Assembly: GCF_007474535.1 (NCBI RefSeq)
Contig: NZ_VKNW01000001.1
Coordinates: 248,001 to 312,000 of the forward strand
Reading direction: 5' to 3'
From: Chryseobacterium echinoideorum
GTDB taxonomy: Bacteria > Bacteroidota > Bacteroidia > Flavobacteriales > Weeksellaceae
Length of the DNA stretch: 64,000 nt
In this document: positions 1-64,000 of the stretch, one piece after another
Numbering within the stretch: the stretch's first letter is position 1
How the letters are laid out: each line of letters begins with the position of its first letter
The notes under the pieces: generated by a model
What the model was told of the DNA's origin: nothing
Database searches by the model: none
The model's input: the letters and a program-made list of their open reading frames with translations, nothing else
Translations under genes and position numbers: made by a program

Positions 1-3000
1 AAAAATAGGTTAATGATTATTACTGCCTTTGCAGAAAGAGTTCACAGCCCAACCTTAGCGAGTAATTATTTGTCTACTCCAGACGGAAGCAACGATGATG
101 GCAATACCCTTCCTATTCAAGTGAACGGAATTCAGGCATTGTATCTTTCTAGTCCTTGGACTACAGATGTACTTACATCTCCTAATACAACTATCTTTTC
201 TACCCAGAATCCTGTAAGGTATGTGTCAGATGCTATGGGACTGCCTACCGGAGCATCTACAATTACTTTCACAGGAATTAATTTACCTGAAAATGGGGGC
301 GATGAAATCATTGTAAATATTGCTGTTTTTGCGAATGCAAATCCTAACCCATCGTTACTAAACTGGACAAATGTTAGAAATTTCAACACCACTAATATTC
401 TAACGCTATCCGCAACTACCCCTACAATTCCTACTGGTAATACAATCAATGATATTGTATTTTTTGGAACAGGTGGAATTACTCAAGAAAAGCAAGTCAC
501 ATTTTCAAGTGGTTGGACTACCATACAATCTGATATTGTTTCAAATACTTCAGGAAGCTCAACCAATTTAGCGAGTATGAGCCCAAATGAACTTGATGGA
601 ATTGGCTATACTACAGCCTATAGAACCATCGCATTTGGTAACCCAAGTTTTACATTAACAAGATCCACAACCAATCCTTCAACAGAAGCGGCATCTGCCA
701 ACTTAATTTCTATTTTGCCAATGGCAAGACCTTCTGTTTCTGGTACCGTTTATATTGACAATAATGGCTTAACAGGCGGAATAAACAATGGAGGGACAGG
801 CGGAGGAAGCTGGAACACTGCAAATGCACTTTACGTAAATGCTATAGATACAAATGGTAACGTGGTGGCTACAGCATTGGTTAATATATCAGGGGTTTTT
901 ACATTTCCATCGGGAGGAAATTTAATAGAAGGAGATGTTATAAAATTTCAATTAAGTAAAACACAAGGTTCAGTAGGGCAGCCTGCTCCTGCAAAAGAAT
1001 TGCCTGTAGGTTGGGGTACTGTAGGTGAAAGTACCACAAGTGGAACTAGTGACGGAACTATTAATGGTGAATTCACTCTTACAATAGGTACAGCAAATAG
1101 CCCTAATAATACTACAAATAGATTTGGAGTAACTGCTTGTGCTGCAGGTGCTTTTGCACCGGAAGTTACTACACCCTTAAGTATTTCGTGTCCTGCAACT
1201 ACAATTAATCTTAATATTGCACATACAGGGATAGTTCCTACTGGTTCTTCATTAGTTTGGTTTGCCAACAGTACCCATACTGGAACTGCATTATCTGGAA
1301 TACAAATAACACAGGCAACAGCAGGTATTTATTATGCTTTTTATTATGACAATCTAAATAATTGCTATAGTCCGGCTGCTACTGTTACTATTACAGCAAA
1401 CACAACAGATTCTGATGGGGATGGAATTTTAGACACTTGCGACCTTGATGATGATAATGATGGAATTTTGGATAATAGCGAATGCCAATCATCAAACAAA
1501 ATCACAGATGGCGTTTTCCCAACTTCTGGAGCAACTATTCCAAGTTGGACAACAACAGGTCTCTTTGCTTTAAATGCAAGAGGATTACAATTTGACGCTG
1601 ATAATGTAGTAACTACTGTAAAACAAACCGTTTCAAGCGTATTTTCTGGTAGCACAATTAATATTAACAATATTAGATGGCTTACAACCAATAATGCCGC
1701 AGCTACAGGAAGGCTAATTACAGAATTTTTATATAATGGAACCGTATATGCAACTATTGATACTGGGATTGGTGTAGCTGGAAGCATCCCAACAGTAACA
1801 GGAAATAATGGAGCAATTACCAATATTACTACTTTGCAATCAATAGCTTCAACCGGAGTTTATTCTACTCCATCTAATTTAGTGATTATATTACCCCAGT
1901 CCTTTGCTTCTAGTGGAGAGTTTCAGATAAGATTTACCTCGGGTTCGACGAATGCAGATGATATTTCGATTGAATCTGTACAGTTTATTTCTTGTTCTGA
2001 TTTTGATGGTGATGGAATTCCAAATTATCTGGATTTAGATAGTGATGGCGACGGCTGTTCAGATGCGGTAGAAGGATCAGGTAATTTTACCACTTCACAG
2101 TTAACCACTGCATCAGGTACGCTTACTACTCAGTCTCCAAACATTAATTTTGGAACGGCGGTAGATGCTAATGGTATTCCTACAATTGTTGGAGCAAGTG
2201 GACAAGGTATTGGAGATTCTTTAGATATGATTAAAGACTGCAAAGACTCTGATGGAGATGGTATTCCTGACTGGCAGGATCTTGATGATGATAATGATGG
2301 TATTTTAGACTGTGTAGAAAACGGTCTCAACACTACTTTAGACAAAATTTTTAAAGCCAATAACAATGCTACCTTAATCGCAAGTCCTTCTACAGGACCG
2401 GTACATCAATATAGATTAACAAATGGTCTCGCACAAAACGGGCAGGTTTGGTCTTATGGTAAGGTAGATTTTACGAAAAGTTTCACTCTATCTACAAAAG
2501 CATTATTATCAGGTGCAGATGGTATTGCCATTGTTTTTCACAATAGTCCGCTTGCACAGTCAGCATCTGGCACAAATGGACAAGGTTTAGGCGCAAGAGG
2601 AATTGCCAATGGAATTGCTTTAGAACTAGATACTTTTGCTAATAGTTGTGTAAATGATGCAAATAATGGCGCAAATTGTGACCCTTCTTTTGACCACGGA
2701 AGCATCAGAACTACTGCTACTTGGATTAATGCTGGTAAATTGGCAGGAGATGGTCAGTTGGGAGATGGAACGGTAGATGATGGATTATGGCACGATGTGG
2801 TAATTAATTGGAATTCTGTAACCAGAAATCTTTCCTATACATTTGATGGAGTTCCGGTTACCAATTATACTTTTCCTACAACCGGAGCAAATGCCATTGA
2901 AACCATTTTAGCAGGAAATTCAGCGTATTTCGGATTTACAGCATCTACAGGTGGAGCAGGTAATAATAATTCTGTAGGTTTTGACAGTTTATGTACATTA

Positions 3001-5376
3001 CCAATATATCTGGATACTGATAGCGACGGGATTTCAAATCATTTAGATTTAGACAGTGATGGAGATAGTTGTACAGATGCTATAGAAGGCGCAGGAAATT
3101 TTACAACTTCCCAATTAACTACGGCGTCAGGAAATATTTCATCTCAAAGTCCTAATCAAAACTTTGGAATTGCAGTAGATACCAATGGCATTCCTGTAAC
3201 TGTCGGAGCAGTCGGACAAGAAATGGGGCAATCTCAGGACATCAGTAAAAATGACTGTTTAGATAGCGATAATGATGGCGTTCCAAATTGGTTAGATCTT
3301 GATTCAGACAATGACGGAATCCTTGATATTGATGAAAATTGTACAGGTTTTGTAGCTCAAAATAGCAATGGTATTTGGAAAGGGGATACCAATTCTAATC
3401 TTACAGTAAATTTAGGTACATCCACTACTCAAACCACAAACAGTACCTTTAATGATGGTAAACATTATTATTATATCAATAATAGTGGTGCGGGAAATCG
3501 ATATGTGGTTACGGGTAATTTTAACAACTTTACTTATACCTTTAGTACGCCGGTTAAAGCCAAAGAAATAGCTTTCTATTTAACTGATCTAGATCCTGGA
3601 GGCAGTTTAAATTCTTCTGTGAGTTTTAAAGTAAATGGTGGAAATCCTAATGGAAAATTTACATCACTAATAATTTATGGATTATCTGGAACAGCTCCTT
3701 ATTTAAATTTTAATCCTGTTACTGGAGTAATGACTCACCATGGAACCGATAATCAAAGAATTTTACTCAAAGGGCAGGGCGATTCTTTAGTAAGTAGTAT
3801 TACTATAAATAGTACAAATATAAACTCTGGAGATTCCGTAGCGTTTTCTTTATTTGCATTAAAAACCTGCGATACAGATCAAGATGGAATTTCAAATGAT
3901 TTAGATTTAGATTCAGACGGTGATGGCTGTCCAGATGCTATTGAAGGATCTGCAAATTTTACCTCTGCAAATTTATTTAACTCATCAATGTCTGGAGGAA
4001 ATACAGGAGGTAGTTATATTGGTATCGCAGGACCAGTATCAAATAATCTAGGAAATACTGTAGGAAATACACCAACCACAATGGGAGTTCCAACAATTGC
4101 AGGAACAGGACAAGCTGTTGGAGGCTCTCAAATAGCAACCAACAATAGTCAATGCTTGGATTCTGATGGTGATGGTATCCCAGATTGGCAGGATCTGGAT
4201 GATGATAATGATGGAATTTTGGATACCGCAGAAATATGTAAATCTTCTATTTCTACAGATTTTTTTGGAGGTCAAACTTCTACAGTTACTACTGTAAGTA
4301 GCGCTAATGTGGTTCCTACAACAGCAACAATAACCCCTGCTGTTACAGATTATTTTATAGGTTGGCATATGGGCAACGCTACTGCTGTAGGTAAAGAAAT
4401 GTCTATTAATTTTAGCAATCCTGTATATTTAGCTACTGATGGGGTAGATTTTATTTTAAATGGTATGGATACCTCGTCTAAATTCGGTCATTTCTTTATT
4501 GTCTATGAAGATGGTACCAGATTAAGTAATTTAAATCTAAGTTTAGCTAATATTTCGCCAGCCAATGGAATTCTTCTTTCTTCCACAAATGGAGCGAATT
4601 CTATTGAGACAACAGGTGTTCAAGTTTCAGCGGATCTAACTTTGTTTGGTGTAGATAGAACAAAACGTATTGTTAAAATGGGTTATACTGTACTTGCTCT
4701 TAATGGTGGAGCTTTAAGTGAAACCATAAGACCAAGAATCCAAATAGATTGTGATAGTGATGGCGATGGTATCGCTAATCAGTTAGATTTAGATAGTGAC
4801 AATGATGGGTGTCTTGATGCGATAGAAGGAGGAGCTAATATTACAACATCTCAACTGGTAAACGCAGGAGGAATCATAACTGTTGGAACGGGCTCTACCG
4901 CAACTAATCAAAACCTTTGTGCGGGTAGCTCTTGTGTAGATACTAATGGTGTTCCTAATATCGTGGGAGCAAGTGGTCAAAAAGTAGGCGATTCACAAAA
5001 TGGGACGGTGAGTTCGCAATGCTCTTCTGCGTGCTACAAACCAGGAATTACAGATGCAGGCAACACGTATCCTACTAAGCACGGCATTACTGCTTTGGGA
5101 AGAGCTGGTGCAGAAAATGATAATTGGCCTATGGTAAGACAAAGTGCGTGGACAGTTTTGGAAGCTAAAACCAAAGGTTTAGTCATCAACAGGGTAAACT
5201 TTAACGCAAGTAATCAACCCATTGCAGATGATGGAACAACATTAGTGATTACCAATCCTGTTGAAGGAATGATGACTTATGATAAAACCAACAATTGTCT
5301 GAAAATTTATACCTCAAATGACGGCGGCTCTACTTTCAAATGGCATTGTATGAGTACGCAGACTTGTCCTAATTAA
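1..5376 (+). CDS. Giant secreted lectin / thrombospondin-type-3 repeat protein (5' end outside window)
   Basis: The frame is open to the first base and no signal peptide is visible, so the true start probably lies upstream; the first ATG is at base 13. Counting from that ATG there are eight Asp-rich thrombospondin-3 blocks (DSDGDGIPD-like, calcium-binding) near residues 467, 662, 746, 1001, 1082, 1287, 1383 and 1580. They alternate between a type ending in DDNDGILD and a type ending in C-x-DAIEG, so each pair brackets a different beta-rich domain. The domain at about 780-997 contains GADGIAIVFHN and GIALELDTF, typical of L-type (legume-like) lectin folds. The C-terminus (GMMTYDKTNNCLKIYTS) resembles tails of other Chryseobacterium surface proteins; I do not see a clear type IX sorting domain. 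It is probably a surface adhesin or glycan-binding protein. The family assignment is firm and the exact role is inferred. Confidence 0.85.
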   Translation, partial: KNRLMIITAFAERVHSPTLASNYLSTPDGSNDDGNTLPIQVNGIQALYLSSPWTTDVLTSPNTTIFSTQNPVRYVSDAMGLPTGASTITFTGINLPENGGDEIIVNIAVFANANPNPSLLNWTNVRNFNTTNILTLSATTPTIPTGNTINDIVFFGTGGITQEKQVTFSSGWTTIQSDIVSNTSGSSTNLASMSPNELDGIGYTTAYRTIAFGNPSFTLTRSTTNPSTEAASANLISILPMARPSVSGTVYIDNNGLTGGINNGGTGGGSWNTANALYVNAIDTNGNVVATALVNISGVFTFPSGGNLIEGDVIKFQLSKTQGSVGQPAPAKELPVGWGTVGESTTSGTSDGTINGEFTLTIGTANSPNNTTNRFGVTACAAGAFAPEVTTPLSISCPATTINLNIAHTGIVPTGSSLVWFANSTHTGTALSGIQITQATAGIYYAFYYDNLNNCYSPAATVTITANTTDSDGDGILDTCDLDDDNDGILDNSECQSSNKITDGVFPTSGATIPSWTTTGLFALNARGLQFDADNVVTTVKQTVSSVFSGSTININNIRWLTTNNAAATGRLITEFLYNGTVYATIDTGIGVAGSIPTVTGNNGAITNITTLQSIASTGVYSTPSNLVIILPQSFASSGEFQIRFTSGSTNADDISIESVQFISCSDFDGDGIPNYLDLDSDGDGCSDAVEGSGNFTTSQLTTASGTLTTQSPNINFGTAVDANGIPTIVGASGQGIGDSLDMIKDCKDSDGDGIPDWQDLDDDNDGILDCVENGLNTTLDKIFKANNNATLIASPSTGPVHQYRLTNGLAQNGQVWSYGKVDFTKSFTLSTKALLSGADGIAIVFHNSPLAQSASGTNGQGLGARGIANGIALELDTFANSCVNDANNGANCDPSFDHGSIRTTATWINAGKLAGDGQLGDGTVDDGLWHDVVINWNSVTRNLSYTFDGVPVTNYTFPTTGANAIETILAGNSAYFGFTASTGGAGNNNSVGFDSLCTLPIYLDTDSDGISNHLDLDSDGDSCTDAIEGAGNFTTSQLTTASGNISSQSPNQNFGIAVDTNGIPVTVGAVGQEMGQSQDISKNDCLDSDNDGVPNWLDLDSDNDGILDIDENCTGFVAQNSNGIWKGDTNSNLTVNLGTSTTQTTNSTFNDGKHYYYINNSGAGNRYVVTGNFNNFTYTFSTPVKAKEIAFYLTDLDPGGSLNSSVSFKVNGGNPNGKFTSLIIYGLSGTAPYLNFNPVTGVMTHHGTDNQRILLKGQGDSLVSSITINSTNINSGDSVAFSLFALKTCDTDQDGISNDLDLDSDGDGCPDAIEGSANFTSANLFNSSMSGGNTGGSYIGIAGPVSNNLGNTVGNTPTTMGVPTIAGTGQAVGGSQIATNNSQCLDSDGDGIPDWQDLDDDNDGILDTAEICKSSISTDFFGGQTSTVTTVSSANVVPTTATITPAVTDYFIGWHMGNATAVGKEMSINFSNPVYLATDGVDFILNGMDTSSKFGHFFIVYEDGTRLSNLNLSLANISPANGILLSSTNGANSIETTGVQVSADLTLFGVDRTKRIVKMGYTVLALNGGALSETIRPRIQIDCDSDGDGIANQLDLDSDNDGCLDAIEGGANITTSQLVNAGGIITVGTGSTATNQNLCAGSSCVDTNGVPNIVGASGQKVGDSQNGTVSSQCSSACYKPGITDAGNTYPTKHGITALGRAGAENDNWPMVRQSAWTVLEAKTKGLVINRVNFNASNQPIADDGTTLVITNPVEGMMTYDKTNNCLKIYTSNDGGSTFKWHCMSTQTCPN

Positions 5377-5391
5377 TCATTCTATAATATA

Positions 5392-5443
5392 AATAATTGA
5401 GGGGGAAAGATGATTCAAACAAATCATACCCCTCTCAATTATT
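5392..5443 (+). terminator. Rho-independent terminator of the giant surface protein
   Basis: The arms AATAATTGAGGGGG (5392-5405) and CCCCTCTCAATTATT (5429-5443) pair almost perfectly with one bulge. A nested ATGATT/AATCAT stem sits in the loop. It begins 16 bases after the stop codon. The T-run on the 3' side is weak. Confidence 0.7.
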
Positions 5444-5888
5444 TAAAATTAACAATTTAAAAAAATTAAAATATAGGCTAAACCTTATGTAATCCAAACT
5501 GAGCAAAGGATCACAGCCTTGTAAGTTCAATACTTTCATAATAGAGAGTTTTTTTTAATAATTTAAAAGATAATGTTAATTCTAACAATTACAGTAAGCA
5601 ATAGATAAACATGTCTTGCTTCAATAATTTTGTTGCTTACCTATGTCAAAAAAACTATGGGACAAACTAAAGTTTCTTTCACATTATACAAGCAAGATGG
5701 CGTATGAGTTGAAAGTATTTAAATAATAAATTTAATTCGAAAAATAAACAGCAGCTATTAAATATATGAGCGTACTAAATCGAAAGAATATTGTTTTTTT
5801 GTAATAATGTATATTTATATAAAAATACTATATTATATAATTAAATAATATGGTAATGTAAAAACAATTATTTTAAGTAAATAAAAAA

Positions 5889-5922
5889 GGCGCTAACTGT
5901 CTTGAGTTGGCGCTATTTTTCT
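5889..5922 (+). terminator. Terminator-like hairpin in front of repeat copy 1
   Basis: GCGCTAACT (5890-5898) pairs with AGTTGGCGC (5905-5913) with one G-U pair and is followed by a T-run. It lies 445 bases beyond the terminator of the surface protein and no gene precedes it directly. The related sequence near 12.88 kb shares this hairpin in degraded form. Confidence 0.5.
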
Positions 5923-6004
5923 ATTTGTGAACTTAACAGGACTTACCTCAAATCATTTATTAGCAGATATAGATAATATTTTAAAGGTGTTAATTGATAT
6001 TTAA
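5921..6004 (+). repeat. 84-bp dispersed repeat, copy 1 (looks like the 3' tail of a lost gene)
   Basis: It matches 32321-32404 in the same orientation with 77 of 84 bases identical. Read in frame, both copies encode a common ending (TGLTSNHLLADIDNILKVL, then xDI and a stop). In this conserved stretch three of the four differences are synonymous, counting TAA against TAG. Both copies meet an in-frame stop inside the hairpin just upstream, so only about 30 codons remain. I do not recognise the parent gene. Confidence 0.7.
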
Positions 6005-6264
6005 GTTATAAAAATGAAATCAGAAAATAGTATATGTATGTCTGATAAGTTCGGATAAATAGAAACATATCATAATATCTTCTTCTCATCAAATCTTTTT
6101 GAAATTAAATGTTAAATTTAAAGATTTAGTTGCCTTAAATCATATGATCAAAAATTTTTCACCAACCCAATTCCAGCTGTTTTATTCTGATAAAAAGGCA
6201 TAACCATCGTAGAAGAATTTTTATTTTTTCCGGTTAATAATTTATTGATTTTTGGATACAACCA

Positions 6265-6933
6265 TTAAGAAGCTTCCGTAGATAAAATCCCGATTCCTGC
6301 GCCAGCAACCACATCACTGAACCAATGTTTGTCATTCAACATTCTGTAAACACCGGTGAAAACTGCAAAAGAATAACCGGAAACGCCCAGCCAGAAATTA
6401 GTATCCTTATATTCTAGGTACATAAACTGGGCAGATGCAAAAGCAAATGCCGTATGACCAGAAGGAAAAGATAGCTTATTAGAATGATCTGGTCTTTCTT
6501 CTTTTACTAAATGTTTTGTAGGCATTACAACAGCAGAAGCTAATAATAGCGATGTTCCGTAAATGATGCTTCGGTCCCGGAAATTATGTTTCCCCTCAAC
6601 TCCAAAAGCATTCAATCCATAAACCAAAACGGCAGGAGCAAATTGCGTGTAATTATCCAATCTGATATGGTCTGGTTTATGTTCATTGATTTCATTTCTT
6701 GTTGAGAAATTGAGCTGTTTTAATTTGTCAATTTTCAAAGTTGCAACGCCGTAACTTATAAAAACAGTGGGAATAATCAGCTTCTTGTAACTGAATTGAT
6801 AAGCTTTGTCGAAAGGTAAATGAGCAATAGAAACACTATCAATAGAATCTTTATTTACAGCTAAACTGTCCTGAGCCAAAAGGTTTTTAGAACTTAATAA
6901 TATAATTAATATGCTTGAGAATATTAGTTTCAT
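6265..6933 (-). CDS. PAP2-family phosphatase, C-terminus cut by an in-frame stop
   Basis: A signal peptide (residues 1-20, ending LLAQ) is followed by a PAP2 acid-phosphatase domain. All three motifs are visible: K-x6-RP in KHLVKEERP, PSGH in SFPSGHTAF, and R-x5-H-x3-D in YRMLNDKHWFSD. The domain acts on lipid phosphates or pyrophosphates at the membrane or periplasm. Translation stops with TAA right after ILSTEAS, but the same frame continues for 38 sensible residues (WLYPKINKLLTG onward) to a TGA at 6148-6150. A TAT to TAA change would explain this. The catalytic residues lie before the stop, so the product could still work. The neighbour TauE gene lies just upstream on the same strand. Confidence 0.85.
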   Translation of the reverse strand: MKLIFSSILIILLSSKNLLAQDSLAVNKDSIDSVSIAHLPFDKAYQFSYKKLIIPTVFISYGVATLKIDKLKQLNFSTRNEINEHKPDHIRLDNYTQFAPAVLVYGLNAFGVEGKHNFRDRSIIYGTSLLLASAVVMPTKHLVKEERPDHSNKLSFPSGHTAFAFASAQFMYLEYKDTNFWLGVSGYSFAVFTGVYRMLNDKHWFSDVVAGAGIGILSTEAS

Positions 6934-6950
6934 ATATAATAAATTCTAAA

Positions 6951-7973
6951 TTAACTTTCAAATTTGGTAAGCTGATTGTCTTTGTAACAATAGAATTCGT
7001 AGGAAGGTTCATTTCGGAAAGTGAAAACCTTTTCCAGATGAATGACATCATAATGATTTTTCAGAGCAGCGTATTTGGTTTTAAGATGATTGGGTAATTC
7101 TTCGGGACGAATTGGTCTTTCGATTTCCAAACCGTCATCGAAGGCAAATTCAATCACAAAATCTGTCGACCTCCACGAGATAATCGATTCACTTTTTGCA
7201 ATCGTAATGCCCAATTTATCTTGCTGAATGATTTTATCAGAAGTCCCAATCAATAAAGTAATTCCGGCGACAACCATTGCGCCGTAACCGATTTTTCTGA
7301 AGAGATTTTCACTGAGGTAAGGAAGGATATATTTGACCGTATAAGATGAAATAATCGTTGCCACAGCAATCGCTAATCCCAGCCATAAAGCAAGATTAGA
7401 ATACAATCCCAGAGAAATATAAATGACAAGCTTGATAAGATGCAGAAAAACTTCATTCGCCGCACGAGTAGCAACAATCTCTTCTTTTTTTAATCCGAAT
7501 TTTAAATAAAATCGATTAAATAACAATCCAATTGCGCCAGTAATTCCGGAAACAAATCCTGCCAGAAAACCGATGATTGCCAAAACATATTTCGGAGACG
7601 CTTTTTCATCGGTTTCGTCGTTCTTTACTTTTTTGAAAAGTTGAGGAACATTGGCAATGAGGAAAAAAGCGACAATTAATTGAAGATAACTAGGATTGAT
7701 ATATTTGATGAGGTAAGCGCCCATCAAAACCGCAGGAATTGAAAACGGAACAAACCAAAAGAAAATCTTCCAGTTGATGTGTTTTTTGAAAACCGCAATT
7801 CTTGAAACCGAACTTGTAAACGTCCCGATTGTCAATGAAAACGGAACAACAGAAGCCGGCAACAAAAGGTTTAAAATTGGGATTAAAATAAGGCTTGCAC
7901 CGCCTCCGCAAATCGCACTCAGCCAGAATGCGAGAATGGTTCCGAAGAACAATAAAATAACGTCAACAATCAT
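6951..7973 (-). CDS. TauE/SafE-family (DUF81) membrane permease
   Basis: A 340-residue polytopic membrane protein with about eight hydrophobic helices and the N-terminal signature GGGASLILIPIL typical of TauE/SafE sulfite or organosulfonate exporters. It is longer than usual: the last 80 residues or so form a soluble tail (SESIISWRS to NQLTKFES), predicted cytoplasmic. It is followed 17 bp later by the PAP2 gene on the same strand. The substrate cannot be read from sequence. A second, shorter member of the family lies at 28632. Confidence 0.85.
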   Translation of the reverse strand: MIVDVILLFFGTILAFWLSAICGGGASLILIPILNLLLPASVVPFSLTIGTFTSSVSRIAVFKKHINWKIFFWFVPFSIPAVLMGAYLIKYINPSYLQLIVAFFLIANVPQLFKKVKNDETDEKASPKYVLAIIGFLAGFVSGITGAIGLLFNRFYLKFGLKKEEIVATRAANEVFLHLIKLVIYISLGLYSNLALWLGLAIAVATIISSYTVKYILPYLSENLFRKIGYGAMVVAGITLLIGTSDKIIQQDKLGITIAKSESIISWRSTDFVIEFAFDDGLEIERPIRPEELPNHLKTKYAALKNHYDVIHLEKVFTFRNEPSYEFYCYKDNQLTKFES

Positions 7974-8022
7974 TTTTACTAATAAAAAAGGTTACAGAAC
8001 AAGAGATTGAATTTTATTTTTC

Positions 8023-8148
8023 ACCACAAAAGGCACAAAAGAAAAAAATGCTTTTAAAGAATAAAAAAGTAAAAAGCTTAGTTTAGTATTTCTTTTTTTT
8101 ACTTTTTAGAAATTACATCCACTATAAAACTTTTGTGACTTTTGTGGT
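8023..8148. repeat. 126-bp imperfect palindrome with 22-bp terminal inverted repeats
   Basis: ACCACAAAAGGCACAAAAG at 8023 is mirrored by CTTTTGTGACTTTTGTGGT ending at 8148, with about 19 of 22 bases paired. A nested AAAAAGTAAAAAG / CTTTTTTTTACTTTTT stem lies inside. It sits between the TauE start and the sulfatase terminator. It has no coding capacity and could be a small palindromic mobile or MITE-like element. Confidence 0.5.
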
Positions 8149-8157
8149 TTGGTCTTA

Positions 8158-8204
8158 ATAAAAAAAGGTTACACCATAAATTTTACTTTACAAAGGTGCA
8201 ACCT
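8158..8204 (-). terminator. Rho-independent terminator of the sulfatase gene
   Basis: On the minus strand AGGTTGCACC (8204-8195) pairs with GGTGTAACCT (8175-8166) through one G-U pair and is followed by a run of T. It lies 26 bases after the stop codon of the LTA-synthase-type gene. Confidence 0.75.
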
Positions 8205-8229
8205 GATTTAGAAGATATTTTGAAGAAAA

Positions 8230-10197
8230 CTATTTCGCTTTCATTTTTCCATTTTTAAATCTTTCACTCGCGGTTTGATAATAAGAAATCGTCTCAGAAA
8301 CCAGTTGTGAATTTTTAGATTTGACTTCAGATAAACATTGATTCGATTTTTTCACATCAAATTGTTTTACCTTTTTTCTGTCATCAATCTGAGTGAAAAT
8401 ATTGCCTTTCAACATTCCTAAAGTTCTGTAGTTTCCGATGAAAGCACGTTCGTCGCCAATTTTAGTCTGATTAATGTCTTTTCCGTACAAACTTGTCGTG
8501 TAATTCCAACCCAAATATCCGAATAAAGTCGGCATCAAATCAATCTGAGAAGTCAGACGATTGATTTTCTCCGCTTTTTGAGGAAGATTATAAATAATGG
8601 CAGGAATATGATGTTTGTCGATATTGATTTCCCACTTTCCGGCACTGCTCGCACAATGGTCGGCAACGATGACGAACACTGTGTTTTTGAACCACGATTT
8701 TGTTTTAACATCAGCTAAAAATTTCCCCAAAGCGTAATCGGTATATTTCACAGCTCCATTTCTGTTGCCTTGCGGAAGGTTGATTTTTCCGGCTGGAAAA
8801 GTGTAAGGTTTGTGATTAGAAGTAGTCATCACAAACTGAAAAAATGGCTTGTTGAGTTTACTACTTTTATCAGCATATTTAATCGATTGTTTGTATAAAT
8901 CTTCATCGCAAATTCCCCACGCATTTTCAAAACTCACTTCATTGTCCGGAATATTGAAACGCTGTGTTTTGATTTCGTCTGACAAAGGATTTCCACGATT
9001 TCTGTCTACAATATCAAAGCCCTGTCCTCCGAAAAAATTATTCATATTGTCAAAATAACCGTCACCACCATAAATAAAATAAGGCTGATAATTTTTCTCT
9101 TTAAAAATCGTAGCCACAGAAAACAAATTCTGATTGTCTGGTCTTCTCACGATACTATTTCCAGGAGTCGGCGGAACAGACAAAGTCAAAGCTTCCATTC
9201 CACGCACAGTTCTGGTTCCGGTTGCGTATAGATTGGTAAAGAAAATACTTTCGTTAGCCAATTTATCATAGTTTGGAGTAAGATTGTCTTTGTTCCCGAA
9301 AGCTTTCAGAAAATCTCCGCTGAAACTTTCTATCGAAATCAGAATGACATTCGGGCGTTGCTCATTTTCAGATTTGGTATTTCTTGAGATGTCATCCCAT
9401 TTGTTGGAATTGTATGTTTGATTTTCCTGTAAAAGATTTTTCTTCAGAACAGAATACGCTTCTTTATCATCAATTTTCGGGTAAAAAGTTTCGTAGTCTA
9501 ATTCATTGGATTTGAAAGCGGTGAAAAATGAAAATGTTCCGTTTTTTCCTAATTCATTTAAAACTAAATTATTGGTAAAATCCGCCTGTTTGTTTTTCAA
9601 TAGTAAACTTAAAATTAAAGCTGGAATCAATACAGAAAAAAGAACAAATCGTTTGAAAATCGGTCTTTTATCTGAAAATGTATTCCTGAATATTTTTCTT
9701 TTTTGAAGGAAAACGAATGTTAAAACAATCAAGGCAACTAATACAAAAATGATTAATGGCAACGGATAAGATTCGTTGATATTGGAAATAACTTCGTAAG
9801 TATAGATCAGATAATCAACCGCAATAAAATTGAATCTCACTCCAAATTCATCCCAAAAAGGAATCTCCGCCAACAAACTGAAATAGATGACGAGAAGTAC
9901 AATCGCCAGATAAACGTATGTGAAAATCTTATCGAATCTGGAACCAATCCATCGTTTCGGAAAAACCAAAAGATAAATTGAATACAATAATAAAAATAAA
10001 GTTCCAACCGCAAAATCATAGCAAAACCCTGTGAAAAATGCCCTTGCAATATAGAGCAAATTAAAATCTAAATCTTTCGATGACCAAAACAGAAATCCAA
10101 TTCTGATAAGGGTTGCAAATAAAATATATAAACTTAAAATTGAGAATAATACAGCAAATCTGCTGGAAAATATTTTTTGAAATTTTTTAAGAATCAT
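8230..10197 (-). CDS. LTA synthase / MdoB-type membrane sulfatase (phosphoglycerol or phosphoethanolamine transferase-like)
   Basis: 655 residues. Five N-terminal membrane helices (to about residue 205) anchor a large periplasmic alkaline-phosphatase-fold domain. Motifs visible are VILISIESFSGDF (metal-binding Glu), YATGTRTVRGMEAL (candidate nucleophile Thr), FVIVADHC (metal-binding Asp-His) and KHHIPAIIY (metal-binding His). The family transfers phosphoglycerol or phosphoethanolamine to envelope glycans. In Bacteroidetes the true substrate is unknown. It lies 60 bp downstream of the histidine kinase and has its own upstream tandem repeat at 10237-10256 matching the repeat before the response regulator, which suggests it is a regulon member. 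It ends in a clear terminator. Confidence 0.87.
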   Translation of the reverse strand: MILKKFQKIFSSRFAVLFSILSLYILFATLIRIGFLFWSSKDLDFNLLYIARAFFTGFCYDFAVGTLFLLLYSIYLLVFPKRWIGSRFDKIFTYVYLAIVLLVIYFSLLAEIPFWDEFGVRFNFIAVDYLIYTYEVISNINESYPLPLIIFVLVALIVLTFVFLQKRKIFRNTFSDKRPIFKRFVLFSVLIPALILSLLLKNKQADFTNNLVLNELGKNGTFSFFTAFKSNELDYETFYPKIDDKEAYSVLKKNLLQENQTYNSNKWDDISRNTKSENEQRPNVILISIESFSGDFLKAFGNKDNLTPNYDKLANESIFFTNLYATGTRTVRGMEALTLSVPPTPGNSIVRRPDNQNLFSVATIFKEKNYQPYFIYGGDGYFDNMNNFFGGQGFDIVDRNRGNPLSDEIKTQRFNIPDNEVSFENAWGICDEDLYKQSIKYADKSSKLNKPFFQFVMTTSNHKPYTFPAGKINLPQGNRNGAVKYTDYALGKFLADVKTKSWFKNTVFVIVADHCASSAGKWEINIDKHHIPAIIYNLPQKAEKINRLTSQIDLMPTLFGYLGWNYTTSLYGKDINQTKIGDERAFIGNYRTLGMLKGNIFTQIDDRKKVKQFDVKKSNQCLSEVKSKNSQLVSETISYYQTASERFKNGKMKAK

Positions 10198-10236
10198 TAC
10201 TTTTTACGCGTTTAAAAACGTGTAAAGATGAAACTC

Positions 10237-10256
10237 AATTTAGAAGAAATTTAGAA
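10237..10256 (-). promoter_or_regulatory. Tandem 11-bp repeat, predicted OmpR-type operator of the sulfatase gene
   Basis: Minus strand reads TTCTAAATT-TC-TTCTAAATT, a perfect 9-bp direct repeat with an 11-bp period, the geometry of OmpR/PhoB-type sites. It begins 40 bp before the sulfatase start. Closely similar repeats lie before the response-regulator gene and, weaker, before the Cys-rich gene. Confidence 0.5.
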
Positions 10257-10257
10257 T

Positions 10258-11541
10258 TTATAGTTTTACCGAGAAAATATGATTATTATTTTCGAATCTG
10301 TAATCAACAGTCCAATTCTGAGATTTGCAGATTTCTTTCACAATTGCGAGTCCAAGTCCGCTTCCGTTATTGTCTTTCGAGAATCTTGAAAACCGTTTGA
10401 ACAGCAAATCTGAATTCAATTTTTCTGTTCCGGAATTAGAAACTTCAAAAACGGAATTGTTTAATTTAATAGAAATTGAACCGTTAATCGGAGTATGTCG
10501 AATAGCATTTAAAATTAAATTATTAATCAAAACTTCAGTTAACCCAATGTTTCCGTTCACTTTTATATCAGTAGAAATTTCGGTTTTTACAGAGATATTT
10601 TTTTGTTCAAAATGTTCCTGCAGAATTTCCATACTTTGATTCAGTAATTCGTCCAGATGTATTTCAGAATTCTCAAACTGATTATTTTCAATTTTTGCTA
10701 ATAATAAAAGGTTTTTATTGATTCTTGAACTTCTGGACAAAGCGCGGTTCATTTCTTCTGCAATTTGATATTGTTTCTCCGTCAAATCTTGATTTTGTAA
10801 AAGAATATCAAGTTTGTTTTTCAGAATCGCCAAAGGCGTTTGCAACTCGTGAGAAGCGTTTTCCGTAAACTCTTTCTGAGTTTTGTAAACCGAAATATTT
10901 TGTTCTATCAACTTACTTAATGATTGATTAAGTTCATCAAATTCGGAAACATCGGTTTTGGAAAATTCAATCTTAGTTTGTTGATTTAGATTGAAGGTTT
11001 TTAATTTATCTAAAGTATTTCGAAAAGGTTTCCAAACCGATTTTGAAAGTCTTCTGTTGAGGAATAACAATCCGCCGACAATCAGAATAAAAAGAATAAC
11101 CGTCGTCACCGAGATGAAAAAAATGGTTTCCTGAGATTCTTCGATATTGGTTTCTATGTTGAAACGATATGGTTTTTGATTGAGATAAATAATCTTGGAC
11201 AAACATCTGAACCTGTCGATATCTTCAAAATCCAGAAAATCGTGTGGCTTTTCTACAATGAAAATACTGTCTTTGAAATTGTCGTTTTTCTTTACATTCT
11301 GTATGTTGGTCGTTGGCTGTACATCGTTCCAGAGCTTTATAGTTTCAATTAATTTTTGTTCAGATAATTTTAAACTGTTGATTTGAGAAGATGTTTTCTC
11401 GGCAACAATTTCATTATGCTCGTCCAGTTCGTGTTTCCAAACCGCATCTACTACAAGATAATATATAGGAATACTGATGACCAGAATAATCAGGACATAA
11501 ATGATGAAGGGTTTTGTGGTTTTATTAAGTAGCGGTTTCAA
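10258..11541 (-). CDS. Sensor histidine kinase of an OmpR-type two-component system
   Basis: 427 residues with a membrane helix at about 12-32, a periplasmic sensor region of roughly 105 residues, and a second helix at about 140-162. The dimerisation box is ASHELQTPLAIL with phospho-acceptor His231. The ATPase domain has an N-box (LINNLILNAIRHTP) and a G-box (GSGLGLAIVKEI). A HAMP-like linker lies between helix 2 and the H-box. The gene starts 12 bp after the response-regulator stop, so the two are co-transcribed. The ligand is unknown; the predicted regulon (envelope sulfatase, Cys-rich metal-linked protein) hints at metal or envelope stress. Confidence 0.9.
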   Translation of the reverse strand: MKPLLNKTTKPFIIYVLIILVISIPIYYLVVDAVWKHELDEHNEIVAEKTSSQINSLKLSEQKLIETIKLWNDVQPTTNIQNVKKNDNFKDSIFIVEKPHDFLDFEDIDRFRCLSKIIYLNQKPYRFNIETNIEESQETIFFISVTTVILFILIVGGLLFLNRRLSKSVWKPFRNTLDKLKTFNLNQQTKIEFSKTDVSEFDELNQSLSKLIEQNISVYKTQKEFTENASHELQTPLAILKNKLDILLQNQDLTEKQYQIAEEMNRALSRSSRINKNLLLLAKIENNQFENSEIHLDELLNQSMEILQEHFEQKNISVKTEISTDIKVNGNIGLTEVLINNLILNAIRHTPINGSISIKLNNSVFEVSNSGTEKLNSDLLFKRFSRFSKDNNGSGLGLAIVKEICKSQNWTVDYRFENNNHIFSVKL

Positions 11542-11553
11542 ATCAGTTGTAAG

Positions 11554-12231
11554 TTAAGAATTTTCCCATTTGTAGCCTGTTCCATACACAGTTTTCAGAT
11601 AAGGCTCACAGCCTGCGTCATTTAGCTTTTTCTTCAGATTTTTAACATGCGCATACACAAAGTCGTGATTATCCAACATATCTGCAAAATCTCCGGAAAG
11701 ATGCTCAGCTAAGGTACTTTTTGAAATGACTTTGTTTTTATTTCCGATAAAATAAATCAGCAAATCAAACTCTTTTTTAGTCAATGCAATCACTTCATTA
11801 TTAACGGAAACTGTTTTTGACAAAAGGTCAATTTGTAATTCATTTTGAGTAATGACATTAGAATTATTGAATTGCTTCCTACGAATAATAGAATAAATTC
11901 TCGCCATCAATTCGGACAAATGAAATGGCTTTGTGAGATAATCGTCTGCACCCAATTGCAAGCCTTTAATTTTATCATCCAAGGCATTTTTTGCTGAAAC
12001 TATGATAACACCGTCTTGTTTATTTTGAGATTTCAATTCTTCCAAAATTTTGAGTCCGTTGCCGTCAGGAAGCATAATGTCTAGAATAATACAATCGTAC
12101 TGAAACGTTTCTATTTTATACATTGCTTCAGTGAAAGTCTCTGCAAACTCACACAGATAGTTTTCTTCGGAAAGGTATTCTGCAACACTTTTCGCCAATT
12201 CGGTTTCGTCTTCTATAATTAGGGTTTTCAT
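11554..12231 (-). CDS. OmpR/PhoB-family response regulator
   Basis: 225 residues: an N-terminal receiver domain with acidic pocket (IIEDE), phospho-acceptor Asp51 in IILDIMLPDGNG, and the conserved Lys in LTKPF. A C-terminal winged helix follows (KEFDLLIYF, ending in YLKTVYGTGYKW). It is first in an operon with the histidine kinase. A tandem 11-bp repeat lies 55 bp upstream and probably serves autoregulation. Close relatives include CusR/CopR and RprY-type regulators; I cannot choose between them from sequence alone. Confidence 0.92.
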   Translation of the reverse strand: MKTLIIEDETELAKSVAEYLSEENYLCEFAETFTEAMYKIETFQYDCIILDIMLPDGNGLKILEELKSQNKQDGVIIVSAKNALDDKIKGLQLGADDYLTKPFHLSELMARIYSIIRRKQFNNSNVITQNELQIDLLSKTVSVNNEVIALTKKEFDLLIYFIGNKNKVISKSTLAEHLSGDFADMLDNHDFVYAHVKNLKKKLNDAGCEPYLKTVYGTGYKWENS

Positions 12232-12285
12232 TAGTAATTATTTTTTAATTAAATCTAAGTTTTTAGCCAGCTAATTTATATTTCG

Positions 12286-12305
12286 AATTTAGAAGAAATT
12301 TTGAA
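12286..12305 (-). promoter_or_regulatory. Tandem 11-bp repeat, predicted autoregulatory OmpR-type site
   Basis: Minus strand TTCAAAATT-TC-TTCTAAATT. It keeps the 11-bp period and has one mismatch between half sites. It lies 55 bp upstream of the response-regulator start codon. Confidence 0.5.
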
Positions 12306-12405
12306 CTTGTTCTAAACTTTTTTCTGAACAATCTTTTATCCTTTAAATTATCTGCCTTCAAAACTTCTGTGAAATTATTGTCAGAAATTTCAACATTTAG
12401 AGCAT

Positions 12406-12627
12406 TCATCTTGTGTTTTCTATTGCCCAAATCTTCAGAAATGAATTTTTACTTTCAAAATAAACTGCTGATTCGTTCGGTAAAACAATGGCAAATCTAA
12501 TGTTTATCGTCACTTCCGCATTTTTGTGTACATTCGTTTGATAAACCAGGATTTGAAGTTGAAAGTTTGCGTCGGCAATCGATGAACCGCCATTTTTGAT
12601 GAGTGGAATTTGACTAACAATTTTCAT
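12406..12627 (-). CDS. Small hypothetical protein (73 aa)
   Basis: I do not recognise this protein. It reads like a folded beta-rich domain (FQLQILVYQT, VTINIRFAIVLP), has no signal peptide or Cys, and is on the same strand as the response-regulator operon. Its stop codon overlaps the ATG of a 48-codon frame (12263-12409) in an ATGA arrangement, but that second frame contains the OmpR-type operator and is probably not a gene. It could also be the remains of a larger gene. Confidence 0.35.
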   Translation of the reverse strand: MKIVSQIPLIKNGGSSIADANFQLQILVYQTNVHKNAEVTINIRFAIVLPNESAVYFESKNSFLKIWAIENTR

Positions 12628-12996
12628 TGTTGACTTTTATCAGTATTTTGCTTGTTATAAACTAAAGTTACCTATCTGTTTGGTAGCTGTAGGCTATATT
12701 GTGGAATGTTGTAAACACTCTAAACAATATAATAATCTACAGTAATATTATTTGAACGGTTATACAGTTGCTTGATCTTTTTATAGTAATTAAGAATAAA
12801 TTCAAGTAAAACCTATAGAGAATCAAGAAGCATAAATCATAGACGACATAATTATTGTATTATAATCGTTAACCTAAATAAAAATGGCGCCCACTGTCTT
12901 TAGTTGATGTCATTTTAAATTTGTGACATTGATGCAGGTATGTCAAACACTTTAGTCGATGATTTAATCCGTTTGGGGTCAAATTAAACAAGAATT
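12628..12996. other. Intergenic region with a degraded repeat
   Basis: About 370 bases of AT-rich sequence. It contains AAAATGGCGCCCACTGTCTT at 12881-12900 followed by AGTTGATGTCATTTT and ATTTGTGAC, which aligns with the hairpin and the start of repeat copy 1 near 5.88 kb but has lost most stem pairing. Nothing else is recognised here. Confidence 0.45.
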
Positions 12997-13590
12997 CTAC
13001 TGCTCATTTTTAATATCTGAATATCTAAAAATCTTAGGCTTCATTTTTCTAAAAATCCAGAAAAACAATAGACCATTCAAAACACCAAGAAATATCGGAA
13101 CTATAACATCACTAGGATAGTGTACGCCAAGGTAAATTCTGCTGTAGGAAACAAAAAATGCCCAAGGAAATAGAACGTATGGCATCCATCGTATGTTTTT
13201 ATAAGTTACTATACTCAGGTAAGTGGCAAGTGAAAAAACATTTAAAGTATGTGCAGATACAAAACCATATTGACCGCCTGTATAACCATTGACATAATGC
13301 AGAAGATTTTGCAATCCTTTTTGGTGACTTGGTCTTAGTCTTTCAAAAATTGGACGAATAATGGATGCTGCTAATTGGTCGCTCACAGTTATCAATGGTA
13401 AAATGAGGATAATCAGCCACCAGCTTTGTTTTTTATATTTTAAAATTAAAACGATTAAAATGGAAAGGTAAAATGGGATCCAGCTTAGTTTTCCGCTTGC
13501 AAACCACATCAATTGATCCAAAAAATCTGTATGATGACCATTGATCCATAAAAGGATTTCTGTGTCAATTTTTAATATAAAGTCTTTCAT
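12997..13590 (-). CDS. PAP2-family membrane phosphatase in the fluoride operon
   Basis: 197 residues with about six hydrophobic segments. PAP2 motifs are R-x6-RP (RPIFERLRP), a variant SAH in place of PSGH (YGFVSAHTLN), and SR-x5-H-x3-D (SRIYLGVHYPSD). The family includes undecaprenyl-pyrophosphate and lipid-phosphate phosphatases. The gene starts 7 bp after the DUF190 stop, so it is very probably expressed from the fluoride-riboswitch leader together with the CLC antiporter. Fluoride inhibits many phosphatases, so a link is plausible but inferred. Confidence 0.87.
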   Translation of the reverse strand: MKDFILKIDTEILLWINGHHTDFLDQLMWFASGKLSWIPFYLSILIVLILKYKKQSWWLIILILPLITVSDQLAASIIRPIFERLRPSHQKGLQNLLHYVNGYTGGQYGFVSAHTLNVFSLATYLSIVTYKNIRWMPYVLFPWAFFVSYSRIYLGVHYPSDVIVPIFLGVLNGLLFFWIFRKMKPKIFRYSDIKNEQ

Positions 13591-13597
13591 CTTATTT

Positions 13598-13954
13598 TCA
13601 GTTAGAATCGTAATTAAATTTATGATTATTGATAAGTATTAAATGTGTTGCCCTTAAAAGCTCTGCGTTTTCATTCAAGAAAATTTTTAATTTATTATAG
13701 TCATCAATCAACTCTAAACAAACAGGGTTTTCAGATGAAGGGATTTCAGAAATATTATATTGAATACGGCCACTGCTTAAATATCCGCTTTTTGCAGTAA
13801 AAATATTGGCTTGCTTGATAGAACTTTGCTTGGCCTTTTTCAAAAGATAATCTCCTAAATTATTATTCCAAATTCTTCTCCAAAAGTTCTGCCCTGTTAC
13901 TGATTGTCCGTATCGGAAATATATTTTTACGATGGCTAAATTTTCTGTATGCAT
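13598..13954 (-). CDS. DUF190-family (PII-like) protein linked to fluoride export
   Basis: 118 residues from the preferred ATG at 13954 (MHTENLAIVKIYF), which has an A-rich leader. An earlier in-frame ATG at 13975 overlaps the CLC gene by 11 bp. The pattern VKIYFRYGQS, then a long helix (YLLKKAKQSSIKQANIF), then PVCLELIDDYNKLKIFL matches the DUF190 family, which has a PII-like fold and is often encoded with CrcB/Fluc or CLC-F fluoride exporters. Its biochemical role is not established. It lies between the CLC and PAP2 genes with almost no spacing. Confidence 0.7.
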   Translation of the reverse strand: MHTENLAIVKIYFRYGQSVTGQNFWRRIWNNNLGDYLLKKAKQSSIKQANIFTAKSGYLSSGRIQYNISEIPSSENPVCLELIDDYNKLKIFLNENAELLRATHLILINNHKFNYDSN

Positions 13955-13964
13955 TGTTTTAGTT

Positions 13965-15269
13965 TTAAAGTTCATTTAATCTTTTTCCGGTATAACTTCC
14001 AAACCTGTTGTGTTTAGGTTCGCCAATCATCTGTCTACCATAGATACTGTTATGCCCTGAAAATAGATAAGCAACTACGCACGCAATAGCAACATAAACG
14101 CTGCAATCACTCCCGAAAAGTTCGATTGCCATAATACTGCAAGCCAACGGTGTATTGGTGGCACCTGCAAAAACCGCTACAAAGCCCATTCCTGCCAAAA
14201 GCCCTGTTGGTAACGGAATAAAATAGCCCAATGCATTTCCCAATTCAGCTCCGATAAAAAATAAAGGTGTAACCTCACCACCTTTAAATCCTGCTGCTAA
14301 AGTAACAATGGTGAAAATCATTTTTAATGCAAAATCGTAGGCAGGTAATTGCTGTTCAAAAGACGAAACAATAGTAGGAATTCCTAACCCAATATATTTT
14401 GTAGTTCCTAAAGCCCAAACTGCGGTTGCAACTAAAATACCTCCAACCAAAGGTCTTAATGGAGGATAAGAGATTTTTGCTTTAAAAATTTTGCTTACTT
14501 GATGAATGGTTTTGCTGAAAAGAGCAGCACATAGCCCGAAGGCTATACCCGCAGTAATTGCATAAAGACCATTTAAAAAAGAAAAATCAGGAATGGTCGG
14601 AATATGATAATGAGTATGCCCGGTTTTCCAAAGTTTTGTGACCAAGTCTGCGATGATTGCCGATGCAAATGCAGGAAAAATCGAATCATATTTAAGTCTT
14701 CCAATCAAAAAGACTTCTAACCCAAAAATCGCTCCAGCCAACGGTGTTCCGAATACAGAAGCAAAACCTGCGGCAATGGCAGAGATTATCAGAACTTTTC
14801 TTTCATTTGGATCGAGTTTTAGTGGTTTTGTAAATTGGTCGGCAATAGATCCTGCCATTTGTATTGCAGTTCCTTCTCTTCCGGCAGATCCTCCAAAAAG
14901 ATGTGTCGCGAGTGTACCGAGATAAACAAATGGTGCCATACGAAATGGTATAATCTCTTTAGGGTCGTGAATGGTATCGATCAATAGGTTGTTGCCGGCT
15001 TCTACTTCTTTGCCGAATTGATGATAGATGTATCCAATCACGAAACCGGCTATGGGAAGAAGGGCAATTAACCAAAGGTGATTTTCCCGAAAATCAGTAA
15101 CCCAGCCTAATGTTTCTAAAAATAATGCGGACGCAGTTCCGATACAAGATCCAAGAATAAGGCTAATCAATAACCATTTGATGACATAGGGAAGGATTGG
15201 GTAAGCTCTAAAAAATGCTTTTGTTCTAATAAGGGATCTCTGCCCTTTAGATTTTTGATAATGACGCAT
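13965..15269 (-). CDS. CLC-type antiporter, probable fluoride-specific CLC-F
   Basis: 434 residues with about ten or more membrane helices and the CLC ion-path motifs. The first filter motif, GSGIP in chloride CLCs, is GNNLL here, and the GREGP motif is GREGT. Both variants are features of the fluoride/proton antiporter clade. The gene follows a fluoride riboswitch and is followed by DUF190, which supports fluoride as substrate. It exports fluoride across the cytoplasmic membrane. It is the first gene of the CLC-DUF190-PAP2 operon. Confidence 0.87.
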   Translation of the reverse strand: MRHYQKSKGQRSLIRTKAFFRAYPILPYVIKWLLISLILGSCIGTASALFLETLGWVTDFRENHLWLIALLPIAGFVIGYIYHQFGKEVEAGNNLLIDTIHDPKEIIPFRMAPFVYLGTLATHLFGGSAGREGTAIQMAGSIADQFTKPLKLDPNERKVLIISAIAAGFASVFGTPLAGAIFGLEVFLIGRLKYDSIFPAFASAIIADLVTKLWKTGHTHYHIPTIPDFSFLNGLYAITAGIAFGLCAALFSKTIHQVSKIFKAKISYPPLRPLVGGILVATAVWALGTTKYIGLGIPTIVSSFEQQLPAYDFALKMIFTIVTLAAGFKGGEVTPLFFIGAELGNALGYFIPLPTGLLAGMGFVAVFAGATNTPLACSIMAIELFGSDCSVYVAIACVVAYLFSGHNSIYGRQMIGEPKHNRFGSYTGKRLNEL

Positions 15270-15276
15270 AATATAT

Positions 15277-15311
15277 CCTGATTAAATGTTGAACATTCAA
15301 TTTTAATCAGG
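15277..15311 (-). promoter_or_regulatory. Expression-platform hairpin of the fluoride riboswitch
   Basis: CCTGATTAAA and TTTAATCAGG form a perfect 10-bp stem, with a further TTGAA/TTCAA pairing inside the loop. Its 5' arm overlaps the 3' end of the riboswitch core (the GGCGCC-T part) and its 3' end lies only 7 bases from the CLC start codon. With no T-run after it, translation control is more likely than termination. Confidence 0.6.
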
Positions 15312-15360
15312 CGCCATCAGCTTTTTAGGGCGGTTGGGTAAGGGAGACACCATTCCCTTT
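15305..15360 (-). ncRNA. Fluoride riboswitch (crcB motif)
   Basis: Reading the minus strand, AGGGA-ATGGTGTC-TCCCT forms the first stem-loop. It is followed by CCCAACCGCCC, a short A-rich loop and GCTGATGGCGCC. The loop GGTGTC can pair with GGCGCC to make the pseudoknot that defines this class, and the GCTGATGGC string is diagnostic. The downstream genes are a CLC-F type antiporter and DUF190. A -7 box TATCTTTG (15379-15372) lies just upstream, inside the 26-bp gap after the previous gene. Confidence 0.85.
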
Positions 15361-15371
15361 TTTTGAATAAT

Positions 15372-15379
15372 CAAAGATA
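15372..15379 (-). promoter_or_regulatory. -7 box of the fluoride operon
   Basis: TATCTTTG on the minus strand fits the Bacteroidetes TAnnTTTG consensus. It would start transcription just before the riboswitch core. I do not see a good -33 TTG. Confidence 0.5.
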
Positions 15380-15386
15380 ATAAAAA

Positions 15387-15860
15387 TCAATGACCTAAGA
15401 CATAGTCTTTAAGAATTTCTGCTATTCCAAGCTCACAATTGATTCTGTTCCTTTCACTCATTGCAGGGAATGGAACACTTTTGATAAATAAGACTTCTGA
15501 TAATTTTGCTCTTTCTATAGCCATTAAAACAAATTTTTCAATATCTTTCATTATAATGATAATACATTTGGGACGGTGTGTTCTTAATCTTTTCGAAAGC
15601 GAGTCAACATTTTCAGAACGTTGTTTATTTCTGATTATCATATCCTTTCTGTCAATTTCTTCAGTCACCAAATATTCAATTTTGCATTTTATTTCCTCAA
15701 AAAATGCTAAAAAATCAATATCAGTTTCAAAGTTACCAAATTGCATTTCAAAGGCTGACTTTACGCTCCTGTACAAAGGTGTATTGCATTTGTAAAAAGA
15801 TTTTGTATCAGAAGATTTTGCTTCAGTGATCAGTAAGATTTCTGTTGCCATTTCAAACAT
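15387..15860 (-). CDS. Hypothetical protein, possibly uracil-DNA-glycosylase-like fold
   Basis: 157 residues, with a second possible start at 15851 (MATEILLITEAKS). It is soluble with no signal. The layout FLAFFEEIKCKIEYL, then LRTHRPKCIIIIMKDIEKFV, then SVPFPAMSERNR recalls a family of UDG-superfamily-like hypothetical proteins, but I cannot see a convincing catalytic motif, so the match is tentative. It lies 20 bp after the YncE-like gene on the same strand, and its stop is 26 bp from the fluoride-operon leader. Confidence 0.6.
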   Translation of the reverse strand: MFEMATEILLITEAKSSDTKSFYKCNTPLYRSVKSAFEMQFGNFETDIDFLAFFEEIKCKIEYLVTEEIDRKDMIIRNKQRSENVDSLSKRLRTHRPKCIIIIMKDIEKFVLMAIERAKLSEVLFIKSVPFPAMSERNRINCELGIAEILKDYVLGH

Positions 15861-15880
15861 TAATATTTATTATCACCTGA

Positions 15881-16846
15881 TCATTTCATTGACTGAACGA
15901 TCTTATAGTTAGCCATACTGACCTTATCCACACTTAGATCGTTGTTCAATACATAAAAGAACTTCCCGTCTTTTGAAAAAACGATGGCTTGTCTTGGTTC
16001 TTTAAAACCTTTAATCGTTTGGATGTTCTTATTGGTTTTAACATCGACCACTGAAATAGTATTATCAATCTTGTTACCACTCAGCACAAGTTTTCCGTCC
16101 GGTGACAGACTTGCTCCGTAATTATCCTTACCAACCTGAATACGATGAATAATGTTTTTGCTGGCTATGTCCACCATAAGCAGCTCATTTGTTCCACTGT
16201 TCGCTGCATATAAGGTTTTACCGTCTTTACTGATCGAGATTGCCCGGATCTTATTGAAGCCCTCCATTTCTCCTTCTATTTTTAGCGTTTTAACATCAAC
16301 AATCGTGATATGGTCGTTTCCAAAATTGGTCACATAGAGTTTTGTGTTATCAGGATTAAATTTTACTCCCTGTCTGGGCTGATGGAAGCCCGTAATGATA
16401 TTCTTGACTTCAGATGTTCCTGGATTGACCAATGTTACCGTATTGGCTGCTTCATTGTTGATAAACAGCTGTTTTCCATCGTTTGAGATAGCAGTCCCAA
16501 AGGCACCATAGCCAACCGGATATTTTTTAATCAGCTGATAATTGTCAGAATCATAAACCATCAGATATCCAAGACTACTATCGGTAATGTAAATTAGCTT
16601 TCCATCCGGAGAGAAAAGAATATTTCTGGGATTAACAAAGCCTTTGATGGTGGTTTTTAACTCGGCTTTGGATAGGTCATAAATTTTAATTTCTGTAGAA
16701 TCGCTGTAAGATGCCACCGCTATTTTTTCATCAGGGCTAACCGCAAGTGAATTATTTTTAATATCCCCATCGAATGGAACTTGTGCGAATGCTTTTATTG
16801 TAAAGCTTAAAAGTATCAGTGAAATTTTAAATGGTAGTGATTTCAT
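15881..16846 (-). CDS. YncE-like secreted beta-propeller (YVTN repeats)
   Basis: 321 residues with a signal peptide (to AFAQ, residue 22) and about seven YVTN-type repeats of roughly 40 residues (for example LYVTNFGNDHITIVDVKT, LYAANSGTNELLMVDIAS). This gives a seven-bladed propeller in the periplasm or at the surface. Members are often encoded near metal-related genes but the ligand is not known. It is upstream of the UDG-like gene and downstream of YeiH, all on the minus strand. Confidence 0.85.
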   Translation of the reverse strand: MKSLPFKISLILLSFTIKAFAQVPFDGDIKNNSLAVSPDEKIAVASYSDSTEIKIYDLSKAELKTTIKGFVNPRNILFSPDGKLIYITDSSLGYLMVYDSDNYQLIKKYPVGYGAFGTAISNDGKQLFINNEAANTVTLVNPGTSEVKNIITGFHQPRQGVKFNPDNTKLYVTNFGNDHITIVDVKTLKIEGEMEGFNKIRAISISKDGKTLYAANSGTNELLMVDIASKNIIHRIQVGKDNYGASLSPDGKLVLSGNKIDNTISVVDVKTNKNIQTIKGFKEPRQAIVFSKDGKFFYVLNNDLSVDKVSMANYKIVQSMK

Positions 16847-16907
16847 ATTATTTCTTGTTTATTGAAGTATGATATTAATTTGTTCAAATACATTAAGCAA
16901 TAGATCT

Positions 16908-17891
16908 TTAACTGGCAAAAGAAGTTACCGCCCATAATGCAGCAGCAGAAATGATGCCCCAAAGTACAACGCCCTGAATTAAAGGTCTAAAACCAACGCT
17001 CATCAGGAGTTTTCTATTCAGACCGCAGCCAATTAAAAATAAAGTTAAGGTTAGCCCTGCTTTGGCAATACCGGTAAGGTAATGACTGAAATTCTGAACA
17101 AAAGGAATATAGGTATTGGCGATCATAGCCAAAACGAATAAACCTATAAAGTAAGGGATTTTCACTTTATTTCCTTTGTTTTTGAAAAGGAATGTAGATA
17201 AAAACGCCACAGGAATGATCCATAAAGCACGGGCCAACTTCACTGTAGTTGCCACTTCCAAAGCCTGAGTTCCGTATTTGCTTGCTGCTCCCACTACTGA
17301 ACTTGTGTCGTGAATGGCAATGGCACTCCATAAACCAAACTGGGTCTGAGACAAATTCAATGCGTGACCGATCATTGGGAAAATAAAGAGTGCAACTGAG
17401 TTAAGGATGAAAACCGTACCCAATGCCACTGAGATCTGCTTTTCTTCGGCTTTGATAACAGGTGAAATGGCTGCAATGGCGCTGCCTCCGCAAATAGCGG
17501 TTCCTGCAGAGATGAGATAGGAACTCTTTTTGTCAATTTTAAGAAATTTTCCCATCAAATATCCGATCACCAGAGTTCCTATGATGGAAATTATGGTGAA
17601 AACAATTCCTTCCTTGCCTGCTTTCATTGCACTGGTAACATTCATTCCAAAACCTAATCCTACGACTGAGACCTGCAACAGGATATGTGTTGCCTTGTGG
17701 TTAAGGTGCAGATAAGGATGACCGATGAACTGTGCAACGATGAGTCCCAAAAGCAATGCAATAGGAGGGGATACAAAAGGAGAGAGGCATAATACAACGA
17801 GTATAAAAAAAATAACTTCTCTGGCTGTAATACTTTTTTCTAAGAATCTTCGTAAAGACTTTTTTTCTGTATTATTTTGATGATCTTGCAT
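16908..17891 (-). CDS. yeiH: YeiH-family (UPF0324) putative sulfate exporter
   Basis: 327 residues and about ten membrane helices. The UPF0324 family signature regions are present (LLQVSVVGLGFGMN, SAGTAICGGSAIAA, AIHDTSSVVGAA, LTLFLIGCGLNRK). The family is annotated as putative sulfate exporters on genetic rather than biochemical grounds. It sits 77 bp downstream of a LysR regulator on the same strand, the usual yeiE-yeiH style pairing. Confidence 0.88.
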   Translation of the reverse strand: MQDHQNNTEKKSLRRFLEKSITAREVIFFILVVLCLSPFVSPPIALLLGLIVAQFIGHPYLHLNHKATHILLQVSVVGLGFGMNVTSAMKAGKEGIVFTIISIIGTLVIGYLMGKFLKIDKKSSYLISAGTAICGGSAIAAISPVIKAEEKQISVALGTVFILNSVALFIFPMIGHALNLSQTQFGLWSAIAIHDTSSVVGAASKYGTQALEVATTVKLARALWIIPVAFLSTFLFKNKGNKVKIPYFIGLFVLAMIANTYIPFVQNFSHYLTGIAKAGLTLTLFLIGCGLNRKLLMSVGFRPLIQGVVLWGIISAAALWAVTSFAS

Positions 17892-17968
17892 AATATGATT
17901 CTTTAATTTTATAGTACAAAATTGATCATATCGTCAGTGAAAAAGAAATCAAAATAAATAATCTGCCA

Positions 17969-18862
17969 TTACTTAAAGTTATAGCTAAGTGCGAATTTTA
18001 TAAATAAATCGGAAAGGCTTTCACCTTCACCCTGCGTTCGAATGAAATTGTATTCCCTCTCGACAGTAAGCCCTTTCACATCGACCACTGTACATTCGTT
18101 ATTTTTAAGTTCTTTGAAAATAGAATATATGGAAAGAAAGGCCAAAGCTTCAGAATTGAGTAAATACATTTTGATGCTTTCTGAACTGTCCAACTGCATC
18201 TCCAAGTTGAGATCACTTATTTTTATACCAGCTTGTTTAAGGGCGTGCGCAATGACTTCCAAGGTTCCGGAACCCGGTTCACGCAACAAAAAATGATATT
18301 TGTTCAGATCTTCCGGTTTTACATTCATTTTTTTTGTTACAGGATGTCCAGATCTGGCAACTAATACTAATTCGTCCTTAACAAAAGGTATATATCGAAA
18401 AATAGTATTTCTTGATCTACCTTCGATAATCCCCAGATCGATATTTTTATTTTCCAAAGCAGCCTCGACCTGCTCGGTATTTCCAGTGACCAACTGCACT
18501 TTTACATTATCAAACTTGTGACGGAATGCAGCCAGTATAGGAGGCAACAGATACTGTGCAGCGGTGGTACTTGCGCCAATTCGCAGCGTTCCTGATTTAT
18601 TTTGAGTAAAAGCATTGAGGTCAAATTCCATATTTTGGTAGATGGCAAACATTTGTTCCGCATACTGAAGCAAAGTTTCACCGGCAGGCGTTAGTTTAAT
18701 CTTTGTTCCGTTTCTGTCAAAAAGCTTAACCTTGAAATAATGTTCAATCTCTTTGATATGTTTCGTAACGGCAGGCTGTGTGATGTACAGTTCTTCCGAG
18801 GCCTTGGTGAAGTTGAGCCTTTTTGCTACAGTAAAAAATACTTTCAATCTGAAATCGAACAT
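17969..18862 (-). CDS. LysR-family transcriptional regulator (YeiE/CysB-like)
   Basis: 297 residues: an N-terminal winged helix (FTKASEELYITQPAVTKHIKEIE, residues about 18-40) and a periplasmic-binding-protein-like effector domain (GTLRIGAST at about 90). It lies between the methyltransferase gene (7-bp gap) and YeiH (77-bp gap) and probably controls yeiH. The effector is unknown; sulfite or sulfate-related ligands would fit the partner. Confidence 0.88.
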   Translation of the reverse strand: MFDFRLKVFFTVAKRLNFTKASEELYITQPAVTKHIKEIEHYFKVKLFDRNGTKIKLTPAGETLLQYAEQMFAIYQNMEFDLNAFTQNKSGTLRIGASTTAAQYLLPPILAAFRHKFDNVKVQLVTGNTEQVEAALENKNIDLGIIEGRSRNTIFRYIPFVKDELVLVARSGHPVTKKMNVKPEDLNKYHFLLREPGSGTLEVIAHALKQAGIKISDLNLEMQLDSSESIKMYLLNSEALAFLSIYSIFKELKNNECTVVDVKGLTVEREYNFIRTQGEGESLSDLFIKFALSYNFK

Positions 18863-18869
18863 CTGCTAT

Positions 18870-19493
18870 TTATTTTCTTTGAAATGTACAAAATAAAAAA
18901 TTCTGAACTGTATTAAAAGGAGTGGAATGGTCGATATATTGAAAACTAAATTGCTTAAAAGAATCCTTAAAAGCATCTTTCAGTGATTTGTCTGTATACT
19001 GCTTTATTTCAAGTCCGCTACATTTGGTCGGGCCTTTATCAGAGAATGTTCCCATAATCAAAAATCCATCCTGACTGATTGCCCTTTCAGCAATTGAAGT
19101 GTATTTTATTATATTCTCTTCATCAGTTAAAAAATGAAAAACTGCTCTGTCGTGCCACAGATCATATTTTTCAGTTGGGTTAAATTCAGTGATGTCGGTT
19201 ACAACCCATTGTACCAATTTGCTTTTTTCTCCCAATCTGTTTTGGGCCTTTTGCAATGCTCTTTCGGAAATATCCAAAACGGTAATATTGGTATAACCTA
19301 TTTCCAGAAGAACATCTACCAAACGACTTTCTCCACCCCCAATATCAATGATATGAGCTGTAAGAGGTAATTTTAATTCCTTTATAAACTCAATGGAAGC
19401 CTGCGGATATTCCTGGTACCAGCTTACTTCATTCTCGTTTTTGCTTTGGTAAATGGTATTCCAATGTTGTGTTGAAGTTTTATCTGTATTCAT
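18870..19493 (-). CDS. Class I SAM-dependent methyltransferase
   Basis: 207 residues. Motif I is HIIDIGGGESRLVDVLL, followed by ITVLDISERAL (acidic residue for the ribose) and YDLWHDRAVFHFL (motif IV). The start TQHWNTIYQSKNENEVSWYQ is typical of the TehB/thiopurine-like methyltransferase group found near metal and tellurite resistance genes. The substrate is unknown. It is in a tight operon with VIT1, DUF305 and LysR (gaps of 5-7 bp). Confidence 0.85.
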   Translation of the reverse strand: MNTDKTSTQHWNTIYQSKNENEVSWYQEYPQASIEFIKELKLPLTAHIIDIGGGESRLVDVLLEIGYTNITVLDISERALQKAQNRLGEKSKLVQWVVTDITEFNPTEKYDLWHDRAVFHFLTDEENIIKYTSIAERAISQDGFLIMGTFSDKGPTKCSGLEIKQYTDKSLKDAFKDSFKQFSFQYIDHSTPFNTVQNFLFCTFQRK

Positions 19494-19499
19494 TTTTAT

Positions 19500-20198
19500 T
19501 TAAATATTTTTTATCCCGAACAAATGCCCTACTAAAGCTGTTGCAGCCATCGCTATTGTTCCCCAAAAGCACATTCTGAGAACCGCAACTATTATTTTTG
19601 AACCTCCTGTCTTTGCTGCAACTGCACCGAGCAACATCAAAAAAACGATAGACAAAGTATATTGATAATAAACCAATGTTTTTAATGGAGCAAATATAGA
19701 AACCAGAAAAGGCAAAATTCCGCCCGCTGTAAAAGAAGCAAAGGATGCTAAAGCTGCCTGCAAAGGTTTTGCCTGTGTAATTTCGTTAATGCCCAGTTCA
19801 TCTTTGGCGTGGGCTTCCAACGCATTATGATTGGTCAATTCTTTTGCCACTTGCAAGGCTGTTTGCTTACTTACGCCTCTGCCCTCATATATTTTTTCCA
19901 GTTCTGTTAATTCTATTTTGGGCATTTCTTTTAACTCTTTCTCTTCTCTCAGCAAGTCGGCTTTTTCGGTATCAGCCTGCGAACTGACAGAAACATATTC
20001 TCCTGCAGCCATAGACATTGCCCCGGAAACCAATCCAGCCAATGTGGCAAGAATAATCGTATTTCTTTCTGAACTGGCTGCCGCAACACCAATGGCAATA
20101 CTTGTTACAGATAGGATGCCGTCATTTGCCCCAAGAACTGATGCCCGCAGCCAACCTACACGATTGGTATAATGTTTTTCTAATAAATTTGTATACAT
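19500..20198 (-). CDS. VIT1/CCC1-family divalent metal transporter
   Basis: 232 residues: two N-terminal membrane helices with SVLGANDGILSVTS and SGAMSMAAGEYVSVSSQ, a charged cytoplasmic metal-binding region (Glu-rich EEKELKEMPKIELTELEK), then three C-terminal helices. The family moves Fe2+ or Mn2+ out of the cytosol by proton exchange. It is the second gene of the DUF305-VIT1-methyltransferase-LysR unit. Confidence 0.9.
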   Translation of the reverse strand: MYTNLLEKHYTNRVGWLRASVLGANDGILSVTSIAIGVAAASSERNTIILATLAGLVSGAMSMAAGEYVSVSSQADTEKADLLREEKELKEMPKIELTELEKIYEGRGVSKQTALQVAKELTNHNALEAHAKDELGINEITQAKPLQAALASFASFTAGGILPFLVSIFAPLKTLVYYQYTLSIVFLMLLGAVAAKTGGSKIIVAVLRMCFWGTIAMAATALVGHLFGIKNI

Positions 20199-20203
20199 TA
20201 GGA

Positions 20204-20677
20204 TTACTGTAGTTCTTTGATTTTTTCCTTCATTTTTTTTATCTCTTCTTGCTGAGATTTTATGATGTTTTCTGACAATATCTTCACTTCTGGATCTTTG
20301 ATCTCAGCATGTTTGCTTGTCATAATAGCAGAAGAATGATGCGGAATCATTGCTTTCATATATTGACTATCGCTGACGAAAGTTTGATTTCGTAGAAAAA
20401 TAAATGCAACAATAAATACAGTAATTCCACTACCAATGATAATGGAATTAAGTTTTTTATTATGATACATATTGCCCATCATCAACATCATTAACACGGC
20501 CATCGGAGCCACCATCAACAATGCCATGTAAGTTCGGGTTATACTTATATAAACATGATCAATTTCGTCAACATTTAAAAACATGACGACATACATGATG
20601 ATAAATGAAATTATCAGTGTGAAAAAAAGCTTTCTATATACAGCATTACCTTGTTTTTGGTAATTCATATTTTCCAT
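20204..20677 (-). CDS. DUF305-family membrane-anchored protein
   Basis: 157 residues from the ATG at 20677 (an upstream in-frame ATG at 20710 would add 11 residues). Three hydrophobic helices are followed by MIPHHSSAIMTSKHA, the conserved His motif of DUF305, a ferritin-like four-helix family linked to copper and other metals. The C-terminal helix is Lys/Glu-rich. It lies 91 bp downstream of the multicopper oxidase stop and heads the VIT1 operon. Confidence 0.82.
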   Translation of the reverse strand: MENMNYQKQGNAVYRKLFFTLIISFIIMYVVMFLNVDEIDHVYISITRTYMALLMVAPMAVLMMLMMGNMYHNKKLNSIIIGSGITVFIVAFIFLRNQTFVSDSQYMKAMIPHHSSAIMTSKHAEIKDPEVKILSENIIKSQQEEIKKMKEKIKELQ

Positions 20678-20800
20678 TTTCTTCTGTTTTTTAATGTTAT
20701 GATTGATCAAATGGAACTGCTATTTGTTATATTTTCAGTGGAAACATTTGCCGTTCCATTTATCGTAAATCAAATAATTAACCAAAAATTTGTGATATTA

Positions 20801-23089
20801 TTAATAAACCAGCGATATTCCCGCTCCCCATCCCATATCACTGTCATAATGAGCTCGGATTCCGATGTTTTTGTTGATGATGTATTTGAGTTCACCCATA
20901 TATTCTTTATCGGTATTTACCATAAATCCTCCTCTCAACCTTTTAGAAATAGGAATATCCTCACGCATCAACGTTAATCTTACAATACCATCGTGATAAA
21001 CTTCTGCCTGAAAGTTGACCAGCATCGGCAAAGTGTACATAATACCCAAACTAAATGCTCTTCGGGTATCTTTTTCGTTGGTTTGCCCAAACAGGTTTTT
21101 TTCTTGCTCGTCAATTCCCATTTTACGGTATCGCCAGTCGAAACCAATAAAAGGCATCAGCCATTGCATTTTCCCGATGTATCTGCCAAAATGAGTTTCC
21201 ACTTCATAACCGTGCATACTGTTATAACCCAATCGCCAATCTGTACCCAAGCTCCATCTTGCATTTTGCAACATTGCCTGTCCGTCATTTCCGTTGGTCG
21301 CAAAATCATTTTCTGCCATAAAGTGAGGCATATTGCTTTCTTTCTGCAACATATTATAGGCTTGTTTTCTGTCTGGTAAATTTGGATTTTGATAGTCACC
21401 GACTGCAAAAACACGGTTCATACCTGACATCATATGATACAGAATGTGGCAATGGAAAAACCAGTCTCCTTCTTCATTTGCAAGGAATTCAATAGTGTCG
21501 GTTTCCATTGGCATAATATCCAAGACGTTTTTAAGGGGCGATTTTTCTCCTTTTCCGTTAATTACCCTGAAATCAAAACCGTGAAGGTGCATCGGATGGC
21601 GCATCATCGAGTTGTTGTAAATGGTAATGCGTAAGATTTCACCTTTCTTCACAGGAATTTTATCCGTCTCAGAAAGGATTTTATTATCCATACTCCAAAC
21701 ATAGCGGTTCATATTTCCGGTAAGGGTAAATTTCAAGTCCTTTACAGGCGCATCTTTAGGAAATGTAGTATTGTATGGAGATTGCAACATTGAATAATTA
21801 AGCGTTGTAATATCTCCCAAAGCATTGGCATTGTAACGATTCTGGTCGTCGTCCATCTTCATTCCGGATTTCATATCCGTAGTATGTTGGCTGTGGTCTT
21901 GTTGCTTTCCGGTTTTTCCGGTAATTTCGGGATACATTACAACGTTCATATCCATTTTGTTCAGGCTCATTTTCATTCCCATATCATCCAGGTCGCCGTT
22001 CATTTTCATCATACCGTTCATCATTTTCATTCCTTCAAAATATTTGAGACGGGGAAGTGGGGAAATCAACTGTTTGATACCGTTACCCACAAAATAACTT
22101 GCAGACTGCGTTCTGTCTTCGGTTGTTGCCAAAAATTCATAAGCCACGCCGTCAGAAGGAATTGTAACGACCACATCATAGGTTTCAGAAACACCGATAA
22201 TCAACCTGTCAACTTCTACAGGTTCTACATCGTTGCCGTCATTAGCGACTACTGTAATTTTTCCACCTGCATAACGCAACCAAAAATATGAAGAAGCTCC
22301 ACCATTGGATATTCTCAATCTCACTTTGTCGCCTGCTTTCAAAGATTTGCCATCGATGTTTTTTAAATCAGTAATATTGTTACCATTCATTAATACTTTG
22401 TCGTAATAAACATCGCTTACATCCATTGCCAGCATCCGTTTCCATTCGTTTTTTAGCTTGGTTTTAAAATAACCCTCACGAATGGCTTCTGCATAAGATT
22501 GTGTCGCATTTTTTTTAATCGCAGCCCAATCATTCGCATTATGAAGCATTCTGTCAACATTTTTTGGATTGAGGTTGGTCCATTCGCTTAAAACAATGGG
22601 AACTTCCGGCAAATCATCTATTTCTTTTCTAAATGTTTTGTCATCCTTTCTTTTCTTCATCACAAAGTTTCCATACATCCCAATCTGCTCCTGCAATCCC
22701 GAATGCGAGTGGTACCAGTGCGTTCCGTTTTGTTTGATAGGAAAACGATAGGTGTACGTTGCACCTGGTGCTATAGGTTTCTGTGTAAGCCAAGGAACGC
22801 CGTCTTCTTTATTGGGGAGAAACACACCGTGCCAATGGAGAGAAGTACTTTCTTTCAATTGATTATGAACAACGATTTCTGCGATGTCACCTTCTGTAAA
22901 AGTCAGTGTAGGCATTGGAATTTGTCCGTTTACTGCAATGGCTCTTTTTTCCTTACCTGCATAATTAACTAAGGTATCTTTTACAAACAACTCATAACGT
23001 ACGACTTTCTGTGCGAAAAACGATTGTGAAAATAACAGGAAAAAAAATGCCTGTAAGAACCGTGAAATATTATTTCTAAGTATACTCAT
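20801..23089 (-). CDS. copA: CopA-type multicopper oxidase with CopB-like C-terminal domain
   Basis: 762 residues with a signal peptide (LLFSQSFFAQ). Copper motifs are HWHGVFLP, HWYHSHSGLQEQ, HPMHLHGFDF and FFHCHILYHMMSGM, giving type 1 and type 2/3 sites. A Met-rich insert lies at about 345-385 (MKMMNGMMKM, MGMKMSLNKMDM), as in Cu(I)-oxidising PcoA/CopA. After residue 590 a beta-barrel-like region resembles CopB/PcoB (WLMPFIGFDWRYRK, IGIRAHYDSDMGWGAG), so this is a CopA-CopB fusion. It probably detoxifies Cu(I) in the envelope. The HMA-DUF3347 gene lies 7 bp upstream in the same operon. Confidence 0.9.
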   Translation of the reverse strand: MSILRNNISRFLQAFFFLLFSQSFFAQKVVRYELFVKDTLVNYAGKEKRAIAVNGQIPMPTLTFTEGDIAEIVVHNQLKESTSLHWHGVFLPNKEDGVPWLTQKPIAPGATYTYRFPIKQNGTHWYHSHSGLQEQIGMYGNFVMKKRKDDKTFRKEIDDLPEVPIVLSEWTNLNPKNVDRMLHNANDWAAIKKNATQSYAEAIREGYFKTKLKNEWKRMLAMDVSDVYYDKVLMNGNNITDLKNIDGKSLKAGDKVRLRISNGGASSYFWLRYAGGKITVVANDGNDVEPVEVDRLIIGVSETYDVVVTIPSDGVAYEFLATTEDRTQSASYFVGNGIKQLISPLPRLKYFEGMKMMNGMMKMNGDLDDMGMKMSLNKMDMNVVMYPEITGKTGKQQDHSQHTTDMKSGMKMDDDQNRYNANALGDITTLNYSMLQSPYNTTFPKDAPVKDLKFTLTGNMNRYVWSMDNKILSETDKIPVKKGEILRITIYNNSMMRHPMHLHGFDFRVINGKGEKSPLKNVLDIMPMETDTIEFLANEEGDWFFHCHILYHMMSGMNRVFAVGDYQNPNLPDRKQAYNMLQKESNMPHFMAENDFATNGNDGQAMLQNARWSLGTDWRLGYNSMHGYEVETHFGRYIGKMQWLMPFIGFDWRYRKMGIDEQEKNLFGQTNEKDTRRAFSLGIMYTLPMLVNFQAEVYHDGIVRLTLMREDIPISKRLRGGFMVNTDKEYMGELKYIINKNIGIRAHYDSDMGWGAGISLVY

Positions 23090-23096
23090 ATTTCGG

Positions 23097-23972
23097 TTAT
23101 TTTAAAGTTTCAACCGTACTTCCACAACTCAACATCTGCGAACCGTAGTATGGATTTTTAACCGCTTCTTCTTTGCTTAACCAGTTTGCTCCTTTACCAT
23201 TGTTAAACATCGGACAATTTTGATAATACACCGGAGTATCCTGTTTTGTAACTTTCATTACTTTATAAATGTTATCAGAAAGCGAGGTGAAATGGTCTCT
23301 CTGATGTGAAGCATCTTTTGTGTCTGAGATGTGTTCTGCATCGAAAGCAAGGTCTTTCATTACGTTCATCCAAACGGTATGTTCTTCAGATGAAAGTTTT
23401 GTCATATCAATACTTTGAATAGCTTTTGTCAATGCTGAAGCTTTAGTAGATGCAGTCGCTCCATCAGATTTTATCAAAGCATCTTTCAAAGAAAAGTAGT
23501 TTTCAAATACTGATTTGAAAGTGGGTTGGTTTTGTTGTGCTGAATGTCCCATCACCATTTCATTATGGTTATGATTGTTGTGTTCAGATTTCATATCCAT
23601 AGCATTATCTTTAACAAGAACAGTTGGTTTTAGTTCTCTTTTGTATTGGCAGCATTCAGGAAGCTTTGAATAGACATCATCCGGAGCCAGGAATTTTTCG
23701 CTGTCATAACCGGCTAATGCAATACGTTTCAAAATTTCATCATGATTGGTTTTCTTTTCATCATAAATCAGAGTTGCGATTTTTGTGTCTTTGTTCCAAT
23801 TTACCTGGGCTATATTTTTCAGATTTCCTGCTTTCTCTATGTTAGATTTACACATATCGCAGTTGCCATAGATTTTGATGGTTTCTGTTTTTGCATTTTT
23901 AACTTGAGCGAAGATGTTGATTGATGAAAGCAATACAGTGATTGCCATCAATATTTTTGATATTGATTTCAT
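23097..23972 (-). CDS. Periplasmic HMA-DUF3347 copper-binding protein
   Basis: 291 residues: signal peptide to NIFAQ, then a heavy-metal-associated domain with the Cys pair in YGNCDMCKSN, a His/Met-rich linker (HNNHNHNEMVMGH), and a C-terminal DUF3347 domain (FKSVFENYFSLKDALIKSDG, ending with NCPMF and MLSCG). It resembles periplasmic copper chaperones that feed export systems. It is first in the operon with the multicopper oxidase. Confidence 0.85.
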   Translation of the reverse strand: MKSISKILMAITVLLSSINIFAQVKNAKTETIKIYGNCDMCKSNIEKAGNLKNIAQVNWNKDTKIATLIYDEKKTNHDEILKRIALAGYDSEKFLAPDDVYSKLPECCQYKRELKPTVLVKDNAMDMKSEHNNHNHNEMVMGHSAQQNQPTFKSVFENYFSLKDALIKSDGATASTKASALTKAIQSIDMTKLSSEEHTVWMNVMKDLAFDAEHISDTKDASHQRDHFTSLSDNIYKVMKVTKQDTPVYYQNCPMFNNGKGANWLSKEEAVKNPYYGSQMLSCGSTVETLK

Positions 23973-24105
23973 AAGAATTTATATTTTGAGAAATAGATTT
24001 TTGCACATCCATTTCTGATTAAATTTAAAATTGATTTTATAGTGGATAAGCCAAAAGCACATTTGATTTTGACAAGACGGAATTATGGCTGTTAAACCAA
24101 TAATT

Positions 24106-24489
24106 TTAACTTATTTTTGGAGGTTGCCAAATGGAGCAGTGTCCTAAAGAATAATAGGATTGCGTGAATTCAAATTGACGTTTTTCAATTGCATCAAAAG
24201 AAGTATTTGATTTGAAATAGGCAGGCATCAAAAAGCTGAATGAGGAGTTACCACATCTGCAAGAGCTGTCTTTGCATTTGCCATTACAACCGTTATTGTC
24301 TTGATGGTCTTTGCAAGATTTAGTTTTACAACAGTCTTTTTTTTCTGCTTTCTCGTGATGACTTTTAGAAACTTTCTGATGTTCAGTTTTAACTGGAGTT
24401 TTTGAACAGGCATAAATTAAGTTGGGAGTCAATAGAAATCCCAAAAATACAAATAGAATTAAAGTGATATGTCTGTTCCAATTTTTCAC
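24106..24489 (-). CDS. Small Cys/His/Lys-rich exported protein, probably metal-binding
   Basis: 127 residues with an N-terminal signal peptide or anchor (LILFVFLGFLLTPNLIYAC). The middle is rich in Cys, His and Lys (KKDCCKTKSCKDH, CNGKCKDSSCRCG), with about ten Cys. The C-terminal 45 residues lack them. I do not recognise a named family. The position between copper and arsenic genes supports metal binding. A weaker copy of the OmpR-type tandem repeat lies 76 bp upstream, and a TAnnTTTG-like box (24495-24502) sits very close to the ATG. Confidence 0.7.
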   Translation of the reverse strand: MKNWNRHITLILFVFLGFLLTPNLIYACSKTPVKTEHQKVSKSHHEKAEKKDCCKTKSCKDHQDNNGCNGKCKDSSCRCGNSSFSFLMPAYFKSNTSFDAIEKRQFEFTQSYYSLGHCSIWQPPKIS

Positions 24490-24564
24490 TTAGACAAATT
24501 TATGAATTTATTTTTTGATAATTATTAATTTAGAAACCTTTAAATTTATACAAAGTTCAAATTG

Positions 24565-24584
24565 AATTTAGAAGAATTTCTGAA
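24565..24584 (-). promoter_or_regulatory. Weaker OmpR-type tandem repeat before the Cys-rich gene
   Basis: Minus strand TTCAGAAAT-TC-TTCTAAATT. One half site is identical to those at 10.24 and 12.29 kb; the other matches at 6 of 9 bases at the same 11-bp spacing. Confidence 0.35.
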
Positions 24585-24621
24585 GTTTACAACTCTATGT
24601 TGAATTTTTAAAAAAATAGTC

Positions 24622-25650
24622 TTAATCATTATTATATTTCTTCTTCAACCACAAACTGACTTTTACCAATAAGATAAGCACAGGAACTTCTACCAATGGC
24701 CCAATAACACCCACAAAAGCTTGTGGAGAGTGAATGCCAAAAACAGCTATTGCTACAGCTATCGCCAATTCGAAGTTATTACCGGTGGCTGTAAATGCTA
24801 TTGAAGCATTTTTATCATAGGGTATGTTTAGAGATTTATTGATAAAGAAGCTGACAAAAAACATCAGTACAAAATAGATGACCAACGGTACGGCAACTTT
24901 TATCACATCCATTGGCAGTTCTAATATTTTATCTCCTTTCAGACTAAACATTATTACTATGGTAAATAGTAAAGCATACAATGTGATTGGCGATATTCTT
25001 GGAACAAACTTTCTGTTATACCATTCTATACCTTTTGATTTGATAAGAAAATAACGACTTAGAAAACCTGCTAGAAATGGAATACCTAAATAAATCAATA
25101 CACTTTCTGTAACATCTTTTAGCGATACAGTTACATTGAAGTTGGCTAACCCTAATTCGCTTGGCAATACATTGATAAATAACCAAACTAAAAAGCTGTA
25201 AGAAACAACTTGGAAAATACTGTTCAATGCAACCAGCATAGCGGTATACTCTCTGTTTGCTTTAGCTAAATCACTCCAAACGATGACCATTGCAATACAT
25301 CTCGCCAAGCCTATCAGTATCAATCCTGTCATATAATCAGGTTCATTTCGGAAGAACAAAACCGCCAATCCGAACATCAGTACAGTCCCAACAAACCAGT
25401 TGAGAAATAACGAAAGACCTATTACTTTTTTATCTTTGAAGGCTTGAGGTAATAGTGAATAATCAACTTTTGCCAAAGGAGGATACATCATCAAAATAAG
25501 ACCAATTGCCAATGGAATATTTGTCGTTCCTACTGACATTGCATTTGTGATTTGTGAAATTGCAGGAAAGCAATATCCTAAACTAATCCCAGCTGCCATT
25601 GCAAGAAATATCCACAAGGTAAGGTAGCGGTCAAGAAATTTTAGTTGCAT
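24622..25650 (-). CDS. arsB: ACR3-family arsenite efflux permease
   Basis: 342 residues, ten membrane helices. Family landmarks include [20 protein letters not shown] with the conserved Cys used for As(III), and the late segment [20 protein letters not shown]. It exports arsenite. Last gene of the arsenic operon, 4 bp after the arsenate-reductase-like gene. Confidence 0.93.
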
Positions 25651-25654
25651 AAAA

Positions 25655-26266
25655 CTATTTTTTAATCATAGAAAAAACGTAGAACACTTCAGAAGCGATC
25701 TGCAAACTTCTTTCCGCATATACTTGCGACTGCTGTGGTGTGTTATCAGAAATTTTAGGATCTTCATATGTGATAGGGATTCTTTTCTCTGCTCCAGCAA
25801 TGAAAGGACAACCGCCGTCTGCTTGAGAACAGGTCATAATTGCTGCAAAACCGGATGTAGGATTGAACGCACTATCATATCTTTTTGAAAATCCAATTAC
25901 AGGTAACGAATCACCATTGTACTTGATAGCATATACAGGGTTATTTCCATCTGCAATTTTGAAGATATTAAAGCCTTGATTAATGAGCGTCTCAGCCACT
26001 TTTGGAAATAATGCGGTTTCTTCCGTACCTCCCGAATAACAATGTACATTAGGAATATTGAAATAGGCAGCTCCTGCTTGCGCCCAGATTTGTGATAGAT
26101 GGCTTCTGCGTGAATTGTGGGTACAAATAAAATTGATATTAATATCTTTTCCTTCATCCATTTTTTGCTGTACAAAATCAATTAATGGCTGCAATGTGAT
26201 TTTCCTTTCCTCACTAATGCATTGATGTTGCAATTGTTCTATAGTATTTATTAATTCTGAATACAT
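25655..26266 (-). CDS. Arsenate reductase-like low-molecular-weight phosphatase
   Basis: 203 residues. The P-loop is [14 protein letters not shown], with the catalytic Cys near residue 48 and the C-x5-R pattern of LMW-PTP/ArsC. Further features are [14 protein letters not shown] (the resolving-Cys region) and a long N-terminal helix. This Bacteroidetes form is longer than classical ArsC (about 130-140 aa). It probably reduces arsenate to arsenite for ACR3, whose gene follows 4 bp later. Confidence 0.87.
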
Positions 26267-26292
26267 AGTCGTTGTTTAAGTTTTATTCTTTA

Positions 26293-26784
26293 TTAATCTA
26301 TTCCGATATTTTTGCTTCTACGTTCCATAAGGACGTTATCTTTCCAAACTCCATTTTTCTTACCTATCTTTTCTCGATAACCAACTAATCGGAATCCGCA
26401 TTTCTCGTGCAGCCTGATACTGCTTTCATTTTCAGCAAATATACCAGACTGCAATGTCCATATGCCATTTTCTTCGCTCCGTTGAATTAATCCAGCTAAA
26501 AGAGTTTTCCCAATTCCCTTACCTCGTTCGTCTTGTGCAATGTAAATGCTTACCTCTGCAACACCAGCGTAAACGCACCTGCTTGAAACTGGTGTCAAAG
26601 ATGCCCAACCAAGCATCTTGTCACTATCATAAATGCTGATTCTACAAAAATCGAGATGTCCTTTATCCCATTCTTCCCATTGTGGGGAATCGTTCTGAAA
26701 AGTGGCTATGTTGGTCGCCAAGCCTTGATTGTAGATTTCGATTACTTCTGAAAAGTTGTCTTTGGTTATAGGTTTGATTTCCAT
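26293..26784 (-). CDS. GNAT acetyltransferase of the ArsN/phosphinothricin type
   Basis: 163 residues from the ATG at 26784 (MEIKPITKDNFSEV). An upstream in-frame ATG would overlap the DUF6428 gene and add a non-conserved 35-residue lead. The acetyl-CoA motif is VSIYIAQDERGKGIGKTLLAGL and the C-terminal part has HEKCGFRLVGYREKIG. It resembles phosphinothricin/ArsN1 acetyltransferases; in ars operons these often act on organoarsenicals. That role is inferred from context. Confidence 0.87.
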   Translation of the reverse strand: MEIKPITKDNFSEVIEIYNQGLATNIATFQNDSPQWEEWDKGHLDFCRISIYDSDKMLGWASLTPVSSRCVYAGVAEVSIYIAQDERGKGIGKTLLAGLIQRSEENGIWTLQSGIFAENESSIRLHEKCGFRLVGYREKIGKKNGVWKDNVLMERRSKNIGID

Positions 26785-26797
26785 AATGCAGTCTTTT

Positions 26798-27262
26798 TTA
26801 GCAACAACCTGACTTGGGAGTACAGCAAGTGTTATTCGAATCAGATGATTCCACAATTTGATTTTCTTCTGAAATTCCACAAGCCTCATTAGCCAGACAG
26901 GCAGTTTGTTTATTTTTCAGAACAAAATTATTTCCGTTAAATTCCAAATCATATTTACCAATGGTCTCGCTTTGATATTCAACTTCTATCTCCGAATCTT
27001 CGATTCCCAGTTTGTCTTCGCATAGTGAGATGATGTCAAGGAGTTTTGTAGGCTTCAATCTATGTTTAAAGTCGTTCGCATCCCACAATTGGAAATTGAC
27101 AACCTTTTTATTTCTGGTATTGCCACCACAGTCTATAAAATTCTTTGTGATAACACCTATTTCTGTAATGTGGAAATGCTCTGGAACAAATTTCCCATTC
27201 TCTAACTGAAATTCGACATTGTTCAGTGTAGGTAAGATTTCTTTGATTTTTGATAGCTTCAT
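26798..27262 (-). CDS. DUF6428-family protein with Cys-rich tail (ars operon)
   Basis: 154 residues, soluble. The core (FQLENGKFVPEHFHITEIG, FQLWDANDFKHRLKP) matches a small Bacteroidetes family seen in arsenic operons. The last 35 residues carry eight Cys including CCTPKSGCC, which could bind As(III) or metal. It is the first gene of the arsenic operon and an ArsR operator lies 29 bp upstream. Confidence 0.78.
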   Translation of the reverse strand: MKLSKIKEILPTLNNVEFQLENGKFVPEHFHITEIGVITKNFIDCGGNTRNKKVVNFQLWDANDFKHRLKPTKLLDIISLCEDKLGIEDSEIEVEYQSETIGKYDLEFNGNNFVLKNKQTACLANEACGISEENQIVESSDSNNTCCTPKSGCC

Positions 27263-27290
27263 AATAATTAATATTTAGATTGTTTAATTT

Positions 27291-27309
27291 TATATTGCAA
27301 TATGACGAT
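27291..27309 (-). promoter_or_regulatory. ArsR-type operator before the arsenic operon
   Basis: TATATTGCAATATGACGAT on the plus strand; 18 of 19 bases match the element before arsR at 27675. It contains the perfect 12-bp palindrome ATATTGCAATAT, the usual shape of ArsR sites. Confidence 0.65.
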
Positions 27310-27332
27310 GATATAGATTGCAAAATAAGCTG

Positions 27333-27662
27333 TTAACAGCATTGCCCAACTTTTACATCCTGTTCAAAAAACTGATTAAGCAATCCCTGAACCTCTTTCC
27401 ACTTTTTATCTTCAATACAATAGTAAACAGATTTTCCCTCGATAGTTCCCTGAATAATCCTAATACTTTTCAATTCTTTCAAATGTTGAGAGATAGTTGC
27501 CTGTGCCAGACCTAATTCATCCACAAGGTCATTACAGATACAAGCTTTCTGATTAATAATATATTGGAGGATTGCAATTCTTGCAGGATGTGCCAAAATT
27601 TTAAAGAGAGAAGCCAGATTATTTTGCTCGTCTGTGAATATTTCTGTTTTAGTAAGTCCCAT
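27333..27662 (-). CDS. arsR: ArsR-family metalloregulator
   Basis: 109 residues, winged helix (LAHPARIAILQYI, ELGLAQATISQHLKELK). Possible As(III) ligands are the CIC pair in KACICNDLV and the terminal CC. It represses its own gene and the arsenic operon by binding the paired ATATTGCAATAT sites. It is encoded upstream of the operon on the same strand and divergently from the Crp/Fnr gene. Confidence 0.92.
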   Translation of the reverse strand: MGLTKTEIFTDEQNNLASLFKILAHPARIAILQYIINQKACICNDLVDELGLAQATISQHLKELKSIRIIQGTIEGKSVYYCIEDKKWKEVQGLLNQFFEQDVKVGQCC

Positions 27663-27674
27663 AATTGATATTAT

Positions 27675-27693
27675 TATATTGCAATATTACGAT
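27675..27693 (-). promoter_or_regulatory. ArsR-type operator before arsR
   Basis: TATATTGCAATATTACGAT, 13 bp from the arsR start codon, contains the same 12-bp palindrome as the site at 27291. Confidence 0.65.
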
Positions 27694-27882
27694 ATTATTT
27701 TATCCTGTGAATTTTTTTTAAGTATTTGCATACGTTTTAAACTAAAACTTTCTAAAACTTATTTCGTTCAGCTTTAATCATTAAAAATTAGTCTATCTTT
27801 AATTCGATAATAAAAATACATGTTATTGGTTCAGTCAAGAAAACTACATATATTAGAAATTAATTTCGCAAGGTAAAATCAA

Positions 27883-28515
27883 ATGGAAAAATCAATCTTA
27901 GAATCTGAATTTATTTCATCATCAGAGCTAGTGGACAAACTTTACGAAAATGGAGTTCTAAAAAGCTATAAAGAAGGCGACATTATTTTAGATGAAAATT
28001 CTTCCATTCGTTCAATTCCGATTGTAATGAAAGGGATGATGATAGTGATGAGGACAGAAGAAGATGGGAGAGAGATTCTTCTGTACTATATAAAAGCTGG
28101 CGAAAGTTGCATTATGTCTTTTCTTGGCGGAATGCATAACGAAAAAAGTATTGTAAAAGCTGAGGTGGAAGAAGATACCGAAATTCTGTTTCTACCAGTG
28201 GATAAAGTTTCATTATTCATAAAAGAATATCCCGAGTGGCTGGATTATATTTTCAGGCTTTACCATAAACGCTTTGAGGAATTATTGGATATCATAAATG
28301 CCATTGCTTTTAAAAAAGTAGATGAAAGGCTTCTTAATCTTCTGCATAAAAAAGCCGAGATTCTGAATGCATATACTTTAATCATCACGCACGAACAGCT
28401 TGCCAACGAACTTGGAACAGCCCGTGTCGTGGTTTCCAGGCTGCTTAAACAGCTTGAAGATTCCGGAAAGCTTAAATTAGGAAGAAATAAAATTATCCTT
28501 TTGGAAACAATCTAA
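27883..28515 (+). CDS. Crp/Fnr-family transcriptional regulator
   Basis: 210 residues: a cyclic-nucleotide-binding-like beta roll (residues about 15-125), a dimerisation helix, and a C-terminal winged helix with LANELGTARVVVSRLLKQLED. There is no N-terminal Cys cluster, so it is not a classical oxygen-sensing Fnr. It starts the plus-strand sulfur module and is a natural candidate for the TGTAAC-N4-GTAGC sites before TauE and the persulfide dioxygenase. Confidence 0.9.
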   Translation: MEKSILESEFISSSELVDKLYENGVLKSYKEGDIILDENSSIRSIPIVMKGMMIVMRTEEDGREILLYYIKAGESCIMSFLGGMHNEKSIVKAEVEEDTEILFLPVDKVSLFIKEYPEWLDYIFRLYHKRFEELLDIINAIAFKKVDERLLNLLHKKAEILNAYTLIITHEQLANELGTARVVVSRLLKQLEDSGKLKLGRNKIILLETI

Positions 28516-28565
28516 ATGATTGTCTAATTCCCCTAAAAATTTTGTTCAAAACTTTCAGACTTCCT

Positions 28566-28585
28566 TATGTAACAAAAGTAGCAGT
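28566..28585 (+). promoter_or_regulatory. Shared activator site of the TauE-YeeE promoter
   Basis: TATGTAACAAAAGTAGCAGT; 19 of 20 bases match 30619-30638. It holds the imperfect dyad TGTAAC-N4-GTAGCA. A CAATTTTG box lies 19 bases after its end (28605-28612), which places the dyad centre near -42, the position of class II Crp/Fnr activation. Confidence 0.55.
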
Positions 28586-28631
28586 GTATCTTTTATAATA
28601 TTGACAATTTTGTATTCTAATAAGTAAATGA

Positions 28632-29429
28632 ATGGAAGTTTTTGGATATATCACTTCAATTTTAATTGGTATTTCTTTAGGATTAATAGGAGGTGGAGGA
28701 AGTATTCTCACTTTACCCGTCTTGGTATATCTTTTTGGGATTGATGCTTTTTTGGCAACAGAATATTCACTATTCATCGTCGGAGTAAGTAGCGTCATAG
28801 GTTCAATCTCTTATTTTAGAAAGGGTTTTGTCAATTTTAAAATTGTTTTACTTTTTGGAATTCCTTCCATCATTTCAATTTTTTTGACGAGAAAATATAT
28901 CCTTCCATTAATTCCTGATGAGATTGTTAGATTCAGTAGTTTAGTTATCACAAAAGATATTTTTCTGTTACTCATTTTTGCCGGATTAATGATTCTAGCC
29001 TCTTACAAAATGATTCAAAAAAGTACAGAATTACATATGGAAAAATGTATTTCCACCAGAAGAAATACACTTTTAATCGCAGGTGACGGGTCGGTTGTAG
29101 GAATTTTGACGGGTTTGGTTGGTGCAGGGGGAGGATTTATGATTATCCCGGCTTTGGTCAATCTTTTTAAGACCCCTATGAAAGTAGCAATCGGAACTTC
29201 TTTGGTCATCATTTCTCTAAACTCGCTTATTGGTTTTTTTTCTACGATGAACAATATGAATATCGATTGGAAATTATTGACATCCATCTCATTTATTGCC
29301 ATTATAGGAATCATTATAGGAGCACAAATATCCAAAAGAATTGATGGGAGGAAGCTTAAACCTATTTTCGGATGGTTTGTATTGGGGATGGGAATTTATA
29401 TTATTGTACGTGAGCTTTTCTTAAAATAA
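28632..29429 (+). CDS. TauE/SafE-family (DUF81) sulfur permease
   Basis: 265 residues with eight membrane helices in two repeats, each beginning with a glycine-rich motif (GLIGGGGSILTLPVL and GLVGAGGGFMIIPALV). The setting with YeeE and persulfide dioxygenase genes suggests transport of a sulfite or other sulfur anion. It has its own promoter with the TGTAAC dyad. Confidence 0.88.
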   Translation: MEVFGYITSILIGISLGLIGGGGSILTLPVLVYLFGIDAFLATEYSLFIVGVSSVIGSISYFRKGFVNFKIVLLFGIPSIISIFLTRKYILPLIPDEIVRFSSLVITKDIFLLLIFAGLMILASYKMIQKSTELHMEKCISTRRNTLLIAGDGSVVGILTGLVGAGGGFMIIPALVNLFKTPMKVAIGTSLVIISLNSLIGFFSTMNNMNIDWKLLTSISFIAIIGIIIGAQISKRIDGRKLKPIFGWFVLGMGIYIIVRELFLK

Positions 29430-29464
29430 TGATAAATTACAAGTGCAATTGCTGTAAGAATTAA
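29429..29464 (+). other. Eleven-codon Cys-rich mini-ORF, possible leader peptide
   Basis: ATG overlaps the TauE stop codon (TAATG) and encodes MINYKCNCCKN with three Cys out of eleven residues. A small hairpin (TTACA...TGTAA around GCAATTGC) overlaps it. It could couple translation to cysteine supply for the sulfur genes behind it, or be chance. Confidence 0.25.
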
Positions 29465-29482
29465 ATAAAAAAATAATACAAT

Positions 29483-30046
29483 ACGCTAGAAATCATAAAG
29501 CAACCCTGGCCGTGGTACGTTGCAGGTCCATTAATAGGTCTTACCGTTCCGACATTACTCATATTGGGCAACAAATCTTTCGGAATTAGTTCATCTCTCA
29601 GGCATATCTGTGCTGCGTGTATTCCGTCAAACATCAATTTTTTCAAATATGACTGGAAAAAAGAACTATGGAATTTATTTTTCGTTTTCGGAATTTTACT
29701 GGGTGGAATCATCGCTTCGCAATTTTTGATGAATCCGGAGCAAATCACTATCAATCCAGATCTCAAAGCCGAACTCTCAACCTACGGAATTACAGATTTC
29801 AGTAATCTTGTTCCATTACAGCTGATGAATTTTGCAAGTTTAATGACACTGCGGGGTTTTATCGTAATGGTTGTTGGCGGATTCTTGGTCGGTTTCGGAA
29901 CCCGTTATGCGGGCGGATGTACAAGCGGACACGCAATAATGGGGCTTTCAAATCTTCAATGGCCATCTTTGGTCGCAACCATTTGTTTTATGGCAGGAGG
30001 TTTTTTGATGGCGAACGTTATTTTGCCTCTCATCCTTTCACTTTAA
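29483..30046 (+). CDS. YeeE/YedE-family permease, first half, with ACG in place of the ATG start
   Basis: The usual annotation would start at TTG 29564. However, the frame upstream encodes the conserved N-terminus ([20 protein letters not shown]) back to an in-frame TAA, and the codon where Met is expected is ACG at 29483. Counting from there the protein is 187 residues, the normal family length. Motifs include [10 protein letters not shown] and [14 protein letters not shown] with conserved Cys. The YeeE family imports thiosulfate in E. coli; the two-gene split with DUF6691 is standard in Bacteroidetes. An ACG start would be weak, so this may be a lesion, a base error, or rescue from the TTG. 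Confidence 0.8.
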
Positions 30047-30058
30047 ATTAAAATAAAA

Positions 30059-30541
30059 ATGACTAAAGAAAAAAATATAGATCAACAGGATAATAACTGT
30101 AGTACCGAAATAAATATGAGGCAGAGATGGTATCATAACTTGAAATATCTGATTGTCGGAATTTTATTCGGAATTGTTTTTGTGAAGGCCGAAATCATCA
30201 GCTGGTTCAGGATTCAGGAGATGTTTCGTTTGCAGTCGTTCCATATGTATGGCGTGATTGGAAGTGCCGTTCTTACCGGAATGATTTCAGTAATAATCAT
30301 CAAAAGATTTAATATCAAAACTATCGATGGTGAAAAAATTTCCATAGCTCCAAAGAAATTTAATAAAGGACAGATCTATGGTGGATTGATTTTCGGATTT
30401 GGATGGGCAATTACGGGAGCTTGTCCCGGACCACTTTTTGCGCAAATTGGAACCGGTGCCTTAGCAGTAACAGCTACTTTATTAAGTGCAGTTATGGGAA
30501 CTTGGGTCTATGGTTATTTCAGAGAACAACTACCTCATTGA
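30059..30541 (+). CDS. YeeE/YedE second half (DUF6691 family)
   Basis: 160 residues, four membrane helices, with GWAITGACPGPLFAQIG carrying the conserved Cys-Pro-Gly. It lies 12 bp after the first half and is expected to pair with it to make one transporter for a sulfur species. Confidence 0.87.
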   Translation: MTKEKNIDQQDNNCSTEINMRQRWYHNLKYLIVGILFGIVFVKAEIISWFRIQEMFRLQSFHMYGVIGSAVLTGMISVIIIKRFNIKTIDGEKISIAPKKFNKGQIYGGLIFGFGWAITGACPGPLFAQIGTGALAVTATLLSAVMGTWVYGYFREQLPH

Positions 30542-30618
30542 ATTAAATTTTGCAACATTCATTTTAGAGACTGATTTAGTATTTGAATATTCTCATTTAT
30601 TACCATAATTAAAATCTC

Positions 30619-30638
30619 TATGTAACAAAAGTAGCGGT
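30619..30638 (+). promoter_or_regulatory. Shared activator site of the persulfide dioxygenase promoter
   Basis: TATGTAACAAAAGTAGCGGT, the partner of the site at 28566. A GAAATTTG box lies at 30658-30665 with the same 19-base spacing. Confidence 0.55.
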
Positions 30639-30702
30639 AGGACTTTTACGTATTTCCGAAATTTGTCAAATAAATTTAAAGTTTAATCTTAAAAAATAAT
30701 TT

Positions 30703-31410
30703 ATGTTTTTTCAGCATATTTATGATAAAAGTCTTGCTCAGGCAAGTTATTTAATCGGATGTCAGGCAAAAGGCGAAGCATTAGTTATTGATGCCAAAAG
30801 AGATATCGATACCTATCTTCAGATTGCCAAAGAAAATAATTTGAGCATCAAGCATATTACAGAAACTCATATACACGCAGATTTTTTGTCAGGTTCAAGG
30901 GAACTTGCCGAAGTTACAGGAGCAAAAATCTATCTTTCTAATGAAGGCGGTGAAGATTGGCAATATGAATTTCCACATATCGGCTTAACAAATGGAGATA
31001 CCATCAAAGTGGGAAACCTTACTTTGGAAGTGATTCACACACCGGGACATACACCTGAGAGTATTAGTTTTTTATTGACCGACCATCCAGCAACAGATGA
31101 ACCTGTGATGATTTTTACGGGAGATTTTGTTTTCGTGGGCGATATCGGAAGACCTGACTTGTTGGAAAAAGCGGCTGGGATTGTGGGAACTCAGGAAAAA
31201 GGAGCGAAAGAAATGTATCATTCTGTACTGGATTTCAGTAAACTTCCTGAATTCATTCAAGTTTGGCCAGGACACGGAGTAGGTTCAGCCTGTGGAAAGT
31301 CTTTGGGAGCTGTTCCAAGTTCTACAGTAGGGTATGAAAAAATCAGAAACTGGGCTTTTCAATACGAAGATAATGAAACTGGATTTGTCGAATATTTGTT
31401 GGAGGACTAG
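30703..31410 (+). CDS. Persulfide dioxygenase (ETHE1/Blh-like MBL-fold), split from its rhodanese half by a TAG
   Basis: 235 residues covering a complete metallo-beta-lactamase domain: [40 protein letters not shown] and [11 protein letters not shown]. The family oxidises glutathione persulfide to sulfite. In related Bacteroidetes the protein continues into two rhodanese domains (about 460 aa). Here the frame ends in TAG after VEYLLED and continues at once with PEPPKYFAMMKKLNKEE, the normal linker. A CAG to TAG change explains the break. The metal site is intact. Confidence 0.85.
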
Positions 31411-31434
31411 CCTGAGCCACCGAAGTATTTCGCA

Positions 31435-32091
31435 ATGATGAAAAAGCTCAATAAAGAGGAAAGACCTTTACTCATTGAAGTTCCCAAACATCAAAAACTT
31501 TCTAAAGAAGAATTTATGAAAGCTTACAATGATGGTGTAAAAGTAATTGATACCAGAAATAAAGAAGATTTTGCAAAAGGCTTTCTCCCTGAAAGCATCA
31601 ATATTCAAGGAAATAATTCTTTTTCAACGTGGATGGGATGGTTAGTAGATTATTCTGAACCGTTTATTTTAGTTGCTCAGAAAGAACAAATAGAAGACCT
31701 TACCCGAAAACTAATGAGAATTGGAATGGATCAGATGATGGGTTATATTGATAATGTGGAAAGTCTTGGTCTGGATTTGAAGATTGCAGATGTTATTAAT
31801 ATTAAGGAATTTAAATCGTATCTGAACAGAGAAGATGTTCAGGTAATCGATGTACGGAACAATGCCGAATACGAAACCAATCATATCGAAAATGCAGAAA
31901 ATGTTTTCGTAGGAATCTTAGAAGACAATCTTGACAAAATTTCATGCGATAAGCAAATTGTCATTCATTGCCAAAGTGGGGATCGAGCGACTATTGCATA
32001 TTCGGTTCTGAAGAAAAATAGTTTTGAGAATGTGAAAAATTTTTCGGGTGGAATGAAAGAGTGGTTGGGGAAAGGTAATCTTAGAAAATAA
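31435..32091 (+). CDS. Rhodanese tandem, severed C-terminal half of the persulfide dioxygenase
   Basis: 218 residues in the same frame as the MBL gene, only 24 bases after its TAG. The first rhodanese-like domain (VKVIDTRNKEDFAKGF) lacks a catalytic Cys. The second has HCQSGDRATIAYSVL with the active-site Cys. An ATG-ATG pair at 31435 could restart translation, so two separate polypeptides are possible. The family moves sulfane sulfur. Confidence 0.82.
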   Translation: MMKKLNKEERPLLIEVPKHQKLSKEEFMKAYNDGVKVIDTRNKEDFAKGFLPESINIQGNNSFSTWMGWLVDYSEPFILVAQKEQIEDLTRKLMRIGMDQMMGYIDNVESLGLDLKIADVINIKEFKSYLNREDVQVIDVRNNAEYETNHIENAENVFVGILEDNLDKISCDKQIVIHCQSGDRATIAYSVLKKNSFENVKNFSGGMKEWLGKGNLRK

Positions 32092-32110
32092 ATTATAAAA
32101 TAATTTATTT
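32086..32110 (+). terminator. AT-only hairpin ending the persulfide operon
   Basis: AAATAAATTAT and ATAATTTATTT form a perfect 11-bp stem with a 3-base loop over the stop codon. It contains no GC pairs, so it is a moderate terminator at best. Confidence 0.4.
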
Positions 32111-32289
32111 TAATATGATTATGTAGGATTTTTTTAAGGTAAATAAATGTTAGAGCTTGCAAAAATTACTTTGTAATTCAGTTTTTTTTTAATAAATATT
32201 ATTTGTCTGCAATATTATTTGTTTTGCGAATCTTTGGATAGGTGAAAAAGATTAATCTAGATTATTCTGGAATCAAAAGTAAAAAAATA

Positions 32290-32318
32290 CTCCAATTTGG
32301 ATTAAATTGGAGCATTTT
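32290..32318 (+). terminator. Terminator-like hairpin before repeat copy 2
   Basis: CTCCAATTT pairs with AAATTGGAG and is followed by CATTTT. It has the same position relative to the 84-bp repeat as the hairpin at 5.89 kb, but a different sequence. Confidence 0.45.
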
Positions 32319-32320
32319 GG

Positions 32321-32404
32321 CTGTTTGTGAACTACACAGGACTTACCTCAAATCATTTATTAGCAGATATTGATAATATTTTGAAGGTGTTAAGTGATAT
32401 TTAG
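32321..32404 (+). repeat. 84-bp dispersed repeat, copy 2
   Basis: Direct repeat of 5921-6004 (77 of 84 identical). It encodes the same C-terminal tail ending in a TAG. It lies between the sulfur module and the first defence-like gene, near the left edge of the island. Confidence 0.7.
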
Positions 32405-32580
32405 GTGGAATTAAAGAAATTTTGATGGGTAGTTAATGTATCGGATATATACCAAATACTAACATTTACAAAATCGAAACTTATCCGTTGTAATCCAAAA
32501 TTTCCACAGAAAGCTTGCTAGGTACTGGAGATGATGACCTTATGGCATATTGTATAGCGTATTTTATAAACTAATAGGTT

Positions 32581-32588
32581 TATATTTG
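32581..32588 (+). promoter_or_regulatory. -7 box of the first island gene
   Basis: TATATTTG matches TAnnTTTG, 16 bases before the ATG at 32605. The leader would be about 10 bases. I see no well-placed -33 TTG. Confidence 0.45.
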
Positions 32589-32604
32589 CTAAAACTAAAA
32601 TCTA

Positions 32605-35600
32605 ATGAATCTATCTAAACTCTCCATATTTAGTAAAGACACAGATGCTGTGGAAACTGTAAAGGGATATGAATATCAAAAATTAAGGACCCTTCAGACC
32701 TGGCTTATCAGTTATATCGAAAAAAAAAATGAAGTAATTTATTGTGATTATCAGGAGGATATTTTTTTAAGAAATCTTGACAACTGGTCCTCAAGATTTA
32801 TCCAATTGAAGCTATATTCATCAAAAAACTTTTCATTTTCAAGCGTTGAGGTGAAAAAGGCTATTAGTCATTTTTTTATGCTATTTGTTAAAGGCGAGTA
32901 TAAATTTGATGAGATTGAATTCGTTTTTGAGACAAATGCTGCTGTTGCCAGCACATATAAAGGAAATGATGCTGAATTACTAAAAGAATGGGAAGATAAT
33001 CAAAATGAAATGTCTGTTGACCTGATTAAAAGATCTGCGGCAAAAGTTAAAGAGATTGTACTGGAATATGTAGAACCATTTGGCATTAAAGAGAAAGATC
33101 CCAAACTAGCAAAAGACTTAGCCGACACGAAAATTGTTGTGGGCGAACTGCCTGACAGTGTATGGGAGGATTTTGCAAAAACAATTCATTGGAATTTTGA
33201 AGATATTGGTGCAGATCAAGCAGTGCAAAGAGTGATTGAAGATATTTATATGCACATAGAGGCTACAGGGTTTTCCTCTGCAAAATCAACAAGGGAGGGT
33301 GTTTTTGCAAGCTTATATTATAAAATATCTGAAAAGTCAATTGACAGCGATTCAGAGCAAAGAAAACTTGACCATCATTTGCTGGATTCAGTGTTGCTTT
33401 CCGCAGGAGATGAAGATGACAAATGGTATGGGGAGTATTTTAGTAGTTGGCGTGTGGTGGAAAACATAGAACATTTTCTTGCAGCAGAATTTTATCAGGT
33501 ATTACATGCGGCTGATTATTGCAAAACAACAAACTATCTGACTCACCACGCCGACATGTGGATAAAATTGCTGAACAAGTATATCAATCTAACAGAAACT
33601 CCAATTGTTTTCAAGCGAAATGCTATTTATGAACTTTTATGGCTGAAATTTAATGGATACAGCTTAACTGTGGAAGCTGGCAGTTTGTCAGGCTACGAGG
33701 AGATGGTCAGAGGATATTATTCAGAAATGAATAATTTTAATGATCACGAGTCACTCGAAGCTGCCTTAAATCTGCTAGGAGTTATAAAGGCTGCCGTCGC
33801 TTTTGAAAAGCTAGAAGTCGCAATTGAAGAGATTGAACGTTGGGAACAAAACTTATATGAACTGGTTGTCGAAAATTTAGCTTCGGCCGAAGATCCAAGT
33901 CAGTTATGCTATTTTCATGAACTTTACGCTGCCCTTTTGTTACAGCAAATTACGAACGGTGATAACGAAACTATTGAAGAAATCTTTACTCAGTACAAAA
34001 AAATAGCCAGTATTGCTGAGGTTGCGCGGACTTACGACATAGTTCGCTTAGGAAGCCGTATTGATATATATATTAAGTTACTAATAGATTATGAAGCAAA
34101 CTTTGAAGTCATAGAGAGGTTGGAAAACTTCTCTGATGAACTAATGCCTTTGGTGAACAAGCTAAAAGGAGATTTTTCGACCGCAAAACTTTATTCGCAA
34201 CGAGGTTATAAATATTTACATTCGAAAGAGCCTAAATCGATACTTCGAGCATTAAATTATTTCCATCGTGCAAAAGAGTTGTATCTAAATGACGGTACTA
34301 TGGAAGGCTATGTTGTGACACTCTTATCCATTTCACAGCTGTATTCAGCTACTGGCAATAATTATGCAGCGAAATTTTATGCGTTAAGTGCAATCTGGCA
34401 GGCAACCGAAAACGTAAAATTACATAAACGTATATCCGATGGCTTCGGGCTAATCTTGCACTATGATTTTGAGCAAGGAAATTGGTTTAATTGCCTTGAG
34501 GTTTTTAGGTTATATATTAATTCGCGTTCAGAGTTTAAAGATCCAGTAATTGATACAACTGCTGACGGTTTGTTGCAGAAATCAATTGTTACTATTTCTT
34601 CAATTTTGTCACTGCTTCCCAGACTTGTACCAGAATCACAATCCGCTATTGAAAAGGAAATACATGAAATGGATGAACTCTATATAGCAGAAATTAAACA
34701 CCTAAAAGAAGCTGCTGATGCAATGACCATTGAGGAGTTCACACTTTTCATAAAAAATAAATGTTTGGATGAAGTTGTTAATGATGCAGGTAAGATGCGT
34801 ACAATTAAATTTAAGGCCTTAGGTACAGTCTGGATTATAAGGTTTGAAAATAAATGGCTTGAAAGTAGTGTTGGAGAAGAGTTAGCAGCAACCATACAAG
34901 TGATTCTTCTTCAGTTTGCGGTTTCCAAGAATGATATTCATTTTTTGAAAGGTGAGGTAAATATAGAAATTATTCTTTCAGATCGTTACAGAGCTCCGGA
35001 ACAATTACCCTCTAATGAAGTATACTCCTGGAAAATATTTACAAGAGCAATTATAGAGAAAATTCCAGATGAAATCAAGGTGCAAGCTTCTGCTTTGACG
35101 CATTCGATTAAGCTTATTCTTGATCAGCTGTCCTTGTTACCGGAGGAAGAATTTATAAAAGAATTTGAACGTTTCTTTCGTGAGGAAAATCTTGCAGGTA
35201 AAACTTTACCTGGCTACTTGTATCAGAGATTATATCGCGATTTGTTTCACAGGGATACTTTTGTCGAGCCCGCTAGGATGTTCTATAGTAGCGAAAGAAT
35301 TATTCCAGAAATTATTCAATCTCCTGCCTTAGCATGGGAGGATAGTCTAAGTAGTAAATATTCACTAAGCAAATCATTAGATCTTATAGCAGGGAGGTAT
35401 AAAAATATGGTTAAAAAAATGTATTTGACCATTGAGCACATAAAGAGAGATGAACGATATAATGATTTCTTGACAAGATGGAGAAATGATGGTTGGTTAG
35501 ACTGGCAAATTGTTCTGGCAATGTATAATCATATGCTGAATTATAAAACGAACGGGTTCGTGAGAAGAGGTGAATACAACTCGGAGGAGGAATTTCAAAA

Positions 35601-35847
35601 AGCTTTTCACGAGGTTTTTTTCGAATTACGAAAAGCAGATGAGAAAGATGTTTATGTTGAGTTTGACTTAGACTTTTTCAGTGACAGCGACTTTGAATTT
35701 CAGCTAAATAATGTGATGGTGTTAATTCTAAAAAATTGGGATTTAGAAAATAAAAGCCGTTTTCCTAATTTTAATTCCTTGAAAGAATTTCTTAATAGTC
35801 GTTTCAATTTCGGAGCTGACGATATAATTGAAGATAGTCCTCTCTAA
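32605..35847 (+). CDS. DUF4297-like (Cap4-type) nuclease with long helical-repeat tail, probable defence protein
   Basis: 1080 residues, no signal peptide. The N-terminus has the layout of DUF4297/dsDNA-nuclease domains: GYEYQKLRTL (residues 21-30), QED at 50-52 and QLK at 67-69, a PD-(D/E)XK-like active site (E/D then Q-x-K). The remaining 900 residues are helical and look like degenerate TPR or alpha-solenoid repeats (for example at about 550-640: YKYLHSKEP, ALNYFHRAKELYL, YAAKFYALSAIWQA). No P-loop is visible. It is probably an anti-phage effector whose solenoid senses a trigger. It is alone on the plus strand, with its own promoter, at the head of the island. Function is inferred. Confidence 0.75.
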   Translation: MNLSKLSIFSKDTDAVETVKGYEYQKLRTLQTWLISYIEKKNEVIYCDYQEDIFLRNLDNWSSRFIQLKLYSSKNFSFSSVEVKKAISHFFMLFVKGEYKFDEIEFVFETNAAVASTYKGNDAELLKEWEDNQNEMSVDLIKRSAAKVKEIVLEYVEPFGIKEKDPKLAKDLADTKIVVGELPDSVWEDFAKTIHWNFEDIGADQAVQRVIEDIYMHIEATGFSSAKSTREGVFASLYYKISEKSIDSDSEQRKLDHHLLDSVLLSAGDEDDKWYGEYFSSWRVVENIEHFLAAEFYQVLHAADYCKTTNYLTHHADMWIKLLNKYINLTETPIVFKRNAIYELLWLKFNGYSLTVEAGSLSGYEEMVRGYYSEMNNFNDHESLEAALNLLGVIKAAVAFEKLEVAIEEIERWEQNLYELVVENLASAEDPSQLCYFHELYAALLLQQITNGDNETIEEIFTQYKKIASIAEVARTYDIVRLGSRIDIYIKLLIDYEANFEVIERLENFSDELMPLVNKLKGDFSTAKLYSQRGYKYLHSKEPKSILRALNYFHRAKELYLNDGTMEGYVVTLLSISQLYSATGNNYAAKFYALSAIWQATENVKLHKRISDGFGLILHYDFEQGNWFNCLEVFRLYINSRSEFKDPVIDTTADGLLQKSIVTISSILSLLPRLVPESQSAIEKEIHEMDELYIAEIKHLKEAADAMTIEEFTLFIKNKCLDEVVNDAGKMRTIKFKALGTVWIIRFENKWLESSVGEELAATIQVILLQFAVSKNDIHFLKGEVNIEIILSDRYRAPEQLPSNEVYSWKIFTRAIIEKIPDEIKVQASALTHSIKLILDQLSLLPEEEFIKEFERFFREENLAGKTLPGYLYQRLYRDLFHRDTFVEPARMFYSSERIIPEIIQSPALAWEDSLSSKYSLSKSLDLIAGRYKNMVKKMYLTIEHIKRDERYNDFLTRWRNDGWLDWQIVLAMYNHMLNYKTNGFVRRGEYNSEEEFQKAFHEVFFELRKADEKDVYVEFDLDFFSDSDFEFQLNNVMVLILKNWDLENKSRFPNFNSLKEFLNSRFNFGADDIIEDSPL

Positions 35848-36143
35848 CCAATTTTTTACATAGATAATTCCTATCTACGGTTTATTATGCCAAATCTATG
35901 ATTATTAACATCGGGGAACACATCAGCATCTTCTTGTAAAAAAGATATAGCCTAAAAATACTATCTTAAAGAAAAGAAATTTTTAAAGAAAATTTGCGAT
36001 ACCGTGCGAGTGATTACAGTGGGAAGTCAGGAGAAATGAGAACTTACAACGAAAATTGTGAGCCAGCAAGCACACGCCAAAAAAAACACGTTAAAAGCAT
36101 GCCTTTACAAGATTATCATAAACAACGGTTGTATTTTAAGCGT
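35848..36143. other. Intergenic region between convergent island genes
   Basis: About 300 bases. A small TAGATA/TATCTA hairpin lies 14 bases after the DUF4297-like gene and may end its transcript. Nothing else is recognised. Confidence 0.4.
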
Positions 36144-37526
36144 TTATTCAGGTAGAGGACGCTCCCAATGAACGATGTCATCTGCCGTATCTCCATCTTC
36201 AGGTACCACTAGAAGTCTACGGTTTATTGGTGGGATCGGATCAATATATGGAGTCAGGGACTGCACTGTTTCGTCAAAAATCCAATCCTCTCTGACTGTA
36301 GAGTATGACTGAAAGAAGTGACAAAAAATCCAACTTAGTTTGTGATCTGCCGGATTTATGCTTTCAGTAGAAGACTGAATTTTTTTCAATCTTGCACGTT
36401 CTACAGCAGGGCCATCCAAGGTTTCCATACCTATATGTACGACCGAGTTGTACCCGTATTCGTCGCTTGCAAACTGTTCAGCAGCTGAATGAACTTGTCT
36501 GATAATATCTCTGGCTTTGGCGTGAATAGTTCCTTCAGCATCGCATGTCCAGAAAACTCCGAATGCGTTTGCTATTTTATCCACGTACAGATTATTTATT
36601 TCTCCATCACCCAGTCTAAAATGCATGGCCTTAGTTCCACAGGAAAAAGCCATGTTATCAACGGCTTTCCCCCCAATTAATATGTTCATTTGAGGCGAAG
36701 TATTTTTGACCGAATACTTTGCCAGGTGTTTGTTTGCTGCCAGCAAATCAACATAAGAGAATACGATAGTTACCTGTTCATTTGAAATCTTATGACCAGA
36801 ACTAATACCGTCAAGCTTTCCGCTTAACAAATCTTTTAGATAAGTATCGGGCAGACTTTTTAGCTCGACATGAAATGTAATATCCAATAATAAATTTCTT
36901 TGAAGAAGGTCGAGGTTGATATGTGACAACATTGTCTGACGCTTAGTCGTTTCTGCGTAAGTGTACTCCGAAGTTTTAGATTGTCTTTTACATTCGATAT
37001 GCCATACTTCACCATTTTTTTCTGCTATAAGATCTGGAGTTTTTCCCACCTTTTTTTCTTCAAGAAAGGATACATCGTATCCATTTTTTTTCCAGAGCAG
37101 GGCAACTAAAAATTCAAAAAGCAGTACATCAGCTTCCGCTGTTCTTTTTTTTAGCAATTCGCGTACTCGTTTTTCAATGCCTGTAATACTCTTCAATAAG
37201 TCGAAATCTTGTCCCATACGTTTGAAAATTGGCATTACTCTGGCACCTTGGAAATACTCATACTTTTGAGGTTCGTGGATGAGCACGTGTATCAAATAAA
37301 GATACCAGCCAATCACATCTTTTTTTATTGCAAGTAAGGTACCTTTTGTTAAAGATTCTAAGGGAGGCTGAGATTTTATTTCGTATGTCAGCAACCTTTC
37401 GATTTCTGTTTTTCTTTTCAACCAATCTGCGGGAGAAATGAAAGACATAAACCAATTATAGCTGTTTATAATGTCATGATCATCAAATTTTGGGATGCTA
37501 TATGCATCTATAGGTGTTCTAATCAT
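36144..37526 (-). CDS. PD-(D/E)XK nuclease-domain protein, third gene of the STAND operon
   Basis: 460 residues, soluble. A restriction-endonuclease-like core is visible at about 130-182: LLFEFLVALLWKKNGYDV, TPDL with Asp165, and HIECKRQ with Glu178 and Lys180. This is the E-(x)n-D-(x)n-E-x-K pattern. The helical N-terminus (130 residues) and C-terminal half are not recognised. It starts 56 bp after the HEPN-like gene and is probably the nuclease effector of the three-gene unit. Confidence 0.72.
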   Translation of the reverse strand: MIRTPIDAYSIPKFDDHDIINSYNWFMSFISPADWLKRKTEIERLLTYEIKSQPPLESLTKGTLLAIKKDVIGWYLYLIHVLIHEPQKYEYFQGARVMPIFKRMGQDFDLLKSITGIEKRVRELLKKRTAEADVLLFEFLVALLWKKNGYDVSFLEEKKVGKTPDLIAEKNGEVWHIECKRQSKTSEYTYAETTKRQTMLSHINLDLLQRNLLLDITFHVELKSLPDTYLKDLLSGKLDGISSGHKISNEQVTIVFSYVDLLAANKHLAKYSVKNTSPQMNILIGGKAVDNMAFSCGTKAMHFRLGDGEINNLYVDKIANAFGVFWTCDAEGTIHAKARDIIRQVHSAAEQFASDEYGYNSVVHIGMETLDGPAVERARLKKIQSSTESINPADHKLSWIFCHFFQSYSTVREDWIFDETVQSLTPYIDPIPPINRRLLVVPEDGDTADDIVHWERPLPE

Positions 37527-37582
37527 GTAATAAAATTAATCATTTCGGGTTAATGGCTTCAGTATCCCAATAGGTTTAAACA

Positions 37583-38422
37583 TTACGCAGGTAGGTCTGT
37601 GGAAGCATTGATTTTGGTTGTAATTGCTGTGAAAAACTCTGGAATAAGTCGTTTTAGATTTTCAATTATATTTTTAGTAAACTCACTGACACTTAAATCA
37701 GGAGATGCTGATGTAAGCGGCAATTCAACGTTGCTTAATTTATACTCATAGCCATCGCTAAACAAATTTTTTGCATATCCATGGATGAATCTGTTTCTGA
37801 AAATACTTATAGTTGGTAAATAACGGGTAAGAAAGATAGTATGTGTTTGCAGACATGACGAGATAGGATCAGTATCAATACGGTACTTTAAACGTTGAAG
37901 GTATCCCAGCAGTTCAATGAAATTTTCCATAGTAATACTTTGAGGCTTGTTTTTCTTTGTATGAATGGAAACTTTTTTTACTAAGGTTTCTGATAGATAT
38001 ACAAGATTCTCTAAAATAGAGGATGTAAATAAAATTATATTTTGAAACTGATAATCAATCAATTCCTGGTAGAGCACACGTGTGTCAACCTCAAAATATT
38101 GCTTGATTTCTCCGTCGCTACTTTGAAAAAAGCGATGACTGCTGATTGGGAGGTTCGCTGTGGTTGATGTCAAAAGATCATGATCAAGCTCATCAAAATA
38201 AAGATGATATATCATCTCGCATTTCCTAAACTTGTTTGTAATTGCCTGAAGACGCTCATCAATCAATGCTATTTCAAGTTTATAATTTTTATGTATATCA
38301 TAATTTATAGTATCGGTTAGATTGTCCGAGATGCGGCTACTTGCTGAAAAATATAAATCATTGCGTTCACGGGAAAACTCAGATAAAATAACTGTCTTGG
38401 ATGATGAATTCGGTGTTACCAT
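37583..38422 (-). CDS. HEPN-like helical protein, second gene of the STAND operon
   Basis: 279 residues, mostly helical. RNRFIHG near residue 209 gives R-x4-H (Arg209, His214), the catalytic pattern of HEPN ribonucleases such as the Cthe_2314 type. Around it are LTRYLPTISIFRNRF and LENLVYLSETLVKK helices. The ATG overlaps the stop codon of the STAND gene by 7 bases (ACATGGTAA), so translation is coupled. It may be a toxic RNase released on infection, or a structural partner. Confidence 0.62.
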   Translation of the reverse strand: MVTPNSSSKTVILSEFSRERNDLYFSASSRISDNLTDTINYDIHKNYKLEIALIDERLQAITNKFRKCEMIYHLYFDELDHDLLTSTTANLPISSHRFFQSSDGEIKQYFEVDTRVLYQELIDYQFQNIILFTSSILENLVYLSETLVKKVSIHTKKNKPQSITMENFIELLGYLQRLKYRIDTDPISSCLQTHTIFLTRYLPTISIFRNRFIHGYAKNLFSDGYEYKLSNVELPLTSASPDLSVSEFTKNIIENLKRLIPEFFTAITTKINASTDLPA

Positions 38423-41400
38423 GTTTCGTTGTCGTGATCACTTATCTGATCAATTTGGTTGTTTAAGTTTTTTAGAATTTCCTTGAGAAATTGCTTTGAT
38501 TCAAAATAATCCGGTAGCTGGGTAATTTCTCGCGTGAGTAAATCACGGAGCTCGATATCAACCTGAAATGGCTGACCCGGAATACCTGTTTTTACGCCCA
38601 TAGATGTTATTGCATCATAGAGAGCATATCTAGTATGTCTTAACAAGTCAATATCCTGATCTTTTAAATAAATTACTAAATCAAAGATTTTAATGACTAA
38701 GGCTACAAGTTTGGAATCCTTCGAGTGGAAAATAGATAAGCTATCTGCGATTCGTGCTAATGAATTTAAATTATCATTAAATTTTTCAATTAACCGATCA
38801 TAAATGGCATAAACTTCATTTGTAATGACTTGTTGTGGCTGAATATATGATAGCATATCTTTTGCATAAAAAAGATGCCCTCCATCTGCGTCAAGTTCTA
38901 TATACCAGTTAAGTGCCAGCTCAAACATTTGTAAATTCTTTGCAGGTTCTTCCTCAAATAAATTTGAATGTTCTGCTGGTGGAACAAAATCGTAACCCAT
39001 AAGAGATTTTGTTTCGATTACAAGCTGCTTTTTATAATTGAAACGTCTTACTAAATATTCAAACACTAATTCAACGTCGTAATGTTTTAATACGGAAACT
39101 AGTATGCGCTCAATTTCAAAGGAGAGGTAGAAGCGTATTGTATGTTTTAGTACTATAGTTTTAATCAAATCCTTTGATGCTGTGCCGTTATCAGATAACC
39201 AGATAAAGAATATTTCAGCATCTCTTTGGTGCACTCTTCTAAGGTAGCTGCCTATAATATTCTCTGTTTGTGGATGTTTAAATGCAATGACAGTTTGAAG
39301 TCCGCCCGCAAGCGCCTGATTGTTTTCAGAACGTCCCTTTTCAAAAATTTTTATAATTAAATCCGCGTCCTTCTCAGATATAATTGCTGTTCCTGGGATT
39401 CTATTTCCGTAACTATTTAAGATAACATTATCTGCCTGCCAAGTATCCAAAACTTCCAATTGATTGATACGGCTCCAATATTTTTCTTGCAGGTTTTTTT
39501 CGAAATATAGCGTCGATAATATTCCACTAGCATACTGATAGTACAAGGGTGACTTAATTTTAAAAAGGTAGTCATGGAAATAAATAGCATACTGTGTATG
39601 CTTTTGCAGGAGATTTCGCAAAAATTCCCAAAAGTAGTGTGGAGGATAGGGCTGAGGCTCCAGAAATTTTCGCATAGCAACAGCAAGTTCTTGCTCATTG
39701 AAAGCACCCACAATATTATCGCATTCTTCTGCGATATAGTTACGCATATCGTCACCTTTTAACGATAATATTACTGAGTTGCTAAAAAGCTGAGACAAGC
39801 GCTCTGCCAAATTTTTTGGTTTCAGTAGATTTTTAATTCGAGTAATTTGCGGGATAAATTCTTCTGAAATATTCCATTTAATGAAATGGGAAAGTCTCTC
39901 TAATACCTCCTTTTGCTCCAATAATTCAAAGCCCGCAGCATTATTTTCTAAAAATCCCAGTACTTGCGCTATTTCTGAATTATCTTGATAAGCTTTAGGG
40001 TTTCTATGAGAAGCGAAAATTCCGCGTATAATATCCAATATTGCCTTTAATGTTTCTAATTTATATTCAGATAAATCTGATAATTGATAATAATAAATAA
40101 ATAGCTGTATAGTCTCCAGCCTAAACATTTGAACACTCTCACTGCGGGGAAGAGCATATCTTGTGATCGATAAGGAATCACGATCTGTAGCACTAGGTTC
40201 GTAAACAGTAAAGTCCAGGACTAACATCTGTTTCAAAATTTCTCGGATAAGGAAATAATTAGCTACATTATCTTCTGGTCTATGCTTTAACCGCCTTATA
40301 AAATAAAACTGCCTTTTTAATTTGAAGTTTTCAACTACATCTTTTTTAGAATATGAATAGATTCCAGAGATTTTACTATCGTTGGTGAGTTCATAAAGTT
40401 TAAAAATCTGGTCAAATACAAATCCATAAAACTCAGAGAACGAAAGGAGGCTTGATAATATGCTGTTTATTTTATTGCCAAGGGCTTCAGTAAAATAATT
40501 CTGGTACCTTAAATTAGCCTCAAATTCAATCCTTACCGGATGACCCTCTTTAACTATGTTGTCAAGATACAGGTCAACGGCACGCTTAGCAATTTCTGGC
40601 TTTACATATATGATTTTTCCAACCGTATTGAGAATACGACCGATTATTGAAATTTTCATTTCAGTGGTAATTGTCGGATCGTCTATTACAGCAATCCAAC
40701 CAACGTATTCATTAAGAGTATTATTTAATAACAAGCCCTTCCCACTATCTCCCTCGTCTACACTACTTAGATTTATGATAATATTATCCAATTGAGCGCC
40801 GAACGACATGATATAATTGGAAGCATCAGTAGCGTTTATATTCTCTAAAACTATATCACTATAGTAATCTGGCCTGATGCTTTGCTCATATCTGCCGCTT
40901 ACAAAGCCGTAATCCTTCAATAATTTAAGAGCAAGAATTATTTCGGGACGTGCTATGTCGTGAAGACCACTAAGTTTTTCAATTATATGTTGATCGTCAA
41001 AATTGAATGGTTCAATGAGAGCTATATTCTCAAGTAGACGTTTGGAGCGAAGTTTACTTATGTTTGCCATTTTGCCAAGTTCCAAATGAAATTCATCAAA
41101 ATAATTGGCGACATAGGATTTTAAAAAATCGTTCTGCCGGATAGTTTCGATCCTCGTATTATTGAATATGGCTCTTAAAATTGCCACAATAAGTACTGGC
41201 CTGCCATAGGAGATGTTTATCAATTCACGGATGTGGTGCCAATAAGGGCCTTTTTCTAGATATGGTTTGAAAGCGGCTTTTGTTTCATGTCTATCGAGGG
41301 TAGTCAAATTTACCTTTAAAATATCATCCTGGTCAAATTCTCTTATATCCTGAAGTGACTTTGATGCTTCCATAGAGCGTGCTGTTAATAGAAGCTTTAC

Positions 41401-42249
41401 TGTTCCTTTCGAAATTTCCGCAAGCTTTTTCAGGTCTGCAATAGAATTACTATCATAGCTGTGAGCATCATCAACTAATATAATGAAATTGCCTTTCAAA
41501 GAAAGTGAGTTTTTTATTCGATCAAAATCTATATTTTTACTTGCTAAAACCAAAGGTTTCCACTCTGTTTTTCTATCCACATATTTTTTAAAAAACTCTA
41601 TTACTAAGCGTGTTTTGCCTATTCCAGCTTCGCCTTCAACAAGTGCAATATTTTTGTCCGAATCAAGAAAGTTAGTTAATTCTGTGAGTCTGGCATTTCT
41701 TCCAATAAAATTATTAGACAATGTGTTTGGAACAAAATCTGTTGCTTCAAGACCTTTTCTAAAAAATACCTGATATTCTTGTAGTTGTGCAGTTTCAAAT
41801 CCTTCATCCATCCATATAGAAAGCAAGGGATGTCTTAAGAACAAGGTATGGAGCTTTGCTCCTTCCCATATTAACATTTTGGTTGTAAGAGAATTGTTGT
41901 GTACATATGATTCAAAAGTAGATTCAAGCTCCGCCAGTTCCTGGGGTAGTAGCTCTACGTTAGTCATCAAGACAAAAAAATCTTCCCCTTTTAATTTTTC
42001 AACTTCAGAAATCACATCACGTTTCAATTGGTGGAAGCCTTGCTTTCTTACTACTTTGTGAAATTTAAATTGAAAGCGCCAGTTACCTTCCATACCATCA
42101 TACTCACCTGTATAACTTGCATCAATACCACCGTCTCTACCGGGTGCAGAAAATGGTTTAACTTTTTTACCGACTTCGAAAGCTAAAAGTGCATTGCAGA
42201 AATTTTCAAACTCTTTGGAGTCATAATTAGCCCAATCGATTGTATTCAT
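38416..42249 (-). CDS. Mrr-like nuclease fused to STAND NTPase (Avs-like defence protein)
   Basis: 1277 residues from ATG 42249 (MNTIDWANYDSKEFENFCN); an in-frame ATG at 42306 would add 19. In the longer numbering, an Mrr-type nuclease is visible with GRDGGID at 56-62 and QFKF at 79-82 (D then Q-x-K). A P-loop NTPase follows: Walker A GEAGIGKT with Lys231, Walker B FIILVDDA with Asp279/280, and a sensor-like LLLTARS. The remaining 950 residues are helical and probably form a sensor solenoid. The layout matches antiviral STAND (Avs) proteins that detect phage proteins, oligomerise and cleave DNA. It heads a coupled operon with the HEPN-like and PD-(D/E)XK genes, an arrangement I do not recognise from described Avs types. 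Confidence 0.8.
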   Translation of the reverse strand: MNTIDWANYDSKEFENFCNALLAFEVGKKVKPFSAPGRDGGIDASYTGEYDGMEGNWRFQFKFHKVVRKQGFHQLKRDVISEVEKLKGEDFFVLMTNVELLPQELAELESTFESYVHNNSLTTKMLIWEGAKLHTLFLRHPLLSIWMDEGFETAQLQEYQVFFRKGLEATDFVPNTLSNNFIGRNARLTELTNFLDSDKNIALVEGEAGIGKTRLVIEFFKKYVDRKTEWKPLVLASKNIDFDRIKNSLSLKGNFIILVDDAHSYDSNSIADLKKLAEISKGTVKLLLTARSMEASKSLQDIREFDQDDILKVNLTTLDRHETKAAFKPYLEKGPYWHHIRELINISYGRPVLIVAILRAIFNNTRIETIRQNDFLKSYVANYFDEFHLELGKMANISKLRSKRLLENIALIEPFNFDDQHIIEKLSGLHDIARPEIILALKLLKDYGFVSGRYEQSIRPDYYSDIVLENINATDASNYIMSFGAQLDNIIINLSSVDEGDSGKGLLLNNTLNEYVGWIAVIDDPTITTEMKISIIGRILNTVGKIIYVKPEIAKRAVDLYLDNIVKEGHPVRIEFEANLRYQNYFTEALGNKINSILSSLLSFSEFYGFVFDQIFKLYELTNDSKISGIYSYSKKDVVENFKLKRQFYFIRRLKHRPEDNVANYFLIREILKQMLVLDFTVYEPSATDRDSLSITRYALPRSESVQMFRLETIQLFIYYYQLSDLSEYKLETLKAILDIIRGIFASHRNPKAYQDNSEIAQVLGFLENNAAGFELLEQKEVLERLSHFIKWNISEEFIPQITRIKNLLKPKNLAERLSQLFSNSVILSLKGDDMRNYIAEECDNIVGAFNEQELAVAMRKFLEPQPYPPHYFWEFLRNLLQKHTQYAIYFHDYLFKIKSPLYYQYASGILSTLYFEKNLQEKYWSRINQLEVLDTWQADNVILNSYGNRIPGTAIISEKDADLIIKIFEKGRSENNQALAGGLQTVIAFKHPQTENIIGSYLRRVHQRDAEIFFIWLSDNGTASKDLIKTIVLKHTIRFYLSFEIERILVSVLKHYDVELVFEYLVRRFNYKKQLVIETKSLMGYDFVPPAEHSNLFEEEPAKNLQMFELALNWYIELDADGGHLFYAKDMLSYIQPQQVITNEVYAIYDRLIEKFNDNLNSLARIADSLSIFHSKDSKLVALVIKIFDLVIYLKDQDIDLLRHTRYALYDAITSMGVKTGIPGQPFQVDIELRDLLTREITQLPDYFESKQFLKEILKNLNNQIDQISDHDNETW

Positions 42250-42306
42250 TAATAGTGCTTTGTAAATAATTGGTGATAACTTAATTGTCCCAAATTCAAT
42301 AATCAT

Positions 42307-42699
42307 ATCATGTCCTCTATGTTTTTACATATCCAGCATCTTTATCATGATTTGGAATGTGGATTATATGGGTAAGATATAGTAGAGAGTGTTATTATTG
42401 TAAGCTTTTAAGATATCACGCAATTGAACGTTATTAGTTATATAAATGTACAAAAAAAAAGAAAGCTCCAGCCAAAAAGACGCACAAACATATTTATTGT
42501 AGTACGGATTTTCTTTTAGAAATTTTGTTATTTTTATTTGGTCGAGCATTCATTTAATCAATAATGCAAATCAATTGACGTCAAGATAGAAAAATAAGAT
42601 ATTTTAGCTGTAAGTACTTATGTAATGAATCACATGTCCTTGGCTTATTATAACTGCTAAGTCATTATTATTTACATATATGAAATTGTTAATTTAAGA
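42307..42699. other. Intergenic region between two STAND-type genes
   Basis: About 390 bases, AT-rich. It should hold the promoter of the Mrr-STAND operon and the terminator of the upstream gene. A 61-codon minus-strand frame (42364-42549) is low-complexity and I do not accept it as a gene. Confidence 0.4.
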
Positions 42700-45600
42700 T
42701 TATATATGTGATATAATTTGTTGTTGTAGTTCTTGAGATATGTCTTCAACGTGGTAAGTATAATTTGATTCTAAACCTTTTCCAATGAATTTTGTAAAGC
42801 TTTTGGATGAGACGTTTAAAGAATTTAAACTGTTTCTAATTTCCGATTCGAGGTTAAGACCTTTCAACCATTTCATTTCAATAGAGGAATTTTCATTTAG
42901 ATGTCTTTTAAATTCTGACAACTTCCATAACGTAATCAAAATTTCAAATTTCTTACCCAGATCGCCATTAACAGATTTTTCCGGAAGTAAAACTTCTGGC
43001 AAATTTTTTAATGTTTTTTCTTCAATTGTAACAGGAAGTGCAGGAAAATTGATATCAATATTTTCAGCGCCGGTTATTAAGTTATCATAAGCATTAATGA
43101 GTTCTTTATTTATTCTGAAACCACTAACTGCTATATTATCTTTTACACTGATAATCGTAATAAATTGATAATCCAAATCTCTCAAAATACCTAATGAGAA
43201 TAATAAACTTTCCAAGCTCTGGGTATCAGAAAAATTAAAATCGATTACTCCAATTGTCAAATAAGTAATGGTGTCAGTTTCTTCTATTCCATTAGGATAA
43301 ACGAATTTAAAATCAGAACTTGCCTCAATTATTGCTAAAGAATGATTGAGGTCATCAAGTTTAGCGTTTTTAGCCTTCATCCACCATTCTTCAACAGCCT
43401 TTCTCCCAACTGGAACAGGCATTTTATCTTCTAAAGGTATTTGCGATAAATAATATAAGATTGAAGCATATAGTCTTTCATAATGTATATTTTCTTCTAA
43501 GCAAATGCTCTCCGAGTCAAAATAAGCTATTGTTTTATTTTCAATAGTTCTAAACGCATTTTGCAGTGCTTCTAAGTCAAAATAAACACCTTTGAAATTA
43601 ATTAATGCCAATCTTCTGTCTTGTTCTTTCTTTGGTAGGAAAATATTGAATATTTGACTATTAATATTTGTAAGGGAACTAATCCACGAGCCTATTTCTT
43701 TTTCGCCTTCGACAGCATTATTTTTTTCATTATACTTTTTATAAATTGGATATTTTTTCTTAAGCTTTATAGTGTTGTTAAGAAGTTCTCCTTTCTGCTG
43801 TAATTCAGTGACATTTTTTTGAATTTTATTCTTGTTGCCTTCTGATAATCCGTCAATCATCCGTGTAACAATTTTAACCCATTCCAAAGCTAATTTTCTA
43901 ATGTTTATTATTCTCTCTTGCCAACTGTAAGCAGAAGAGTCTAAATACATTTTCTGTATTTCGTTATACCAAATCTGGTTGAGATGAATGTCAAAAGAAT
44001 TCCCAATTGAAGCCGGAGTCATTCGTTTACGTGCATCATCTCTAACTGTAGTAGTCATTTCTTCAGAAGGAAACGGGAACATTATTCCCTCAGTGCAATA
44101 CTCTTCATAAAATGGAAAGAATTCAAAAATATCCTCAATCCTAGATACACTCAAATTATTGGCGTGTTTTGAATCTTGATCAAATAGAAGATATTTAATA
44201 TTAATTTTATTCCCAGAGTCCTCTATAATAATAGAATTAGTATTGACTTTAAGATAACTGAAGAGCGTCTCTTTATTTTTTATTATGAAATCATTATATT
44301 CAACAGGATCAGTTAATTGTAAAAAAGACATCAATTCTTTCGCTTCACTAAAATCCATTTTTATTAGCTCATCGATACTGATATTGTTGTTGTTTATTGA
44401 CGGAATATTAAAGACTATTTTTAAATGGCTAAACCATTTTACCAAAAAGCCAAGACCTTTATAAGAAATAATAGCTGAAGAACGTTTTTGCAAATTTAAT
44501 TTTAAAGCGTTTGTAAATATGACCACATCAGAATTTTCAAATTGATATTTAGGTAATCTTTTCTTTAAATCTGATAATCGTTTAAAATTAGCTCCTTGCT
44601 CACCAAGAATATTTGACATTTCCTCCAAGGTATTCAGTTCAGAGAAAGGAGTAGAGGTTACAGAAAATAACTCTATACCTCCTATATTATATGCTTCATC
44701 AAATTCTAATCTGTTTTCATTCAAATATCGATGCGGTTCAGCGTGCATAATGCCATCAACAGCGACTACAATATTTTCTAATGAGTCTTCTGAAACTATT
44801 TCTGCTAATGTTTCGTAAAATTCGTTCTTATAGTTTTGATCAAGCAGAAAAGGAATATTATTAAAGAAATCCTGTTTATAGTCATCAGTAATAATCTTAA
44901 ACAGGTTTTTAAGAGATTCCTCTACAGATATATTTTTGTGCAATAAATCTTTTAGGTGTTGAGATCGAACAGGATGTAAGCCTTCTACAAAATGACTATC
45001 AAAATTTAGGAAATATTCTTTTTCCAATTCATTTAATAACTCACCTTTGTCTTGTTCGAATCCTATTTCCGTTTTTACATAACTAAGTAATTTTGTTGTT
45101 TTTAATTTAATATTTAAACAATCCGCAAGAGAAATCATTCGTAATATTTCTAATTTTGCTCCTGAATTTGCTAGATAGTTTATTTGTGCTGAAAGTCGCT
45201 CTTCGATCATCTGACCTCTTGTGAGAAGATATGTATATTCAATCAGTAGTCCTTTTGGATGAATCTGTTCCCACACAGGTTGCCATTTTTGAATATCCGG
45301 ATGTATTTTCTTTTTTCTTTTTAATTCTTCAAACATTTCTCTGGCTTCAGCCATTGATAGTGATATATCAACAGTAGTTAGGTTAATTCGTGAAATGTCA
45401 GCACCAAATCTAAACCAATCTTCTTGTCTGGTCGTAAGTAGATATTTTACAGGAAAATCGCTTGTTGTCGAAACTATTTCAAACCACGATTCTACTAAAG
45501 TATTTAATCCATCTATAATTAATAAAGGCTTTTCACCAATTAGAATTCTGGATTCCAAAAATTCTGCAATGGAATTGGCTTCATTGTAGTCCTTACAGCT

Positions 45601-46578
45601 TCGTAATTCATAGATAGAATAATTGTTTTTTTCTTTTAGATCATATCCCGTTTGCCACGCCAAGGTAGATTTTCCTTGCCCGCTTGAAGATCTAACTACA
45701 GTAACATCTGATTCAAATACGCTATCATAAACTTTTTTTTGCCAAATCTTTCTTTTTACGGGTAATCCTAATTTGATATGAGCGGGTCTTGCTGCTTTTC
45801 CATCATAAAAATCTTCTGTATTATGACTTTCAGTAATATCATATGAAACTTTGATGATCCAATTATTTAATATAGCATTATTAACAGGTGCTTTAGAGTA
45901 AGAGTCTTTTATATCCTGAAATAGGGCAATAATATCAGTATTAGTTACTGTAATTCTATTTTTTGACCAAATAAAGACATTATAAAATAATGATCTTAAA
46001 AATTGAAGTTCTGTTCCTTTGTTTATTCCCCAGTCCTTAAATAATGAAATCAGAATATCATTGAACAATTCTGTCGATGTTTTATATTCAAATGAGATAT
46101 TTGATAATAGATCATTATAGTTTATGTTGTATTTTAATGTGGTGAATTTTGTCTGCCAGAAATCAGATAAATCCTTTTTATGCATTAAAGAGTGAAGGTT
46201 TCCTTTAGCAATTTCCATATTATACACTAACTTAAATTTGCTGTTAGGACTAATTTCAAAAGTTTCAGCGAAATTTTGTAATACTCCTAAATCCCAAAAA
46301 CTTCCGGCATCCATTTTATTTACAGATGATTTAACTTGAGTATATAGTTGACCATTAAGGATATTTTGAGAGGTATTTAAGTCAACATCCTCAATACCCT
46401 CCATTGTTATTGATTTTTCGGAACTTCCTTTGAGTTCGTTAAGTATTAAATAAGATGCATATAATATTTGATAGTAGATACCTCTAAAATTTACTGAACC
46501 TCCAATTCTTTTTTTTAGTAAGTTTTCTAATTCTTCGGTAAACTTATTTAAAGTAGGTGCTTTTTGTGCAGTGTTCAT
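42700..46578 (-). CDS. DUF4297-like nuclease fused to P-loop NTPase, large defence-like protein
   Basis: 1292 residues, no signal. The N-terminus has FRGIYYQILY (31-40), IEDVDL (62-67) and QVKSS (81-85), the DUF4297-like dsDNA-nuclease pattern. A P-loop ATPase follows with Walker A SSSGQGKST (Lys303), Walker B LLIIDGLN (Asp356) and a downstream LLTTRQEDW. The remaining 850 residues are unrecognised. This fits a STAND-type sensor-effector. It is transcribed toward the Mrr-STAND operon but is separated from it by 390 bp, so it is probably a separate system. Its start lies 107 bp from a truncated SDR gene that marks the island edge. Confidence 0.75.
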   Translation of the reverse strand: MNTAQKAPTLNKFTEELENLLKKRIGGSVNFRGIYYQILYASYLILNELKGSSEKSITMEGIEDVDLNTSQNILNGQLYTQVKSSVNKMDAGSFWDLGVLQNFAETFEISPNSKFKLVYNMEIAKGNLHSLMHKKDLSDFWQTKFTTLKYNINYNDLLSNISFEYKTSTELFNDILISLFKDWGINKGTELQFLRSLFYNVFIWSKNRITVTNTDIIALFQDIKDSYSKAPVNNAILNNWIIKVSYDITESHNTEDFYDGKAARPAHIKLGLPVKRKIWQKKVYDSVFESDVTVVRSSSGQGKSTLAWQTGYDLKEKNNYSIYELRSCKDYNEANSIAEFLESRILIGEKPLLIIDGLNTLVESWFEIVSTTSDFPVKYLLTTRQEDWFRFGADISRINLTTVDISLSMAEAREMFEELKRKKKIHPDIQKWQPVWEQIHPKGLLIEYTYLLTRGQMIEERLSAQINYLANSGAKLEILRMISLADCLNIKLKTTKLLSYVKTEIGFEQDKGELLNELEKEYFLNFDSHFVEGLHPVRSQHLKDLLHKNISVEESLKNLFKIITDDYKQDFFNNIPFLLDQNYKNEFYETLAEIVSEDSLENIVVAVDGIMHAEPHRYLNENRLEFDEAYNIGGIELFSVTSTPFSELNTLEEMSNILGEQGANFKRLSDLKKRLPKYQFENSDVVIFTNALKLNLQKRSSAIISYKGLGFLVKWFSHLKIVFNIPSINNNNISIDELIKMDFSEAKELMSFLQLTDPVEYNDFIIKNKETLFSYLKVNTNSIIIEDSGNKINIKYLLFDQDSKHANNLSVSRIEDIFEFFPFYEEYCTEGIMFPFPSEEMTTTVRDDARKRMTPASIGNSFDIHLNQIWYNEIQKMYLDSSAYSWQERIINIRKLALEWVKIVTRMIDGLSEGNKNKIQKNVTELQQKGELLNNTIKLKKKYPIYKKYNEKNNAVEGEKEIGSWISSLTNINSQIFNIFLPKKEQDRRLALINFKGVYFDLEALQNAFRTIENKTIAYFDSESICLEENIHYERLYASILYYLSQIPLEDKMPVPVGRKAVEEWWMKAKNAKLDDLNHSLAIIEASSDFKFVYPNGIEETDTITYLTIGVIDFNFSDTQSLESLLFSLGILRDLDYQFITIISVKDNIAVSGFRINKELINAYDNLITGAENIDINFPALPVTIEEKTLKNLPEVLLPEKSVNGDLGKKFEILITLWKLSEFKRHLNENSSIEMKWLKGLNLESEIRNSLNSLNVSSKSFTKFIGKGLESNYTYHVEDISQELQQQIISHI

Positions 46579-46685
46579 AATGAGTATTAGTTAGGGGTAA
46601 TTTGAGATAGTATCTACACAAAAATAAATCAATTTTATATGAAATTTTTATGGAAATCCGTAATTGAAATCAAATTGAGTTGATT

Positions 46686-47141
46686 CTATAAATATATTCC
46701 CATTTTACCTGCTATGGAAGCTGTATTGATTATTGCTCCGCTTTTTTGGGGCTTCATTACCTCCAGAACAGCCTTGGTACAAATAAATACACCTTTTGCA
46801 TTTACAGAAAGAACCCTGTCCCATTCCTGCTCGTCTATCTCTTCTATACTGCCAATACCAACAACTCCTGCATTATTTACTGCTATATCTAAAGTTCCAA
46901 AGAAAGCTACAGTTTCACTCACAGCACCTCTTACAGACTGAGAATCTGTTACATCAACAGCTAAAGCCAATGCTTTACTCCCGAGCGCTTGAACTTCTTC
47001 AACTAAGGAATCTACGTATTCTTTTTTAACATCTACCAATGCAATATTTGCTCCTTTTTTTGCAAATGCCAACGCTATAGCTTTCCCTATTCCACCACCT
47101 GCGCCTGTTATAAATATTGTTTTGTTACTGAATTTTCCCAT
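46686..47141 (-). pseudogene. Short-chain dehydrogenase, truncated after 151 residues
   Basis: The N-terminal Rossmann part is normal: TGAGGGIGKAIA for NAD(P), NNAGVVG, and INTASIAGKMG at strand five. The catalytic Y-x3-K region and the last 100 residues are missing; the frame leaves the family pattern after GKMGI and stops at 46686. SDR proteins are about 250 residues, so this cannot be active. The break at about 46694-46700 lies next to the defence-like gene and is probably the island junction. I do not find the missing half in the window. Confidence 0.8.
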
Positions 47142-47264
47142 TTTATTTAATTTGTTAAAGTTAATTATTTATACATTAAATTTACGCCAAATCTATGAAA
47201 GGCGACTTGTATAATCATGCTAAAAAGATGTATAAAAAAAATATTTTTTTGAATATAAAGATCA

Positions 47265-48203
47265 CTAAGCTATCAATAAGTCTATAATAATATTCCAAAA
47301 GGCAGTGGTGATAAATCCGACGAGAATACTGATGCCAATAATAAGGTTGATCAGTCTGGAATTTAGCCTGAACTGCTCAGCAATAATGCTGGATGTTATT
47401 AAAGTCGGCATAGCTGCTTCAAAAATACTTATACGAGCTACATCACCTTTAATACCTATCAATAATGCTATAATTAAAACCAGTGCAGGAGCAATCATCA
47501 GCTTATAAAGCATGGTCATAGAAATTTGAGAAAACTGCTGTTTCCACCCTTTGAATTTAAGTTGCAAACCAACGGAAAACAGTGCTAACGGACCAACAGT
47601 TGCCGCAAGCTTTTCGAAGAAAGGTTCCGCTATGCTCAGGTCTATTACCCTGGAGAGCAAAATTGCACTGACACAGCCTATAAATGGAGGAAAGGTGAGT
47701 AGTCTTTTTACCAGAACTGAGGCCTTGATACCTTCTGTATCAGTACGATTTCCCTTGATGGCGCATATAATTCCTGCTGTTGACAAAAGGACGAACATCA
47801 CCTGGTCGCAAATGATCGCTATGCTTAAATCCTGCTCACCAAAATAGGCCATAATGAGAGGAAATCCGATAAAGGAGGTATTGCTATATCCGCTTGCCAA
47901 TTCCAGCGTGCTGCGGGAGCGCTGACTGTAATTTTTATAATGCGAATATAGCTTTACAAAACACCAGCTTCCAAACCATACAATTACTGGCGAAATTGCA
48001 GGAAACAGCATTTCACTACTCCATTCAATCTTGGGAATATATTTAAAGGATACTGCCGGAAGTGCAAGATATAAGATCCAGGTATTTATTCCTTTATGTG
48101 CATCCTGAGGAATAAGCTTGAAATATCGAAAAATCATTCCCGTAGTTATACAAAAAGCTATCATTACAAAATTGACCATCTTAAAATTTTTATTTTCTGA
48201 CAC
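47265..48203 (-). CDS. AEC-family (auxin efflux carrier-like) transporter
   Basis: 312 residues with about ten hydrophobic segments in two five-helix halves. ASGYSNTSFIGFPLIMAYFG and the late EAAMPTLITSSIIAEQF are family landmarks. Substrates are usually organic acids such as malate. It is divergent from the FUSC-AraC pair; the 18-bp palindrome at 48217 lies between them. Confidence 0.88.
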   Translation of the reverse strand: MSENKNFKMVNFVMIAFCITTGMIFRYFKLIPQDAHKGINTWILYLALPAVSFKYIPKIEWSSEMLFPAISPVIVWFGSWCFVKLYSHYKNYSQRSRSTLELASGYSNTSFIGFPLIMAYFGEQDLSIAIICDQVMFVLLSTAGIICAIKGNRTDTEGIKASVLVKRLLTFPPFIGCVSAILLSRVIDLSIAEPFFEKLAATVGPLALFSVGLQLKFKGWKQQFSQISMTMLYKLMIAPALVLIIALLIGIKGDVARISIFEAAMPTLITSSIIAEQFRLNSRLINLIIGISILVGFITTAFWNIIIDLLIA

Positions 48204-48216
48204 AAAATTACTATAG

Positions 48217-48234
48217 ATGTAATGCGCATTACAT
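48217..48234. promoter_or_regulatory. Perfect 18-bp palindrome between divergent AEC and FUSC genes
   Basis: ATGTAATGCGCATTACAT is a perfect inverted repeat 14 bp upstream of the AEC start codon. A TATATTTG -7 box for the plus-strand FUSC operon follows at 48257-48264, which puts the palindrome at about -45 for that promoter. It is the likely operator for a dimeric regulator controlling both directions. Confidence 0.65.
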
Positions 48235-48256
48235 GTATAAAGACAATATTGATTTG

Positions 48257-48264
48257 TATATTTG
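48257..48264 (+). promoter_or_regulatory. -7 box of the FUSC-AraC operon
   Basis: TATATTTG matches TAnnTTTG. It overlaps the TTG at 48262, so that codon cannot be the FUSC start and the ATG at 48292 is preferred. Confidence 0.55.
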
Positions 48265-48291
48265 CAGCATCTTATCGTACTAAATTCTGTT

Positions 48292-48822
48292 ATGAGTCCA
48301 AAGAATCTTAAATATTATCCTGACACGAGTATTGTCATAAAAGCCGGGTTACTAACAATAGTAATTTTCATCTCTTATTTTTTGGGGCTAGGCATCAATA
48401 AGATATTGAGGTTTTCAAATGATTATTTAAGTGGATTATGGTGTGCCGTATCCGCAATCGTTGTATTTGACGATCTTCCCAAAAATGCCAAGAGCTTAAT
48501 AAAAGACCGACTGCTGGGTACATTTATCGGAGCTCTTTTAACCACTGTTATTATCTATTTTACCAATAATCTTTTTTTGTCCCTCGGTATTTCGGTATTT
48601 TTCACCTGCATTCTTATTTCGGTATTTAAATGGACGGGCGCTTTAAAAATTGGATGTATAACTGTTATTATTGTGGGACTTAGCACTCATAATAAAGCTT
48701 TTGATATTGTCTGGCAGTTTGGACTGATGCGTTTTTTAGAATCTGTTGCCGGAGGAGCTATATCTCTTATTGCTACCATTATTATTGAAAAGATAAAAAA
48801 GAGAAATATTGAGCATACTTAA
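48292..48822 (+). CDS. Short FUSC/ArAE-family membrane protein
   Basis: 176 residues from ATG 48292 (MSPKNLKYYPDTS), with about five membrane helices. The core (LWCAVSAIVVFDDLPKNA, RLLGTFIGALLTTVI, ESVAGGAISLIATII) is the half-unit FUSC/aromatic-acid exporter pattern. It probably exports organic acids or related compounds. It is followed 17 bp later by the AraC regulator. Confidence 0.8.
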   Translation: MSPKNLKYYPDTSIVIKAGLLTIVIFISYFLGLGINKILRFSNDYLSGLWCAVSAIVVFDDLPKNAKSLIKDRLLGTFIGALLTTVIIYFTNNLFLSLGISVFFTCILISVFKWTGALKIGCITVIIVGLSTHNKAFDIVWQFGLMRFLESVAGGAISLIATIIIEKIKKRNIEHT

Positions 48823-48839
48823 ATTCAGTACTTAAGCAT

Positions 48840-49685
48840 ATGGCAAAATTTAAGCAATTCAACGCTTTGGAAATTCTGGACTTTGAAGAAAATGATTTTC
48901 ACCTGCCCTCACACGGTCAAAATTATTACGAACTTGTATATATTTATTCCGGGATGGGTTTACATCATATAAATCACACACAGCTTTCTTATACAGCGGG
49001 AGATATCTTTGTTATTTCACCCGAAGACGAGCATAATTTCATAATGGAGGAGAAAACCCGGATAATATGTGTTAAGTTTACAGATGATTATTTTAGCAGT
49101 AAGGATCATTGGAAGCTGCAGGACTATATGACCAACAGCCCTGAAAGCATTATGAGTAATAAAATCCTGAAAGAAGTAAAATTGAATTTTGCTCTTGAGG
49201 CAAAAACAATACTTTTACATACAATAGAAAATATACTGATTTATAATAATACCGTAAAAAACATATCAACCTCCCCAATAGTTTTTTATCAGATATTATC
49301 TTTATTCGGTATTATAAAGGAGACAATGATCAATATGTCTATCAATTGCAGCGATCATTTACTTGAAAAAGAACAATTAATATCTTATATTCATCAGCAT
49401 ATCTATGAACCGGATATGATAAAAATAAAATGTATCGCATTGCATTTTAATATTGCCACCACATACTTTAGTGCTTATTTTAAAAGAAATTTTCAGATAG
49501 GATATCGAAAATATATAAATCAATACAAAATATCACTGATAGAGAAGAGATTAGAGTCGGGGCAATTTACATTAAAACAAATCGCCGATGAATTTGGCTT
49601 TATTGATGAAAGCCATTTTTCACATTTTTATAAGAATAACAAAGGAGTTAGCCCATCATATTATGGTTCACTGAAACGTGCTTGA
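48840..49685 (+). CDS. AraC-family transcriptional regulator
   Basis: 281 residues: an N-terminal cupin-like sensor (YYELVYIYSGMGLHHINH, GDIFVISPEDEHNF) and a C-terminal double helix-turn-helix (TYFSAYFKRNFQIGYRKY, LKQIADEFGFIDESHFSHFY). It is second in the FUSC operon and probably controls the efflux genes. AraC proteins usually bind direct repeats, so the 18-bp palindrome may belong to another factor. Confidence 0.9.
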   Translation: MAKFKQFNALEILDFEENDFHLPSHGQNYYELVYIYSGMGLHHINHTQLSYTAGDIFVISPEDEHNFIMEEKTRIICVKFTDDYFSSKDHWKLQDYMTNSPESIMSNKILKEVKLNFALEAKTILLHTIENILIYNNTVKNISTSPIVFYQILSLFGIIKETMINMSINCSDHLLEKEQLISYIHQHIYEPDMIKIKCIALHFNIATTYFSAYFKRNFQIGYRKYINQYKISLIEKRLESGQFTLKQIADEFGFIDESHFSHFYKNNKGVSPSYYGSLKRA

Positions 49686-49782
49686 TTTTTTGAATTAATC
49701 CATAAATCTAGTCAACAAATCATTAAATCAAGCTAAATGTGTTAAACTTATCAAAACTATGTAAAGAGTTATTATATGTTAA

Positions 49783-51414
49783 TTAATTATCAATGATATT
49801 CTTTAATTGACTACGAAGCCTTGATTCATCAAGATCCATTTCCTTTTCCAGCTTTCGGATATTTTCTGATACATAAGAACCTTCTCTGTATAATTTCAGC
49901 AATATTTTGCGCTTAAACTCTGTCACCATAAGCTGGACATGAATAACCTGTTCAAGGAATGATAGGTCTTCCATCCCATTTTGAGAGCTATGTCTCTCTT
50001 CACGAAAATCCCTGCCCGTCAACCAGGCAATTCTCAGTTCGTAAAGTTTTCTAACCTCATTAATACTATCCCCATCTTCTTTTCCATTTTTAAAAGTATC
50101 ATTAATAAAATCTAAAGCACTGCTGTTAATTAATAAACGTAATTTTTTTTCTTCTTCTACATTATCTGTCTCAGAGCTTATTTTCAATACTTTGATCAAA
50201 AGAGGGAGAGTAAGTCCCTGCCCTACCAATGTGACAACAATTACCACAAAAGTGATAAAAAGAATCACCTTCCGTTGATGCATTGGTGTACCATCATCAA
50301 GGGTTAGTGGAAGAGCCATTGCAGTTGCTAATGAAAGTACTCCTCTCATTCCAGACCAAGAGATCACAAGTATATTTTTCCAGTCAAAATTCTTTCTTTG
50401 CTCTTTATCTAATTTGGTCTCTAGCAGTGATGGAAACCACATCGCAGGTATTACAAATACAAACCGGGCAACAATTGTGACAAGGCTGATAATTAAACCA
50501 TACTGAATTAAAGAGGAAGTACTATATCCTTCCGTAGTATCCATTAATTCAGATAATTGCAAGCCGATAAGAATAAAAATAATACCGTTGAGCAAAAAAA
50601 CAATCATTTCCCATATAGAATTAGATTGCGTACGTCCTTGGTAAGACAATACTTCTGAAGATTTCCAAGAGGTAACCAATCCTGTCGTAACCACAGCAAG
50701 CACTCCGGAGACCTGAAAATTTTCTGCAATAGGATATGAAACAAAAGGAATAAGCAGGAGAAGTGAACTTTCAACAATTGAGTTGTTGTGTATTCTTTTT
50801 AAAATAATACAAAGTAGATAGCCTAATACGAAACCAATTGCAACACCACCGGATACAACCAATAAAAACTGAAGTCCAGCTTTCCAGAATACAAATCCGG
50901 TACTTACTGCGGCAGCTAAAGCGTACCTGTAAGCAATAAGCGCGGAAGCATCATTCACAAGACTTTCGCCTTCCAGAATAGTAATAATACGTTTATTAAG
51001 CCCAACTCCCTTAATAATACTGGTGGCAGAAACAGCATCAGGTGGAGAAACTATTGCTCCTAAGATAAATGCTACTGGCCAGCTCATTCCCGGAATAAAG
51101 TAATGTGCAATCACAGCAACGGATATTGTTGTAAATAAGACAAGCCCCACAGCAAGTCTGGATATTGGTCTTATTGACCTTTTAAAATCTTTCCAGGAAC
51201 TATTCCATGCAGCCCGAAATAATAAAGGAGGTAAAAAAAGGAGAAATACCATCTCAGGTTGCAATTCAATATGTGGAAGACCCGGGATAAAACCTAGCAG
51301 CAAACCTATAAAAACAAGCAAGATCGGATAGGGAATTTTTTTTATCTTGCCGGATATTGCCGAAATACAGATTAATGTGGTAACTATAAAAATTACAGGT
51401 TTTAAATCTATCAT
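49783..51414 (-). CDS. CPA1-family Na+/H+ antiporter
   Basis: 543 residues: about twelve membrane helices to residue 410 with the ion-site region FILGAIVSPPDAVSATSI and EGESLVNDASALIAYRYA, then a 130-residue cytoplasmic tail. It exchanges Na+ or K+ for H+. The CNNM gene lies 82 bp upstream on the same strand. Confidence 0.9.
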   Translation of the reverse strand: MIDLKPVIFIVTTLICISAISGKIKKIPYPILLVFIGLLLGFIPGLPHIELQPEMVFLLFLPPLLFRAAWNSSWKDFKRSIRPISRLAVGLVLFTTISVAVIAHYFIPGMSWPVAFILGAIVSPPDAVSATSIIKGVGLNKRIITILEGESLVNDASALIAYRYALAAAVSTGFVFWKAGLQFLLVVSGGVAIGFVLGYLLCIILKRIHNNSIVESSLLLLIPFVSYPIAENFQVSGVLAVVTTGLVTSWKSSEVLSYQGRTQSNSIWEMIVFLLNGIIFILIGLQLSELMDTTEGYSTSSLIQYGLIISLVTIVARFVFVIPAMWFPSLLETKLDKEQRKNFDWKNILVISWSGMRGVLSLATAMALPLTLDDGTPMHQRKVILFITFVVIVVTLVGQGLTLPLLIKVLKISSETDNVEEEKKLRLLINSSALDFINDTFKNGKEDGDSINEVRKLYELRIAWLTGRDFREERHSSQNGMEDLSFLEQVIHVQLMVTEFKRKILLKLYREGSYVSENIRKLEKEMDLDESRLRSQLKNIIDN

Positions 51415-51496
51415 AAATTAAACATTCAAAATCAGTGTTTTATCACTATTAATTAAAAAAAACCAAATAATACTTTTTAGAGAATGCAGTAAAATT

Positions 51497-52771
51497 CTAA
51501 GGCACTGGCAACAACTCTATTTTTATTTTCTTTATTGAATCAGCCTCCAATTCCATTATCGTAAAGACAACATTATAAAGCTTTAGCTGATCACCAACCT
51601 TAAATGATTGATGCAACAACCCTGAAAACAGCTCAGCAATGGTAATATATTTCATTTCATATTCTCTCATCCACTCAAGTGATAATTCTCTCCTGATTCT
51701 CTGGAGGTGTATAAAACTATTTGCGATCCATGTATTATCATTTAACTTATAAAAATATTTATGGTAGTCTTCACGTTCCGGCATATCTCCGAAAACACCT
51801 TCCATAACATCCTGCATCGTAATAATACCTAAAAATTCAGTCTGTTTTTCCATAACCAGACCAAAGTCGTGATTCTTTTCTTTAAAGGCGAGAAAAATAT
51901 CCTTAACCAATGTTTCCGGTGTAATTATAAAAGGAGAACGTATAAGGTTCTGCCATGGGATATTAATTTCCAAAAAGAAATCTTTTATTGTAAGCACACC
52001 AGTTATTTTGCCTGTTTTCTCGTCAAGTACAGGAAAATGAGAATAAGGCTTACGTTTTATAAAATCAGTCACCTTTATTCTGCTTGCACTATAAGATATT
52101 ACTTCTACAATAACAGCAGGTTTCATTATTTGCTCTGCGATAAGTTCATCATATGTAAAGATATTTTGATGCAAAACCAGCTCTTCTTCTTTGAGGATTC
52201 CCTGACGATAAGCTATACTTAGCATATTCTTTAGATCACTTTCAGTAATTTTCTGATTTTCACCTTTATGTATATTTAGAAGGTTGAGAAGAAAACGTGT
52301 ATTTAATGTTAACAATTTCACAAATGGAAATGCGATACGAGAAAACAAAACCAATGAAGGCGCTACCCACAAAGATACTTTTAAAGGACTCTGAAGTGCT
52401 ATGGATTTTGGAAGTAATTCACCAATGATAATCGTAAGATAGGTTATTAAACCTATTCCGAAACAAGTTGTTATCACACGTAACATCACAGGAGAGAGAT
52501 TAAAATGCCTGGAAACAAAAGGATCAATCATTTCAGCCACAAACTTTCCTCCGTAGATACCCTCAATGATCCCCAATAAAGTAATGCCCACCTGTACAAC
52601 ACTCAGGAATGACTCCGGATCTTTAATCAATATTTTAACCTTTTGTGCAGCAATATTCCCTGAATCAATCTCTTTTTTAAGTTCGTGTTCTTTTACGGCA
52701 ATCAGGGCAATTTCAGCTAATGAAAAATAAGCATTGAGAAATATCAGTATTAAAATGACTAAAATAATCAT
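51497..52771 (-). CDS. CNNM/CorC-family protein (DUF21, CBS pair, CorC-HlyC domain)
   Basis: 424 residues: three to four membrane helices (DUF21, residues 1-185), two CBS domains (YDELIAEQIMKPAVIVEV; FLGIITMQDVMEGVFGD), and a C-terminal CorC_HlyC domain (ISLEW-like at SLEWMREYEMKYIT). It is often annotated as hemolysin, but the family takes part in Mg2+ or other cation homeostasis. It is upstream of the CPA1 antiporter. Confidence 0.9.
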   Translation of the reverse strand: MIILVILILIFLNAYFSLAEIALIAVKEHELKKEIDSGNIAAQKVKILIKDPESFLSVVQVGITLLGIIEGIYGGKFVAEMIDPFVSRHFNLSPVMLRVITTCFGIGLITYLTIIIGELLPKSIALQSPLKVSLWVAPSLVLFSRIAFPFVKLLTLNTRFLLNLLNIHKGENQKITESDLKNMLSIAYRQGILKEEELVLHQNIFTYDELIAEQIMKPAVIVEVISYSASRIKVTDFIKRKPYSHFPVLDEKTGKITGVLTIKDFFLEINIPWQNLIRSPFIITPETLVKDIFLAFKEKNHDFGLVMEKQTEFLGIITMQDVMEGVFGDMPEREDYHKYFYKLNDNTWIANSFIHLQRIRRELSLEWMREYEMKYITIAELFSGLLHQSFKVGDQLKLYNVVFTIMELEADSIKKIKIELLPVP

Positions 52772-52879
52772 ACAGTTAAATTTGCTATAAAATTAATTTA
52801 TTGACTTATTAGATATTTTATAGTATAGTTATGTTGTAATGTAAAAATCTTGGAATGGGTTCAATTTACATCGAGAAAT

Positions 52880-53182
52880 CTATGACCTATTTAATTTCGC
52901 AGCTAAGTCAGGTGGCATATTTTCAGCATAAACACCATAAGCATCAAATAAAATTCCTTTTTTTCCCTGTTTAGAACTGATCGCGTATATGCCACCGCTA
53001 TCATCCGGCTTTGTTTCCCGTTCAAACCGATAGACTTCATCAATACTAAACTGCTCTGGATGAAGCACAAAATTTGACGAAACACGGTTTATTAGCTCAC
53101 CATCCTTTATTTCAAGATCTTCTTCATAACCTCGTTTTCTTCAATCATTGATTGCTTCGATGAGGCTTTTACAATTTTTCAT
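52880..53182 (-). pseudogene. Small PRPP-synthetase-annotated family protein broken by an in-frame TGA
   Basis: The frame from ATG 53182 reads MKNCKSLIEAIND, then TGA (53141-53143), then RKRGYEEDLEIKDG to FDAYGVYAENMPPDLAAKL. Together they make one protein of about 100 residues of a Bacteroidetes family often labelled phosphoribosylpyrophosphate synthetase, although it is far too short for that enzyme. A Leu codon (TTA or TTG) is expected at the stop. A 62-codon restart at 53068 is open. The true function of the family is unknown. Confidence 0.7.
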
Positions 53183-53571
53183 ATTTCAAATATTAATCAT
53201 TAAAAAATTATTAAGTACAGGGTTTATAGTTTTTTTTAAAAATAGACATATACATATTTTTCTTTAGGGATAATTTTTTAAGAAGAAACTAGGATGTTTC
53301 CATTGTGCAATAAATCAAATATAGTGAATTTAGACTATACTATAAATGTAATTAAAATAACATTTACTATTTTAAAAAGACAATAAAAAAAAACTGATAA
53401 ATATCTAGCAATGATTACTACAATTATCTTATATTTTTTTTAAGATCATATGTATTTTTGCCATTTCAACAATATAATTTATTGTATAATAACTTCTATG
53501 ATAAAAAACAATACTTTTGTTTTACAAAATTATTCATAGCTGTTATAATAACTTTTAATTAAACATTAATA
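53183..53571. other. Intergenic region before the DUF6377 gene
   Basis: About 390 bases of extremely AT-rich sequence. It should hold the promoter of the DUF6377 regulator, but I find no confident -7 box or repeat. Confidence 0.35.
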
Positions 53572-55209
53572 ATGATATATCAATTAGGTAAAAGATTTTT
53601 TATTATTATATGCACTGTTCTGCTGTTTTTTTCTTGTAGAGAAAAAAGAACTAAAATTAGTACAAATGTTAAACTTTTGCAAACATTGGATGAAAAAATA
53701 AAAGAAAAAAAGAATTATGAAAACAATAAAAAGAAGAGTATAAAAAAACTTAAAAATGAACTGCTAAAGACGACGAATGACAGTACTATTTACGCTATAA
53801 ATCATCAAATAGTAGAGCATTATTTGGGATATCAGTGCGATTCCGCTTATCTTTATTCTGATAAAAACAAAGAAATAGCAATAAGAAACAATAATAAGCA
53901 ATGGTTATATAGAAATCTTCTTCAGAGATCCGTATTGCTTTCAACTACTGGACTTTTTGTAGAGTCTAAAGAAATTTTGGATGATATTGATCCTCAAAAT
54001 ATTCCTAAAGACCTACACTTTCCTTACAATTCTGCTTATGAATGTCTTTATTCTAATCTCATAGATTATACAGGTGATGACAATATTTATGGACAAAAAT
54101 ACCGTGAAAAGCTTGCCATATATTATCATTCTGCATATATATCCATGAAAGAAAATGATCCTTTTTATTATCTTTTTTTAAGCCACAAAAACAGGATCAA
54201 CGGGAATTGGAATGTGGCAAACGAAAATATTGATAGATTTCTGAATGTAACAAAACCAGGAACAAGACTTCATGCAATCGGCAGTTTTTGCAAAGCGGTA
54301 ATCGAGCAAAAACTCGGGAACATATCTTCTCAGGAAAAATATCTTATCTACTCTGCAATTTCGGATATAGAATCTTCTACCAAAGAGAACAGATCTTTGC
54401 AGGAGCTAGCAATTGTATTATTCCAACAAGGTGATACTGAAAGAGCCTATACTTATATACAGTCTGCACTAGAAGATGCTAATTTTTACAATGCCCGTTT
54501 CAGAAATATACAGATAGGAAAAGTACAGCCCATTATTGAAGAAACCTATTTAAACACTATCAATACTCAGAACAAAAAACTCTGGACTTCAATATTCTTT
54601 ATCAGTTTATTACTTTTGGTATTATTAGGCACTTTATATTTTATATATAAAAATCTTAGAACCATTAAGAGTTCCAAAAATGAGCTCTCAAAAATTAATT
54701 CAGATCTCAAAATCCTCAATGCAAAGCTTGATGAAGCCAACCACATTAAGGAAGAGTATGTTGCATTCTTCATCAATCAATGTTCCAGTTATCTTGAAAA
54801 ATTTGACCGATATAAAAAATTAATGTCCAACAGGCTTTTGAGCGGTCAGCTTCAAAAAGTTTCCGAGATGCTCAATAATAAAAAAAATCATGAGATGGAT
54901 CTTAATGAGTTATATCAAAATTTTGACCAAGCCTTTTTAAAAATATATCCCAATTTTGTGGATGAAGTTAATAAGCTACTCAGACCGGAAGAAAAATATG
55001 AACTAAGTTTTGGCACTCTTAATACTGAACTTAGAATCTTTGCATTAATAAGATTGGGGATAAATGATACCCAACAGATTTCTGATTTTCTAAGATATTC
55101 TTTACGTACTATTTATAATTATCGCAGTAGAGTAAAGGCAAAATCAGTGGTTTCCAATGACCAATTTGAAATAAAAATTATGCATATAGGCTCTATTTCT
55201 GTTCAATAA
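53572..55209 (+). CDS. DUF6377-family membrane regulator of the glucan locus
   Basis: 545 residues. A lipoprotein-type signal (LLFFSCREK) is followed by TPR-like helical repeats (residues about 60-320), one membrane helix at about 343-365, a coiled-coil, and a C-terminal DNA-binding region (YELSFGTLNTELRIFALIRL, ISDFLRYSLRTIYNYRSRVK). DUF6377 proteins sit beside SusC/SusD operons in Bacteroidetes and are thought to act as membrane-linked regulators, as SusR does for starch. It lies 515 bp upstream of SusC. Confidence 0.82.
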   Translation: MIYQLGKRFFIIICTVLLFFSCREKRTKISTNVKLLQTLDEKIKEKKNYENNKKKSIKKLKNELLKTTNDSTIYAINHQIVEHYLGYQCDSAYLYSDKNKEIAIRNNNKQWLYRNLLQRSVLLSTTGLFVESKEILDDIDPQNIPKDLHFPYNSAYECLYSNLIDYTGDDNIYGQKYREKLAIYYHSAYISMKENDPFYYLFLSHKNRINGNWNVANENIDRFLNVTKPGTRLHAIGSFCKAVIEQKLGNISSQEKYLIYSAISDIESSTKENRSLQELAIVLFQQGDTERAYTYIQSALEDANFYNARFRNIQIGKVQPIIEETYLNTINTQNKKLWTSIFFISLLLLVLLGTLYFIYKNLRTIKSSKNELSKINSDLKILNAKLDEANHIKEEYVAFFINQCSSYLEKFDRYKKLMSNRLLSGQLQKVSEMLNNKKNHEMDLNELYQNFDQAFLKIYPNFVDEVNKLLRPEEKYELSFGTLNTELRIFALIRLGINDTQQISDFLRYSLRTIYNYRSRVKAKSVVSNDQFEIKIMHIGSISVQ

Positions 55210-55724
55210 CATTTACTTTTTATTAATTGATAAAATAATTTAAATAAATGAAAATAAACACTTTATAAATTTATTAACTAAAAAAAAGTTACCTAAAACA
55301 ACCTTAGCTATAAAGTCTTCGTTTCACGATATATAATTGAAATATATTAGCAACATCCAATTAACTTTTAGTTAACATATTGTTGACAATTGTTAATGAT
55401 GGCAGATTTCAATTATGCTAAAGCAATATTTATTTTCACGATTTTCTATTACCATTTTTAAAAATAAATGGTATAATAAAAATTGTATTGACATCACTTT
55501 TCGTTTTTGCATTACAAATCACTCCGGTAGAAAAAAAGGAATTTTAAAAGGTAATGTAGAAAAATTTTCATCACCTTTTTTTACTCAGATTCTTCGCAGA
55601 TTAGAGAACATATTTCTTGCAAGTACAAGGAACTGCTTTGTCCATTCATACAATTAACAATATTTTTTAATTAAATCATATTGCTTTTAAAAGAAAAATT
55701 ACAACTATATAAAACCTTTTATAA
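55210..55724. other. Intergenic region upstream of susC
   Basis: About 515 bases. It should contain the SusC promoter and regulator site. A plus-strand 80-codon frame at 55415 has no family features and is not accepted as a gene. I see no clear operator. Confidence 0.35.
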
Positions 55725-58514
55725 ATGAATTCAAAATACCTCAAAATTACAGTAGCCATAGCTGCACTATACTTTTCGGGAGATCTTTACGGACAGGAAA
55801 AAGATACTTTAAGCGAAAAGAAAATAGAGGAAGTAGTAGTTATAGGTTATGGTAAAGCTAAAGCTAAAGATCTTACCGGTTCGGTATCGGTAATTAATAT
55901 GAATAAAGCATCAAATCAGCCTGTCGCAGATATAGGGCAGGCGATTCAGGGAAGAGCTTCCGGTGTTACCGTTATCAATTCTGGTGAACCAGGAAGTAAC
56001 GTTACTTTTCGTATACGTGGAACCGGTACTATCAAAAATAATGATCCACTTATTGTCGTAGACGGTATGCCACTTAACGGAGGTTTAAATCAGATAAATA
56101 TGAGCGATGTTGAATCAATAAATATCCTAAAGGATGCTTCTTCAACTGCTATTTATGGTTCTAGAGGGGCAAACGGTGTAGTTATTATTACAACCAAAAG
56201 AGGAGCAAAAGGAGGAGTTCTGAACTTTGATACCTTTACCGCAGTACAAACCGTTGCCAATATGCCAAAATTTTTAGACGCCTCTCAATATGCACAGCTC
56301 AATAATGAAATGCTTACAAATGCCGGACTTTCAACTAATCCGGAGTTTGCAGATCCAGCTTCTTTGGGGAAAGGTACAGACTGGCTCAAAGCGCTTTTTA
56401 GCCCTTCTATTATGTCGAGTTACTCTCTTTCATATGGAGATCGTAGCGAAAAAAGTAACTTGTACGTATCTGCAAGTTATTTTAACCAAAAAGGAATGGT
56501 ACTAAACACTGACTATGAACGATTTATCGTACAACTCAATGGAGATACAAAGATCAAGCCTTTTCTTAAGTTGGGGAACAGTTTAAAAGTACAGCACGAT
56601 GTAAAGAAAAAGGGAGAATATGATGTAAAAAATACCATGTTATCTTTACCTACCAGATCAATCTATGATGAAAATGGTAACTGGGCCGGACCCGGAACTA
56701 ACCCAATGCTGTATGGTGATATTGATAACCCAATCGGAAAAGCAAGTTTAGTAGATAAATCTACCAAAGGATATAACCTTCAGGGAAACATCTATGGAGA
56801 AGTCGATATTTTGAAAGATTTAAAATTCAAATCATTAGGTGGTGTTGAAGTAAATATTTGGGATGACAGAACATGGTCACCAAAATATCAATGGGGCGTA
56901 AAATCTCAGGAAAACTCTTATTTGTATGAGGGAAATAACAGAAGTATCACCTTACTTTGGGACAATACCCTAACTTATGACAAAACCTTTGGAAAACATC
57001 ACGTCAATGTGGTAGCCGGAAGCAGCTCACAAAGCAATCAATTTAAGTACCTTAATGCATCTGTACAAAAATTTGCCAGTGACAATACACAGCAGATAGA
57101 CAACGGTACATTACAGCCTACACAACATGGGAATATGTCTGAATGGGCAATCATGTCATACTTAGGACGCGCCAATTACAGTTTTGCAGATAAATACTAC
57201 CTTACTGCAACGATCCGTAGAGATGGATCATCAAGGTTTGGAAAAGAAAACAGATGGGGATGGTTTCCTTCTGCTGCTTTTGCATGGAGAATTTCTAATG
57301 AAAACTTTTTGAAAGATTCAAAAACCATCAATAATCTAAAACTTAGATTGGGATACGGGATAACCGGTAACCAGGAAATTGGCAACTACAGTTTCTCTTC
57401 ATCTTATAATACCTATCTGTATAACTTCAACAATACTTATGTAGGTGCTGTACTTCCAACCATGCTTCCTAACCCGAATGTAAAATGGGAAGGGCAAGAA
57501 CAGTTTAATGCCGGGATTGATCTTGATATGTTTAACAACAGAATTAGCCTTATCGTAGATGGTTATATTAAAAATACCAACGATATGCTTGTGCCCATGT
57601 CTGTACCTGTAACTTCAGGATACTCTGATGTTTATGTACCTTATACGAATGCGGGTAAAATTCAGAATAAAGGTATAGAGGTAACTTTATCAACTAAAAA
57701 CTTTTTGAAAACAGACTTTAAATGGTCTACGGATTTTGTTTTTTCCTATAATAAAAATAATGTAGAAACTATCAATAGTGAAAATCCAATTTTAGTATCA
57801 AACACAGGTTTCAACAGCACTATAGGGCTTATTCAAGCAGGCTATCCTGTGAACGTATTCTACGGATATGTTACAGATGGTATTTTTCAAAATCAAGCTG
57901 AAGTAAACGCACATGCAGTACAAACACCGGGAACTAATTATGCTACGAGTACAGCTCCGGGAGATATCCGTTTCAAAGACCTAAATAATGACGGAGTTAT
58001 TAATGACAAGGATCGTACATTCATCGGAGATCCCAATCCCAAATTTACATTTTCATTAAACAATACATTCACATATAAGAATTTTGATTTAACTATTTTC
58101 TTACAAGGATCCTATGGAAATGACATTTATAACGCCAACAGAATGTACACAGAATCTATGTCGGTGATTCAAAATCAAAGTACTGCTGTATTGGGTAGAT
58201 GGAATGGCGAAGGAACTAGTAATTTTATACCTAGACCTATTTTTGGAGATCCCAATCAAAACTCTAGAGTAAGTGATAGATACATTGAAGATGGATCGTA
58301 CCTTAAACTCAAAAACATTAATTTGAGTTATACTCTTCCTAAAGGAGTTTTCGGAGAAAATTTGAATATGGTAAAAATATTCCTTTCTGCACAAAACCTT
58401 CTTACCTGGACGAAATATTCAGGATTTGACCCTGAAGTTCCAGTAAATGGAATTGATAACGGAACTTACCCTATTTCACGAACAGTTTCTTTAGGACTAA
58501 ACATAGCATTTTAA
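55725..58514 (+). CDS. SusC/RagA-type TonB-dependent outer-membrane transporter
   Basis: 929 residues: signal peptide to DLYGQ, a TonB box-like EEVVVIGYG (residues 34-42), a plug domain (GSVSVINMNKASNQP, VIITTKRGAKGG) and a 22-strand barrel ending in LGLNIAF. The usual N-terminal carboxypeptidase-regulatory-like domain is absent. It imports oligosaccharides with the SusD lipoprotein encoded 12 bp later. The linked GH31 and GH97 enzymes point to alpha-glucans. Confidence 0.93.
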   Translation: MNSKYLKITVAIAALYFSGDLYGQEKDTLSEKKIEEVVVIGYGKAKAKDLTGSVSVINMNKASNQPVADIGQAIQGRASGVTVINSGEPGSNVTFRIRGTGTIKNNDPLIVVDGMPLNGGLNQINMSDVESINILKDASSTAIYGSRGANGVVIITTKRGAKGGVLNFDTFTAVQTVANMPKFLDASQYAQLNNEMLTNAGLSTNPEFADPASLGKGTDWLKALFSPSIMSSYSLSYGDRSEKSNLYVSASYFNQKGMVLNTDYERFIVQLNGDTKIKPFLKLGNSLKVQHDVKKKGEYDVKNTMLSLPTRSIYDENGNWAGPGTNPMLYGDIDNPIGKASLVDKSTKGYNLQGNIYGEVDILKDLKFKSLGGVEVNIWDDRTWSPKYQWGVKSQENSYLYEGNNRSITLLWDNTLTYDKTFGKHHVNVVAGSSSQSNQFKYLNASVQKFASDNTQQIDNGTLQPTQHGNMSEWAIMSYLGRANYSFADKYYLTATIRRDGSSRFGKENRWGWFPSAAFAWRISNENFLKDSKTINNLKLRLGYGITGNQEIGNYSFSSSYNTYLYNFNNTYVGAVLPTMLPNPNVKWEGQEQFNAGIDLDMFNNRISLIVDGYIKNTNDMLVPMSVPVTSGYSDVYVPYTNAGKIQNKGIEVTLSTKNFLKTDFKWSTDFVFSYNKNNVETINSENPILVSNTGFNSTIGLIQAGYPVNVFYGYVTDGIFQNQAEVNAHAVQTPGTNYATSTAPGDIRFKDLNNDGVINDKDRTFIGDPNPKFTFSLNNTFTYKNFDLTIFLQGSYGNDIYNANRMYTESMSVIQNQSTAVLGRWNGEGTSNFIPRPIFGDPNQNSRVSDRYIEDGSYLKLKNINLSYTLPKGVFGENLNMVKIFLSAQNLLTWTKYSGFDPEVPVNGIDNGTYPISRTVSLGLNIAF

Positions 58515-58526
58515 AATTTAAAAAAA

Positions 58527-60002
58527 ATGAAAAATATAAAAATAGCAATATTTGCACTTCTTACCCTTACCTTGGTTAATTGTAGTGATGATTTTCTAGA
58601 TAAAGTACAACCAGACACTATTAATACAGGAAACTACCCACAAACAGCTGAAGAATTGGTAACGGTAGTTAATGGTGCCTACCAACCTCTACAGCGCCCA
58701 AAACTTTACAATATGAGGATGTGGACCAGTGACATCTTTGCAGGAAACAGCATTGTAGGAGCTGGAGGCGGTGATGATGGGATAGAAACTACACAGCTTG
58801 CTAATTTCGTAGCAAGTACCGATAACCCTGGTGTACTAGATCTTTGGAGAGGACCATGGCCAGGAATTCTTTCTAGCAATATTATTATTAAAATTGCTCC
58901 TACTCTTAATATCAGTGAAGATATTAAAAACAGATCATTAGGTGAAGCTTATTTTTTAAGAGCTCATTACTATTTCATTCTCGCCAGATTTTTTGGAGAT
59001 GTTCCTTTAATTACCGAGCCTCAAAATGCTGAAGGTGACCTCTATCCGGCAAGATCCCCAAAATCAGAAGTGTATAATCTTATTATCTCTGACCTAGAAA
59101 AAGCGATTGCCATGCTTCCTTTAAAATCTGAATACAGTAATGCAGACAAAGGAAGAGCAAGTAAAGGAGCAGCAATGGGAGCTTTAGCAAAAGTATATTT
59201 AACCTTAGGAAACTGGCAAAAAACAGTAGATTACACTACACAGCTAGAAACAATGGGTTACACTCTTAATTCTGACTATTCTGATAATTTTAATGTAAAT
59301 ACAGAAAACTCAATAGAGTCTCTATTTGAAGTGCAATATGCATCCAATGGAGGATATGATTTCTGGGGCGACCAAAATCAGGCATCTTGGGCAAGTACAT
59401 TTATGGGGCCAAGAGGTTCTAATTTCGTCGGTGGCGGATGGGGTTGGAATCAGCCTACACAAGAATTTGTAAACAGTTATGAAGCAGGTGACATACGAAA
59501 GGCAAAATCTATATTTTATACAGGTTGCCCACAATATGACGGTAAAGATTACAGTGCCACCTATTCACTCACAGGATTTAATGTAAGAAAATTTGTTGTT
59601 CCACTTTCTGCATTCCCATCTTATGATAACAGTCCTCTTAATTTCCCGGTAATGAGATATTCCGAAGTTTTACTGATGAAAGCAGAAGCTTTAAATGAAC
59701 TTGGGCAAACTACTCAGGCAGAAGCTCCTCTTAATTTGGTAAGAGCAAGAGCCGGGCTTTCTCCTGTTTCAGGTCTAAATCAGACCGCTTTCAGAGAAAA
59801 AGTGCTTCACGAAAGAAGAATGGAACTTGCTTTCGAAGGACAAAGATGGTTTGATCTTATCAGAGTAAATAATGGGCAGTACGGACTCAACTTTCTTCAT
59901 TCCATTGGTAAAACCAATGCTACAACCAAGCATTTACTTTTACCGGTACCGCAGATTGAAAGAGATAGAAATCCAAATCTTACCCAAAATCCAGGATATT
60001 AA
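58527..60002 (+). CDS. SusD/RagB-type glycan-binding lipoprotein
   Basis: 491 residues with a lipobox (LTLVNCSDD, Cys19) and the SusD fold: helical TPR-like regions (GEAYFLRAHYYFILARFFGD) and the C-terminal VLHERRMELAFEGQRWFDLIR. It binds the substrate at the surface above SusC. Confidence 0.93.
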   Translation: MKNIKIAIFALLTLTLVNCSDDFLDKVQPDTINTGNYPQTAEELVTVVNGAYQPLQRPKLYNMRMWTSDIFAGNSIVGAGGGDDGIETTQLANFVASTDNPGVLDLWRGPWPGILSSNIIIKIAPTLNISEDIKNRSLGEAYFLRAHYYFILARFFGDVPLITEPQNAEGDLYPARSPKSEVYNLIISDLEKAIAMLPLKSEYSNADKGRASKGAAMGALAKVYLTLGNWQKTVDYTTQLETMGYTLNSDYSDNFNVNTENSIESLFEVQYASNGGYDFWGDQNQASWASTFMGPRGSNFVGGGWGWNQPTQEFVNSYEAGDIRKAKSIFYTGCPQYDGKDYSATYSLTGFNVRKFVVPLSAFPSYDNSPLNFPVMRYSEVLLMKAEALNELGQTTQAEAPLNLVRARAGLSPVSGLNQTAFREKVLHERRMELAFEGQRWFDLIRVNNGQYGLNFLHSIGKTNATTKHLLLPVPQIERDRNPNLTQNPGY

Positions 60003-60022
60003 CATCATATTATATTTTTTTA

Positions 60023-60053
60023 ATGCGCCATGTTTTTTGCGTGGTGCATTTTT
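60023..60053 (+). terminator. Terminator after susD
   Basis: ATGCGCCATG (60023-60032) pairs with CGTGGTGCAT (60040-60049) through two G-U pairs and is followed by TTTT. It may reduce transcription from susCD into the glycosidase genes. Confidence 0.6.
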
Positions 60054-60141
60054 GTAATATAAATGACCAACTGAAACAGTCTATAATTATATCAGGATAA
60101 TATAAAATTGGCTTTTTTAGCCATAGTAATACATTGATTTT

Positions 60142-62619
60142 ATGAAAAATATAATATTAGCTTTCTTTTTAACATGCTTTTCATCGACTTTTTTTCATGC
60201 AAGTGAAGTTTTGTCTTATTCAAAAAAAGGGAATCAGGTAATTTTTAATTGTAAGGACGGTTCCAAATTATCCTTAACCATCAACAGCAATGCTGTTGTA
60301 AAAATATGGTACGACAAATCCGGAAAGCTCACCCGAAGCAATCCGTCTTTTGCGGTCGTTAATGATAAGCTTGAAAATATGGGTGAGGTAACTGTTAACG
60401 AAGAGACTTCCGCATACGAGATTTTTACATCAAAACTTCGTATACGGATCAACAAAAACCCCATGCAGCTTCAGATTTTTGATAAATATCAGAAGTTGAT
60501 TTTCAGTGATTTCAAAGATCAGGGACATGTTTCCGATGCAAAAGCCGTAAAAGCTTACAAGGTTTTGCGCAACGATGAGCAGTTCTTTGGACTGGGCGAA
60601 AAAACCGGGACGCTGAACCGCAGAGGCAAGAACTACAAAATGTGGAACAGCGACAAGCCTTGCTACAGCGTTACCGAAGATCCCATTGCCAAGAGCATCC
60701 CATTCTTTATGAGCAGTTACCGCTACGGGATTTTCCTGGATAACACCTATAAATCCGAATTCAAATTCGGTACTGAGTCGCAGGACTATTATTCTTTTGA
60801 GGCTCCGGATGGCGCTTTCGTGTATTATTTTATTTATGGTAAAGATTACAAAGAAATTCAGCAGCAATATATTGCATTAACGGGACAACCAATTATGCCT
60901 CCAAAATGGGCGCTTGGTTTCGCGCAAAGCCGTGGACTTTATACAAAAGAGAATCAGGCACTGGAAGTGGCGGCAGAATTCCGTAAACGCAAAATCCCGA
61001 TTGATATTATTTATCAGGATATCGGCTGGACGCAGAACCTTCAGGATTTTGAATGGCGAAAAGGCAATTACACCGATCCCAAAGGAATGCTCAAAAAACT
61101 GAAAGCGAATGGTTTCAAAATGATTGTTTCCCAGGATCCCGTGATTTCTAAAAAAGATAACAAACAATACCTCGAAGCCAATAAGTTAGGCTATTTTGTG
61201 AAAGATGTCCGTACAGATAAAGCTTACGAAATGCCTTGGCCATGGGGCGGCAATTGTGGCGTTGTTGATTTTACACTGCCTGCAGTGGCCGACTGGTGGG
61301 GCAAATATCAGCAAAAACCATTGGATGACGGTATCAGTGGTTTCTGGACCGATATGGGCGAACCAGCCTGGAGTAACGAAGAAGATACAGACCGTCTCAA
61401 TATGAAGCACCATCTCGGGATGCATGATGAGATCCATAATGTTTTTGGATTAACCTGGGACAAAGTGGTAAAAGAACAGTTTGAAAAACGCAATCCCAAC
61501 AGACGTATTTTCCAGATGACACGTTCTGCCTATGCAGGTTTACAGCGTTATACATTTGGCTGGACCAATGACAGCGGAAACGGAAACGATGTTCTCGACG
61601 GCTGGGCACAGATGGAAAATCAGGTCGCTGTGGGAATCTCTGCCGGATTAGGCGGAATTCCGTTCTGGACGACCGATATTTCAGGCTATTGTGGTGACAT
61701 TACAGACTATCCGGCAATGGCAGAACTCTATACAAGATGGATGCAGTTTGGTGTCTTCTGTCCGCTAAGCCGTGCACACCACGAGGGCGATAATGCTGTA
61801 GAACCATGGATGTTTGGCGAAGTAGCAGAGAAAAATACAAAAGCTGCCATCGAGCTGAAATACCAGTTGTTTCCTTATCTTTACACCTACTCTCGTAAAG
61901 CGCACGATACCGGACTGCCGATTACCAGAGGATTGTTTATGGAATATCCTAATGATACAGAAGCGGCAAAGATTGATAATCAGTTTATCTTCGGAGAAGA
62001 GTTACTGGTTGCTCCGGTTCTCAAAAAAGGCGAACGTGTAAAAAGAGTTTACCTGCCCGATGGCGAGTGGATCGACTTTAATGATAAAAAAACAGAATAT
62101 CTCGGTGGCCAGACTGTGGCTTACAAAGCTCCACTTAATACAATCCCGATTTTTGTAAAAAAAGCATCCATTATCCCAATGATGCCTGTGATGCAGTACA
62201 TCCACGAGAAAAAAGATTATCCTGTTTTCTTTCATATTTTCCCGAATTATGAAGATGAAAAAACAAGTTTCAGCCTTTATGAAGATGATGGCGAAAACCA
62301 GGATTACCTGAAAGATATTTTCTCGAGAACCAACATTGTCTGCACCACAAAAGCCGCAGGTTACGATATCGAAATCTCGCCGGAGGACAAAGGTTTCCAC
62401 CAGTCGGACAAAAGGAATTTTGTTTTGAGCATTTTAACAGAGCAAAAACCCAAAAGCGTTTTGGTCAACGGAAAAGAAATCTCTTTCTTCGCAGTTGATG
62501 CGCTGGATATCGAAAAAGATACCACCAAAACCCAATGGAGCTGGGACGAAAAAGGAAGCAAGCTCCTCATCAAAATACCTGATAACAGAACTAAAATAAA
62601 TATTAACGTTAATAATTAG
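60142..62619 (+). CDS. GH31 alpha-glucosidase family enzyme
   Basis: 825 residues: signal peptide (to HA, about 20), an N-terminal beta-sandwich, and a TIM barrel with the nucleophile motif GFWTDMGEPAW (Asp404) and the acid/base region WTNDSGN (Asp477). A C-terminal beta domain follows. It hydrolyses alpha-linked glucosides in the periplasm. Arginine codons here are mainly CGT/CGC and the gene is more GC-rich than SusC/SusD, unlike its neighbours upstream. A 139-bp gap with a terminator separates it from SusD. Confidence 0.92.
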   Translation: MKNIILAFFLTCFSSTFFHASEVLSYSKKGNQVIFNCKDGSKLSLTINSNAVVKIWYDKSGKLTRSNPSFAVVNDKLENMGEVTVNEETSAYEIFTSKLRIRINKNPMQLQIFDKYQKLIFSDFKDQGHVSDAKAVKAYKVLRNDEQFFGLGEKTGTLNRRGKNYKMWNSDKPCYSVTEDPIAKSIPFFMSSYRYGIFLDNTYKSEFKFGTESQDYYSFEAPDGAFVYYFIYGKDYKEIQQQYIALTGQPIMPPKWALGFAQSRGLYTKENQALEVAAEFRKRKIPIDIIYQDIGWTQNLQDFEWRKGNYTDPKGMLKKLKANGFKMIVSQDPVISKKDNKQYLEANKLGYFVKDVRTDKAYEMPWPWGGNCGVVDFTLPAVADWWGKYQQKPLDDGISGFWTDMGEPAWSNEEDTDRLNMKHHLGMHDEIHNVFGLTWDKVVKEQFEKRNPNRRIFQMTRSAYAGLQRYTFGWTNDSGNGNDVLDGWAQMENQVAVGISAGLGGIPFWTTDISGYCGDITDYPAMAELYTRWMQFGVFCPLSRAHHEGDNAVEPWMFGEVAEKNTKAAIELKYQLFPYLYTYSRKAHDTGLPITRGLFMEYPNDTEAAKIDNQFIFGEELLVAPVLKKGERVKRVYLPDGEWIDFNDKKTEYLGGQTVAYKAPLNTIPIFVKKASIIPMMPVMQYIHEKKDYPVFFHIFPNYEDEKTSFSLYEDDGENQDYLKDIFSRTNIVCTTKAAGYDIEISPEDKGFHQSDKRNFVLSILTEQKPKSVLVNGKEISFFAVDALDIEKDTTKTQWSWDEKGSKLLIKIPDNRTKININVNN

Positions 62620-62622
62620 TAA

Positions 62623-64000
<1,378 letters not shown>

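Follow-up and report, generated by a model that had tools for sequence, protein, structure and literature searches.

Fluoride operons known so far combine exporters with spare copies of fluoride-blocked enzymes (enolase, pyrophosphatase), and the locus described here raises the question of what a PAP2 membrane phosphatase would do as the last gene of such an operon. Here, we analyze this locus within the window, the whole 64-kb stretch of DNA examined (features and coordinates in Table 1), in which the riboswitch, the exporter and the DUF190 protein are already known in kind and the PAP2 gene is not standard. Our main reading, to which we assign a probability of roughly 0.45, is that PAP2 is a metal-independent, fluoride-induced lipid-phosphate phosphatase that backs up BacA, in a fluoride-resistance operon located on a mobile island.

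Table 1. Features of the riboswitch-led operon, in window coordinates
Feature	Position	Strand	Basis or remark
Bacteroidota-type -7 box TATCTTTG, putative operon promoter	15372..15379	-	read from sequence
Fluoride riboswitch aptamer (RF01734)	15301..15366	-	cmscan; pairing kept across leaders
Pseudoknot 5' strand GGTGTC	15346..15351	-	sequence, cmscan alignment
Pseudoknot 3' strand GGCGCC	15310..15315	-	sequence; last two C common to platform hairpin
Expression-platform hairpin CCTGATTAAA...TTTAATCAGG	15277..15311	-	MFE fold; 7 nt upstream of ATG
CLC-F fluoride/proton antiporter, 434 aa	13965..15269	-	PF00654, 265.7 bits
DUF190 protein, 125 aa	13598..13975	-	PF02641, 30.9 bits, cut-off 23.4
PAP2 membrane phosphatase, 197 aa, last operon gene	12997..13590	-	PF01569, 69.5 bits vs cut-off 27.2

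The sequence-only reading had claimed a complete fluoride aptamer with pseudoknot partners GGTGTC/GGCGCC behind a -7 box, and had proposed a covariance-model search; that search (cmscan) places RF01734 at 15366-15301 on the minus strand with 42.3 bits against a gathering threshold of 34 (E 2.4e-8, full model 1-64/64), the sole Rfam match at gathering threshold within the 64-kb window, and both partners and the box lie where Table 1 gives them. In 43 of the 44 distinct leaders, the motif TAnnTTTG, which we take to be the Bacteroidota-type -7 consensus, is found 6-16 nt upstream of the first GG of the aptamer, compared with 3.2% of letter shuffles. Across 40 aligned leaders, P1 and the pseudoknot (10 pairs) are paired in 400/400 cells, with changes on both sides in two P1 pairs and with all four pseudoknot pairs counted being invariant. 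A chance match is ruled out by the E-value and the conserved leader. The aptamer, the gene order, the family memberships and their recurrence are all read directly from sequence. Like described systems that join the crcB motif (RF01734) to CLC-F, the locus has an aptamer above the curated cut-off with CLC-F directly downstream, and activation by fluoride would be expected; the aptamer does not differ from RF01734, whereas the leader does, having a hairpin immediately upstream of the start codon and no T run.

The tight operon of CLC-F, DUF190 and PAP2 claimed to follow the riboswitch is supported by the sequence, with an 11-nt overlap between CLC and DUF190 and a 7-nt gap between DUF190 and PAP2, and the three genes are presumably co-transcribed. 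The closest solved relative of the CLC protein is the CLC-type F-/H+ antiporter 6d0j (E 4.7e-62, 213.5 bits), compared with E 4.6e-13 and 52.1 bits for its best ClcA match, which rules out an ordinary Cl- channel. The protein contains GGSAGREGT and GNNLL, of which GGSAGREG is common to 6d0j; a GREG stretch and an Asn or Met close to the anion site are presumably the CLC-F signatures, and the protein probably exports fluoride. The DUF190 protein (COG1993) has zero NCBIfam matches, and a fluoride riboswitch is present at 15/15 loci of strong DUF190 matches, weak matches being outside this count.

All three PAP2 motifs (RPIFERLRP / VSAH / SRIYLGVHYPSD), which presumably hold the catalytic residues, are present in the last protein of the operon, including the variant SAH motif remarked on in the earlier reading; the first residue of motif 1 is usually K, and is Arg here. 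The protein resembles the PAP2-type undecaprenyl-diphosphatases, among them YbjG, PgpB, BcrC and SepP, in superfamily, motifs and its form as a membrane protein of about 185-200 aa, but scores far under the NCBIfam equivalog cut-offs, with 40.2 bits against 250 for undecaprenyl-diphosphatase SepP, 32.9 against 229 for the undecaprenyl-diphosphate phosphatase PRK11837 and 31.3 against 261 for PgpB PRK10699. It falls outside these undecaprenyl-diphosphatase and PgpB equivalogs, though it may act in a similar way.

PAP2 had been called less expected in such an operon, and a survey of relatives agrees: CLC-F leads at 50 of the 53 other family sites read, and PAP2 is absent at 51 of them (at the remaining two it is loose and from another PAP2 clade), which rules it out as a constant part of the family's fluoride operon. 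The suggestion that PAP2 is nonetheless linked to fluoride stands in part, as the gene recurs in operons of the DUF190 type and is also found next to riboswitches in a different phylum. Tight PAP2 genes occur at 9/16 DUF190 sites, either as CLC-DUF190-PAP2 (in the window, and at locus L135 with a 4-nt overlap) or as CLC-DUF190-enolase-(EamA)-PAP2, led by the riboswitch in loci L127-L133. Lack of conservation in relatives, the outcome that the sequence-only reading had named as refuting it, applies to 51/53 other family sites but does not apply to these 9/16 DUF190 sites. The PAP2 tree requires three changes of operon label, at least two of them forced by well-supported branches (four changes, two forced, with remnants added), and because of these forced changes the operon PAP2 has more than one origin. 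The operon PAP2 of L129 is identical to those of L128 and L130. EamA was rejected as a constant partner, since in 25/30 EamA loci, each read over at most about 3.4 kb, there is neither PAP2 nor CLC-F; a lipid-flippase role for EamA was set aside.

A further family has the order riboswitch-PAP2 remnant-EamA-enolase-CLC in 13 genomes, at 99.7-100% identity. Its PAP2 is broken, with motifs 2 and 3 missing in 13/13 copies, and the remnant gene runs on into roughly the final 27 codons of bacA/uppP (whole-genome scan, 4/4 tested); no intact uppP was found among 341 run genes of 127 sites with a run, using a model built from 8 BacA proteins. The enolase of L128 shares 73% identity with the operon enolase of this riboswitch-first family and 51-58% with non-operon enolases (25 genomes searched), and on these values the companion operon enolase is taken to be a second isozyme. 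Spare copies of fluoride targets within a fluoride operon follow a known logic, as described in the main text of PMC5533749.

In enterobacterial plasmids, which belong to another phylum, PAP2 and a CLC-F-side DUF190 occur together in 29/29 records, all near relatives of one another, and these PAP2 proteins are annotated as undecaprenyl-diphosphatase (12) or as PAP2 family only (17). Both plasmids scanned have a PAP2 annotated as undecaprenyl-diphosphatase between two fluoride riboswitches. The islands of Enterobacter sp. Z1 (CP099720) and Klebsiella pneumoniae (NZ_CP017986), with two fluoride riboswitches each, are like the window operon in that PAP2, CLC-F and DUF190 adjoin, and unlike it in that PAP2 lies upstream of CLC-F and the riboswitch is not directly in front. 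The main text of PMC5533749 gives the Enterobacter cloacae FRM fluoride operon as ppaC-uspA-eno-gpmA-crcB-orf5249, which resembles the window operon in being riboswitch-led and island-borne, and in combining an exporter with spare fluoride-sensitive enzymes, an idea that recurs with the enolase of L127-L133; the window operon differs in consisting of CLC-F, DUF190 and PAP2, without enolase or pyrophosphatase. The words 'undecaprenyl' and 'PAP2' have 0 occurrences in that main text, and a link between PAP2 and the riboswitch was absent from the literature searched by term, a search that did not cover the key 2012 gene list.

On the main reading, the operon would ride a horizontally moving island and confer fluoride resistance, with CLC-F exporting F- and PAP2 serving as an accessory metal-independent lipid-phosphate phosphatase, its substrate most likely being undecaprenyl diphosphate. 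PAP2 would thereby sustain carrier-lipid recycling while fluoride complexes the Ca or Mg needed by BacA; divalent cations, Ca best, are required by BacA/UppP according to PMC5852022. This cation requirement, the remnant gene running into bacA/uppP and the undecaprenyl-diphosphatase annotation of the PAP2 between enterobacterial riboswitches favor the undecaprenyl link. We infer this substrate and purpose, and with them the earlier proposal that PAP2 may protect, or stand in for, a phosphatase step sensitive to fluoride, for which BacA/UppP would be the best candidate. The recurrence of PAP2 in fluoride-resistance clusters of other bacteria hints that cell-wall lipid recycling may be harmed by fluoride too. 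A broader claim, that carrier-lipid recycling is itself a fluoride target through inhibition of BacA/UppP and that operons of Bacteroidota and enterobacterial plasmid islands recruited a metal-independent PAP2 bypass more than once, in several cases beside a spare enolase, is put forward tentatively, at about one chance in three. A recurrent membrane lipid phosphatase points to cell-wall lipid-carrier recycling as a target without discussion in the literature searched and, if this is true, the known fluoride regulon would extend beyond glycolysis and pyrophosphate and take in the cell envelope.

The strongest competitor, which we rate somewhat below the main reading, is that PAP2 is a passenger from an envelope or metal-stress module (two-component system, PepSY, TolC-HlyD-RND, PAP2 and EamA on the same multi-resistance islands), recombined behind DUF190 and co-transcribed with no role in fluoride. 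The PAP2 closest to that of the window (83%) is 11 kb from fluoride genes, behind the RND/two-component cluster of genomes G009, G067 and G096; similar PAP2-EamA clusters without fluoride genes are present in the Pseudomonas and Delftia plasmid stretches read; and arsenic-type genes on the island point the same way. The main reading is further weakened by genome G142, where the same PAP2 occurs at a locus that has no riboswitch and none of CLC-F, DUF190 and enolase, by the motif loss in the riboswitch-first family, by the rarity of PAP2 at the other family sites and by enterobacterial PAP2 having no riboswitch immediately ahead of it. In an unselected class sample, PAP2 accounts for 4/110 run genes, including one broken and two distal genes, and 2/246 flanking ORFs, a difference that is not significant (p = 0.076) and that also favors a passenger. 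A stronger enrichment (p = 5.8e-6) was set aside in favor of this value, as its sample had been drawn in part through DUF190 hits, counted a near-identical cassette three times (L182, L227, L233) and took in distal PAP2 genes from a run of 13 genes. Against a passenger stand the tight PAP2 genes of riboswitch-led runs (4-nt overlap to 42 nt between adjacent genes) in three layouts without RND genes, and the linkage in all 29 enterobacterial plasmid records, albeit among near relatives.

It is improbable that PAP2 is an LpxE- or PgpB-like lipid A or glycerophospholipid phosphatase through which, under fluoride, either the charge of the surface and its binding of Ca/Mg or the permeability of the membrane would be altered. 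Its best solved relatives are indeed LpxE 6ebu (E 3.1e-8) and PgpB/YodM 5jki (E 2.5e-5), but the similarity is weak and at the level of the family, and the undecaprenyl-diphosphatase annotation of 12/29 enterobacterial relatives, along with the broken copy running into uppP, argues against such a role.

Control by the leader is most likely translational, judging from a hairpin that is present in the sequence itself. Its stem, CCTGAT/(A/G)TCAGG, is found in 40/40 aligned leaders and has two C in common with the pseudoknot; of the nine hairpin pairs considered, the first five do not vary in any of the 40 leaders, and pairing holds in 93.6% of cells, with zero compensatory changes across the 40 leaders, just conservation and G-U changes. 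Shine-Dalgarno use is weak in Bacteroidota, which counts against this reading. When the pseudoknot strand was blocked in folding, the GG went from a mean unpaired probability of 0.00 to one of 0.57, an outcome partly built in by construction. As for the direction and level of switching, we infer that fluoride binding would fix the aptamer pseudoknot, which would capture two C otherwise paired with the GG that immediately precedes the start codon; deprived of its closing G-C pairs, the hairpin would then permit translation of CLC-F, with DUF190 and then PAP2 translated from the same mRNA. Transcription termination, as in Bacillus cereus crcB, is very unlikely here, for although PMC2864571 describes many members of the class as having terminators that overlap the motif, the window hairpin is followed by ATATATTATG with no T run, a terminator scan found none at this hairpin on the minus strand, and the hairpin ends 5-7 nt upstream of ATG in 44/44 leaders. 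Together, these leaders make up a natural set of fluoride switches that resemble one another and are probably translational.

Within the 64-kb window, a fluoride riboswitch on the minus strand is the sole Rfam match at the gathering threshold (cmscan). The fluoride aptamer leading a tight operon that the sequence-only reading had claimed is borne out by the covariance-model score and by the spacing of the CLC, DUF190 and PAP2 genes (table). The CLC protein carries GGSAGREGT and GNNLL and scores 213.5 bits against the solved CLC-type fluoride/proton antiporter 6d0j versus 52.1 bits against ClcA. Beyond PAP2, the next family-matched minus-strand gene is a response regulator starting 765 nt away, with a 73-aa ORF in between. 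This regulator belongs to a same-strand cluster that includes a second PAP2 gene; a related cluster in G009, a relative's genome, continues into an RND pump, two PAP2 genes and EamA. The 157-aa protein adjoining the riboswitch upstream, without a Pfam or NCBIfam match, is kept at the same place in G009, G067 and G096 (87-88%) and in G319, from another genus (98.7%).

Features of the window operon, its surroundings and two comparison loci (bare coordinates refer to the window)
Feature	Location	Strand	Remark
Fluoride riboswitch	15366-15301	-	cmscan 42.3 bits, cut-off 34
CLC protein, 434 aa	15269-13965	-	downstream of riboswitch
DUF190 protein, 125 aa	13975-13598	-	overlaps CLC by 11 nt
PAP2 phosphatase, 197 aa	13590-12997	-	7 nt after DUF190
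Upstream protein, 157 aa	15387-15860	-	adjoins riboswitch
Cluster after operon	6265-12231	-	response regulator, histidine kinase, sulfatase-domain membrane protein, TauE-like transporter, second PAP2
Arsenic/metal-resistance neighbourhood	20801-27662	-	multicopper oxidase, SBF-type (ACR3-like) permease, GNAT, DUF6428, ArsR-like genes
PAP2 remnant, first gene behind riboswitch	L183:7439-7993	-	PAP2 5' part into bacA/uppP 3' end
Lone PAP2 of genome G142	L137:7924-8493	+	same PAP2 as fluoride site L132

The window operon is the accessory fluoride site of its genome, which has a second fluoride riboswitch at C23, ahead of CLC-F alone. Fluoride riboswitches were found in 33 of 59 relatives searched, and CLC-F lies downstream in each of the 34 stretches read (the relatives' sites and this second site). 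The operon's DNA from 13753 to about 19150 was recently transferred: it shares 95.6% identity over 5,399 bp with G319, versus 81-82% at the housekeeping enolase loci of the two genomes. Identity to G009 is 87.0% over 6,369 bp. Both similarities stop within DUF190, consistent with PAP2 having arrived separately; the nearest relative found of the window PAP2 (83% protein; 80% DNA over 532 bp) sits 11 kb downstream in G009, behind the two-component/RND cluster. The neighbourhood at 20801-27662, whose genes were assigned by Pfam or by clustering with those of L128, is shared in part with L127-L132, fluoride sites of relatives.

A search for DUF190 relatives covered 173 genomes of the genus and 296 of the family; 12 and 19 of these, respectively, have a match at E 0.001. 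A fluoride riboswitch is present in all 15 loci fetched around the strong matches (E below 2e-7), giving 16 sites with the window. PAP2 lies within the same tight run at nine of these 16: the window, L127-L133 (order CLC-DUF190-enolase-PAP2, with EamA ahead of PAP2 in 4/7) and L135 (CLC-DUF190-PAP2, where DUF190 and PAP2 share 4 nt). One leader sequence is common to L127-L130, which are probably one mobile element; a single contig of G079 carries two copies of one fluoride/arsenic island (L128 and L129), separated by about 46 kb. In L122-L124, PAP2 genes occupy the 11th and 12th places of a co-directional run (12th and 13th in L123, where one run gene is split), PAP2 lies 12 kb further on in L136, and none was found in the stretches read of L125, L126 and L134. 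Mapping the seven distinct proteins from tight operons onto the PAP2 tree takes three label changes, at least two forced by well-supported branches, so operon PAP2 arose more than once, with L127-L133 counting as a single origin.

Conservation of PAP2 in relatives' operons holds in part: it is tight at 9/16 DUF190 sites but present at only 2 of the 53 other family sites (no DUF190 in the run; CLC-F leads 50), where it follows a short ORF and belongs to a different PAP2 clade. A class sample covered 45 of 46 sites over the cut-off (42 once three near-identical copies are removed, 40 of them followed by a gene run); PAP2 makes up 4 of 110 run genes versus 2 of 246 flanking ORFs of at least 100 aa (p = 0.076). 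The p value of a larger set (5.8e-6) was set aside as evidence because part of that sample had been selected and one cassette occurs in it repeatedly. One long riboswitch-led run, L168, reads CrcB-DUF190-CYTH-unknown-enolase-pyrophosphatase-metallophosphoesterase.

In another phylum, on plasmids of Enterobacter (CP099720) and Klebsiella (NZ_CP017986), a 186- or 192-aa PAP2 annotated as undecaprenyl-diphosphatase lies between two fluoride riboswitches, the first facing a usp-eno operon on one strand (in Klebsiella also with a DHHA2-domain protein, phosphoglycerate mutase and crcB) and the second leading CLC-F and DUF190 on the opposite strand. Among the matches listed, the 29 plasmid records carrying DUF190 (at least 89.9% identity) are by accession exactly those carrying this PAP2 (at least 79.8%), about 1.75 kb apart in the rows compared; the riboswitch scan covered two of them. 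All 29 are near relatives, and we count them as a single event. The remaining 16 DUF190 records listed share no accession with the 40 PAP2 records listed. On an Adhaeribacter plasmid, RND-PAP2-EamA converges with an enolase-CLC-DUF190-crcB run led by a riboswitch, and an Emticicia plasmid has a riboswitch, CLC and NhaA, with no PAP2 in the stretch read.

A broken form occurs in 13 genomes of one genus (g125) of another family (f55), where riboswitch-PAP2-EamA-enolase-CLC-F cassettes (L182-L184, L226-L235; ten chosen for riboswitch scores equal to the first three) are 99.7-100% identical over 3.77 kb and therefore represent one very recent spread of a fluoride-resistance cassette. The called protein tracks PAP2 for about 140-150 residues in the copies inspected, and motifs 2 and 3 are absent from all 13. 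In another frame, the 3' part matches the end of BacA/UppP (profile 230-256 of 257) at 24.2 bits, a fragment-only match below the 33.4 cut-off; whole-genome scans recovered this end in 4/4 genomes tested, and full-length BacA elsewhere in 14/14 genomes scanned. The remnant points to PAP2 and uppP, two genes of undecaprenyl-diphosphatase type, as former neighbours in a fluoride operon, and shows that PAP2 is dispensable in this one. Adding the remnants to the PAP2 tree gives four changes, at least two forced.

The window PAP2 keeps its family motifs and falls below the undecaprenyl-diphosphatase equivalog cut-offs, and is therefore filed as PAP2 only. PAP2 enzymes are not known to need a metal. 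In the bacterium treated in PMC5852022, BacA, which requires divalent cations and works best with Ca, accounts for three quarters of C55PP phosphatase activity and PAP2 enzymes for the rest, and PMC11139923 describes calcium or magnesium cofactors of enzymes as tightly complexed by fluoride. On these properties, the cation need of BacA, cofactor complexation and the metal independence of PAP2, we hypothesize that the window PAP2 would serve under fluoride as a metal-independent bypass of a fluoride-hit BacA. The strongest competing reading takes PAP2 for a passenger that came from an envelope-stress module; at one locus of G142, the PAP2 of L132 occurs alone with the same 3' flank, without riboswitch, CLC-F, DUF190 or enolase. 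As to the bypass hypothesis, no link of PAP2, undecaprenyl or BacA to fluoride was found in the literature searched (the 2012 fluoride-riboswitch gene list lay outside that search), and no paper there joined 'fluoride riboswitch' with 'PAP2', which does not imply absence from print.

Spare copies of fluoride-inhibited enzymes are described for the Enterobacter cloacae FRM riboswitch operon (PMC5533749) and reviewed for enolase, pyrophosphatase and haloacid-dehalogenase phosphoesterases in PMC11139923, which mentions DUF190 zero times. The operon enolase is likewise an extra copy in genomes with such an operon; the L128 copy shares 95-100% identity with the other enolases from such operons in the window's family, 73% with the operon enolases of f55 and 51-58% with enolases encoded outside the operons in the 25 genomes searched. 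The window's genome has a single enolase.

Leaders were compared across 44 distinct sequences from the window's family, all upstream of CLC-F and with the aptamer 3' motif. A TAnnTTTG box lies 6-16 nt before the aptamer GG in 43/44 (3.2% in letter shuffles), and a hairpin CCTGAT...TCAGG is followed by ATG 5-7 nt later in all 44. Across 40 distinct aligned leaders, the hairpin, counted over nine pairs, is paired in 93.6% of cells, with pairs 1-5 invariant, the sixth kept in 40/40 (one G-U) and zero compensatory changes; for P1 and the pseudoknot, pairing holds in 400/400 cells, with both sides changed in two P1 pairs. The two C that end the pseudoknot strand also serve as the hairpin's first two. 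Barring this strand from pairing, meant to mimic the fluoride-bound aptamer, raised the mean unpaired probability of GG from 0.00 to 0.57 (up in 40/40 leaders), a rise that follows almost by construction, and shifted the mean minimum energy from -10.3 to -4.3 kcal/mol; AUG is mostly unpaired without and with the ban (0.82 and 0.69). Neither a T run nor a scanned terminator was found after the window hairpin. The fluoride-bound aptamer would occupy the pseudoknot strand, weakening the hairpin and exposing GG, and from the hairpin, the pseudoknot and the missing T run and terminator we infer translational ON control as the best reading of the leader.
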